Part shown: positions 1 to 40,173 of the stretch, piece by piece
How positions within the stretch are numbered: the first letter of the stretch is position 1
Layout: every line of letters starts with the position of its first letter
Virus record (IMG/VR): IMGVR_UViG_3300030060_001926
Coordinates: 1 to 40,173 of that record
Length of the DNA stretch: 40,173 nt
Reading direction: 5' to 3' (one strand)
Source: a virus
The notes under the pieces: generated by a model
What the model was told of the DNA's origin: nothing
The model's input: only the letters and a program-made list of their open reading frames with translations
The model's database searches: none
Translations under genes and position numbers: made by a program

Positions 1-3000
1 ATCAGTACCAAACCAAGCCTGTCTTACTTCCGGCATACCGTCTAACATTCTTCCCATTCTATCTATTGCTCTAGCCTGATGGTTTTGAACATTTTGTGTT
101 GCTCTGGGAGAAGCAAGAGTTAGGGCTTGAAGGGTCGCTAAATTATATTCAATTTTTTGCTCTACAGTTAAATCACTATAAAGCTTATCTTCTCCACCAT
201 ATGAAACAATAAAATCATGTTCTTCACCTTTGTTATGGTTAACAATACTATCGACATTTTCTGTGCTCATGCCAACTGCTAAAAGTTTTGGTCGTAAAGA
301 TTGAACTTCTAGTTCTTCTAATAATGCTTCAGCGGTTATTCCTACACCAGTAAAGCTTACAAGATCAGACAAAATAAGGTTTACTCTTTTTTTTGCAGTA
401 TCGTATGGTCTAGCAGTTCCTGTAGAAGGTTGAGTAAATTTTGGAAGATATACAATTCGTTCTCCTAATGTGTTTCCTTTGCTTTCAGTAGGAAGAGATG
501 CAACTCCCGATTGGTCAAACATTGAGTAAGACAAGAGATGAAATTGTTCTGTGTTGGTTAAAGAGTTTGCATTGTGTATTACAGTATCAGCAAACAAAAT
601 AGATCTTAGCCCTTTGTTTTTTGCACCAAAGATTACTGCCTCCGCAACACCGCTTGCTCCTCTTCCAAAATCAAAATCTGATAATCCTGTAGGACTAAAC
701 ATGCCGCCATATGGGCTAGAGGTGTCTCTTACCATTGTTTCTAGCCACGAAGAATAAAAAGCAAAACGAATAGATGCTTCTGTAATTTCTGGTGTTATTT
801 CATTACTACCAGATTTAGCATAATTAGACAACACTTCGGCATCTCTTGCTAACTGTTGACCAGTAGATTGAACAAAAGTTTTCCAGTCTTGTCCTTGTTC
901 TGTTGCAAGGAATCCACTTCGATTAGCATTGTATGCCGCACGCCCTCTCATAAAGTATCCGGCTCTACTCCAAAGTCTATTAGCATCAACAGGATTCAAA
1001 GCATTTCCGTTTGCATCCATAAGAATATTACCTTCGCTATCTCTTTGCATAGCAAACTCAAGGTTTTGATAATCTTCCATACCCCTGTATTCTCCATTAA
1101 TTTCTAGGGGTCCAGATAGGTTTACTGGTGTTGCGTTGTCCCAAGGAATTTGTTGCTCAAGAGTTGTGATGCCTGTGTCTCCCTGCTTAAGATCTGATTG
1201 TGCTTGTCTAATTGTTCTTCCAAATTTAGAATCTGCAAACTCACTTAAGGCTGTTCGCATCCCGTTTTGTTCTCTATAATATGTTTTAAGGTTTTCTACC
1301 ATTTGAGGAGTAACTATAGTTTCTCCTGCATCATTGTTTGTTTTTGCAGCCCAAATGTCAATATCTGATTGAATGGCTGGCTTTGTTACATAAGGCATAC
1401 TGCCCCTTCTAGCGGGCAGTGTTCCTATTTCTTCTGGAACAAAATCAGGCACAACAGGAATAAAAGACATCTCTCTTTTCTTTGCTTTTCTTTCTTCTTT
1501 GGTTGCGGCCTTACCTTCATCAGACTCTAGCCACTCATTATACTTTCTATTATTAATTTGGTTTGTTACAAACTGAGCGGTTCTTACAACATCTGGATCA
1601 TCAAAATTAAAATCTTCTGGATCACTGTTAGCAAGTGCATTGTGTCCGTTTACAACATTGGTTGTTGGGTTAGCTAATCCAGTTATGAATCCTGCCTTAT
1701 CAGAATTTGAAGATAGTTCTCCTCTTCCTCGTCCCGCTGTCTGTGCAGAAGTAGGCGCACCTGTAGCAAACATTTGTAGCTGTTGTAAAACAAAAGCTTC
1801 TTTGCTTCCAAGTTTTTGCAAAGCTTCTTTATCTAAGGTTGTAAAATCAATGCTTGTATCAAAGTATTTATTAGCCTCAGCAGCAAAAATACCGGGATCT
1901 AAAACAGCTAAACCATATAAATTTCTGTCCTGTTCTGTTGCATTCTCTTTAATGATGTTGCCTTGGTTATCAATTAAATTGCCATCTTTATCAACAACAC
2001 TAAGAGAAGAGACAGCTTTATTTAATTCCTCTTCATTCATTCCAAACTCAGAAGCAATTTGCTCAATCATATATTGTGTCATAACTAATGGGACTTCTGC
2101 TCCATTAGCTGAAAGCCTTTCGCCACCAAGTTCTCCGCTATTTAAAGCGTTTTGTGCAGACTCTCTAGTGTTTCGTACAAACTGTCCAATTCGTTGTTGG
2201 GCTTTTTGTCCTTGGAATGCAACCCTAAACATTACATCATCAAACTCTTCTGGGTTTGAAATTTTAAACTTAGGTCCATCTTTAGGAAACTCCCAACCAC
2301 CTTCTCCATTATTTAAACTTTGATTCCATTGACCAGTAGGTAGAATAACACCCGAAAAAGCAGGATGTTCTGCAAGTTGTGCGAGGAAAATATTTTTAGC
2401 ATTTTCATCAGACATGGTAGTAATGGTTTTAGCCGACAGGGTGGGCAAGTAATCTATTAGTCCATCTACACCTTGATCCATTGCGGCATTGAACTCCCCT
2501 CTTAAAATAGTCTCAATGCCATCTCTGTTAGACTTGTCATTAATAATCCCATATACAATACCACCTACGTTGTCGTTTCTTTGTCTAGCAGTAACAGCCC
2601 TAGCTTTTCTAGCGTCGTTATTTCCCTTAGTAAGTCGTTCGGTATAACCCCTAACAATAAAAAGAGCATCTTGTGAACCTTTTAGTTTTTGTACTGTTCT
2701 GCTAATAAGTCTTTTTTGTTCTGAACTTAATGGTATTTTATCACCATTAGCATCAACCATAGCCCCTTCTGTATATTGTGCTTTTAAGAACACACCTAAA
2801 GTAGTGACATTTGGTTTAGCTGTAAAATCAGACCAAGCTTTTTTTACCTCAGGACTTAAACTTTCTTCCCACTCATCTTCCATTGCATCATCACCAGCAT
2901 TATTTGCTGCCCATGCATTTAGTTGAGTAAGTGAGTTATTACCTAATGCTAACATACCGCTTTCAATTTCTGTAGAAGATTGTTGATTAGCACCTTGTCT

Positions 3001-3846
3001 TAGTTCTTGAAATTTTAAAAGAAGTGCTTGATCTTGGGGTGACATGTCATTAAACTCTAAGCTACCGTTTGCAATTTCTGCCATAATCTCGGTTGCTTTG
3101 GTTTCATTAGTTACGCCGGAAGAATATTCTTCTTTTCCAAACTCTTCTAATAGTTCTACTTTATCTGCTGTATTATAACCAGAAATTGTAGCATCATATT
3201 TTGCTGCAAAATCTTGCAGGCTTTCTCGTTCTTCTCTGTCTTCTGTTGTCCTAGCCTCATTTGTGGCTGTTCTAAGAGAATCTTCTCGTAGTCTAATAGA
3301 CTTCAATCTTTGATTTTCTAACCAACCCTCAGAGTCATATACATCATCATCAAACTCTTGGCCTCTAAGATAATTAATTGCCGCCTGTCTTCTTTCTACA
3401 AGGCTGCTTCCAACAATGACAGGACCATTACCCAAATTATATTCTGTAATTTCTCCTGTTGCTAGACCCTCGGCAATGTTTTCAACACCCCTCCACATTT
3501 TTTCATTCTGCTCGTAATTTTCTCTTTTCTTGTCTCTTGCTTCTTTTTCTTCTTGTGATTCTACTTTTTCTCTATAGTTTACACCCTCAACAAAATCATT
3601 AGCAATTCCTTGCAACGCATCTGTAAGAGCTTCTGTTCCACTTTTAGCGGGTTGTCTAGCAAACTCCCCCATCTCGAAACGTCCTCCAACAAATTGATCA
3701 GCAGGCAAAGCAGTATCTGGCACAACCTGTTGTTGTGTTGGTGCTACCTGTCCCGCTTGAATAATCTGAACTGGTTTACCCTGTCTACGAGAGTCTTGAA
3801 ATTCAGTCATCATTTGTTTCATTTGTTGATCAGATCGTTTAGCCAT
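1..3846 (-). CDS. Giant internal virion protein, T7 gp15/gp16-like (3' end off the window)
   Basis: One reading frame is open from an ATG at 3846 to the left edge: at least 1282 residues with no stop. The ATG follows a strong AAGGAGG site. The product is hydrophilic, Gln/Glu/Asn-rich and largely helical-looking, with charged stretches near residues 85-130. I see no transmembrane helix, signal peptide or obvious lysozyme or transglycosylase motif in the visible part. It directly follows a small Ala/Met/Gly-rich virion protein (3856-4467), the arrangement of T7 gp14 followed by gp15/gp16, the proteins ejected to build the trans-envelope DNA conduit. The role is inferred from size, composition and context, not a recognised domain. 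The C-terminus lies outside the window. Unlike T7, the gene lies downstream of the terminase genes. Confidence 0.75.
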   Translation of the reverse strand, partial: MAKRSDQQMKQMMTEFQDSRRQGKPVQIIQAGQVAPTQQQVVPDTALPADQFVGGRFEMGEFARQPAKSGTEALTDALQGIANDFVEGVNYREKVESQEEKEARDKKRENYEQNEKMWRGVENIAEGLATGEITEYNLGNGPVIVGSSLVERRQAAINYLRGQEFDDDVYDSEGWLENQRLKSIRLREDSLRTATNEARTTEDREERESLQDFAAKYDATISGYNTADKVELLEEFGKEEYSSGVTNETKATEIMAEIANGSLEFNDMSPQDQALLLKFQELRQGANQQSSTEIESGMLALGNNSLTQLNAWAANNAGDDAMEDEWEESLSPEVKKAWSDFTAKPNVTTLGVFLKAQYTEGAMVDANGDKIPLSSEQKRLISRTVQKLKGSQDALFIVRGYTERLTKGNNDARKARAVTARQRNDNVGGIVYGIINDKSNRDGIETILRGEFNAAMDQGVDGLIDYLPTLSAKTITTMSDENAKNIFLAQLAEHPAFSGVILPTGQWNQSLNNGEGGWEFPKDGPKFKISNPEEFDDVMFRVAFQGQKAQQRIGQFVRNTRESAQNALNSGELGGERLSANGAEVPLVMTQYMIEQIASEFGMNEEELNKAVSSLSVVDKDGNLIDNQGNIIKENATEQDRNLYGLAVLDPGIFAAEANKYFDTSIDFTTLDKEALQKLGSKEAFVLQQLQMFATGAPTSAQTAGRGRGELSSNSDKAGFITGLANPTTNVVNGHNALANSDPEDFNFDDPDVVRTAQFVTNQINNRKYNEWLESDEGKAATKEERKAKKREMSFIPVVPDFVPEEIGTLPARRGSMPYVTKPAIQSDIDIWAAKTNNDAGETIVTPQMVENLKTYYREQNGMRTALSEFADSKFGRTIRQAQSDLKQGDTGITTLEQQIPWDNATPVNLSGPLEINGEYRGMEDYQNLEFAMQRDSEGNILMDANGNALNPVDANRLWSRAGYFMRGRAAYNANRSGFLATEQGQDWKTFVQSTGQQLARDAEVLSNYAKSGSNEITPEITEASIRFAFYSSWLETMVRDTSSPYGGMFSPTGLSDFDFGRGASGVAEAVIFGAKNKGLRSILFADTVIHNANSLTNTEQFHLLSYSMFDQSGVASLPTESKGNTLGERIVYLPKFTQPSTGTARPYDTAKKRVNLILSDLVSFTGVGITAEALLEELEVQSLRPKLLAVGMSTENVDSIVNHNKGEEHDFIVSYGGEDKLYSDLTVEQKIEYNLATLQALTLASPRATQNVQNHQARAIDRMGRMLDGMPEVRQAWFGTD

Positions 3847-3855
3847 AGTTCCTCC

Positions 3856-4467
3856 TTAACCAAACATGGCTAGGCCTTTAGCCACGCCACCTAATGCTCC
3901 ACCAACAGCTGCCATAGTGGGGTTTTCCATAATTGGTCTTGCTGATGGACCTTTTAAATTAGGCATAAATACGTTGCCTTGTATTTTAGCTTTCATATTG
4001 CTTGCTTGAGCTTGCATATTTTCTAAACTTCTTTGGGTGTTTTTTTCAATGCCTTTAACAGCATCAAACCCGTTAAGCATATTCTGAAGCTGTAATGCTC
4101 TTGATGTTCCTCCCTTAACTCCACGTTGAGCGAAAGAGGTTGAGGTGGCATCCATTGCCATTGCCATTGCTCTTGAGTTATTTGCTTGTTGGAAGATAGT
4201 ATCTTCATTAATTCTTTTAGTTTGATTGTATTCGTAAGCCATGGCCCCCATGTTAATTGATCGGTTTACTTTTGCCTGTTGGCCTTCTTGCCAAACAGCA
4301 TTGAAGATTTCTTTGCCGTTGTCTATTCCCTTTTGCATTTCTCCCTGCATCCAATTTTGCATTGCTTGTTTATTTCGTCTAGCTGCTGCTGCGCTCTCAC
4401 CAATACCCCCGGCGATTCCACCAAGAATAGATGTAACTCCAGCTGCTGCCATAAATGGAAAAGGCAT
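3856..4467 (-). CDS. Small internal virion protein, gp14-like
   Basis: 203 residues with an AAAGGAG site before the ATG at 4467. The N-terminus is hydrophobic and Gly/Ala-rich (AAAGVTSILGGIAGGIG, about residues 7-23). A helical Gln/Met/Asn-rich middle follows, then a second Gly/Ala-rich hydrophobic patch at the C-terminus (GGALGGVAKGLAMFG). Hydrophobic glycine-rich ends around a helical core are typical of T7 gp14-type internal virion proteins, which insert into the outer membrane during DNA ejection. It lies between large terminase and the giant virion protein. The family assignment is an inference from composition and neighbours. Confidence 0.6.
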   Translation of the reverse strand: MPFPFMAAAGVTSILGGIAGGIGESAAAARRNKQAMQNWMQGEMQKGIDNGKEIFNAVWQEGQQAKVNRSINMGAMAYEYNQTKRINEDTIFQQANNSRAMAMAMDATSTSFAQRGVKGGTSRALQLQNMLNGFDAVKGIEKNTQRSLENMQAQASNMKAKIQGNVFMPNLKGPSARPIMENPTMAAVGGALGGVAKGLAMFG

Positions 4468-4482
4468 AGTAATCTCCTTTCT

Positions 4483-6141
4483 TTACCAACCCCATTGTGA
4501 TTTACGGGGGGCTGTTTTCTTTTTATTAATTTCACGAATAGCACCACTATGTGGTATCCAGTCACCTGCTCTAAACTCAGATGCCCATGATTCGACAGTT
4601 TCTTCCCATCGTTTTTGTTTGTTTTCTTCTACAGTCTTATCTGTATTTAAAGCCATAAGTTCTTTATAGTAATCAACAGCACTAGCCAAAGCATCAACAC
4701 GGTCATCATGCCTAAGTGCTCCTCTTCTGTCTGTTAATCGAGTAATCTGCATTTGGTTTTTTTCATCCTTAGCAACTCTTCGGTCCCAACATAATCTATG
4801 AGAACTCATAACAGGTTCTAAAACATCTAGCATCCTAGCTTCTTTGCGTCCTGTAACTTTAAATTCTTCAATGCCTATTCTTCCACAGTTTTCTAAAAGA
4901 ACAGGGGTAATGACTTTAGAGAACAAACCATCACCAAAGTTGGATTCAATACGAACCAACCCTACATTATATTCCAAACACATTTTTGCAATTTTTTCTA
5001 AAACAGCATCATTGTATCCGCCATCCCAACCAGTAAGCTCATGAATATAAATCATTGCCCCAGCTGTAGATGCAACACATACAGCTGTCTCATCGGCTCC
5101 TCTACCAGATGGATCGATGACCATGTGGCGGTGTTGATAGGGAATATAGTCTTTAGCTAGATACATGGGATCCATAATAACATCACCACCCAAGCCCCAA
5201 CTAGGCATTTTTTTGTTGGCGTTTTGTCCCTGCCATACAACTTTTTCGGGGGCTTGGTTTAGATCTACATCAAATACAATAAGATCCTGCAACTTAAGAG
5301 GATACTTATCAATATCAGCTAACGTAGTATCTAGCATGTATTGAAGAGCAAAAGCCTTTGGTCCAATTTTAGCCTTACGCTCTAATAACATTTCTGTATC
5401 GAACCTCTCAGGCTGCGTAGACTCACCGGGATTTTTACCTGTGTCCCAGATCCACTGCGCCACATCCTCTGATTCGCCCGGAAGGCTTGCGTCAGGCATC
5501 ATAGCAGGATACTTGACCAGCGGATAGGCTTGCTTTAGAACGCCGTATATGGACTCTGAAGAGTGAGGAGTACCAAGGAATAAAACCCTAGACTCTTTAT
5601 TACGAACAGACTCAAGTTCAGTTAGCTTGTGTAGCAGTGCTTCTCTAGCTTCTGCTGTTTGAGTATTGGTAGATATTTCAATATCATCACAAACAATTAG
5701 ATCAGAGTGCAAGCCCGTAATCTGAGATGTTGCTCCTCTAGCTGTGCATGATAAATCCTGTGTAAAGGTTGTTCTTACATTATGATTGAATCCCAGTGCC
5801 GAGTCTTTTGTGTGCTCGTCAGGAATCATATGGTTACAATAAGGAACAACACTTAAGATTCTTCTTGTCTGGGAAATAAATTCAATTGCTTTTTGTTGAG
5901 TAGCCGAAAGAACCAAGACCGTTTTATCGTGGTTACATAGCATATACCACGAAGCAAACATGGCGGTGAGCGTGGACTTTCCTGTGCCACGCCCAGCCGC
6001 CAAGATGAAATCGTTTGGTCCCTCTTGAAGCTGTCTTGCGATATCGTATTGCATAGGAGTTGGCTCTCCAAGTCCTAAGTATTTCATGCAAAAAAACACA
6101 TGATTACGAAAATCGTTTAAGACATCTTCAGGTGGTTTCAT
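4483..6141 (-). CDS. terL: Terminase large subunit (T7 gp19-like)
   Basis: 552 residues, the normal length for this family (T7 gp19 is slightly longer). The ATPase that drives DNA into the prohead is shown by Walker A GRGTGKST at about residues 50-57 and Walker B LIVCDDIE at about 148-155. The C-terminal RNase H-like nuclease that cuts concatemers is shown by VIDPSGRGADE around residue 341, ESNFGDG around 407 and HDDRVDALA near 486. These are the expected acidic metal ligands. The start overlaps the TerS stop by one base (TGATG), indicating translational coupling. No truncation or missing catalytic residue is seen. Confidence 0.96.
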   Translation of the reverse strand: MKPPEDVLNDFRNHVFFCMKYLGLGEPTPMQYDIARQLQEGPNDFILAAGRGTGKSTLTAMFASWYMLCNHDKTVLVLSATQQKAIEFISQTRRILSVVPYCNHMIPDEHTKDSALGFNHNVRTTFTQDLSCTARGATSQITGLHSDLIVCDDIEISTNTQTAEAREALLHKLTELESVRNKESRVLFLGTPHSSESIYGVLKQAYPLVKYPAMMPDASLPGESEDVAQWIWDTGKNPGESTQPERFDTEMLLERKAKIGPKAFALQYMLDTTLADIDKYPLKLQDLIVFDVDLNQAPEKVVWQGQNANKKMPSWGLGGDVIMDPMYLAKDYIPYQHRHMVIDPSGRGADETAVCVASTAGAMIYIHELTGWDGGYNDAVLEKIAKMCLEYNVGLVRIESNFGDGLFSKVITPVLLENCGRIGIEEFKVTGRKEARMLDVLEPVMSSHRLCWDRRVAKDEKNQMQITRLTDRRGALRHDDRVDALASAVDYYKELMALNTDKTVEENKQKRWEETVESWASEFRAGDWIPHSGAIREINKKKTAPRKSQWGW

Positions 6142-6359
6142 CAGTATGTTGCTTCCTTAATTTTAAAGGGGGCAGACTCAGCCATTGCTTCTTCTACTTT
6201 TTGAATAGCTTCAGAAGGAATGCTGTCGGCTGCTTCTCTGTTGTCATTGACAATGCCTCTAACAACAGTATATAGTCCGGGTGTACATTTATCAGGATCT
6301 CGAAGATCCCGAACGAGAGCATCCATTAGCATCTCGTTTAGTTGTTTTACTTTATTCAT
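6141..6359 (-). CDS. terS: Terminase small subunit (T7 gp18-like, DNA recognition)
   Basis: 72 residues, close to the 89 of T7 gp18. The N-terminal half is a helix typical of phage small terminases (VKQLNEMLMDALVRDLRD). A TPGLYTVVRGIVNDN segment follows, matching the pattern in which gp18-like proteins read 'x-aDl-vaR-ylkdN'. The protein should bind concatemer DNA and recruit TerL. The start lies in an ATGA overlap with the 38-residue membrane protein upstream, and the stop shares a base with the terL start. The call rests on this motif-like pattern plus position directly before terL. Confidence 0.8.
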   Translation of the reverse strand: MNKVKQLNEMLMDALVRDLRDPDKCTPGLYTVVRGIVNDNREAADSIPSEAIQKVEEAMAESAPFKIKEATY

Positions 6360-6472
6360 TTCTTAAATAGTCCAGTTAAATAGCTGATTGGAAAAATGTG
6401 ACCGGCAATATAACCAAGTACGGCAGTTAAGCCAGAAAACCAAATAGCTCCAACGAAAGATTCAAAGTTCAT
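6356..6472 (-). CDS. 38-residue single-span membrane protein, possible holin-like lysis factor
   Basis: A short ORF encodes MNFESFVGAIWFSGLTAVLG and continues to a basic end, LFKK. It has one clear transmembrane helix (about residues 6-27), a short N-terminus and a Lys-Lys C-terminus. Its start overlaps the lipoprotein stop (ATGA at 6469-6472) and its stop overlaps the terS start (ATGA at 6356-6359), so it fills the gap exactly and is almost certainly translated. T7 places its holin (17.5) just before terS, so a lysis role is plausible. No family is recognised. Confidence 0.7.
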   Translation of the reverse strand: MNFESFVGAIWFSGLTAVLGYIAGHIFPISYLTGLFKK

Positions 6473-7011
6473 TTAGACTTCTCCTTTTTATAGGCTGCGT
6501 TAAAATCTGGGTCAGTTGCTCGCAGCACAGCAATCATTTCCCTTACTGTAGTTTTGGATTCAGAATCATTAGCTTTTACTAACAGCCTAGCAGCAGATTT
6601 TTTATTGCTAGGGATAAGGCTTGAGAAGTTTCTCATCAAAGCCTTAATAGGATATCCTAATCCAAGATACCACAGTAAAGCTAATACACCAAAGATAGCC
6701 GCAGCAACGAATCCGTATTGCATTAGCGTAGCCCACCAAGGCACAGAGTCTTCGATATTGGGGATTGTTTTAATAATATCGTTGACCGATTTAACAATAG
6801 TTGCTTGCTCTTTTGCACCTTGCGAAGCTTCGCTCACGATTAAACTATGATCAATAAGCTCGGTTTTAGAGGCCTCTTCTTCAATAGTTTCAAATCTTGT
6901 TTGAGAAGATCTAGCGGTTTCACCAATGTTGGTGGCTCTATTACTAATTTTTTGTACGCCTGAGCACCCGCTAACGAGACTCAATACGATCAAGGCGAGT
7001 CCGTAACGCAT
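6469..7011 (-). CDS. Lipoprotein with a second transmembrane helix, candidate unimolecular spanin
   Basis: The start is the ATG at 7011: it follows GGAGAG by about five bases and puts a lipobox (LVSGC, Cys16) right after a short hydrophobic signal, MRYGLALIVLSLVSGC. The frame is open further upstream, but no earlier start is better supported. The mature protein has a polar helical linker (about 20-90), a transmembrane helix at about 96-120 and a basic C-terminal tail ending KKEKSK (180 residues in all). A lipid anchor in the outer membrane joined to an inner-membrane helix is the architecture of unimolecular spanins such as T1 gp11. The start lies inside the upstream membrane gene, as in Rz/Rz1 pairs. 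Function is inferred from architecture and context. Confidence 0.7.
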   Translation of the reverse strand: MRYGLALIVLSLVSGCSGVQKISNRATNIGETARSSQTRFETIEEEASKTELIDHSLIVSEASQGAKEQATIVKSVNDIIKTIPNIEDSVPWWATLMQYGFVAAAIFGVLALLWYLGLGYPIKALMRNFSSLIPSNKKSAARLLVKANDSESKTTVREMIAVLRATDPDFNAAYKKEKSK

Positions 7012-7231
7012 CGATTCTCTCCGCATGGGCCGCATCAGTGGCAGCAAATTCTACTTGAGATTGTACTAGGCTTTGTACAATATCTTTAAGTTCTTCAAGT
7101 TGTCCAGTGTTTTGTCTTTGTACTGCTTGGCCTTCACCTAGTTTTACAAATACACCGGCTAGGCCTACAGCTAAAACAAACACCTGAAGTACCTGCATAA
7201 TTGACGCTAAATCAGCTTTTTTTTCAGACAT
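6971..7231 (-). CDS. Small membrane-anchored coiled-coil protein (i-spanin- or holin-accessory-like)
   Basis: 86 residues. A short polar N-terminus is followed by one transmembrane segment (VLQVFVLAVGLAGVFV, about 14-30). A long charged coiled coil runs to the end, with heptads such as LEELKDIVQSLV and AERIDALRTRLDRIESR. Strong AAGGGG site before the ATG. An inner-membrane helix plus a periplasmic coiled coil is the shape of i-spanins, and the next gene (a lipoprotein) starts inside this one. It is also shaped like many phage proteins annotated as holin accessory. No specific family is recognised. Confidence 0.7.
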   Translation of the reverse strand: MSEKKADLASIMQVLQVFVLAVGLAGVFVKLGEGQAVQRQNTGQLEELKDIVQSLVQSQVEFAATDAAHAERIDALRTRLDRIESR

Positions 7232-7251
7232 ATCTTTATCCCCTTTATTAA

Positions 7252-7539
7252 TTATGGACTTTGAACACCGCCGCCGGTGTTATCGTTTGGTGGATTAATT
7301 GTTGCGTTGTTCCATGTTTCGAATCCTCCAGCATCAGGGCAAATAATATCTTGACATGGCGGTTCATCTTCTTCACACCAAGGAAATATTTGCATTGGAG
7401 ATCCGTTAGAAGTACGAATCCAAGCTTTATCAATTGAAATAGGACTGCCGTCGTTTCCTCTAATCCAAATAGAATCACATTTAGTAACAGCGTTTTCTGC
7501 TTCTCGAATCCAAAACTCATATGTACATACTTCAGCCAT
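7252..7539 (-). CDS. Small tail-region protein with tandem WIR/GSP repeats
   Basis: 95 residues starting in a TAATG junction with the fibre gene upstream. Two consecutive 14-15 residue units are visible: IWIRGNDGSPISID (about 24-37) and AWIRTSNGSPMQIF (about 39-52), and the earlier FWIREAENA resembles the start of a third. A Cys/Pro-rich stretch follows (PWCEEDEPPCQDIICPDAGG), then a Pro/Asn/Gly-rich end. The repeats look like short beta hairpins. Position right after the fibre genes suggests a fibre-tip or tail accessory protein. Function unknown. The Cys-Pro character recalls the cysteine-rich part of the large fibre. Confidence 0.75.
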   Translation of the reverse strand: MAEVCTYEFWIREAENAVTKCDSIWIRGNDGSPISIDKAWIRTSNGSPMQIFPWCEEDEPPCQDIICPDAGGFETWNNATINPPNDNTGGGVQSP

Positions 7540-8654
7540 TATTGCGATCTCCTAAAAATAATCTGACCTTCTGGCCCAGAGGCAGCAGGAGATTGGTTGT
7601 GTGGGATTACAACAAAATAGTTAGCAGCATTAGCATAAGTATAATTGTTAGATGCTGCACTAGTTGTCATCTTTAATGGACCTTTAATAACAGCATTAGC
7701 TCTTTCTACCGCACCGAGTTCATAAGAATGGAGAGGGTCTTCTCCCGTGCCTATAGCAGGAGAGCTGGTTGTTCTTGATGATGATCTATGTCTTGCAGCA
7801 TGGTCTGGTAAATCTGCTTCTGTAGCAGCACTTACTGCTGTAATATAACCACCAGTTACTGTTAGTTTGGGTAGAATGTTTGTTAAAGAAACGCCAGTGC
7901 CGACATTAACATCGGTTCTTCTAACAGCATGTGTGTCTGCACTAGGAGCGTTAGTAACCCCAAGAGTAGCAATGGTGCTTGTAGTTGCATTTAGCGTAGT
8001 AAACGTACCAATGCCTGTTGTAGAAACATTATTATTATTAAAATTAACAGCACCTGCACTACTGGCTACACTAAATGGTGTATTAAACGTTGTGGTTGCA
8101 GTAACCCCTAGCGTATCACTAGAGGCATCACCAACTACAGTGTTACCTTGAACTGTTAGGTCACTAGACAGTGTTAAAGATGTAACAGAAAGTGTGCCGT
8201 CTAGGTCTACATTTTCTGCATAAACATTGTGCCATCTTACTGAAGTAGATCCTAAATCATTAGTATCGTTTGCATGAGGCATTAGGTTACCCGTAATGGT
8301 AGTAAGGCCTAAAGCACTTACAGGATTACCTGCAATATTTTCTACTGTAACTGTAGTGGGTGTAATAGATGTACTAGATCCATCATTGCTTTTGACATAT
8401 ACGATAGCATCTGCATCTGTAGAACCTTGAACCGTAAGCGTACCTACGTCTGTAGAAGATAGCGTGCCTAAAGTAAAGGTAGCTGTATCACCACTAACTG
8501 CCCACTTGGTTTTTTCGCTGCTTGTTGCATCAGCAATATATCCGCCAAAAATACCATTTGTTTTTGCTAAGAATGTATCACTACAATCTGAACAGGCAGA
8601 CACACCACCACTGGCAGAAGAAACAATTTGAATTAAGTCAACATTATTTGCCAT
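7539..8654 (-). CDS. Tail fibre protein with Ser/Thr/Gly-rich beta repeats
   Basis: 371 residues with a good AAGGAG site. The N-terminus contains SACSDCSD. Most of the protein is low-complexity beta-rich sequence (TLTVQGSTDAD, SLTLSSDLTVQGNTVVG, GTFTTLNATTSTIATLGV), as in trimeric fibre shafts. A typical fibre motif is present: PHANDTNDLGSTSVRWHNVY with ENVDLDGTLSV just after, the 'DLGs-rW-nvya-dGtl' element seen in many phage tail fibres. The C-terminal quarter (from about residue 285) is less repetitive and could be the receptor-binding tip or trimerisation end. It is the third fibre-like gene in a row. Confidence 0.8.
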   Translation of the reverse strand: MANNVDLIQIVSSASGGVSACSDCSDTFLAKTNGIFGGYIADATSSEKTKWAVSGDTATFTLGTLSSTDVGTLTVQGSTDADAIVYVKSNDGSSTSITPTTVTVENIAGNPVSALGLTTITGNLMPHANDTNDLGSTSVRWHNVYAENVDLDGTLSVTSLTLSSDLTVQGNTVVGDASSDTLGVTATTTFNTPFSVASSAGAVNFNNNNVSTTGIGTFTTLNATTSTIATLGVTNAPSADTHAVRRTDVNVGTGVSLTNILPKLTVTGGYITAVSAATEADLPDHAARHRSSSRTTSSPAIGTGEDPLHSYELGAVERANAVIKGPLKMTTSAASNNYTYANAANYFVVIPHNQSPAASGPEGQIIFRRSQ

Positions 8655-8665
8655 TTATTTTCTCC

Positions 8666-10567
8666 TTACGTTGGAAGCTGGTGTGGCCTAGCGGGCATAA
8701 CCATAATAGAAGTAGCGGTAATAGCAATACCGACTGGATCAATAATATCCCCTGAACCACTAGGGGCAGTTTGGGTAATACCTCCTGCTGTGTTTGATAG
8801 CCAGCACCAATCACCAACAGTAAGACTACTAAACCCATCAACAAGACCGCAGAATACAACAGTAAACGATTGGTTGCCGTCTGCTCCTGTCTTATCATCA
8901 ATTACACCTACGGCAAGTTTAGTTTGGTCAGTACGAACCGCCTTTGCCCAGACCCCGGTGTTGTCTAAATAAACTACATTAGTATTAACAAGTGTAGTGT
9001 TAGATCCAGTGACAGATAAACCAACCCTATTAGTTGCTGGAATAGATCCAGTTTCTTTTTGAATAACACCATTGGCATCAGCAGAAAGATATGTGGCATT
9101 TGCTAGAGTGGAATCTTTAAACTCTAAAGCTTCAACTTGTCCGTTTCCTGCATCTAAGGTAATCCTAGAAGTATATACACAAGGAGTTCCCGTAGCTGTG
9201 CCAACATCTACATCACGATACATTCGTATGTTTTGATCTAAGTATGTGCTTGCCTGTCCAGCTTGGTTTGGTATATCTAATTCACCAATTAAAAACCCGC
9301 TCCCTAAAGTTCCACCTTGAACTCCTGTATACGAACCCACACAACCTTTACTAGTGGCTCCAATTTCAATTCTTTTAGATGAAATTGTTGTTGCTGTATT
9401 TTCTACATCCTGTCCTTTTAATGCAGCAAAAGAATCATAAGCAGTCACACCATCATCATCAACATTTAAAAGAATATTGCTTCCTAAAACATCATCTGTC
9501 GCACCACTACGGATACACCTAAAAGCAGTGCCGCTAGGAGTAGTGCTTCTAACAGATAGCTTAGCTCCTGAAGCAGACAGGGTATCAACAGTATCATAAC
9601 CAATATATACTTTACCAATCTTACTGGCTAAGTTTGTTTCAGATTCTGTTACAAGATTAAACCTAGTTCCCATAGTAAATTCTAATATGTTGCTAGACTT
9701 TGATTTCACACCACCTACTAAAGTTCCAATGCTTGTGAAGTATTGAGTTAAGTCTCCTAAGAACCCTGCTTCAGGTTTAAAAATTAACCCCTTTGCGTCC
9801 GCAGTTTGTGGCGTAATAGTGTTCCAATCGCCGGGAGTGTTGTTTAATCCGGGTAGTTTTCTAATATAGTTAAGATTGTCAAGGGTAGTATCTGGTGCTA
9901 CGTTAGTCCAAAAGCTTGCACCAACACCAGTGGCAGAAGGAGCGTCAGCTGCTGTGCTTGTATGATCAATACCACAATACCAGATCAACAATGTTGAGGC
10001 TGCTGTGTTTGGATCGTCGTGTAATACAGTATCGCCAACAATATACGTTCTTCCTGCCGACCAGTTGGGCAACGTAAGCCCACCAAAGAAGCCATCAATC
10101 TGTTCTTTGGTATAGTATCCGCCTAGCTCTTGAGCAATATGAGTATAAATAGCTGTGTCTGCTACAGCCCTTTCGCTTTCCTCTTCCTCGACTAAATGGA
10201 TTGGTTGCAAGTTAACCGAATTAAGATCTTTGCTGCTAAGCTTGCTTCCTTCTTGGAAGGTAATGTAAAGAAGTTTACTGGTATCTCTAAGTATTCTAAC
10301 TTCATGCGTAGCTTTGCTTAGGTTAACAGGAACCTCAGCCCCATCAATTGTGGTCGTAGCGTTTGTAAGATCTACAGATTGATTGGTAGATTGATAAGTT
10401 CTTTCAAAAGAAGACTTAGTAATTTCAATCCAAGTAGTACTTAGAAGTGATCTGTAAAAGAAACGCAACTGTGAAATACCAAGTTCTGGGATAGTAGCAA
10501 TATGACCAGACCAGCTTACCGCAAAGACTTCATATGTATTTACAGTATAAGTTTTTTCAATAGACAT
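8666..10567 (-). CDS. Tail fibre with T7 gp17-like N-terminal anchor domain
   Basis: 633 residues; ATG at 10567 after TAAGGAGG. The first ~140 residues match the T7 gp17 N-terminal attachment domain: a beta-rich start, then YITFQEGSKLSSKDLN followed by PIHLVEEEESE, the position where T7 gp17 has its 'F-pGs-L-s-DLn-qq-h-iqE' segment. The central part has beta-rich, Gly/Thr-rich shaft-like sequence. The C-terminal ~130 residues (from GLSVTGSNTTLV to the end) form a compact domain with GLVDGFSSLTVGDWCWLS, a pattern shared by phage tail and decoration domains. It should attach to the tail tube and bind the host surface. Two fibres in this locus carry this anchor type. Confidence 0.85.
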   Translation of the reverse strand: MSIEKTYTVNTYEVFAVSWSGHIATIPELGISQLRFFYRSLLSTTWIEITKSSFERTYQSTNQSVDLTNATTTIDGAEVPVNLSKATHEVRILRDTSKLLYITFQEGSKLSSKDLNSVNLQPIHLVEEEESERAVADTAIYTHIAQELGGYYTKEQIDGFFGGLTLPNWSAGRTYIVGDTVLHDDPNTAASTLLIWYCGIDHTSTAADAPSATGVGASFWTNVAPDTTLDNLNYIRKLPGLNNTPGDWNTITPQTADAKGLIFKPEAGFLGDLTQYFTSIGTLVGGVKSKSSNILEFTMGTRFNLVTESETNLASKIGKVYIGYDTVDTLSASGAKLSVRSTTPSGTAFRCIRSGATDDVLGSNILLNVDDDGVTAYDSFAALKGQDVENTATTISSKRIEIGATSKGCVGSYTGVQGGTLGSGFLIGELDIPNQAGQASTYLDQNIRMYRDVDVGTATGTPCVYTSRITLDAGNGQVEALEFKDSTLANATYLSADANGVIQKETGSIPATNRVGLSVTGSNTTLVNTNVVYLDNTGVWAKAVRTDQTKLAVGVIDDKTGADGNQSFTVVFCGLVDGFSSLTVGDWCWLSNTAGGITQTAPSGSGDIIDPVGIAITATSIMVMPARPHQLPT

Positions 10568-10579
10568 TTATATTCCTCC

Positions 10580-13500
10580 TTATTCTGCAAACAAAGCTGA
10601 TTGCGGGGTAGCAACAGTATATAAGCTAACACGAATATTAGCAGGAATTCCTAGTCGCAAGAACTGTACTGCTGTCTCTAAACTAAACGCTGCGGCAGAT
10701 CCATCATCTACATCACGATTAAGCTTCATGTCTTGTAACTCTGGAGGCAGGTTAGATGCACTACTTGCTCCAGCATCTTCGGGGATTGGGGCGTTAGCAG
10801 TAGTGTCATCCCAATCAGTAGGATCATAATCTGCTAACCAATCAAGAGCAAGTTGCCTAAAGTTTACATCAGGGCTACCACCACTAGTAGTCATAGATTT
10901 ATGAACATCTAAATAACCAATGCGTTTCATTCGTGGAACTTTAAGAACTAGGTCAAATGCAGAGCCGGTTTTGTTTCTAATCTCTACATCTAGTTTGTGG
11001 TATGGATAGTTGTCCCATGCTTTAACAACATCAGCATTAAAGTCTGTTGGGTAAACATGGTAACCATCGCCACCAGCATTTGAGTTTGTGCCTCCACTAC
11101 CAATCCGAACACAATCTAATTCACCATCAGTGCAACCATCAGTATATTTTTCAATTTTAGCAACAACCTCATAACACCTAGAGTCTGTACAGTTTTGAGC
11201 ACCGCCAGATGTAGTATCTGAAGGTGTAGTTCTTGCTCCTGCATCCAAGCCAACAACAAAGACATATTCATCATATACATCCCCAATGTATGGTTCTAAA
11301 CTAGAGAAGACCGTGTTAGCATCAATCTTAATTGAATATGATCCACCCTTAGCAGCACTAACATCTGGATCATCATTATTAAAATCAATACCAGAAGCAG
11401 CATTAGACCATGTTCCACTTGCAGGTAAAATAGTATACTTTTCATTATCGTCAGACGAGTCACCAGTACCATGAAGAGATGTCTTACTAGGATCAAATGG
11501 ATTGTAATAACTTAGGTGTTCATACTTATTAACTTGGTTAGCTGAACCACTTCCACTAGTATCATTATCAAAACCTGTTACATGCCACCGCCAATAGTAC
11601 CAGTTCTTTCCAGCATCGCTTTCAAGATAGGTTCTTGTAGTAGTTGGAATGCCATAACTATAATTAGAACTGTCAGTAATAGCTCCCAATCCTTCCATAT
11701 TACCCTGCCAAACAATATGACTGGGTGCTCCAGTTGTTGCATCCCATAGGTGGGACAGGTAATATGTAACTACAGATGGGACATTAACAGCACTGCCGCT
11801 TGTTGCGTCATAAGCATATGAGCCATAAATAATTTCATCGCTTCCCATAAACTTAAGATAACTAGTTGTTCCACCAGTATCCTCTACGTTTGGATAGTCA
11901 GTAAGGGGGTGTTTTTCTGTATATCCTAGTGCAGTTCCCCAGTTGTTTTTGGTAATAATGCTTCTAAGAGATGTTAAATACCTGTCCGCCGAAGGCTTTC
12001 CAGTACTTGTATTCTGTGGACCCAGTGGGAATGCTTGAGATCTAGACCCATTGAATTTAAATGAGTCAATTTTTTCTGTATAAATTTTACACTTAGCTCC
12101 TATACCAACAGATGTTGACCAGTTTCTAAAATATGCAATGTCACTGTGATCAGATCTTGGTAGATCACTATCATCATCTAGAACACTACCAGCAACTCCA
12201 TGGTCAAGAGTATCAAAATGTTCAATATCAAAGAATGCTCTTGGATAATCAAACGAAGTAGCAAGGCCAGCAATCGCTCTACCTTCTCCCCTACCGATTT
12301 CCCACCTAAGGCTAGCTTTAACCTCGCCACCCGATGATCCAATTGCATTAATTTTACTAGTCACAAAGGTTTGAATTGCACTAGTTGTATTAGCGGAAGC
12401 TACTTGATCTGTAATTTGTTGTTCAGCTGCATAGTAACCAAGACCAAAGGATGTAATAGCATTAGGAACAAGATCCTTAGGTACGTTTAATACATTAGGA
12501 TCTGAGTTGCCCCATTTAGTATCAACAAACGCATCACCTTGAGGATAGTAATAGTCATCTAACTTTCCTTCAACGGAGGTGTTATATGATACCCAATCAG
12601 TAAAGTCAAATACATTAACAACGCTATTCACTAGAGAAGCAAAATCAGAGTTAACCCATTTGTCTCCACTATAATATAATACATCACCAGTAGAAGTTGA
12701 GGTAAAGTCTACGTTTGAAATATTATCTAGTTGCATATTGCCCGCAACAACCGAGGGATCTGTACCAACAAAGCTACCCTGACCATCCCAAGTTAATACA
12801 TCGTGTTGGTTAGTAGTAGATAAATCGAAGTTAACAGGCAAAGAGGTAGGAGGATCAAACGTAATGATTGGATCGTTAGTGTTATAATCTTGCCCATACT
12901 GGAAGCTCCATACGCTAACGCCTTGGAACATTCTTGCGTTAAGTTCTACGCTGTGAGCAAGGGAGGTATAGTTACCAGCAACTCCGGGTACAGACTGCTT
13001 AACAATAATTTTGTCTAGGGGTAAGGTATTTGTTACTCTACTTGTGGTTAGTTTTGTGCCATGTCCGTTAGTGTGACCAGTATTGATAATAGCTTTTTCA
13101 ATCTCAGCGGTGAGTTCGGACATTTGAGATAAGTTATGTAGCTGAATACGAACGTTGCTGCCATCTAACGACCCAGTTGCTCCTGCGTTGTCATCATCAA
13201 AGACATAAGTTTTTGAAACGTTTGAGCCATTTGTTTCTAATGCTTTAAGGGTAAAAGTAAACCCATCAAACTCAGAGGTTGTAAAGTCCTTACCCCCTCT
13301 AAAGTCATTATCAGTTGCACTGGATACGCTTACCATTTCTACACCATTAGTACCAACATCAACAACAACATCAGTAGCATTGGTAGCGTGTCCTGCATTA
13401 GTAGCAGTAAGGTTGATTTGTGTACTAGATGTTCCGTTAGATGCGGTAATACCAGTTACACCATTTTGTCCATTGCCGCTGGTAGCAGACGCAATCTTTG

Positions 13501-15778
13501 AATCAGCAACATTATTAATTGCTTTAACAAGAAGATCTCTAACGTCAGCATCAGTTAGTCCACCGCCTGTAAAGTTTGAAGATGTCAAGTCATTAATAGC
13601 AGCACTTCCACCACCCTGAGCAACCGCTGTATTACCATTTGATCCAGCTACAGCTTGAGTAAGGGTAATGGCTTGGTTTCCATTTGCCTGACCGGGAACA
13701 GCACTAACGGTAATCTTTCCATTGTGACCAGTAGAACCTTCAATAGCTGCTTTTAGTTGAGTTAATAAAAAGTTTTGTGTAGCGGTGGACGATGCAATAT
13801 TAACCGCAACAGCGATGCCACCAATTTGAGGAGCTAACGAACCAAGGGTTCCGCTACCATAATCATCACCTTGAGCCAATACTTTACCTGTGGGTGTGCT
13901 GCCACCTGTGTTAGCATTATCTACAATAACATATTTTCTAGTAGTACCATCTGTAGAAATTAAAGTTATTTCATCTAGCTCAGCACAAGTTACATTAGCA
14001 TCACCATCAGCAACAGTCAACGTAGTTGTAGCTGCTGCTCCACGCACACCAATAGCAATAGTATTAGTACCTGCTGCTGGCGAGGTGTCTTGATCTTCGT
14101 CTAATAGAATAGTAGTTGTACCCTGACCACCTGCACTAGATGGGAGCGTAAAGGTAAGACTCTCGTCTACACTTGCTGCTAGTACACCTGCTGTATCAAT
14201 AACATTGTTCGCACACGATGCAGAGACTTTAGTAGACTGCAAGCTAAAGGTAATTGCTGCTTTAACAGAGGCAGCATTTTGAACCTGCATATATTCGTTT
14301 GCTGCAAATTCTTTTTCTTGGATCAAGAACAGAAGTTGGTGAAGCGAAGCGTTAATATCAGTAGCACTTAGTTTTGCTCCTTCGGAGAAGGTAAGGAACA
14401 TTTTCTTATCATCACTGCATCGCTCAAATCTTAGCTGAGCGAATCCCGATACGCTCACATGGCTTAGAAGAGTTACAGTGGCTGCTGTCTCATTGATTGT
14501 GAAGTCTGTATTAAAGGTTAACTGGGTTTTCTCTCCACCAGATGTAACCAGATATACACAAAGCTGTAACGAATCAGGCACTTCACATAGGGTTGCAACG
14601 TTACCATATGAGTAAGCCACTCCAGTAGATGGATTATCATGGTTGATAATAACCGTTGCACCTAAGTTAGATGCATTGTAATAAATAGGGTCGTTTGTAT
14701 TGTAATCATAACACACTATTTCTTCTCCTGTTTCACAATCGGGATTAAATGGATTAGGGCAAGGGTCTACTTCCTCACACTCAAACCATATAGGAATATA
14801 AGAACTACCACATTGATAACAATTAGAACTTACATCAGCACACTGACCGGGGTCTGGGTTACATAGTTCATCGTAATCAACACAATCAAAATAAGGACCA
14901 GTTTCACTGCACTGACAACAGTTTGCACAACGTGTTTCATCAAAAACTACATTGCAGTACTCACAACTTTCACAATAAGAGGGAGGCATAGGATAACCAA
15001 ATGGACTGCAATCATCTGGCGGACATGTCTCGCAACACAAATCTTCAGGAACCCATTGGCCCGAGCCGGGAGGGCATTCTGTACAGCCCTCTTCACCGGG
15101 GACACAACAAACAGCAGGACAGGAATCATCTGCGCCTACAAAAGAACAAGTACCTGCACCGGGAGGAGGAGCTTGTCCTCCACCACAGGGACACGGAACA
15201 AAGTCTCCACAGTCTCCAGCACAAGGATCGCATAAAGCATCTGGATGACCAGCTTCAACAAATGTTCCATAAATACTTAATACATATTCTCCCGGTAAAT
15301 TTGACTCACAAGGATTTCCATCATTACACAAAAGACAAACTGGATATTCCTCATCAGTTATGCAAGGAACATCACAAGGCCAAAACGGTTGACATCCGTT
15401 GTTGTTTACCGATGTACAAACTTCTTCTGCGCCTCGCCGAATACAACATGTCTGGTCTTCTCCGCACGCACCACAATTAGTATCTTCCTCAGTACAACCA
15501 GTATTATAGTATTGAGCAAACTTACATAACAATTGCTGAAGGTTTTCGGTCCAACCACAGTTTTGAACAAGTTCACACAGCCCGCATTGTGCTCCTCCAA
15601 AAGAAGAACGATATCCGGGGTTGTCAGAATCTAATCCCTTGCTATTAAAAATTTTATTATTTGTTCCGTAGTAGCTGTTCCATTGGGATTTTGTTTCTTT
15701 TGCATTTTCAAAAGCATAGTCTACCCAACGAGAGTTGACAAACCATCTTTGCTTGGGCGATCTAATCCAGTTAGCCAT
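10580..15778 (-). CDS. Giant tail fibre-like protein with a 47-cysteine N-terminal region
   Basis: 1732 residues from an ATG with a TAAGGAG site. Visible parts, in order: a short N-terminal segment (1-60) with aromatic residues; a cysteine-rich region (65-356) with 47 Cys, including CC pairs and many CxxC spacings; a gp17-like anchor segment (about 375-500) with FLTFSEGAKLSATDIN and LLFLIQEKEF; Gly/Thr/Asn-rich repeat domains (about 600-957); and a long aromatic/Asp-rich C-terminal region (about 1000-1732). The heptad YNTNDPI occurs at about 359 and 965. It follows tail tube protein B, so it is very probably the main fibre or adhesin. The cysteine region matches no phage fibre domain I know. 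No frameshift is visible. Confidence 0.85.
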   Translation of the reverse strand: MANWIRSPKQRWFVNSRWVDYAFENAKETKSQWNSYYGTNNKIFNSKGLDSDNPGYRSSFGGAQCGLCELVQNCGWTENLQQLLCKFAQYYNTGCTEEDTNCGACGEDQTCCIRRGAEEVCTSVNNNGCQPFWPCDVPCITDEEYPVCLLCNDGNPCESNLPGEYVLSIYGTFVEAGHPDALCDPCAGDCGDFVPCPCGGGQAPPPGAGTCSFVGADDSCPAVCCVPGEEGCTECPPGSGQWVPEDLCCETCPPDDCSPFGYPMPPSYCESCEYCNVVFDETRCANCCQCSETGPYFDCVDYDELCNPDPGQCADVSSNCYQCGSSYIPIWFECEEVDPCPNPFNPDCETGEEIVCYDYNTNDPIYYNASNLGATVIINHDNPSTGVAYSYGNVATLCEVPDSLQLCVYLVTSGGEKTQLTFNTDFTINETAATVTLLSHVSVSGFAQLRFERCSDDKKMFLTFSEGAKLSATDINASLHQLLFLIQEKEFAANEYMQVQNAASVKAAITFSLQSTKVSASCANNVIDTAGVLAASVDESLTFTLPSSAGGQGTTTILLDEDQDTSPAAGTNTIAIGVRGAAATTTLTVADGDANVTCAELDEITLISTDGTTRKYVIVDNANTGGSTPTGKVLAQGDDYGSGTLGSLAPQIGGIAVAVNIASSTATQNFLLTQLKAAIEGSTGHNGKITVSAVPGQANGNQAITLTQAVAGSNGNTAVAQGGGSAAINDLTSSNFTGGGLTDADVRDLLVKAINNVADSKIASATSGNGQNGVTGITASNGTSSTQINLTATNAGHATNATDVVVDVGTNGVEMVSVSSATDNDFRGGKDFTTSEFDGFTFTLKALETNGSNVSKTYVFDDDNAGATGSLDGSNVRIQLHNLSQMSELTAEIEKAIINTGHTNGHGTKLTTSRVTNTLPLDKIIVKQSVPGVAGNYTSLAHSVELNARMFQGVSVWSFQYGQDYNTNDPIITFDPPTSLPVNFDLSTTNQHDVLTWDGQGSFVGTDPSVVAGNMQLDNISNVDFTSTSTGDVLYYSGDKWVNSDFASLVNSVVNVFDFTDWVSYNTSVEGKLDDYYYPQGDAFVDTKWGNSDPNVLNVPKDLVPNAITSFGLGYYAAEQQITDQVASANTTSAIQTFVTSKINAIGSSGGEVKASLRWEIGRGEGRAIAGLATSFDYPRAFFDIEHFDTLDHGVAGSVLDDDSDLPRSDHSDIAYFRNWSTSVGIGAKCKIYTEKIDSFKFNGSRSQAFPLGPQNTSTGKPSADRYLTSLRSIITKNNWGTALGYTEKHPLTDYPNVEDTGGTTSYLKFMGSDEIIYGSYAYDATSGSAVNVPSVVTYYLSHLWDATTGAPSHIVWQGNMEGLGAITDSSNYSYGIPTTTRTYLESDAGKNWYYWRWHVTGFDNDTSGSGSANQVNKYEHLSYYNPFDPSKTSLHGTGDSSDDNEKYTILPASGTWSNAASGIDFNNDDPDVSAAKGGSYSIKIDANTVFSSLEPYIGDVYDEYVFVVGLDAGARTTPSDTTSGGAQNCTDSRCYEVVAKIEKYTDGCTDGELDCVRIGSGGTNSNAGGDGYHVYPTDFNADVVKAWDNYPYHKLDVEIRNKTGSAFDLVLKVPRMKRIGYLDVHKSMTTSGGSPDVNFRQLALDWLADYDPTDWDDTTANAPIPEDAGASSASNLPPELQDMKLNRDVDDGSAAAFSLETAVQFLRLGIPANIRVSLYTVATPQSALFAE

Positions 15779-15790
15779 AGGTTTGTCTCC

Positions 15791-18700
15791 TTATTTTTGA
15801 ATGCTAGTGTTGCCACTTCTAAAGTTACCAATAACTTCTACATTGGTAATATTGCAGGGAGTAGGATAATCACTTTTAATATTAATTTTAGTGGAATCTG
15901 CATAGCCCAAGACTTTAGATAGCAGTTCACCCTCAGTTTCAATCCTCAAACTTCCTAAAAGATCCGTTGTGTCATTAAAAGAAAATGCCTCACTTCTTAC
16001 TGAACTAGCTGTTCTTGTGTACCTTTGTACTTCTACGTCATATTGGCCTGTGTTTCTGTGTCTTGTTGTTAGTCGTTTAAGATTAAGAACACCGGGGACA
16101 GCAACATTATCTTGGCCTCTAACATGTAGTGTAGAAAGCTCTAGATTCATGATATATGGCCTGCCTACCCACATGCGTCTTGCTGTAAACACACCAGCCC
16201 CAGTTCTTTCGGTTGCTAAATTACCTTGGAATGTAAGCTTTGTAATAAAATGCCCATCATATTGCTCTGTTGCTACAGCAACGGCAAAGTGTCTTGAGTA
16301 TCGTCTGTCCGTAGACCAATCGTCTGCAAGCACGGCCTCTTTAGCATTGGGGTCATAGTAAGGTAAAGTAACTGTAGTGTAGTTTGATTCAGCATCATAG
16401 GTAATTTCGCTTGTTTCTACTTTATGGAGCCTATCTAGTAGTGGAGTGGCGAGGGTGACAGGCTCAAATGAAGCGTAATACGCATAGATTTTAGGAGTCA
16501 CACCATTTGTTCTTTTCACCACTATATAAACACCATCTTCATATCCCTGCACTGCAAGCACGGAATCAGTAGAATCAAGAGTCCACTTATAAAAAGCATT
16601 TTGAACAAGCTGCTGTCCGTTTGTCTTAGTAGTATAGATATACATTTCATTTTTACTATCCCTATCTACCATAACAATGCTGTTGTAAGATGGGATTGCA
16701 GTAACTTCTTGAAAGTTTACAGGTAAGTATCCTCGACAGTGTTGCGAAAGCTCGTAAGCAGTAGAGTATTCATTACCAAATGCATCAGTTCCACTGTATA
16801 AAAACAATTTTTCTTCATCAAAGAAATAAATGTTGTTTCCCATTTTAACAGGATTGGCAGTAGATGCTGATGAGTAAAACGAAGTAGATCTTAGCTCTAC
16901 ACTAGTAGGAGAAACATTGCCTGCTTGTGTAGCAGAACCTCGAATCTCAAACTGCGTACCACTTCTTGTAGTAATAAACAAAAAGTTTTGGTATGCTGTT
17001 AAACTTTGTACCCTATTAAACTGGCCTGTGTTAACAGACAGGTCAATAGGATCTGCATCTGTAATGTTTTGAATATCATCAATAAAGTAATTAAAATAAT
17101 CGTTTACTCTAGATGAAAAGATTGTTGTATCTGTAGCAATCCAAAGCCTGCCTTTCCAAAAGTCCATGGCTTTAATTGTTTCTCCGCTTTTAATTCCAGA
17201 TGGTCCGGGGTTATTAATTGAAGATCCACTATCTTTTGGCTTAAGCGGAGCATAACTAATTCTCCACTTACCATCAGAAGAAGACTTTCTAATCATAACC
17301 GGCATTGTTCGGTGATCAATTACAGAGTCTTTATCTTCTGCTCGTACTCTTTGAAAGTAAGGCTGACCCCCTTCAGAGTTAGAGACAACCCGATAGAACC
17401 CAGCACTGAAGGTAAAGAAAGGATCTCTGGTATGGTAGATCTCTCCCCTACCAAAATCATTTGCATTAGGGTATTGATAAATAGAATCTGGGTTTCTAAT
17501 ATCACTAAAGGGGCTGGTTAAATATCCAAAATCAGGAGCATCAGCTGCCCCAAGAAAACCTACAATAGTAATAGCAGAATCTGTTGTAGTTACTCCAGCT
17601 GAAGTTTGTAATTCAATTGGTTTATTTGCAAAGGTTCCGTGAACATCCCAATTTAAATTAACTTTTGTGTTGTCAACAGTATCAACTGCTGCGGTAACTC
17701 TAAGAGAAGGATTAACAGCTTGCACTATTTGTTGAAATCTAGTAGCAATAGTTGAAGCGGTAGTTCCTGCACCATTAAGACCAACAATATATCGACCCTC
17801 AGCATCTTGCAAAGGAGTTGTATCGTGGTTAAGATCGGTTTTAAAAATAAATTTCCAATATTCTTGGGTGGGGTGCAACGAGTTTCTAATAACAATTACA
17901 TTATTAGTTGTTACTGCTTGACCATCGGTAAACGTAACGCTTCCAGATGCTTTTGCCGCAGATGTTGCGTCTGTATTGGGGATACCAGATTCATTACGAT
18001 GATATAGGTGTTTTAGTGCAGCACTTGCTTTCCAACCATTATGTGATCCTGTGTCATCAGCAGCTGGGGGCAATGGAATGTCTGAAAAGTTTTCAAGAGA
18101 GTGGCCTACCTCATATGCTTCTAGTGAAAAAGAGTTTACTCTAGATTCAATATCCGCAGATACGTTTTTGTATCCTCCACCATCTGGGGAGGCAACAGTC
18201 GAGATCCATGCTGAATATATCCCATCAGAATCTTTGCTAAGTTCGTAAGGTTTTAGTTCTCTGTCTTCTTCAGAAGCATCTGGTAATCTTACTTGTCCAT
18301 CTCCGCCATTAGCTGGATTACCACCATCGTCTACAAAAAACATATCAGCTGTTTTGTAGTTCATCTTATCACCAGCATGAATATATCCGGGGTGTGGTTC
18401 TTTAAAACCAACCACCTCGCCGTCTGAATTTCCCCAGTTATCTGCTGCGCCTAGTTCTTTTACTTTTCCAGAGTTGTCAGGAAGGAATGCAAGTTTTTTC
18501 TTTTTGTTGTAAAAGATAGCACCTGCACCAAAGCTTACGCTGCCCATGATATCGGCTAATACATCGCTTCCGTCTGTTTTAAGATTAGAATGGAGTAAAT
18601 ACTCTAACATTCCTCTATCAAATGAAAGACGATCAAACTCTTCTTCTACCCATTCTGTAGGTTCAATACGAAAAACTCTAACAACTAAGTTGGTAAATTC

Positions 18701-19027
18701 TACAGCACGATTAATAACAATACAATATCTATTTACACCATCAACATCAATAAAATGAAAGAATAAGTTGTCGTTGTTGTAGTAGTCTAGTGGGTTAGTA
18801 ATCCCAGATTCTTCAGGAGGAGTTCCGCCTAATACATTAGGAACATTTAAGTAATCTCCTTCAACCCCTGTTTTAATGTGCGTCATTGGTGGTCTTTTTT
18901 CTGCTGATCTCTCCACAGTTAAGACAACATTATCCGCCTCCTGTACCTCTTGAGGCAAACGCTTGGACGATTCTCTTCGAGAAACGCCCCCATTAAATGT
19001 AGGAATTTGAATCTTTGTGGTTGGCAT
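15791..19027 (-). CDS. Tail tubular protein B (T7 gp12-like nozzle protein)
   Basis: 1078 residues, longer than T7 gp12 (about 794). The N-terminus, with FNGGVSRRESSKRLPQEVQE and ADNVVLTVERSAEKRP, is the classic gp12 start ('f-gGVSqq---lr-p-q--e--N-----s--kRp'). The C-terminal half contains long beta-rich stretches around residues 600-900 (MDFWKGRLWIATDTTIFSSR, FLFITTRSGTQFEI), typical of the gp12 propeller. It forms the distal nozzle of the short tail and carries fibres. Extra length lies around 330-560, an inserted segment beginning with ASGSVTFTDGQAVTTNN. The start shares a base with the gp11-like stop (TAATG). Confidence 0.92.
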   Translation of the reverse strand: MPTTKIQIPTFNGGVSRRESSKRLPQEVQEADNVVLTVERSAEKRPPMTHIKTGVEGDYLNVPNVLGGTPPEESGITNPLDYYNNDNLFFHFIDVDGVNRYCIVINRAVEFTNLVVRVFRIEPTEWVEEEFDRLSFDRGMLEYLLHSNLKTDGSDVLADIMGSVSFGAGAIFYNKKKKLAFLPDNSGKVKELGAADNWGNSDGEVVGFKEPHPGYIHAGDKMNYKTADMFFVDDGGNPANGGDGQVRLPDASEEDRELKPYELSKDSDGIYSAWISTVASPDGGGYKNVSADIESRVNSFSLEAYEVGHSLENFSDIPLPPAADDTGSHNGWKASAALKHLYHRNESGIPNTDATSAAKASGSVTFTDGQAVTTNNVIVIRNSLHPTQEYWKFIFKTDLNHDTTPLQDAEGRYIVGLNGAGTTASTIATRFQQIVQAVNPSLRVTAAVDTVDNTKVNLNWDVHGTFANKPIELQTSAGVTTTDSAITIVGFLGAADAPDFGYLTSPFSDIRNPDSIYQYPNANDFGRGEIYHTRDPFFTFSAGFYRVVSNSEGGQPYFQRVRAEDKDSVIDHRTMPVMIRKSSSDGKWRISYAPLKPKDSGSSINNPGPSGIKSGETIKAMDFWKGRLWIATDTTIFSSRVNDYFNYFIDDIQNITDADPIDLSVNTGQFNRVQSLTAYQNFLFITTRSGTQFEIRGSATQAGNVSPTSVELRSTSFYSSASTANPVKMGNNIYFFDEEKLFLYSGTDAFGNEYSTAYELSQHCRGYLPVNFQEVTAIPSYNSIVMVDRDSKNEMYIYTTKTNGQQLVQNAFYKWTLDSTDSVLAVQGYEDGVYIVVKRTNGVTPKIYAYYASFEPVTLATPLLDRLHKVETSEITYDAESNYTTVTLPYYDPNAKEAVLADDWSTDRRYSRHFAVAVATEQYDGHFITKLTFQGNLATERTGAGVFTARRMWVGRPYIMNLELSTLHVRGQDNVAVPGVLNLKRLTTRHRNTGQYDVEVQRYTRTASSVRSEAFSFNDTTDLLGSLRIETEGELLSKVLGYADSTKINIKSDYPTPCNITNVEVIGNFRSGNTSIQK

Positions 19028-19674
19028 TACTTTCTATACCTCCTACTAGGCCCACGGAAATCAAAGTTTCGCGTGCTTGCTAATCGAGTACCAACATCAC
19101 CATTCAAAAAGCTTCTTCTCTTTTGATGGACATCAGCACCCTTACCCTTGGCAGAGTAAATTGCTTCTCTTTGTGCTAAGTATTGATCAACTCTTGGATC
19201 CCCTTGACTAATCATCTGATAGTCTCTGGCTGCACCGGACATAATTGCACGCTGCATTGGTGTCTCAATATCTGAAAACTCAAGGTTAACTACAAGCTTG
19301 ATTCTAACACCATCACTGCCGCCCAACCCTGTCCAGTCACTTGAGTTATCTGTAACATTAAACAAATAAGGAGGACTACCCTTGTAGCTTGCAAGAATAT
19401 ATTGTTCTTGATCGGTAGAATAAATATCTTCTGCTAGCTCAGCGTGTACCGTGCCTGATGGCAAATAGATATTACCGTTTGAGTCGGGTAAATATTTTTT
19501 ATAATAACAGTTATTTACAACCCCACGCATTACATAAGATACAATGGTTTCTTCAAGGATATGCTCAGCAACACTAGTATCCACACCAGAATCATTTTCC
19601 AAATGGTTAGCGATATGCTCTCCAGACATAAGTAACATATGGTTAATTGCATCTAGTTTGGAATACTGTCCCAT
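19027..19674 (-). CDS. Tail tubular protein A (T7 gp11-like adaptor)
   Basis: 215 residues, near the family norm (T7 gp11 is 196). The start, KLDAINHMLLMSGEHIANHL, is the gp11 signature ('l-AiN-mL-aiGe-pv'), followed by a helical region containing LEETIVSYVMRGV and a beta/helical end. In T7 this protein forms the dodecameric ring between portal and gp12 nozzle. The gene lies directly before tail tube B with TAATG coupling, as in T7. A basic C-terminus (RGPSRRYRK) is present. The start has a strong AAAAAGGAG site. Confidence 0.93.
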   Translation of the reverse strand: MGQYSKLDAINHMLLMSGEHIANHLENDSGVDTSVAEHILEETIVSYVMRGVVNNCYYKKYLPDSNGNIYLPSGTVHAELAEDIYSTDQEQYILASYKGSPPYLFNVTDNSSDWTGLGGSDGVRIKLVVNLEFSDIETPMQRAIMSGAARDYQMISQGDPRVDQYLAQREAIYSAKGKGADVHQKRRSFLNGDVGTRLASTRNFDFRGPSRRYRK

Positions 19675-19676
19675 AA

Positions 19677-19856
19677 TTAGTTCTCCTTTTTATAGGGTGC
19701 TTTATTATTTAAAGCTTTCTTGCGTTTGCTGCATCCACAGTCTTTCTTGCCAGCCTTTGGATTACTAGTAAGCTTACCTAAAGAAGCAATGTAAGCAATT
19801 TTTTCAACTGTATCACCAAGTCCTTGGGACTTTTTTTGTAGAGGATTTTCACTCAT
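19677..19856 (-). CDS. Small conserved-type protein with CGC-SKRK motif
   Basis: 59 residues starting at the ATG at 19856, chosen because AAGGAG lies upstream and the frame ahead of it has no equal site. The protein begins MSENPLQKKSQGLGDTVEKI and ends with a basic tail containing DCGCSKRKKALNNKAPYKK. The pattern 'GlGDtveKi ... CGCskRk-aLN---PYkk' recurs in small proteins of many marine phages, but I know no function for them. Two close cysteines in a basic context suggest metal or nucleic acid binding. It lies between a membrane protein gene and the tail adaptor. Confidence 0.8.
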   Translation of the reverse strand: MSENPLQKKSQGLGDTVEKIAYIASLGKLTSNPKAGKKDCGCSKRKKALNNKAPYKKEN

Positions 19857-19866
19857 TATATTCTCC

Positions 19867-20196
19867 TTATCTTCGCCTGCGTCTATTACATAACAATGCA
19901 ATAGGAAACAGTGCTAATGCACCGGGAGATGGGATAAACAACATAGTTCGTAGATTATCTACTCCAGTTTTTATTTCACCAATAGTTCCTAGCCACTCAG
20001 CTATAGAATCTAAAGCTTCCTTGCCAGCTATTGCACCAATACCAATACAAACGGCTGTAAGAATAAACACCTTTTTATCTAGTTTTTGAATTTTCTTGTC
20101 TTTAGCTTGTCCACTTGTTCTGCATTTATGTAAATCATTTTTAACTTGTTGTAGTTCTTTTTTTTGACAATCACACTCAAATTGTTGTTCTTCCAT
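19867..20196 (-). CDS. Small membrane protein with PEP-CTERM-like C-terminal sorting tail
   Basis: 109 residues from the ATG at 20196, preceded by GGGGAGG. The first 42 residues are hydrophilic and coiled-coil-like (ELQQVKNDLHKC, KDKKIQKLDKK). A transmembrane helix follows (VFILTAVCIGIGAIAG, about 43-58), then an amphipathic linker. The last 22 residues read as a Pro-Ser-Pro-Gly motif (89-92), a hydrophobic segment (ALALFPIALLC) and five terminal arginines. That order is the architecture of PEP-CTERM exosortase-recognition tails, of which the 'PSPGALAL...RRRR' form is one variant. The five Arg codons are AGA, CGC, AGG, CGA, AGA, so this is not slippage of a simple repeat. Alternatively it is simply a two-span membrane protein such as a holin. 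It lies downstream of the capsid terminator. Confidence 0.8.
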   Translation of the reverse strand: MEEQQFECDCQKKELQQVKNDLHKCRTSGQAKDKKIQKLDKKVFILTAVCIGIGAIAGKEALDSIAEWLGTIGEIKTGVDNLRTMLFIPSPGALALFPIALLCNRRRRR

Positions 20197-20214
20197 TACA
20201 ACCTCCCCTCTAAT

Positions 20215-20251
20215 AAAAAAAGACCTCGGGGGGATTTCTCCCCCCAAGGCC
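20215..20251 (-). terminator. Strong intrinsic terminator after the capsid gene (T-phi-like position)
   Basis: Read on the minus strand: GGCCTTGGGGGG, loop AGAAAT, CCCCCCGAGGTC, then seven T. The stem is 12 bp including two G-U pairs, at 20222-20251, with the U-tract at 20215-20221. A smaller hairpin (CTGAG/CTCAG, 20255-20273) lies between it and the capsid stop. T7 carries its phage-polymerase terminator T-phi at this same place, just after gene 10, where it raises capsid mRNA relative to downstream tail genes. Confidence 0.92.
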
Positions 20252-20279
20252 GTCCTGAGATAGCGAAGCTCAGTTAAAA

Positions 20280-21656
20280 TTAGGCATCGTCGCCGAAGCC
20301 ACAGATAGCTGCACATAGTTCTGGACGTAGAACACCAGCACCACGCATGACCGAAGCCACGGTGAACTGAGTGTTACGACGTACATCTTGTACAGTATCG
20401 ACCTTCATACCTTGAAGGCTGAGGGATGCGACAGCATCTTGTTGCCAGATAAGAGCCTTAACTGGGAACATTGCATCGAACGAGTTGGTATCGCTAATCT
20501 TGCGAAGCTGCATGAAGTCAAAGTCATACTTAGCATCACCAAGATCAGTAACCTTAGTAAGTGCAGCCTGACCACCAGCGAACTTAGTGGCGCCAGTAGG
20601 ATCAAGAATAACGTTATCAAGGTCATCACGAATACCAGCAATATCCGAAGAAACTACTGAGTGGTTTGTTCCACCAAGCTCTACAGTTGCAGTTGGAATG
20701 TGGTTGGTCTTAAGGATGGTAGCACCCATGTAGGTAAGTGAATCTGTAAGAGCATTCATACCTGTAGTGTAAGGAGCACCAAGACCACCAGCTGCTGCAA
20801 CGCCACCAAACATAGGCTGTAGGTTGCCTACATTAGCTGGAGCATTACCAATAGTAGAGTTCTCTCTAGCAATACCAAGAGCACGAATGTCTTGGAAAGC
20901 TTGAGGAGTAACAGCAACATAAACACCTTCAGTAGGACCATCAATTTCTTGTAGTCTTACCATATATCTTTCGATATACTCTAGTAGTTTAAGGGCTGCG
21001 TTTGCACGCTGGTTGCTGTAGGCAGCACTGCCAAAGCCAAGGTAGTTGAAAGTAGCGGACGCTTCCATATCAAATGAACTTGCTGAAAGGTCAGTAGTTA
21101 CATCATCATGAGCACCAGCAAAGTTACCACCCTTGCTTACAGCAGGTGAACGAGCATCCATGAAAGCACCCTGTGCAATCATAGCTGCAATCTGCTTATC
21201 TCTTGCATTAGCGAGAGACAGACCGGCTTGACGAGCAAGCTCGGATCGGTATTCCCACTGAGTTAGCATGAGAGAAACATCATCTAGCTCAAAGAACGAA
21301 GCCATAGGCCGCGAATCAAGCGAGATGTCGAACCAACGGGGCTCAGAAATAGTGCTGGACCCGACGAGTTCTTCACCAGCTTTCCACTGAGCCTTATGAC
21401 CAACAGTACCAGTGATTGGGAATCGCATGGTAGTGCCAGAAGTAATAGCTCTAGTAGTAACTAGTGGTTCAAAAATGTTGTACTGGTCGTAAGCATTGAG
21501 TACTTCGCCAGACCAAATAGGAAGCCAGTAATTCTCATTACTAGCCGCAGCATTGCCATATTGGCCTACTGCTGCACCAGAGTTTGCACCGGGGGCTGTG
21601 CCGCCAGTAATCCAACCAGTTCCGTTAGTATCTAATGGATAAGCTTCATTAGCCAT
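20280..21656 (-). CDS. Major capsid protein (T7 gp10-like, HK97 fold)
   Basis: 458 residues, longer than T7 gp10A (about 345). Features of T7-type capsid proteins: the central LVTTRAITSGTTMRFPITGT segment, then KAQWKAGEEL, SRPMASFFELDDVSLMLTQW and YRSELARQAGLSLANARDKQ, the E-loop and spine-helix region that in gp10 reads similarly. A strong AAGGAG site precedes the ATG, and the codon use is tidier than in neighbouring genes, consistent with high expression. It lies between scaffold and a strong terminator, as in T7. Extra residues at the N-terminus (Gly/Ala/Asn-rich) and around 280-350 may form surface decorations. Confidence 0.95.
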   Translation of the reverse strand: MANEAYPLDTNGTGWITGGTAPGANSGAAVGQYGNAAASNENYWLPIWSGEVLNAYDQYNIFEPLVTTRAITSGTTMRFPITGTVGHKAQWKAGEELVGSSTISEPRWFDISLDSRPMASFFELDDVSLMLTQWEYRSELARQAGLSLANARDKQIAAMIAQGAFMDARSPAVSKGGNFAGAHDDVTTDLSASSFDMEASATFNYLGFGSAAYSNQRANAALKLLEYIERYMVRLQEIDGPTEGVYVAVTPQAFQDIRALGIARENSTIGNAPANVGNLQPMFGGVAAAGGLGAPYTTGMNALTDSLTYMGATILKTNHIPTATVELGGTNHSVVSSDIAGIRDDLDNVILDPTGATKFAGGQAALTKVTDLGDAKYDFDFMQLRKISDTNSFDAMFPVKALIWQQDAVASLSLQGMKVDTVQDVRRNTQFTVASVMRGAGVLRPELCAAICGFGDDA

Positions 21657-21739
21657 TGAATAATCTCCTTAAGTTAGTTAATTAAAAATAAAAACTTTAG
21701 GTGTGATTATCCTAGTCCCCTCTCAAGGGATTGTTAGGG
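21657..21739 (-). promoter_or_regulatory. AT-rich leader before the capsid gene; possible phage promoter region
   Basis: At 83 bases this is among the two longest spans between protein genes in the window (the other, 20197-20279, holds the terminator). On the minus strand it contains a short CCCTTGAGAGGG hairpin near the scaffold stop, then a run rich in A/T (GTTTTTATTTTTAATTAACT), then TTAAGGAG before the ATG. T7 has its strongest late promoter (phi10) at this place. I cannot identify a consensus because I found no second copy of a shared motif elsewhere in the window. Confidence 0.3.
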
Positions 21740-22675
21740 TCATCGACCTTTATAGCCATGTTGATGAGAAAGAACAATTCTTTGCTCAACTGCTTGCCGG
21801 AAAGCGGGGTCGGTACGATACCGAGGATCTGCAATAGCCGCTTTCATTTCTAATTCCGAAACAAAAGCTTGAGCTTCTGGTCCGGGCTTAGCTGGCTTGC
21901 CTGTCATGGCATTAGGTGTAGAAACAGCAGGCTCAGGTTGAGTTTCCTGAGTGGCGGTACTCGACTGAAAGCGTGCCTGAAGACCCATAAGAATAGATTG
22001 CGAGGCTGGACCCTGCAATCCTTGGTTCATAGCACTAATCTCTTCAGCCGGTAAGTTTTCACCGGCCCACTTTAGAATCCTTTTTAGATTATCCGCACCG
22101 CCGACAACCGAAGCGGACGAGTCAAATGCTTGCTTCTGCATTGCTTGTCTGCCACGAACCATTTGTTCAACAACAATAGGATCTGCGTTAAGTCTTTTAG
22201 CAACTTCCTTCTTTGTAGCTTCAGATAGATCACCACTTTGATCAATCTCCTTGCCCCACCGAGTCCAGTCTTCGGCTCCTACAGAACCATACTCTGGCTC
22301 TGCTGGCTTGGTTATCTGAAGTTCCTCAGGAACGTCACTAACGTCCTCAACAACAGGCTCTGCTGCTGGTTGTCTTTCAGCCTGCGGGTCATAATTTGGA
22401 TTACTAACCGCTGTTTCATTATAATTTTTCTTTAACTCAGCAATCTCTTGCCGAGACTTTGTATATTCGCCTTGCGCCTGCTTCAAAGAATTAAACCAAT
22501 CTTCTGCTGATTTAAAATTAGCTGGGATTGATTCGCCCTGTTCTTTTACATACCTTACAAACGCCGCGCGTTCGTTTGTAACTACAGGATCTTCAGTTGG
22601 TTCAGCAGGCATAACAATATCATTACCTACCTGAGTCCCCTCTGTGGATTGTTCAGGTGTTTCGTTTACTTCCAT
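21740..22675 (-). CDS. Capsid assembly scaffold protein (T7 gp9-like)
   Basis: 311 residues, matching T7 gp9 (307). It is acidic, Glu/Pro/Gln-rich and low in aromatic residues, with helical segments such as KQAQGEYTKSRQEIAELKKN and a C-terminal helix region (ELEMKAAIADPRYRTDPAFR) ending in a basic tail, LSHQHGYKGR. This is the usual layout of podovirus scaffolds, whose basic end binds the coat protein. It lies directly before the capsid gene, as expected. An AAAGGAG site lies upstream, within the preceding small gene, whose last 23 bases overlap this one. Confidence 0.9.
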   Translation of the reverse strand: MEVNETPEQSTEGTQVGNDIVMPAEPTEDPVVTNERAAFVRYVKEQGESIPANFKSAEDWFNSLKQAQGEYTKSRQEIAELKKNYNETAVSNPNYDPQAERQPAAEPVVEDVSDVPEELQITKPAEPEYGSVGAEDWTRWGKEIDQSGDLSEATKKEVAKRLNADPIVVEQMVRGRQAMQKQAFDSSASVVGGADNLKRILKWAGENLPAEEISAMNQGLQGPASQSILMGLQARFQSSTATQETQPEPAVSTPNAMTGKPAKPGPEAQAFVSELEMKAAIADPRYRTDPAFRQAVEQRIVLSHQHGYKGR

Positions 22676-22787
22676 TTAATTTTTTCTCCTTTGCGATAGT
22701 TCGCTTCTTCTTGCGAGTCGCCTTAGAACTATCAGGCTTTAAGCCCGTGTGTTTTTTTGCATATTCTTTAGGGTTGTGTGACCTCAT
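22653..22787 (-). CDS. 44-residue basic protein of the small-gene cassette
   Basis: Short ORF beginning MRSHNPKEYAKKHTGLKPDS, then a Lys/Arg tract (KATRKKKRTIAKEKK) and NGSKRNT. The start overlaps the previous stop (ATGA at 22784-22787). The scaffold ribosome site and first codons lie inside its 3' end, so it may couple scaffold translation. The product is highly basic, with no hydrophobic core, and probably binds nucleic acid or another virion component. No family is recognised. Confidence 0.65.
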   Translation of the reverse strand: MRSHNPKEYAKKHTGLKPDSSKATRKKKRTIAKEKKLNGSKRNT

Positions 22788-22945
22788 CGGCCTCGTTTTC
22801 CCATCATACCGCGTACACCACGCTTCTTCATTTCATCAGCTCTTTTACGAAGTTTAGCACCACTACCCTTAGCAGCAGGCTTTGCACCAGCTTTCTTAGG
22901 TGGTCTTCCTCTTTTGCTTCCGTATGTTCCTTTTCCGTATGGCAT
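22784..22945 (-). CDS. Small basic protein, MPYGKGTYG type
   Basis: 53 residues starting at the ATG at 22945, which shares a base with the preceding stop (TAATG). It begins MPYGKGTYGSKRGRPPKK, continues Ala/Lys/Gly-rich, and ends GVRGMMGKRGR. The RGRPPKK stretch resembles an AT-hook-like core (RGRP), which binds the DNA minor groove. Short proteins with this start are frequent in marine phages, but their role is unknown to me. The AT-hook idea is an inference from four residues. Confidence 0.75.
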   Translation of the reverse strand: MPYGKGTYGSKRGRPPKKAGAKPAAKGSGAKLRKRADEMKKRGVRGMMGKRGR

Positions 22946-23160
22946 TATTTTTTTCCTTTCTTTTTCCAAGAAATTCTAGCCGGACCCTTTTTAAGTTTCT
23001 TTCTAGAATTGCACTGCGCCTTGGTTGGTCGGCAAGCGGGGTAAGGTCGCTTGCTGCCGCCCTTAGCAGACTTTCTACCACATGGCTTACCAGTCTTACA
23101 GTCGACCCAACCCTTACCCTTGTTGCGACCAAACCATTTCTTTAGACCTTCTTTAGCCAT
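22945..23160 (-). CDS. Small basic Cys-containing phage protein, MAKEGLKKWF type
   Basis: 71 residues. The pattern AKEGLKKWFGRNKGKGWVDC, then KTGKPCGRKSAK and KRPYPACRPTKAQC, with a KKGPARISWKKKGKK end, is a recurring phage and bacterial small-protein family (DUF-type, resembling DUF5872). It contains four cysteines in a basic frame, which would suit a structural metal site. TAATG junctions lie at both ends. Biochemical function is not known to me. Confidence 0.85.
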   Translation of the reverse strand: MAKEGLKKWFGRNKGKGWVDCKTGKPCGRKSAKGGSKRPYPACRPTKAQCNSRKKLKKGPARISWKKKGKK

Positions 23161-23315
23161 TACTTTTTCCTCTTAGATTTATTGCCCCAGTTTTTAGCAC
23201 CAACCTTGCGGCACTTAACTAAAGCTCCAGAAGCATATGCACTAGGCCATTTGGTGTAACGGCTCTTAACTTTATTGTAACAAGCATCACGCTTTGCTTT
23301 TTTCTTTTTAGCCAT
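23160..23315 (-). CDS. 51-residue basic protein, 'CYNKVKSRY...PSAYASGALVKCRKVGA' family
   Basis: The ORF starts at the ATG at 23315, sharing a base with the preceding stop, and ends at 23160 in another TAATG. The product runs MAKKKKAKRDACYNKVKSRY, then TKWPSAYASGALVKCRKVGA and KNWGNKSKRKK. The 'WPSAYASGALVKCRKVGA' core is strongly conserved in small proteins of many T4-like and T7-like marine phages. The two cysteines and central Trp suggest a compact fold. Function unknown. Confidence 0.85.
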   Translation of the reverse strand: MAKKKKAKRDACYNKVKSRYTKWPSAYASGALVKCRKVGAKNWGNKSKRKK

Positions 23316-23581
23316 TAGCACTTCCACCTTCTGCGTGCTTTACGCAATCTGCTATTTGGGTCTTTAGCAGCTTTGGGAAACTTTTTCATTTGACCGGCTG
23401 ATCTAGCACAATAACTTTTCTTTCTAGATCCTCCTCCGGGTTGCGGAGCTTTGAGTTTAGAACCAGTCTTACGGTTAATCATACGTCTGCCCTTGGCGGT
23501 AAGGCCTCCTGCCTTACTTTTGCAACCATTGCCAATAGTACAGCCTTTCATGGCTCCCTTTTTCTTAGATTTAGTTGGCAT
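23315..23581 (-). CDS. 88-residue basic Cys protein, 'GGLTAKGRR...SRKKSYCARSAGQM' family
   Basis: Features in order: MPTKSKKKGAMKGCTIGNGC, AGGLTAKGRRMINRKTGSKL, KAPQPGGGSRKKSYCARSAG, then KDPNSRLRKARRRWKC. The 'LTAKGR' and 'SRKKSYCARS-GQM' elements are shared by a family of small phage proteins (DUF-type, perhaps DUF6321; not checked). It has four Cys, two of them near the ends, and a very basic pI. A GAGGGGG site precedes the ATG. No enzymatic motif is visible. DNA or portal-complex binding is possible. Confidence 0.85.
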   Translation of the reverse strand: MPTKSKKKGAMKGCTIGNGCKSKAGGLTAKGRRMINRKTGSKLKAPQPGGGSRKKSYCARSAGQMKKFPKAAKDPNSRLRKARRRWKC

Positions 23582-23584
23582 GGA

Positions 23585-23710
23585 TCACCCCCTCTTCAAT
23601 GGTTTTTTCTTGGCTGCTTTGGGCCTGTTCATTTTTAAAAATTTATCTGCGTCTTTATTAGTAAGCTTCATAGATTTACCACCGCAAGACGAAATATATT
23701 TCTTTTTCAT
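23585..23710 (-). CDS. 41-residue basic protein
   Basis: The start is the ATG at 23710, one base after the preceding stop; the longer open frame ahead of it is the shadow of the neighbouring gene. The sequence begins MKKKYISSCGGKSMKLTNKD and continues DADKFLKMNRPKAAKKKPLK. It is Lys-rich with a single Cys. It belongs to the chain of small basic genes between portal and scaffold. No family is recognised. Confidence 0.65.
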   Translation of the reverse strand: MKKKYISSCGGKSMKLTNKDADKFLKMNRPKAAKKKPLKRG

Positions 23711-23711
23711 C

Positions 23712-23945
23712 TCACGGTCTGCCGCCGGAACCGGGGAGACGACCGCCACCGCTGAATCCGCCACCCCGTGACCGAATTGGAGTCTTTCGACCAGTAACAG
23801 TTCTGTTTGATCTAGTTCCGCCAGTTCTGCCTTCAACCTTCTTGCTCATCCTGCTTCCAGAAGTTTTTGCTTTAGCAGCAGTAGATCGCTTTTTCTTTTT
23901 TTTCTTTTTGTCTTGTTCTTTTTTGTGTTTTGGTGTGTGTGCCAT
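23712..23945 (-). CDS. Highly basic low-complexity protein (Lys then Arg/Gly-rich)
   Basis: 77 residues after an AAAAGGAG site. The N-terminus is almost pure Lys/His/Asp (HKKEQDKKKKKKKRSTAAKA). The C-terminal half is Arg/Gly/Thr-rich (GRTGGTRSNRTVTGRKT, then RSRGGGFSGGGRLPGSGGRP). RGG-like and Lys-block composition implies a disordered nucleic acid-binding protein, histone-tail-like in character. First of seven small genes in the cassette. Confidence 0.7.
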   Translation of the reverse strand: MAHTPKHKKEQDKKKKKKKRSTAAKAKTSGSRMSKKVEGRTGGTRSNRTVTGRKTPIRSRGGGFSGGGRLPGSGGRP

Positions 23946-23962
23946 AATTTTCTCCTTTTGTT

Positions 23963-25030
23963 TTAATCTTCTGTTAGATCAATCATAGATGATATTCTAG
24001 GAGGGACACTCTTATAAGCATGGTTGTCTGGCAATTTAGACGTAAGCTTGAACTTATGTGCAAAGTACCCCTCTAACTCTTCACAAATAGTAGCTGAAAT
24101 ATTAGCAGAAGAATTAGGCCTTTCTACAATAAAACAACTTTCATATAAATCTACATCGCAAAAATTTGTGTCGCCAAGTAAAGTATATCCAGAACCCAGT
24201 GTTACATTAGTAGAGCCACCATCAATGTCTCTTCTGGTTTGACCAAGAGCAGTTATTTGGGTTCCGTTCCATCTACCAACGTGACTACTATTAACAGAAC
24301 CAACAATTAAAATACCAACATCATCAATGGTAAAAAGACTGTTAATAGGACAAACAGCATTAGTATTAGAAGCTCTTGTGGTAATATTAACTTTTCTCTC
24401 AGTTCCAGAAGTATCTAAATCTATTCTACAAAAACCATTGCTGTTAACTGCACCAATTTGAAACAAAGTGTCTACTGAATCTGTATCGGCAATACTAATA
24501 ACGCAAGCCATAATAAAATCTTTAGTAGCGTCAATATCAAGTTTACTAGTGGCTAGGTTACCAGAAAAAGTTATATCGTTTGATCCATCAAACACAGCTG
24601 GGTTATACTTGTTTTGCCCTTTAGCTCCTACAGATGGAGCACTGCCGGTTCCTGAGGTTATAAAATCAAAATTATTCATAGCGTCTTCAAGAGTATGCCA
24701 TCCTCCGGCTCCATCTTTTATCCAGTCTTCATTCTTTAAATAAAAAACTACTTCATGATCTGTTGAGTTAAGTGATGGCAAGCTTGATGCGGTAGCAGCG
24801 GGAGGGATTTTAAAATTCCACTCTAAATCCCAGTCCTCAGGAACTTTGTACTTAAAAAAAGTACGAGTTTGTAACAAGCTTTCCCTCATATCTAAAATGT
24901 AATCTTGCTCACCTCTTGCTAGTAAACTGGTTTGATTCATTTTTAAAGACAATTCGTTTCCTGAATTAAAATCTCCGTCAATAGATAAAGATTTTAGTTG
25001 TTCATGTTCTGGTAAAGAAAACTGACTCAT
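23963..25030 (-). CDS. LamG/concanavalin-like lectin-fold virion protein
   Basis: 355 residues beginning in an ATGA overlap with the portal stop. The N-terminal ~90 residues are mixed polar sequence. From about 90 the protein looks like a laminin-G/concanavalin jelly-roll: FDGSNDITFSG, then beta strands (FIMACVISIADTDS, TLFQIGAVNSNGFCRIDL), and the hallmark end ICEELEGYFAHKFKLTSKLP followed by DNHAYKSVPP. That end matches the 'i-eiEgYLA-kwgl--lLP--HpYk--pP' motif of LamG-like domains. It is probably a glycan-binding capsid or head decoration. It sits between portal and scaffold, where T7 has nothing. Confidence 0.8.
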   Translation of the reverse strand: MSQFSLPEHEQLKSLSIDGDFNSGNELSLKMNQTSLLARGEQDYILDMRESLLQTRTFFKYKVPEDWDLEWNFKIPPAATASSLPSLNSTDHEVVFYLKNEDWIKDGAGGWHTLEDAMNNFDFITSGTGSAPSVGAKGQNKYNPAVFDGSNDITFSGNLATSKLDIDATKDFIMACVISIADTDSVDTLFQIGAVNSNGFCRIDLDTSGTERKVNITTRASNTNAVCPINSLFTIDDVGILIVGSVNSSHVGRWNGTQITALGQTRRDIDGGSTNVTLGSGYTLLGDTNFCDVDLYESCFIVERPNSSANISATICEELEGYFAHKFKLTSKLPDNHAYKSVPPRISSMIDLTED

Positions 25031-26652
25031 TGTTGACCTCCTACACCAAACATTTGCATTGCTTGTTGGATAGCTTCAGGCGGAATATTTTGGCCGCCTG
25101 TCTCTTGAATATCTCTTCGTGCCGCATCACCAGCAACACCTGCTGCTTGTTGTGCAAGAATCTGTTGCATCTGAGCTTGTTGTTCAGCACTTTGTTTTTC
25201 TTGCTGCATTGCACGTTGTTCTTCCATAACTTCTTCTTCAGATTTAACCCAAAGTTTAGGATCAAAGCCAAGAGATAGAACAACAGCTCTAGAGAAAGCA
25301 TCCCACTTAAACATCTTCATGCCTGTTTCAGGTAAGTTTCTAACCATCTCACCTAATTGCATAAGCTTAGTTAGATCTCCCTCTCTAGACAAGGCTTGTA
25401 ATCCAGTAATGATTTCAATAGCAAGTAAACCCTGCTCTTCGTCAAACTGTTCTCGCATTCTTTCGTCAATCTCATCATTATTGATCATCAAAAGAATTGT
25501 TCGTCTAACTAAAGGTTCCATTAGTTCTCTTGCAATTGCGGAGAATGTACCACCCAAGATACCCTCAAGCTCATTACCAATAGCTCTAATTGCTGTAGCA
25601 GTAACTCTTTCTCCCTTGGGCATGGTTGCTGATTGCATTAAGAAACCAGCACCAACTTCTCTTCGCATTGTTTCTACAGCAGAAGAAGACACCTGTACCT
25701 GTGCGTTCATTGTAGAAGAAGGAGAGATAACAAACACATCTTGCTGCCGTGCTGCTACCCAGTCACCGTTCTGTGCAGATGATAGGTCATCAAGCTCTGA
25801 CAATCCAGCAGGGTCAACACCCATGAAGAATGTAGATCCTGCTGCCATTCCTTGAACCATCGACCGCGAGTATGCTTCCAAGGTAACGATGTCACCATAC
25901 AAGTCCTCAACGTGTGATCTGCCATAGTCTTCGTTGGCAACACCAGTCCAACGCAAGACAATAAAAGGACTAACTTCAAAGAAGCCACTATCAATAATCT
26001 CTTCATTTAATTCTTTTTCCATGTGCCACTGACCGTCATCTTGTAGGCAAATACGAATGTATACAGTATCATATCCATCCTGATCATTTTCACCATGTTG
26101 GAAACGGCGGGCCTCATCAACCTTTTCTTCATTAGGCTTAGAAAGATACTCAACATAGATAAGTTCTTTGACATCGCCTTGTACATTTCTTCTCACAACA
26201 AACTGATCTAATGGAATAACTCGGAAGGAGAAATCGTTATCCATAATAATTAAACAGTTACCAGTAACTACAAGATGTTGCAGTGCTAGATAGATAGCAT
26301 CTCGCATGTTGCGATTAAGCAACTTACGATAGATCTGTTGTGATAAAACTTCTAAATACTCATTAACAGAATGCTCTGGAGTACGTCCATTATTAAGACC
26401 AAGCTTAAAGAAAGCAGTATCATTAAGAGGAATAAGTGCCGAAAGAATTTTAGATGAAAGACTAGTCACTCCACGACTTGCCACACTAGAGTACTGTTGA
26501 ATCATTGGTTCTTGTTCGTCATAGTTTTCTGGCAATAATAGTGTAGGAATAGTCACAGCAGCACATGCTCTTGCCCTGTCAAGATAAAGCTCACGCTTTC
26601 TATCTAAAGCTTCCCATCTTTTTTTAATATTTTCTTCCGGTACTAAGCTCAT
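25027..26652 (-). CDS. Portal / head-tail connector protein (T7 gp8-like)
   Basis: 541 residues, identical in length class to T7 gp8 (536). N-terminal features match podovirus portals: RWEALDRKRELYLDRARACA, then AAVTIPTLLLPE and SSVASRGVTSLSSKILSALI. Later come FIVLRWTGVANEDYGRSHVE and the clip/crown region rich in Gln/Glu at the C-terminus (QQEKQSAEQQAQMQQILAQQ). It forms the dodecameric portal through which DNA is packaged. The preceding small gene provides a GGAG site just before the start. Confidence 0.95.
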   Translation of the reverse strand: MSLVPEENIKKRWEALDRKRELYLDRARACAAVTIPTLLLPENYDEQEPMIQQYSSVASRGVTSLSSKILSALIPLNDTAFFKLGLNNGRTPEHSVNEYLEVLSQQIYRKLLNRNMRDAIYLALQHLVVTGNCLIIMDNDFSFRVIPLDQFVVRRNVQGDVKELIYVEYLSKPNEEKVDEARRFQHGENDQDGYDTVYIRICLQDDGQWHMEKELNEEIIDSGFFEVSPFIVLRWTGVANEDYGRSHVEDLYGDIVTLEAYSRSMVQGMAAGSTFFMGVDPAGLSELDDLSSAQNGDWVAARQQDVFVISPSSTMNAQVQVSSSAVETMRREVGAGFLMQSATMPKGERVTATAIRAIGNELEGILGGTFSAIARELMEPLVRRTILLMINNDEIDERMREQFDEEQGLLAIEIITGLQALSREGDLTKLMQLGEMVRNLPETGMKMFKWDAFSRAVVLSLGFDPKLWVKSEEEVMEEQRAMQQEKQSAEQQAQMQQILAQQAAGVAGDAARRDIQETGGQNIPPEAIQQAMQMFGVGGQQ

Positions 26653-26656
26653 TTAA

Positions 26657-27004
26657 TTACTCCAATTCCTCGCGAGGTGCATAATCTGGTTGTTCAATTT
26701 GAGGAGAGTCAAGATTAAGATTAGCAAATGCATCGCCATCATCTCCGCCTTCTTGGCCTTCAGCCTCAGCCATAATCATACCTTCACGCTGTTCTTCTTC
26801 TGCCATCTTTTGGGCTTTTTCTAACTCAGCGTCTCTACGTCTGTCTAATTCTTCAAGGCGTTCTTGTTCTCTACGAGCAGCGGCTCTTTCTTCTTGTCTA
26901 AGAGCAGCTTGTTCTTGCTGTTGAAAGGCCTCATTCTGTAGAGTCCTCTGCATGTTCATCATTTCGGACGCGCTTGGTCCACTGCTTCCACCTTTACCTC
27001 CCAT
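26657..27004 (-). CDS. Coiled-coil Glu/Arg/Gln-rich protein before the portal gene
   Basis: 115 residues. A Gly/Ser-rich start (MGGKGGSSGPSASEMMNMQR) is followed by a long charged helix (ALRQEERAAARREQERLEEL and onward, about residues 25-75) and an acidic tail (QEGGDDGDAF ... PREELE). The helix is almost certainly a coiled coil. The first 11 bases overlap the 3' end of the 58-residue gene upstream. Position before portal suggests a head-assembly accessory, but no family is recognised. Confidence 0.75.
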   Translation of the reverse strand: MGGKGGSSGPSASEMMNMQRTLQNEAFQQQEQAALRQEERAAARREQERLEELDRRRDAELEKAQKMAEEEQREGMIMAEAEGQEGGDDGDAFANLNLDSPQIEQPDYAPREELE

Positions 27005-27282
27005 TTTGAGTCTCCTTCCATTGCTGAATCTTTTGAAGTACTTGAAGTTTTCCGTACAGAACCCCCCTGTCGAACTCCGTCTTTTTTAGGTCGTCCCCTA
27101 CTAGCTTTCCGAACAGATTCTTTAGTTCCTCCATCAGCTCGTTCGTGATGTGAAAGTTTTTCTCGTTCATTTTGTGCCTCTAATAGGAGTGAAAAAATAT
27201 AATACAGGTCTGATGATCTTGGAATCAGTCCTCTATCAAACTTATATTTAATTGTTGTAAATTTTGTATCGTTAAAGTTCAT
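26959..27282 (-). CDS. Small protein whose C-terminal part overlaps another gene out of frame
   Basis: 107 codons from ATG 27282, overlapping the preceding stop by 11 bases. Residues 1-41 look natural (FTTIKYKFDRGLIPRSSDLY, YIFSLLLEAQNERE). From about residue 42 the frame runs over the 58-residue gene in another frame and becomes charge-biased and low complexity (RKASRGRPKKDGVRQGG). Either the gene truly encodes a basic disordered tail, or an indel has removed its original stop, or the tail is tolerated. The N-terminal part is the more trustworthy. No family recognised. Confidence 0.45.
   Translation of the reverse strand: MNFNDTKFTTIKYKFDRGLIPRSSDLYYIFSLLLEAQNEREKLSHHERADGGTKESVRKASRGRPKKDGVRQGGSVRKTSSTSKDSAMEGDSKWEVKVEAVDQARPK
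26994..27170 (-). CDS. 58-residue helical protein, wholly inside a longer out-of-frame ORF
   Basis: It has its own AGAGG site six bases before the ATG and an in-frame stop upstream. It encodes a convincing amphipathic helical protein: MNEKNFHITNELMEELKNLF, GKLVGDDLKKTEFDRGVLYG, KLQVLQKIQQWKETQNGR. The stop overlaps the start of the next gene by 11 bases. The hydrophobic spacing looks like a real folded product, whereas the overlapping frame (107 residues from 27282) has an unnaturally Ser/Lys/Gly-rich tail here. I therefore believe this frame is the translated one. Function unknown. Confidence 0.65.
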   Translation of the reverse strand: MNEKNFHITNELMEELKNLFGKLVGDDLKKTEFDRGVLYGKLQVLQKIQQWKETQNGR

Positions 27283-27526
27283 TCAGTTCTCCGTCTTCAT
27301 CTTCAGATGCACCTTGTCCTACAAGGACATCCATATGAAAGTCTTTAGATTCTGGATCTATGTTCATGTTATCACACACTTTTGTTAAATCATGCATAAA
27401 AATATGAACCATTTCCATATTATTAAATGCTAACTTTACTCGGGTTCCATCTAAAGACATGAGCTTCGTACACTCTCGAACCGCTAGGTCGATGTCGTAT
27501 TCAGAATTAATTACATAGAAACTCAT
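27272..27526 (-). CDS. Small hypothetical protein after ribonucleotide reductase
   Basis: 84 residues after a perfect AAGGAGG site. The sequence alternates beta and helix: FYVINSEYDIDLAVRECTKL, TRVKLAFNNMEMVHIFMHDL, then an acidic tail (GASEDEDGELNEL). It looks like a small folded alpha/beta domain. It lies between the nucleotide-metabolism block and the head genes, so it could be either an accessory of reductase or a regulator. I do not recognise it. Confidence 0.75.
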   Translation of the reverse strand: MSFYVINSEYDIDLAVRECTKLMSLDGTRVKLAFNNMEMVHIFMHDLTKVCDNMNIDPESKDFHMDVLVGQGASEDEDGELNEL

Positions 27527-27537
27527 GGTCCCCTCCT

Positions 27538-29427
27538 TTAAGTTACTTCACAGCCGCCCGCTGAGCAGCTGAGAGTATGGGTGTGCTTGGTGTCATCCTC
27601 TAGTTCATAACTAGATAGTAAACTCCAGTCAACATTGTGAGGCATTTCATCAACCATCATTGCATAAGTTACTTCATCAACTGCTTCAAACGGAGCTTGT
27701 TGATAAACATGGTCTTCCTTAGGTAGGAAAGAAATACCAGAAATAATATCCCATTCATTCCAAACCCACTGACCAATTTCCAAGAACTCATCATCTGTAT
27801 AGCTTACAGTAATGCTTGGCTTATGATCACAATAGTGTAGTTGGAAGTCTTGCCAATACTTAAGATGTTCTAATGCAACAAGGTCATCTTGTGTCATTGA
27901 ATCTTTTGGAGAAGCAATGGGAAATGAAAATACAATTGTATTGTCAGGTCGCATAACACAAGGTTCCCAAGGTACACCAGCATCTTTCATAAGCTGACCA
28001 ATGGGATCTTTAGAATCAAGACGAACTCTACGAATATAATACTTTGAATATCGTGGGTGCATACCAGATGCTGATCCGGCTACACAACTTGTTGTACCTT
28101 CTGGCTTAACACAAGTAATACTAGCACTTGGATTAATATCTAAATACTCTGCCCATTCACGGTTGGTTTCATGAGCAATTGTTTTCATGTCTTGCAGCAA
28201 GGACTCATTCCACAGATCGGGAACATCCATAATACCAGTAACAGAAACACCCAGCAGTCTTTCTTCATTACAATTATCACGGAATGTGTAGTCACCACGC
28301 TCTTCAAAATATGTAAAGTTAGTTAGTGCGGATTGTAGTGTACCTAAGATAGTTGCAAGATGAACTTTATCTAAAATCTTAGAGGGAGTATCAAGTTCTC
28401 TTGCTACAATAGTAGATAGGTTACAAAACTCTTTAGATCGCAGGATGATTTCAGAACAAGGGTTTGTTCCAAAGCTGTGTCCTTCAACACGGCGACCTGC
28501 CTTGCGAGCAATGCGTTCCATTGCTTCTCTGTTGCAGATGCCACGCTCGCCAGAGTGAGAGTCATATAATGCACTCCACTCCTGTAAGAACTCACTAAAG
28601 CTTGGCTTAGTTTCATAGACGGCTGAGTTGTTAGCAAGACTACGATGACCAGCGGTATCCCACCAAGCACCTGACTTACAAAGAGCCATGTCTCTATCAC
28701 CAAGATCACTCAAAGAAATAAGAGCAGAGCGACGAACACCACCACAAATAACAATTTCAGCAATCTGGCAAACAAGATCGTGTACCTCAATAGGCTTTAG
28801 CTTGCGTCCCTTTGCTTTGTGGAACATGCTTGCGGTAAATCTAATGAGTCTTTCGAGGGGTTCTGGACCAGAAGCTCGACCACCAAACGTTTTAAGTCTA
28901 GCCCCAGCAGGACGAACACGGCTAGCATCAATAGTGCTGTGATAGCCACTGTAAAGTCCATGAATAAATTTATGAAACGCATCTGCCCATCCTGCCCTTG
29001 AGTCTTCGACAACAATAACGTCATCTGTTTTATTAATTTCAGCCGGAATCTCAGGCAATCTGTTTACTGAGTTTGCCTCGCATGAGAACCCAACCCCTGT
29101 ACCACACATCAAGATATACATAATATTCCTAAAGTCCGAAGGTCGTTCTACAGCTATGTAAGAACAGTTATAGGACGCAACATCATCTACATCTAGTGCA
29201 GTACCAGCAGTCATAAGAGCCCGCATAGAGCCAAAGATTTCTCTGTCCTTCATCATACCACGACAGAGTTCTAGTTTGTCTCGCCACTCACCTGTAATGC
29301 TTAGTCTTTTAATCAAGTAATTAATGTATCTATCAACTGCTTGATCCCATGTTTCTCTTCTTCCCTCCTCGGGAATCCATCTACAGTAGCGTGAAATAGC
29401 TACAAAATCTTCAAAAATCTTTGACAT
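27538..29427 (-). CDS. Monomeric adenosylcobalamin-dependent ribonucleotide reductase, class II
   Basis: 629 residues. It reduces ribonucleotides to deoxyribonucleotides for phage DNA synthesis. The catalytic set is visible: Cys88 (YNCSY, first redox Cys), CGTGVGFS at 108-115, GGVRRSALISLSD near 229, NPCSE at 322-326 (Cys324 as thiyl-radical Cys, Glu326 as general base), and FCNLS with Cys335 as second redox Cys. The C-terminus has CSAGGC (Cys621/Cys626), the swinging dithiol pair with the same spacing as Lactobacillus RTPR. The lack of class I iron ligands and the monomeric layout argue for a B12 enzyme. It is about 110 residues shorter than RTPR. The gene sits three bases after dUTPase. Confidence 0.93.
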   Translation of the reverse strand: MSKIFEDFVAISRYCRWIPEEGRRETWDQAVDRYINYLIKRLSITGEWRDKLELCRGMMKDREIFGSMRALMTAGTALDVDDVASYNCSYIAVERPSDFRNIMYILMCGTGVGFSCEANSVNRLPEIPAEINKTDDVIVVEDSRAGWADAFHKFIHGLYSGYHSTIDASRVRPAGARLKTFGGRASGPEPLERLIRFTASMFHKAKGRKLKPIEVHDLVCQIAEIVICGGVRRSALISLSDLGDRDMALCKSGAWWDTAGHRSLANNSAVYETKPSFSEFLQEWSALYDSHSGERGICNREAMERIARKAGRRVEGHSFGTNPCSEIILRSKEFCNLSTIVARELDTPSKILDKVHLATILGTLQSALTNFTYFEERGDYTFRDNCNEERLLGVSVTGIMDVPDLWNESLLQDMKTIAHETNREWAEYLDINPSASITCVKPEGTTSCVAGSASGMHPRYSKYYIRRVRLDSKDPIGQLMKDAGVPWEPCVMRPDNTIVFSFPIASPKDSMTQDDLVALEHLKYWQDFQLHYCDHKPSITVSYTDDEFLEIGQWVWNEWDIISGISFLPKEDHVYQQAPFEAVDEVTYAMMVDEMPHNVDWSLLSSYELEDDTKHTHTLSCSAGGCEVT

Positions 29428-29430
29428 TAA

Positions 29431-29847
29431 TTAAGCTCCAGTCGATCCAAAACCGCCATCTCCCCGCTCTGTCTCTGTAAGCTGTTCTACAACCTCGATT
29501 TTAGGACAGAAATACGGAACAATTACTAATTGTGCGACTCTATCTTGAGCCACAATAGTTTCACTGTGGGCATTATGATTCTTAATAAGACAAATAATCT
29601 CGCCTCTGTAGTCAGAATCAATGATTCCTACAGTATTTGCTAAGCCCAGCCCTTTCTTGCCGATGCTAGAACGAGGACAAAGCAATCCAAAATGGCCTTC
29701 TGGAATCTCAATATGAACCTTAGTTCTAATCTTTGCTGTGCTTTTTCTTGGGATCTCAACTGTTTCTGTACAGTACAGATCCATTCCAGCAGAGCGTTCT
29801 GTTCCACGGGTAGGAACACAACCATCCTCTTTAATTACAATCTTCAT
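29431..29847 (-). CDS. dut: Deoxyuridine 5'-triphosphate nucleotidohydrolase (dUTPase)
   Basis: 138 residues, the normal trimeric dUTPase size. All five motifs are present: SAGMDLY (1), CPRSSIGKKGL (2), GIIDSDYRGEI (3, with catalytic Asp and Tyr), DRVAQLVIVP (4) and RGDGGFGSTG (5, the flexible C-terminal arm). The enzyme converts dUTP to dUMP and pyrophosphate, keeping uracil out of phage DNA and supplying dUMP. A GGAG site precedes the ATG. No residue of the active site is missing. Confidence 0.96.
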   Translation of the reverse strand: MKIVIKEDGCVPTRGTERSAGMDLYCTETVEIPRKSTAKIRTKVHIEIPEGHFGLLCPRSSIGKKGLGLANTVGIIDSDYRGEIICLIKNHNAHSETIVAQDRVAQLVIVPYFCPKIEVVEQLTETERGDGGFGSTGA

Positions 29848-29872
29848 AATTCTCCAATCGTTTGTCTATAAG

Positions 29873-30622
29873 CTAGGTTTTTGGCGACCAAAGTTTTATT
29901 TCCTTGGTGGCCTTATCGTAGTCTCCGATACGCAGAATACGCACACACCTAGCTTGAGCTAGGGCAAACTCTTCTTTAGTCATATCAGGCACTCTGTTCT
30001 CGGGTCTACGGTCCCAGTCTTCATTTAAATATATGTCCATAATAACAGAATCCCAATCATCAGGATCGTTTTCTGCCAATACTTTCTTAGCTTTAGCAGG
30101 CCCAACCTTCCAAAGCCCAAAGATATTATCTGTGGTATCTCCTGTCATCCATTGTTCATAGAAGAACCTATCGGCCTCTTCTTCTGATATATAAACAGGC
30201 CCATCTTCTTTATCAGGATTCCAGTGCCAGCCCGGAACTGACCGAAGATCTTTGTCTACAGTAATACCAATTGCTTTCCCAGATGATATCATCATACCAA
30301 GAAGATCATCTGCTTCTAGTTTAGCAACACACTTTGCATCTGTAGCTTCATCATAAATACACTCAATACTATATTCCATAGAATCAGGACGCTTGACTGA
30401 GTTACGGTGCTCTTTGTAAAGAGGCCAAAACTCTTTCCTGTAGTTGTCTTCTCTAGGGCAAGACATTGCTACAATAACTTTATCAATATTATCAGGAGTC
30501 CAAGCATTGAGGTCTGTAGCTATACGATACGGCAGTTCATCTACACCTTCTCCATCAGCCCAATAAGCTGCTCGATAGGCAATGATGTCCCCATCAATAA
30601 TTGCTGTGGTTGGTCTATCCAT
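29873..30622 (-). CDS. 5'-3' exonuclease (T7 gp6-like, FEN/PIN superfamily)
   Basis: 249 residues. Metal-binding acids appear in family order: TAIIDGDIIAYRAAY (Asp10, Asp12), KLEADDLLGMM (Glu103, Asp105, Asp106), TVDKDLRSVPG (Asp123, Asp125) and GDTTDNIFGL (Asp162, Asp165). These lead into the helix-three-turn-helix KVGPAKAKKVL that grips DNA. In T7 this nuclease removes RNA primers and degrades host DNA for recycling. The start shares a base with the kinase stop (TAATG). It is shorter than T7 gp6 (300), but the core is complete. Confidence 0.93.
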   Translation of the reverse strand: MDRPTTAIIDGDIIAYRAAYWADGEGVDELPYRIATDLNAWTPDNIDKVIVAMSCPREDNYRKEFWPLYKEHRNSVKRPDSMEYSIECIYDEATDAKCVAKLEADDLLGMMISSGKAIGITVDKDLRSVPGWHWNPDKEDGPVYISEEEADRFFYEQWMTGDTTDNIFGLWKVGPAKAKKVLAENDPDDWDSVIMDIYLNEDWDRRPENRVPDMTKEEFALAQARCVRILRIGDYDKATKEIKLWSPKT

Positions 30623-31398
30623 TAATCTGCACCTTCTTTAAATTCTTCATCGGTAGGATCAGACAATCGTTCAATTTCATTTTCAAGCAAATCAACAATG
30701 TTGTCTAGCTTATCAAGCTCATCCTTTAGCATATATAGTTTTAAGAAATGATCGTTTGGCTGAAGACCGTTGCGATATAATTCAGTGGTTGGATCAGTAG
30801 CTGGATCACCAGACATTATCCAAGTAAAGAACCTATCTCGAATATAATCTTGAAGTTCGGGAACAGGCTCACGATTGACTAGATACTCATGAAAAATATC
30901 TACATAGTCTTTGTGTCCCATCTCTACCATAGTTGCTAGTGTTTCTGATTCATGGAATCTCCAAGAGTCAAAAGGTTCATCAAGATCTCTGTCACCTGTA
31001 GTAATAAAGATCTGATAGGCCTCCACTTCTCTACCAAAAGCAATCTCATTCATGTATCGAACATCGTCTTGAATAACAATGTGTTCAAACCTTTCAACCT
31101 GATCCTGCTTATTGCGAAGCTCAATTGTTTTTAGTTCTTCAACTTCAGCTCTTACTTTGTTAACCCAATAATCTGCATCTTCTTTTCTCCTGCCTTCGCC
31201 CCATTTCTGACAATACTTTCGATAGCCATCTGGATCTTTTTCTTTAGTAAATCCTAGATCGGCAGCTTCTTTCTTTAACGCTTTAGCAAATGGTAGGATG
31301 ACTGGTATGTAATTATTTTCATACGCAACGTCATACAAAATACTTGCAATGGTAGACTTACCGGCTCTACCTGCACCACATAGTTGAATAAATTTCAT
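30622..31398 (-). CDS. P-loop nucleotide kinase (probable deoxynucleoside monophosphate kinase)
   Basis: 258 residues. Walker A is GAGRAGKST at residues 8-16, after a beta strand (FIQLC). Further kinase-like elements are IPVILPFAKALKKEAADLGF and the Walker B-like HIVIQDDVRYMNE. These resemble phage dNMP kinases of the T4 gene 1 / P-loop NMP kinase group. A long helical, acidic C-terminus (DELDKLDNIVDLLENEIERL) follows. Placed between DNA polymerase and exonuclease, it fits dNMP to dNDP phosphorylation. The substrate cannot be read from the sequence, so other P-loop kinases are possible. An AAGGAG site precedes the ATG. Confidence 0.75.
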   Translation of the reverse strand: MKFIQLCGAGRAGKSTIASILYDVAYENNYIPVILPFAKALKKEAADLGFTKEKDPDGYRKYCQKWGEGRRKEDADYWVNKVRAEVEELKTIELRNKQDQVERFEHIVIQDDVRYMNEIAFGREVEAYQIFITTGDRDLDEPFDSWRFHESETLATMVEMGHKDYVDIFHEYLVNREPVPELQDYIRDRFFTWIMSGDPATDPTTELYRNGLQPNDHFLKLYMLKDELDKLDNIVDLLENEIERLSDPTDEEFKEGAD

Positions 31399-31407
31399 TT
31401 TATCTCC

Positions 31408-33111
31408 TTAGTGAGTCTCAGACCAGTTCTTACCAACACGGTATTCGGCCTCGGTTTTAATAGAACAACCAAGAAGCCTGCCCGCTTTCTCGGCACAAAG
31501 ACAAACGTCTCGACCAAGATCGTGTGCAATATCTGGAGAGCATTCAATCTGTAATTCATCGTGAACATTAGCAACCCAACGCCACTGGTCCTTGTACTTC
31601 TCAGTTAGTACATCGTCAGCATAACATGCCCATACCTTTGCCACATGAGCACCACTAGATTGTAACAAAGTATTTAGTGCAGCATGAGCCGAACGAACAG
31701 GAATGTCCCGCCAATTAAACGGACACACCGATCCCTTGGAGTGAGCATCAAACTCTACGTCCTGAAGAATACGCTTCAGACCGGGAATGTTTGTTAGTAA
31801 TTGGTTCTTTACCTGTCGTGCTTTAGTTGCAGATACACCAACAACAGAACCAAACTTAGCATCGCCACCACCATATAGGAAGCAGTAGATTGCAGACTTA
31901 GCTTTATTTCTAGAGTCCAAGCCCATTGCAGTTTGATTGTGGGTATGAATATCTCCCTCTAGGATCTGCTTGGTATATGCACCATTGTCATACTTACCAA
32001 GATAATGTGCAAGCATTCGCAACTCTAGGCCAGACAGGTCAGCACCAACTATAACCCAACCCTTACGGGGAACAAACAAAGATCTAGCACGCTTGTCACT
32101 AGATACTTGTTGCATGTTTGGATTACTAGATGTCATACGACCAGTAACAGTTCCTAGAATATTTATACCACCATGGATACGTCCATCTCTAGAACAAGAA
32201 GCACGCTGAATCCAATCAGATACTTGAGACATCAGCTTAGTTTCATCGAAATACTTTACTAGAGTCTGTGCTTCTGAATAATCTAGCTTAGCAAGAACAG
32301 ATCTATCTACCTTAGGGTTTCCCTTATCAGTAGTAGGTGCTTGCCAGCCATACTTTTCATGCAGCCTCTCAGCAATTTGTTGCCGAGAGCCCGGATTGAA
32401 AACAGTAATTTTGTCTTTCAATCTTTTGCCAGTCTTTTCCGACCAACGTTCTTCAATTTTATCAGGGAAGATACGACGCATTTCGTCTTCGACACCTGCC
32501 TTATCCATCATTAGTTGTTTTTCCAACTCGATAGCAGTATCAAGGTCAAAGCCAAAGCCATTTTCTACTTGCCGAGAAATAATATCAGCAACTTTAAACT
32601 CCATAGACATGGCAAGAGCATTCTCTTTCCTAAAGTCTTCCTGATATTTGTACACCTCAGCCGTAACTACGGTATCTTGAACGCAGTAATCAAGCATCTC
32701 ATCGTTGTATTCATCAAACCCACCTGAGTAATCATCCTTGTATTCACCAAGGAGTTGACCCCAAGCTTTGAGAGAATGAGATTGACCCGGAAGCATAGGC
32801 TTGTCGGGCCACATCATACGAGAGATGACAAGTGTATCGTGTACACACTTTGGTACGAAATCCCTGACCAATCTCTTGATCAAGGGAATATCGTAGCCAA
32901 AGACATTATGACCAACAATGATGTCAGCTGTTTCCAAAGCTTTCACAAACTTTTCTAACTCCCACTCATGATATCTTACAGTGTTACCTGTCTCTACATC
33001 ACAGGTGGCAGCACACCAGATTCGTGTTGCTTCTGGAATGCACTGACCCTTCTTGTTGATTGTTACTTCATTTAATCCATTACCCTCAATATCAAATGCC
33101 AATACTTGCAT
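31408..33111 (-). CDS. Family A DNA polymerase with 3'-5' exonuclease (T7 gp5-like)
   Basis: The start is the ATG at 33111 (MQVLAFDIEGNGL); the longer open frame upstream lies in the primase gene. 567 residues versus 704 in T7. Exonuclease: Asp7/Glu9 (FDIEGN), Asp74 (NVFGYDIPLI), Tyr142 and Asp146 (YCVQD). Polymerase: motif A GADLSGLELR (Asp358), motif B R401...K405...Y409...Y413 (RNKAKSAIYCFLYGGG), motif C VANVHDELQ (His517, Asp518). Tyr409 aligns with E. coli Pol I Phe762 and T7 Tyr526. A T7-like thioredoxin-binding loop is not obvious, which explains part of the shorter length. It overlaps primase by 20 bases. Confidence 0.96.
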   Translation of the reverse strand: MQVLAFDIEGNGLNEVTINKKGQCIPEATRIWCAATCDVETGNTVRYHEWELEKFVKALETADIIVGHNVFGYDIPLIKRLVRDFVPKCVHDTLVISRMMWPDKPMLPGQSHSLKAWGQLLGEYKDDYSGGFDEYNDEMLDYCVQDTVVTAEVYKYQEDFRKENALAMSMEFKVADIISRQVENGFGFDLDTAIELEKQLMMDKAGVEDEMRRIFPDKIEERWSEKTGKRLKDKITVFNPGSRQQIAERLHEKYGWQAPTTDKGNPKVDRSVLAKLDYSEAQTLVKYFDETKLMSQVSDWIQRASCSRDGRIHGGINILGTVTGRMTSSNPNMQQVSSDKRARSLFVPRKGWVIVGADLSGLELRMLAHYLGKYDNGAYTKQILEGDIHTHNQTAMGLDSRNKAKSAIYCFLYGGGDAKFGSVVGVSATKARQVKNQLLTNIPGLKRILQDVEFDAHSKGSVCPFNWRDIPVRSAHAALNTLLQSSGAHVAKVWACYADDVLTEKYKDQWRWVANVHDELQIECSPDIAHDLGRDVCLCAEKAGRLLGCSIKTEAEYRVGKNWSETH

Positions 33112-34837
33112 AGTTGTAAAGAACCTCGCCTTCAGGAGTTTGAGTAAACTCAACCTCTTGGAGTCTACTAGTTTGCTTATTGTAATACAGAGCAGTACCC
33201 AGACCGCACGCACCTGTCTTACGATTCTTTAGAACACGAATACAAGTTGTGTTTGCAATGTTTGAATCAGTATGTTGCCTGTTTCTCTCAAGTGCAAATA
33301 CATAGTCAGCAATCTGAGCAAGAGAACCAGAGCCTCTTAGATCACTGAGAGTAATACGGTCACCCTCATCTACATTCTTATCTGTCTTCTTGATATGCGA
33401 AATGACATGGACAATGCATCCAGTACGCTCCACAATCTGACGTAACCTTTTCATTACATCATCAAGAATCAATCTCTCAGAGTTACCATAGTTGTCTTGT
33501 TGAGACAACAGCATGTTACCTAGTAGAGTAATATGATCGACAATAAGAACCTTACATCCCAACGCAACAGCCATGTATTCCAAACGTGACATGACGTTTT
33601 CAATGTTTGCATTACCAATGTGGTCATAGATATATAGTGGATACTCTCCAACTTCCTTCTTAGCAGCAGCATATTCTTCTTCAGTTAGGTTGTCTGCCAC
33701 ACCTAGATCAACAGTATCTTTGTTGAATTGTTTTCTTAAAGTATTAAGCTGACGCTGGCCCATGATCTTACGAACAGGCTTAGCAAGCTTGAGCGAAATC
33801 AAATCATCAACAGTAGATTCTGGTGATTCTTCTAGAAAGATACAACCTGTAGGGTTGCCAGTTTCTAGGTGATGAATCAAAATCTCACGAATAATAGATG
33901 ACTTACCGTGACCAGTAGCAGAGGTCCACAAGTATAAGCGACCTGCATCTTGGCCTACCATAAAGTTGGTAAGTGATTCCCAAGGAAACTCATACAGAGC
34001 AGTTGGGGTGTTGTTCTCACCAGTTACCTGTGAGACATGTAGAATGCTGTCAGGGCTATGAGTCTTTGCATTCCAATAGCATTGCATAAGCTGCTTACCC
34101 TCACCAGCCATAAGCATTTCATTGGGGTCTTTACGAGGAAGATCCATAATCTTTACCTTACCGGGAGGCAGAATTTCTGCAACATCACGGGCTGCTTTCT
34201 GACCGGGATCATCCATGTCAAAACAAATAACAACGGTTTCAAACGATGCAAGGAACTCATAGTTTTCCTTGACACTCTTTACCGCACCCTGTGTGCCACT
34301 TGGAATGGACACAACTGGATACTTGTTGTCAAACATTTGAGACATGGTTAGTGCATCAACCGCACCCTCTGTAATAAGAATGCGAGGTCCGCCCTTTTCC
34401 CAAAGCTGCTGACCAAACAGTTGAACATTCTTTGTATTACCTACCCAATGAAAGTCTTTAGTTTTTACGTTGCGTACTTTCTGTGCTTGCAGCGTGCCAT
34501 CAAAGCCATAATAGTTTTCAATTTCAATGTGACGTTCCATGTTGTTGGAAGTCTGGTATCTAAACTTTCTAGCTGTATCTTGATTGATACGCCGATGCGG
34601 CAGAGCTTCAACATCTCCATGATATGGATTGAACTCAGCTTGTACGTTTTCATCTTTTACTTCTGTCATGTAAGACTTGTCTCCTTTTTCATAATAGCCA
34701 CAGGCAAAACAATACTTGTGACCATCATCATAACAGGCAAGGTTATCACCAGAAGTATCATTACCATTGGCAACACACTTAGGACACGCAGTTCTTTCTA
34801 CTACTTTACTACCATTTATTGTTGCTTCAAGACTCAT
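33092..34837 (-). CDS. DNA primase-helicase (T7 gp4-like)
   Basis: 581 residues from ATG 34837, chosen over two ATGs 3 and 6 bases upstream because the GGA of AAAGGA is correctly spaced. Zinc finger Cys18/Cys21 and Cys43/Cys46 (CPKC ... CFAC) reads the primase site. TOPRIM primase: ITEGAVDAL (Glu157), then FDMDD (Asp207, Asp209). RecA-like helicase: Walker A ATGHGKSS at about 307-314, VLIVDHITLL, HVISHIKK and LRGSGSLAQIADYV. The protein unwinds DNA and makes primers at the fork. Length matches T7 gp4 (566). It follows a small membrane protein gene whose stop overlaps the start region. Confidence 0.96.
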   Translation of the reverse strand: MSLEATINGSKVVERTACPKCVANGNDTSGDNLACYDDGHKYCFACGYYEKGDKSYMTEVKDENVQAEFNPYHGDVEALPHRRINQDTARKFRYQTSNNMERHIEIENYYGFDGTLQAQKVRNVKTKDFHWVGNTKNVQLFGQQLWEKGGPRILITEGAVDALTMSQMFDNKYPVVSIPSGTQGAVKSVKENYEFLASFETVVICFDMDDPGQKAARDVAEILPPGKVKIMDLPRKDPNEMLMAGEGKQLMQCYWNAKTHSPDSILHVSQVTGENNTPTALYEFPWESLTNFMVGQDAGRLYLWTSATGHGKSSIIREILIHHLETGNPTGCIFLEESPESTVDDLISLKLAKPVRKIMGQRQLNTLRKQFNKDTVDLGVADNLTEEEYAAAKKEVGEYPLYIYDHIGNANIENVMSRLEYMAVALGCKVLIVDHITLLGNMLLSQQDNYGNSERLILDDVMKRLRQIVERTGCIVHVISHIKKTDKNVDEGDRITLSDLRGSGSLAQIADYVFALERNRQHTDSNIANTTCIRVLKNRKTGACGLGTALYYNKQTSRLQEVEFTQTPEGEVLYNYASIGI

Positions 34838-35030
34838 CATCATCCTTTGTTAAATAAAACGACCATAGCAATGCACCAAACACTACTACTAAAAACATGG
34901 CTGTCGGGAACAATAGAACAACAAGAGGCAACCACCAAGGGGTGCTCATAGAAATTACAGTTCCAAATAAAAACACAGCCACAACAAAAGCAACACAGTT
35001 ACTATACTTGTAAATCTTTTCCAAGTCCAT
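34827..35030 (-). CDS. Small two-span membrane protein
   Basis: 67 residues, starting in a TAATG overlap. Two hydrophobic segments are visible: about 12-28 (CVAFVVAVFLFGTVISM) and about 32-57 (WLPLVVLLFPTAMFLVVVFG onward). They are linked by a short Ser/Pro/Trp turn, and the acidic end reads TKDDDES. A hairpin with both ends inside is the shape of some holins and superinfection-exclusion proteins. Its placement in the replication block argues for an early host-takeover role. No family is recognised. Confidence 0.75.
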   Translation of the reverse strand: MDLEKIYKYSNCVAFVVAVFLFGTVISMSTPWWLPLVVLLFPTAMFLVVVFGALLWSFYLTKDDDES

Positions 35031-35149
35031 TATTTATACTTCTTTCCATTACCAGAACGAGAGGTTTTAGAATGAGGGTTGCCTTTCTTTTTCTTAAAAG
35101 GTCTAGGCTTCCCCGGCTTTCTCTGCCCCGCTTCCATTTTCTTCGCCAT
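35030..35149 (-). CDS. 39-residue very basic protein
   Basis: The ATG at 35149 follows GGAGG by six bases, an ideal site. The product begins MAKKMEAGQRKPGKPRPFKK and ends KKGNPHSKTSRSGNGKKYK, with no hydrophobic core. It overlaps the upstream gene by 47 bases in another frame, and its stop shares a base with the next start. Small basic disordered proteins like this may bind RNA or DNA. Function unknown. Confidence 0.6.
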   Translation of the reverse strand: MAKKMEAGQRKPGKPRPFKKKKGNPHSKTSRSGNGKKYK

Positions 35150-35303
35150 CAGTATCCTCCATATTGTTTAACTTCTTCTTACCAAAGATAGAATCCCAGT
35201 TCTTGCCAAACGCTTCACGTTTTGCCAGACGTTCCTCTGTCTCTTCCTTTGGTCTGTGAGGACGGTACATCTTTCCCGGAGGGTGATCCCATGGTTTTGC
35301 CAT
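35103..35303 (-). CDS. Small protein with KNW-IFGKK motif (tandem relative of the gene before it)
   Basis: 66 residues, with GGAG a little upstream of the ATG. It begins MAKPWDHPPGKMYRPHRPKE, then EERLAKREAFGKNWDSIFGK, and ends with an acidic tail. The segment KNWDSIFGKK resembles KNWEKIFGDK in the neighbouring upstream gene (35215-35403), suggesting duplication. Its N-terminal codons overlap that gene's tail. No enzymatic function is recognised. Confidence 0.65.
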   Translation of the reverse strand: MAKPWDHPPGKMYRPHRPKEETEERLAKREAFGKNWDSIFGKKKLNNMEDTDGEENGSGAEKAGEA

Positions 35304-35403
35304 TTACTTTATCTCCAAAAATTTTTTCCCAATTTTTTCGGTATTGTTCTTGGTCTACCTTACGATAGGTATCACCTTTACCGGCATCATGCCTGCGTGT
35401 CAT
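35215..35403 (-). CDS. Small 'HDAGKGD...NWEKIFG' phage protein
   Basis: 62 codons from ATG 35403 (17-base overlap with the preceding gene). The convincing part is MTRRHDAGKGDTYRKVDQEQ and YRKNWEKIFGDKVNG. The pattern 'AGKGD-yR-vd--kY--NwdkIFg' is common in small phage proteins of unknown function. The last ~28 codons overlap the next gene in another frame and look like a shadow (Ser/Lys/Gly-rich), so the natural C-terminus may simply be tolerated read-on. Confidence 0.65.
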   Translation of the reverse strand: MTRRHDAGKGDTYRKVDQEQYRKNWEKIFGDKVNGKTMGSPSGKDVPSSQTKGRDRGTSGKT

Positions 35404-35560
35404 CAGTGTGCTTCTTGCAGCAGTCAGGCTTTTCACAGTTTTCAGGTTGCTTTTCAATACAATAACCTGCACCACGAATAACTTTAACTAGACCTTCAAT
35501 AACAGCGGTCATTTCTTTTTGGGTTAGTCCTGCAACAGGACACTTGTCGTTGTTTGTCAT
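35387..35560 (-). CDS. 57-residue small Cys-containing protein
   Basis: The ATG at 35560 follows AAGGAG with good spacing. The product begins MTNNDKCPVAGLTQKEMTAV, then IEGLVKVIRGAGYCIEKQPE and NCEKPDCCKKHTDDTQA. Five cysteines (one at residue 7, one at 34, three in CEKPDCC) would suit a small metal site. The first gene after the tRNA cluster. Not recognised. Confidence 0.65.
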   Translation of the reverse strand: MTNNDKCPVAGLTQKEMTAVIEGLVKVIRGAGYCIEKQPENCEKPDCCKKHTDDTQA

Positions 35561-35585
35561 AATAAATCTCCTTAAAAATTAATAA

Positions 35586-35659
35586 TAGGATCGGTGGGAC
35601 TCGAACCCACACTGTATGGATTTTAAGTCCACTGCCTCTGCCAATTGGGCTACGATCCC
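35586..35659 (-). tRNA. tRNA-Leu (anticodon UAA), short variable loop
   Basis: All four arms can be folded. The acceptor GGGATCG pairs with CGATCCT (first pair G1-U72), with discriminator A. The D arm is GCC/GGC. The anticodon stem GTGGA/TCCAT carries loop CTTAAAA, giving UAA. The variable loop is ACAGT (five bases), and the T arm is GTGGG TTCGAGT CCCAC. CCA is not encoded. Normal bacterial tRNA-Leu has a long variable arm, which is absent here. Confidence 0.85.
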
Positions 35660-35662
35660 AAA

Positions 35663-35735
35663 TGGTCCCAGCTGGGCTCGAACCAGCGACAGTCGGATTA
35701 AAAGTCCGATGCTCTACCAACTGAGCTATAGGACC
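35663..35735 (-). tRNA. tRNA-Lys (anticodon UUU)
   Basis: Canonical cloverleaf: acceptor GGTCCTA/TGGGACC (one wobble pair), discriminator A, D arm GCTC/GAGC, anticodon stem TCGGA/TCCGA with loop CTTTTAA (UUU), variable CTGTC, T arm GCTGG TTCGAGC CCAGC. CCA is not encoded. Separated from tRNA-Leu by three bases, so the two are clearly cotranscribed. It reads AAA, a codon used heavily in this AT-rich genome. Confidence 0.93.
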
Positions 35736-35788
35736 AATAGTAATACCGCCCGCAGCATCATATAATGACAGCACTTTGGGTATTACAG
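35736..35788. repeat. tRNA spacer with a perfect 8-bp inverted repeat
   Basis: The 53-base spacer between tRNA-Arg and tRNA-Lys holds GTAATACC (35740-35747) and its exact complement GGTATTAC (35779-35786). Nested inside is a smaller TCAT/ATGA pair with loop ATA (35758-35768). No cloverleaf can be drawn for it. It may be an RNA processing hairpin, a protein-binding site or the remains of a lost tRNA. Confidence 0.55.
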
Positions 35789-35862
35789 CACTCCGAGCAG
35801 GACTCGAACCTGCGACCTGCTGATTAGAAGTCAGCTGCTCTATCCAGCTGAGCTACCGGAGC
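35789..35862 (-). tRNA. tRNA-Arg (anticodon UCU)
   Basis: Cloverleaf: acceptor GCTCCGG pairs with TCGGAGT (G1-U72 and G7-U66 wobbles), discriminator G, as often in bacterial tRNA-Arg. D arm GCTC/GAGC, anticodon stem GCTGA/TCAGC, loop CTTCTAA (UCU), T arm GCAGG TTCGAGT CCTGC. CCA is not encoded. Its first base is also the last base of the stop codon of the gene upstream. It reads AGA, a codon usually rare in hosts. Confidence 0.92.
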
Positions 35863-36098
35863 TAAGCAATAGTTGCGTCTTCGTAAAAGACTTCGATAAG
35901 TTCAGAGTCACCCATCTCCCAGTCCTCTTCAATAGAATACTCAAAGGGATCAATGTCTCCGTCTTTAATTTTTTCTAAAAACTCTTCTTCTGTTAGGTCA
36001 AGTTCTTTCAAGACTTCTGATTCAAATGTCCAATGAACAGTCTCATACAAAACACTTTTTGAATCAGCCATGATGTGGAAGTTATATTCTTTACTCAT
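35862..36098 (-). CDS. Small very acidic protein (78 residues)
   Basis: The ATG at 36098 lies in an 8-base overlap with the previous stop (ATGAGTAA). The sequence begins MSKEYNFHIMADSKSVLYET, then SEVLKELDLTEEEFLEKIKD, and ends in acidic turns (EYSIEEDWEMGDSE). By count about 24 Asp/Glu against 5 Lys and no Arg. It has strand-like and helix-like parts, so it is probably folded. Its stop codon ends on the first base of tRNA-Arg. No family recognised; nucleic acid mimicry is one possibility. Confidence 0.7.
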   Translation of the reverse strand: MSKEYNFHIMADSKSVLYETVHWTFESEVLKELDLTEEEFLEKIKDGDIDPFEYSIEEDWEMGDSELIEVFYEDATIA

Positions 36099-36438
36099 AG
36101 TAATCATACTCATCTTCGCCGTAGTCTGCTTCTGGAGGATCAAGTTCTGCAACTTGGTCTTCTACCCACAGTTCAATCTCTTTCCAAAGCTTGGGGTGTT
36201 GGGTCTTGTCTGCGTGTTCCATTGTCCACGCAACACCGCCGCCACACTCTTCGTCAAAGGAAACAGAATCAATGTAGAAACCAGACTGCTCTAGTTCCAT
36301 TCGTACATCAATACCGGGAGTACCCCAGAATTCATACGTTCCAATACCATTGTCAACCCACTCCCAACTAACAGAGACAGACACCTCGTAGTTAGCTTCT
36401 TCGTTGTACAGTTCAATCTCAGTAATAATTTCAGTCAT
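36091..36438 (-). CDS. Strongly acidic 115-residue protein, possible DNA mimic
   Basis: The ATG at 36438 overlaps the previous stop by eight bases (ATGACTGA). By count about 31 Asp/Glu against four Lys/Arg, ending DYGEDEYDYYE. Beta-rich middle (YEVSVSVSWEWVDNGIGTYE), Trp/Tyr rich. Size and charge resemble T7 Ocr (117 residues), which mimics DNA to block restriction enzymes, but no sequence relation to Ocr is seen. An alternative is a calcium- or protein-binding domain. Function is inferred only from charge and position. Confidence 0.75.
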   Translation of the reverse strand: MTEIITEIELYNEEANYEVSVSVSWEWVDNGIGTYEFWGTPGIDVRMELEQSGFYIDSVSFDEECGGGVAWTMEHADKTQHPKLWKEIELWVEDQVAELDPPEADYGEDEYDYYE

Positions 36439-36622
36439 CAAAGTCAGGCTCCTTATCTAGCCACTCTTGGTTAAAACAAACTTCTTCCCAGCCCAAGGCA
36501 AACGCCTTTGCTGTATCAGCACTCACGCCATTAGCTTTACCGATTGCTTCCCAATCTGGATTGTTCTTGTTATACATCCAGCGTTCATAGCAATCAAAGG
36601 ATACGTTCTTAAACTTACCCAT
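36431..36622 (-). CDS. Small 63-residue protein
   Basis: The ATG at 36622 overlaps the previous stop by eight bases (ATGGGTAA). Starts MGKFKNVSFDCYERWMYNKN, then PDWEAIGKANGVSADTAKAF and ALGWEEVCFNQEWLDKEPDF. The SADTAKAFALGWEE section may be a short helix-turn-helix-like unit, but it is too short to assert. Mildly acidic. Not recognised. Confidence 0.65.
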   Translation of the reverse strand: MGKFKNVSFDCYERWMYNKNNPDWEAIGKANGVSADTAKAFALGWEEVCFNQEWLDKEPDFDD

Positions 36623-36797
36623 CTTCTTCTTCCTCAATGATATCGTAGTACTCCATGCCTTCTCCATCAGGATCAGCAAAGGCATCACGATACTTATTAA
36701 CAAGGTGCTGCATTAAATCAGCATCACCATGCTCACAGGCATACCAGAAATTGTCGGCAACTTCACGCCAATTAATATCTACATCATTATAATCCAT
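36615..36797 (-). CDS. Small acidic 60-residue protein, first gene after the terminator
   Basis: The start is the ATG at 36797, three to four bases after a GAGGTG site; a GTG two codons upstream is less suitable. The sequence begins MDYNDVDINWREVADNFWYA, then HGDADLMQHLVNKYRDAFAD, and ends in EEEEDG. About 19 Asp/Glu against three basic residues. It starts only about 12 bases after the U-tract of the terminator, so it is translated from read-through or from a polymerase that ignores that terminator. Confidence 0.7.
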   Translation of the reverse strand: MDYNDVDINWREVADNFWYACEHGDADLMQHLVNKYRDAFADPDGEGMEYYDIIEEEEDG

Positions 36798-36808
36798 AAT
36801 CACCTCAG

Positions 36809-36843
36809 AAAAAAAAAGGGAAGCCTATTGCTAGACTTCCCTT
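36809..36843 (-). terminator. Strong intrinsic terminator with GCAA tetraloop at the deaminase stop
   Basis: On the minus strand AAGGGAAGTCTA, loop GCAA, TAGGCTTCCCTT, then seven further T. The stem is 12 bp with one U-G pair (36816-36843), and the GNRA loop stabilises it. The deaminase stop TAG is inside the hairpin. It separates the polymerase/SSB/RusA block from the small-gene/tRNA/replication block, so it may limit host polymerase, like TE in T7. Confidence 0.93.
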
Positions 36844-37190
36844 ATCAACCCATGTCGGGTTGTGTAGTAAATTTCTTTAAAGATCTGTTTGCACCAAGGC
36901 ATACAGAGTTTGCATGGACGAGCCATACGCCATTCGTTGTTGTAACCAAATCTAAAATTATATAGCTTATACGCTTTCTTGTTCTTGTTGCGAACACGAA
37001 GCCAAGCATCTAGTTCTGAATGCACTTCATCAAAACGATATTGATAGTTTTGTGCTAGAGGATGTGTTCTCATTCTATTAGTACCTACGCCTACAATTTC
37101 ATTCTTGCAAACAATAATAGAAACATGCTTCTTCTTTCTGTCATGAGGACAGTGTGATATTGCAACTTCTTCTAGCTTATCTAATTTCAT
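36831..37190 (-). CDS. Cytidine/deoxycytidylate deaminase-like zinc protein
   Basis: 119 residues. It has the deaminase metal signature: HSE at 57-59 (His57 zinc ligand, Glu59 proton shuttle) and PCKLC at 92-96 (Cys93, Cys96 zinc ligands), preceded by beta strands (SIIVCKNEIVGVGTNRM). This would turn dCMP to dUMP, or another C to U. The family is clear; the substrate is not. HSE replaces the more common HAE. It is smaller than T4 dCMP deaminase (193) and close to free-cytidine or TadA-like size. ATGA overlap with RusA upstream; the stop lies in the terminator hairpin. Confidence 0.8.
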   Translation of the reverse strand: MKLDKLEEVAISHCPHDRKKKHVSIIVCKNEIVGVGTNRMRTHPLAQNYQYRFDEVHSELDAWLRVRNKNKKAYKLYNFRFGYNNEWRMARPCKLCMPWCKQIFKEIYYTTRHGLIREV

Positions 37191-37564
37191 TTAGATTTCT
37201 CTACTGCTACAGTAAACCACCCCGGTTCACCCGGAGGAGCCCACTCTTTTGATATAAAGAGGTTGATAATTTGAGAGTCATCAACCCACAGTTTTTTATT
37301 CAGAATATCCAAGACAGCTTTTGCCAAGTTGTCTACATCAGATTTGGGAGCGTCGAGCTTTGTAGTCTTAGGTCTGGTACAAAAACATTTTACATCAACA
37401 TTTAGTTGACCTTCGAGTGGTTTTATTTTACCGAGAACTTTATCTACAACAGCACCTGCTTCATTACGGAACCGCCTATAGGCTCCCGCGTAGTAGGAAC
37501 CATGCCTACCAACGCGAGGCCTAGAGGCAGCGACTGGACTAACCGGGAAGGTTAGCTCCAGCAT
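37187..37564 (-). CDS. rusA: RusA-like Holliday junction resolvase
   Basis: 125 residues, matching RusA (120). Signatures: FPVSPVAASRPRVGRHG at the N-terminus, then APKSDVDNLAKAVLDILNKK with Asp76/Asp78, and WVDDSQI with Asp95/Asp96, the metal-binding acids. Late sequence ISKEW fits the conserved Lys region. It should resolve branched DNA before packaging, the role of T7 endonuclease I (gp3), which is not seen in the window. The start overlaps the SSB stop by one base (TGATG). Confidence 0.9.
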   Translation of the reverse strand: MLELTFPVSPVAASRPRVGRHGSYYAGAYRRFRNEAGAVVDKVLGKIKPLEGQLNVDVKCFCTRPKTTKLDAPKSDVDNLAKAVLDILNKKLWVDDSQIINLFISKEWAPPGEPGWFTVAVEKSK

Positions 37565-38079
37565 CAGAACGGAGTGTCATCCTCTGCCGTAGCAACGGGT
37601 GCAGCCTCAGCGACATAGCCGCCATCAACCTTACCCATGCCACCGCTATTTGAACCGCCGCCGCCCTCGTAGTTTCGCTCTACGAGTTGGATGCGATCCA
37701 TGTAAAAGGACACAGATCCGTCACGCTCAATCTTCGCAGGGGTTACCTTAACGCGAACCTTATCGGTTGCAAAGGGAACAGTATCAGTTGTCTGATCCTG
37801 CGAGTCAAGAACTGGGAATTGCATGACACCTTCGCGTGCCTTAAGAACATTCTTAAAGCGAACCAAGTTGTCACCTGTTTCAGCATCAGCCTTGAAGCCG
37901 TTGATCTTAGATCCACCAAGCTGCTGCATAGCAGAATCAAGCTGGCTCTGCATCTCAGCGTCAACAATAACAGTTACGCTGTGATGTGGGTTACCAAACT
38001 TATCATCTGGCTTAAGCAGATGGGACCATCGAACCACGGCTGGGCCGACCACAAATGAATCACCATAATTATTCTTCAT
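37564..38079 (-). CDS. Single-stranded DNA-binding protein (T7 gp2.5-like)
   Basis: 171 residues from ATG 38079 (the longer frame upstream is inside the previous gene; ATGAAGAATAA overlap). Beta-rich OB-like core: VVGPAVVRWSHLLKPDDKFG, HHSVTVIVDAEM, then VRFKNVLKAREG and KVRVKVTPAKIERDGSVSF. The C-terminus is acidic and ends DDTPF, a terminal Phe after acidic residues as in gp2.5, where that tail contacts polymerase and primase. A Gly/Ser linker (GGGGSNSGGMG) precedes the tail. Its position in an early/replication block fits. Confidence 0.88.
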   Translation of the reverse strand: MKNNYGDSFVVGPAVVRWSHLLKPDDKFGNPHHSVTVIVDAEMQSQLDSAMQQLGGSKINGFKADAETGDNLVRFKNVLKAREGVMQFPVLDSQDQTTDTVPFATDKVRVKVTPAKIERDGSVSFYMDRIQLVERNYEGGGGSNSGGMGKVDGGYVAEAAPVATAEDDTPF

Positions 38080-38323
38080 CGTCAGAATTAACTCCTTCAA
38101 TAACTGGGTCAGAACCGCCTTCTTCATTTGGGTTCTGCACGGTGAAGTTTTGAACATCATTCTTATTAGTATCAACAATGTTGTTCATAGTAGTACGGAT
38201 CTGGAATGAAATATTATCCAGAGCCATAAAAATTTCCCTTAGATATTGCAGCACCGCATTGGTTGCAATCATTGGGGGATACGTCTTGTTACCATCAGTT
38301 GGTTCAATCTTTTCTTCGGACAT
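38069..38323 (-). CDS. Small acidic protein before the SSB gene
   Basis: 84 residues with an AAAGG site before the ATG. MSEEKIEPTDGNKTYPPMIA starts it; a helix TNAVLQYLREIFMALDNISF follows; the end is acidic and low complexity (NPNEEGGSDPVIEGVNSDDE). It overlaps SSB by 11 bases, so coupling is likely. The acidic tail resembles SSB-type tails, but no family is recognised. Function unknown. Confidence 0.7.
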   Translation of the reverse strand: MSEEKIEPTDGNKTYPPMIATNAVLQYLREIFMALDNISFQIRTTMNNIVDTNKNDVQNFTVQNPNEEGGSDPVIEGVNSDDEE

Positions 38324-38980
38324 TTACACCTTTCTTTCTAAATACGGATGACCGTTAACGACCACGCCACAACTAATGACGGGCTTCTTTAAAGAAAATT
38401 TACCATAGTTGTAGGCAAGGTGATTATCATCAACACCTGAGCCTACATTCATACCAAATATTGTATTATCACGATTAGTATGAAAAGAAATAGATGAGAC
38501 TGAGTGTGTATGACCAGAGACAACACTCTTTCTTAGCTGACATGCAGCATTAAAAGCAGGTGTCTTACCTGACCATCCCATTCCATGAGTGTAAAGTACA
38601 TCATCAATGACATGATCATACTTCCAATCCCATCCATTAGTTCCATATACATCGTTGTAGGGCTTTAAATACAAACTGGGAATACCCTCTGCCTTAGCCC
38701 TGCGATTGACACGTTCATCATGATTGCCAATGCAAACCTTTGCTTCAGGAAAAGCCCTGTGCCACCGCTTCACTTCTTTAAGTGCTTGTTTAAACTCATC
38801 GAGTGCAGCCGGTAACTCTGGGTTCTTTTCATGCCGCGAGATTGCCTCATGATCAATAATGTCGCCAATAAATACAACTTTATTACAGCCATGTTTATTG
38901 TAAATCTTTTTACAAAAGTTAAGATAGCTTTTGTCTGTTGCGGGGGCGTGAATATCGCCCACGACGAGTACCTTGCTCAT
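38324..38980 (-). CDS. Calcineurin-like metallophosphoesterase
   Basis: 218 residues from ATG 38980, after AAAGGA; the longer open frame has no metal motif. Family motifs in order: GDIHAP (Asp9, His11), FIGDIIDHE (Asp40), CIGNHDERVNRR (Asn86, His87), YTHGMGW (His132) and SGHTHSVSS (His157, His159). All metal ligands are present. The substrate could be nucleotides, RNA ends or proteins. Phage enzymes of this kind are common but mostly uncharacterised. A 62-base overlap with the preceding gene is large but sits behind a usable site. Confidence 0.9.
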   Translation of the reverse strand: MSKVLVVGDIHAPATDKSYLNFCKKIYNKHGCNKVVFIGDIIDHEAISRHEKNPELPAALDEFKQALKEVKRWHRAFPEAKVCIGNHDERVNRRAKAEGIPSLYLKPYNDVYGTNGWDWKYDHVIDDVLYTHGMGWSGKTPAFNAACQLRKSVVSGHTHSVSSISFHTNRDNTIFGMNVGSGVDDNHLAYNYGKFSLKKPVISCGVVVNGHPYLERKV

Positions 38981-39227
38981 TTTTATTTTTCCTTTTTGCA
39001 TCATCTCTCCACTGTTCTGCGAGAGAAGGAAGATCAGCACGGCGGCGAGTTCCCGGCTTGGGATAAGCTCTAACAAAGTTGCCGTCCTTGTCTTGTTCGT
39101 GTACCCACTCTTCAGCATACGCCTCGATTGGTTTGTACACATTGATGTCACCATTCAGGTGAGCCTTTTGAAAACTATTGAGATCCAAATTCTTTGGACT
39201 TCCTGCGTCGTTTACGTTCTTGATCAC
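38919..39227 (-). CDS. Hypothetical protein with a GTG start
   Basis: The best start is GTG at 39227: GGAAGGAG lies seven bases upstream. An ATG at 39251 has no comparable site. About 102 residues: NVNDAGSPKNLDLNSFQKAH, then INVYKPIEAYAEEWVHEQDK, then a basic tail with RRGRYSRPRNRQKLS. The middle part looks folded and the tail disordered. It overlaps both flanking genes by 53-62 bases. Not recognised. Confidence 0.65.
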   Translation of the reverse strand: MIKNVNDAGSPKNLDLNSFQKAHLNGDINVYKPIEAYAEEWVHEQDKDGNFVRAYPKPGTRRRADLPSLAEQWRDDAKRKNKNEQGTRRGRYSRPRNRQKLS

Positions 39228-39312
39228 GTTGACGCTCCTTCCTTTTTTCATTATGCTTATCAGAATCAAAACTTCTTCGATCCCGTTTCCTAATATTCTT
39301 ATCTCTAGCCAT
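39175..39312 (-). CDS. 45-residue highly charged basic protein
   Basis: ATG 39312 overlaps the preceding stop by eight bases (ATGGCTAG). Sequence: MARDKNIRKRDRRSFDSDKH then NEKRKERQRDQERKRRRKSK and EFGSQ. Arg/Lys/Asp/Glu make up most of it, so it forms a single charged helix rather than a globular domain. RNA binding or an early regulatory role is possible. Its 3' third overlaps the next gene out of frame. Confidence 0.55.
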   Translation of the reverse strand: MARDKNIRKRDRRSFDSDKHNEKRKERQRDQERKRRRKSKEFGSQ

Positions 39313-39655
39313 CAAGTTCTCTTGCACCCAATACCATACACTTAGGAATTTTATGCACCTGAGAGAACTCAGCAGGCCCAACACAAGCAACTACAGCATA
39401 TTGATAATCATCTTCATGGACAAGATAACCAACAGTATTCATTACAGGTAGCTTTGCTCTTGCTGCTGACCTTGTTTCATCTTTATCAAGCCACTCCGAT
39501 CCACCTGTAGTTTGTGCATCTATCCATTCAATATACATGATCTTGGGTAGCTTTTTAACTACAGTATACTTAGCCGAAGAAGTATTCTGAGTTGAGGACT
39601 TCTTTGATGTCGAAGTCATCCGATCTTTGTGGGACTTCAGGGAGCTTGATTTCAT
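39305..39655 (-). CDS. Hypothetical 116-residue protein after RNA polymerase
   Basis: ATG 39655 has a GGAGAGG site five bases upstream, inside the RNA polymerase gene; a later ATG at 39619 lacks one. The first ~30 residues are Ser/Lys-rich and disordered. The rest is a folded domain: IMYIEWIDAQTTGGSEWLDK, then NTVGYLVHEDDYQYAVVACV, and FSQVHKIPKCMVLG. 'IxWxDA---gW' plus 'GyLv-ed--y--v' patterns are seen in small phage proteins of unknown function. Overlaps RNA polymerase by 86 bases. Confidence 0.75.
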   Translation of the reverse strand: MKSSSLKSHKDRMTSTSKKSSTQNTSSAKYTVVKKLPKIMYIEWIDAQTTGGSEWLDKDETRSAARAKLPVMNTVGYLVHEDDYQYAVVACVGPAEFSQVHKIPKCMVLGARELDG

Positions 39656-40173
39656 ATTTCCTCTCCAAATAACTTTTGAATTTTTCTAGTGGGTTATCTT
39701 TATGGATCAAATAAAAGTTGTATCTAAGTATGTGATCCATACAATCAACGTCAGGACCATATGTCCCATACGAATCATGGACAAAACTAAATGCAGTAAT
39801 GCCTTTCTTTAGCATGTCTGCAATTGTCATAAACATATGAGCAGCGTCCCAACTATGTATAAAGTTAGGACTAACCGCCAAGAACTGGGCATCTTCATCT
39901 AGCTCTTCGCTAAGAGTAGAAAATACTAGTTGTTGTTTGTTGAATAGCTCAGCGTATGAGATACGCTCAATGATTTGATTGTATACATGCTGAACAACAA
40001 AGCCAGAATCAGTTGCCCAAACCAATGGAAGGTTCAGAGAATTGATAATTCTAGTTACATCACGAAGATAATCTTTGCCACGGTTAGGCTCTTGCATAAC
40101 ACCAGACAAACCATCTTGCAAGGCACGGCTCATCTCAACAATTGCACCGCCCCTCTCTTCACGATCTACCCAA
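39570..40173 (-). CDS. Single-subunit DNA-dependent RNA polymerase, T7 gp1-like (C-terminal part)
   Basis: About 200 C-terminal residues; the N-terminus lies beyond the right edge. Clear T7 RNA polymerase features in order: LPLVWATDSGFVV (T7 has VHWVTPDGFPV), SPNFIHSWDAAHM (T7 APNFVHSQDGSHL), FSFVHDSYGTYGPDVD (T7 FALIHDSFGTIPADA, with catalytic-region His and Asp), and the end DIKEVLNSEYFFG (T7 LRDILESDFAFA). It transcribes phage genes from phage promoters. Final aromatic-Gly end replaces T7's FAFA foot. Being first in the operon matches T7 gene 1. Confidence 0.96.
   Translation of the reverse strand, partial: WVDREERGGAIVEMSRALQDGLSGVMQEPNRGKDYLRDVTRIINSLNLPLVWATDSGFVVQHVYNQIIERISYAELFNKQQLVFSTLSEELDEDAQFLAVSPNFIHSWDAAHMFMTIADMLKKGITAFSFVHDSYGTYGPDVDCMDHILRYNFYLIHKDNPLEKFKSYLERKYEIKLPEVPQRSDDFDIKEVLNSEYFFG

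Follow-up and report, generated by a model that had tools for sequence, protein, structure and literature searches.

The tail fiber gene of a T7-like phage encodes, between a short conserved head and a T7 gp17-type virion-attachment domain, a cysteine-rich region with 47 cysteines in 292 residues (16.1%; residues 65 to 356 of the 1,732-residue protein). The gene is located in a stretch of 40,173 nucleotides, referred to below as the window, which represents positions 1 to 40,173 of the IMG/VR virus record IMGVR_UViG_3300030060_001926. With somewhat better than even confidence, we interpret the cysteine-rich segment as a virion-proximal structural domain of a trimeric T7 gp17-like fiber, composed of tandem, divergent cysteine modules of ~30 residues that would be held together mainly by intrachain disulfides. 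The gp17-like fiber is an already known kind of protein; the new part, as far as sequence comparison can tell, appears to be the cysteine-rich base domain, which has no detected relatives and for which we infer a function. The features referred to in the text are as follows (window coordinates).

10580..15778, minus strand: tail fiber gene, 1,732 residues, gp17-like with an N-terminal extension; an open reading frame directly downstream of the nozzle gene, with a PF03906 match
15587..15778, minus strand: conserved Trp-rich head, residues 1 to 64 (alignment A3)
14711..15586, minus strand: cysteine-rich region, residues 65 to 356 (cysteine count and alignment)
15209..15289, minus strand: module M1, residues 164 to 190, with the optional Cys pair 166/176
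15008..15085, minus strand: module M2, residues 232 to 257, with the optional Cys pairs 233/245 and 236/239
14840..14929, minus strand: module M3, residues 284 to 313, with the Cys pair 288/299
14735..14827, minus strand: module M4, residues 318 to 348, recognized by HMM cross-match
14249..14659, minus strand: T7 gp17-type virion-attachment domain, residues ~374 to 510 (Pfam ID PF03906; Foldseek)
11111..11191, minus strand: C-terminal set of four cysteines, residues 1530 to 1556 (Cys positions in four relatives)
15791..19027, minus strand: nozzle (tail tubular protein B) gene, the neighbor and expected docking partner of the fiber, with 3 Cys (PF25675, E value of 2e-69; PHROG 457)
19027..19674, minus strand: adaptor (tail tubular protein A) gene, with 1 Cys (PHROG 446, E value of 7e-23)
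8666..10567, minus strand: second fiber-cassette protein, 633 residues, with a weak PF03906 match and an ordinary cysteine content (6 Cys)

A recount agrees with the initial annotation, which had reported 47 cysteines (~16%) in this region, along with CC pairs, CxxC spacings, and many Pro, Gly, and Asp residues. There are 4 CC and 11 CxxC motifs, 32 Pro and 28 Gly (60 together), and 26 aromatic residues; the region is also strongly acidic, with 50 Glu and Asp residues (28 and 22, respectively) versus only 4 Lys and Arg, and contains a single His. The remaining 1,440 residues of the fiber contain 10 cysteines. At the background frequency found in the 17 other proteins of the window (89 Cys in 7,517 residues, or 1.18%), the binomial probability of at least 47 cysteines in 292 residues is 4e-39, and no 292-residue stretch of these proteins has more than 10. 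The fiber reading frame is unbroken in the window and in the relatives with complete 5' ends. Such intact frames in many contigs, together with the synonymous TGT/TGC exchange described below, rule out artifact, frameshift, and noncoding readings of the region. An open reading frame on the opposite strand (15001-15480, plus strand) is considered spurious. Near the other end of the fiber, Cys1530, Cys1535, Cys1549, and Cys1556 form a set whose spacing is repeated in L001, L002, L003, and L006.

Matching IMG/VR contigs include L001/L012, L002/L016, L003/L020, L006/L013, L014, L015, L017, L018, L019, L021, L022, and L023 and the divergent L037 (identifiers joined by a slash denote a single contig). 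The full fibers of these relatives are 1,199 to 1,749 residues long, and the nine full-length copies of the cysteine-rich region, one from the window and eight from IMG/VR contigs, contain 45 to 68 cysteines each. Across these nine copies, 33 Cys columns are invariant; they include 30 of the 47 window cysteines in residues 65 to 356 (hypergeometric P value of 2e-16). The mean conservation of Cys is 0.85, versus 0.53 or less for any other residue type with more than one site. Both TGT and TGC are used at 31 of the 33 invariant columns, and dN/dS values for five pairs range from ~0.12 to 0.29, with dS close to saturation for most pairs. Given the exchange of synonymous codons and the low dN/dS, the cysteines are under selection at the protein level, and these alignments demonstrate purifying selection on the cysteine pattern.

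The head that precedes the cysteine-rich region carries the motif MADWIRSPxxRWFxNxxWVxYAFExAKxxxxQWNSYYG and is 53 to 70% identical among the relatives, with 20 invariant columns in alignment A3. It is never found without the cysteine-rich region, as all IMG/VR matches to the head come from the same contigs. On the C-terminal side, PF03906 is matched by residues 416 to 504 of the window fiber with an E value of 9e-4 and a score of 19.4 to 20.8 bits, below the Pfam cut-off of 25.2; L019 (27.9 bits) and L037 (28.5 bits) score above that cut-off. A Foldseek search detected the attachment-domain fold of Klebsiella phage Kp9 (7y1c_g; E value of 6.7e-6) and T7 gp17 (7boz_a; E value of 7.1e-5), both with a probability of 1.00; the query was an AlphaFold2 model of residues 1 to 509 that is poor overall, and the matched part, residues ~375 to 510, was assigned by sequence position. 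The attachment domain itself holds three conserved cysteines, Cys398, Cys407, and Cys454. Judging from these profile and model matches, the order of the fiber is a 64-residue head, the cysteine-rich region, the attachment domain, and the distal fiber. The alignments show that the cysteine-rich region and the gp17-type attachment domain are encoded in a single frame and that the region is conserved in an uncultured T7-like lineage with contigs of up to 67 to 70 kb.

The fiber resembles T7 gp17 (PF03906; structures 7boz and 7ey9, as well as 7y1c of Kp9) in the position of its gene after the nozzle gene, in the fold of residues ~374 to 510, and in the profile match, which passes the cut-off in L019 and L037. 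However, T7 gp17 begins with the attachment domain, whereas in the window fiber ~370 residues with 47 cysteines lie ahead of it, and a similar extension is present in all relatives. Because the cysteine-rich region lies between the head and the gp17-type attachment domain, it would be placed at the base of the fiber by the tail hub and not at the receptor-binding tip; by analogy with T7, it should be found near the hub. Thus, the attribution of the cysteine-rich region to a tail fiber stands as far as the count is concerned, but not in the sense of a receptor-binding part.

This position also bears on the suggestion that the domain acts as an adhesin by binding a host or surface ligand directly. 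In eukaryotes, disulfide-rich modules often serve as binding domains, and an N-terminal extension could stick out from the tail. Nevertheless, the region precedes the attachment domain in the chain and shows conservation among phages with fibers of different lengths (1,199 to 1,749 residues), in contrast to the distal and variable receptor-binding parts, and it matches no known binding family. We regard this reading as very improbable, and the term “adhesin” used in the initial annotation is not supported.

The setting of the fiber gene is that of a T7-like phage. The window encodes T7-type morphogenesis proteins, namely TerL (PF22530), nozzle (PF25675), adaptor (PHROG 446), scaffold (PF05396), and portal (PF12236), as well as a major head protein (PHROG 267), DNA polymerase A, a T7-type primase-helicase, and a B12-type ribonucleotide reductase. 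Its gene order, with the fiber right after the T7-type nozzle gene, is repeated in L001, L003, L006, and G001, and two larger contigs, G001 and G006 (67 and 70 kb), show the same genome plan as the window lineage. The giant internal virion proteins of these two contigs (3,946 and 4,106 residues) are nearly Cys free, and eight other virion proteins of G001 have only 10 cysteines in 8,725 residues, so the concentration of cysteines in one fiber domain stands in sharp contrast to the rest of the virion.

Several other features of these genomes are worth listing. Giant open reading frames of the internal virion type, ~3,900 to 4,700 residues long, are found in G001 (32189-44029, with 1 Cys in 3,946 residues), G006 (43936-56256), and the source record of the window, G000 (about 50582-64741). 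Two members of the T7-type RNA polymerase family are encoded in G001, a near full-length one at 21194-23626 (815-residue frame) and a short, divergent one at 29527-31317 (600-residue frame); the same pattern of two RNA polymerase frames is seen in G002. A fiber-cassette protein of 821 residues in L056 (10478-12943; 30478-32943 in G006) contains 27 cysteines, mostly in its C-terminal third, and has no Pfam match. The window also carries three tRNA genes, Leu-TAA, Lys-TTT, and Arg-TCT, at 35585-35862 (minus strand).

Searches for known families left the cysteine-rich region without a match, in support of the initial view that it is unlike known phage fibers. Among Pfam profiles, at E values of up to 1, PF03906 was the sole match in five members of alignment A1 (it was found in all five), with no zinc-binding or eukaryotic Cys-rich family. 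No match to the cysteine-rich region was found among NCBIfam profiles, in PHROGs at E values of up to 1 (0 of 10 members), or in PDB sequences by profile and single-sequence searches with the cysteine-rich part. Thus, the profile search that had been suggested as a check revealed no known phage domain in this region. A tblastn comparison with 50,697 annotated phage records gave no match to the window region and, for the longer version from L037, only weak matches to the attachment domain. Searched with the alignment, 84,980 species genomes of bacteria and archaea contained no relative and therefore yielded no clue to the host. We also found no paper on cysteine-rich podovirus or Autographiviridae fibers. 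In structure prediction, likewise proposed as a check, AlphaFold2 models of residues 1 to 509 (9 sequences) and 160 to 365 (11 sequences) are of low confidence, with mean pLDDT values of 47.6 and 58.8, respectively, and Foldseek with the 160-365 model found nothing below an E value of 4 in the PDB and BFVD. The region is similar in style to eukaryotic secreted disulfide-rich modules, with short tandem modules, CC and CxxC motifs, Pro and Gly residues, and aromatics, but has no match to them in Pfam, NCBIfam, or PDB sequences; the supposed resemblance to eukaryotic-type domains does not extend to any similarity detectable by profile search.

Internally, at least four degenerate repeats of a ~30-residue module, with the pattern C-C-x-C...W-x-P-C...C, can be recognized in the region. 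When an HMM was built for each module and its own segment was masked, the cross-module scores of all four HMMs on the real sequences exceeded those on all 30 shuffles in which the cysteines were kept in place. Modules M1 to M4 are thus shown by these profile comparisons to resemble each other beyond their cysteines. The low-confidence AlphaFold2 model has paired short strands at the module sites.

Within residues 160 to 356 of the eight closer copies, each variable Cys column has either a partner with the same phyletic pattern or a nearby compensating cysteine. Cys166 and Cys176 are both missing in the window alone; 233 and 245 are both present only in L019, L022, and L037; 236 and 239 are both present only in L013, L014, L016, L018, L020, and L021; and the loss of both 288 and 299 is seen twice, in L016 and in L037, two copies that do not form a sister pair in the tree. 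In the L019/L022 clade, Cys252 is replaced by a new cysteine a few residues further on. A further pair, 85/186, in which Cys85 lies outside residues 160 to 356, is lost only in L012. Apart from 85/186, the covarying pairs are 3 to 12 residues apart in the chain, and pairs 166/176, 233/245, and 288/299 are similarly placed within their modules (M1, M2, and M3, respectively). Counted from residue 1 through the attachment domain, the total number of cysteines (50, 48, 52, 52, 54, 56, 52, 54, and 73) is even in eight of the nine copies; the odd total is that of L037, whose region is too divergent for full alignment. Residues 110 to 160 align poorly, and the cysteines there shift and give no reliable pairing. 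Loss of two ligands with retention of the other two would be unexpected for a four-ligand metal site, so these paired changes, which were spotted by inspection, are few, and partly reflect shared ancestry (85/186 was matched after the fact), provide, together with the mostly even totals, moderate evidence, at the level of sequence, for intrachain disulfides over four-ligand metal sites.

Metal binding, through Zn or Fe-S in CxxC knuckles that would be loaded in the reducing cytoplasm and give a rigid fiber base without oxidation, has several points in its favor. It removes the problem of forming disulfides in the cytoplasm, several of the 11 CxxC motifs of the window are conserved (102/105, 232/235, 269/272/275, and 287/290), and there is a putative Cys-ligated metal site in the baseplate of phage JBD30 (PMC11445458). 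However, if cysteines change in twos while the rest of the module's cysteines stay, sites with only two ligands would remain; neither 50 nor 54, two of the cysteine totals, is divisible by four; and Pfam revealed no zinc-family match. With its single His, 26 aromatics, and 60 Pro and Gly residues, the region is also unlike metallothionein. We therefore consider metal binding unlikely; of the disulfide-rich or metal-binding character initially ascribed to the region, the disulfide part gains support from the paired gain and loss of cysteines and the metal part is disfavored.

In the favored reading, the fiber would dock at the junction of the adaptor and the nozzle, following the example of T7, where these two proteins form six docking sites for gp17 trimers and receptor binding by the fibers triggers a change in the nozzle (PMC6702177). 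Up to six trimers, with up to 18 copies of the cysteine-rich domain, would then place several hundred cysteines around the tail hub. As the nozzle has 3 cysteines and the adaptor has 1, the bonds would probably form within the fiber chain or trimer. The fiber protein would be made in reduced form in the cytoplasm and oxidized late in infection or during or after lysis. The oxidized hub may stiffen and protease-proof the base of the fiber and may help pass receptor binding on to the nozzle.

One point against the disulfide reading is that the fiber is made in a bacterial cytoplasm, which is reducing; searches of seven related phage records for thioredoxin and glutaredoxin found neither. Because of the latter result, oxidation, if it occurs, would probably be carried out by the environment or the host. 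A stronger version, in which the tandem disulfide modules are a new family that arose in T7-like phages and fold oxidatively only after exit from the cell, so that extracellular maturation completes and locks the fiber hub, seems possible but not probable. If it were true, a short-tailed phage would have a redox-driven maturation step after lysis.

Disulfides could alternatively act as a redox switch that locks the fiber or tail when oxidized, with reduction near the host surface allowing fiber movement or DNA ejection. The location at the fiber-nozzle junction is consistent with this idea, as fiber movement in T7 is coupled to nozzle opening (PMC6702177), and a similar proposal has been made for the tail of phage Milano, the contraction of which in vitro needs dithiothreitol (DTT) (PMC10811340). 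However, the hub neighbors offer few cysteines to staple to, and pairs that are 3 to 12 residues apart in the chain (all except 85/186) are the pattern of domain stability and not of an inter-subunit latch. A switch of this kind is therefore quite improbable.

Disulfides as such are not foreign to phage virions, and the idea that phage virions avoid them is too strong. In T7, bonds are formed by adaptor residues C133-C171 and nozzle residues C504-C554 (PMC6702177); phage 7-7-1 has a disulfide network in the capsid (PMC12796354); JBD30 has capsid disulfides (PMC11445458); and in Milano, the structural proteins contain 2.1% Cys, and Cys38 in the N terminus of the short tail fiber is disulfide bound to the baseplate (PMC10811340). 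Milano and 7-7-1, both Agrobacterium phages, are comparable in principle only, in that Cys-enriched virion proteins are cross-linked by disulfides: they have contractile tails, structural proteins with ~2% Cys, and numerous staples between subunits, whereas in the window phage a single fiber domain reaches 16% Cys, the covarying pairs lie in the same chain, and the hub proteins are nearly Cys free. The JBD30 virion, likewise, has intrachain disulfides as well as a putative Cys-metal site, but these are isolated bonds or sites of capsid and baseplate proteins and do not make up a Cys-packed domain.

To our knowledge, disulfides at such a density have not been described in any phage virion domain. 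A lineage that nearly bans Cys from its other virion proteins would carry ~50 cysteines per chain at what is probably the junction of fiber and tail hub. If these form disulfides, the question arises of how a virion built in a reducing cytoplasm becomes heavily oxidized, and the modules would constitute a natural disulfide-rich scaffold family that is absent from existing databases. An otherwise unannotatable Cys-rich protein of viral metagenomes also gains a likely role and position.

The source record G000 is 82,250 bases long; the window is one of its contigs, and 10 N at 40174-40183 join it to a second contig (40184-82250; L009 to L011). Because the second contig carries its own TerL and nozzle genes, whose products are 49% and 34% identical, respectively, to those of the window, the record probably mixes two related T7-like phages. 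The fiber of the second contig (L010 14742-18635, minus strand; 1,297 residues) is without a Cys-rich head, matches a right-handed beta-helix, and contains 25 scattered cysteines. Positions 22957-23597 of the window and 73618-74398 of the record are 75 to 78% identical in DNA, far closer than the TerL or nozzle proteins of the two contigs.
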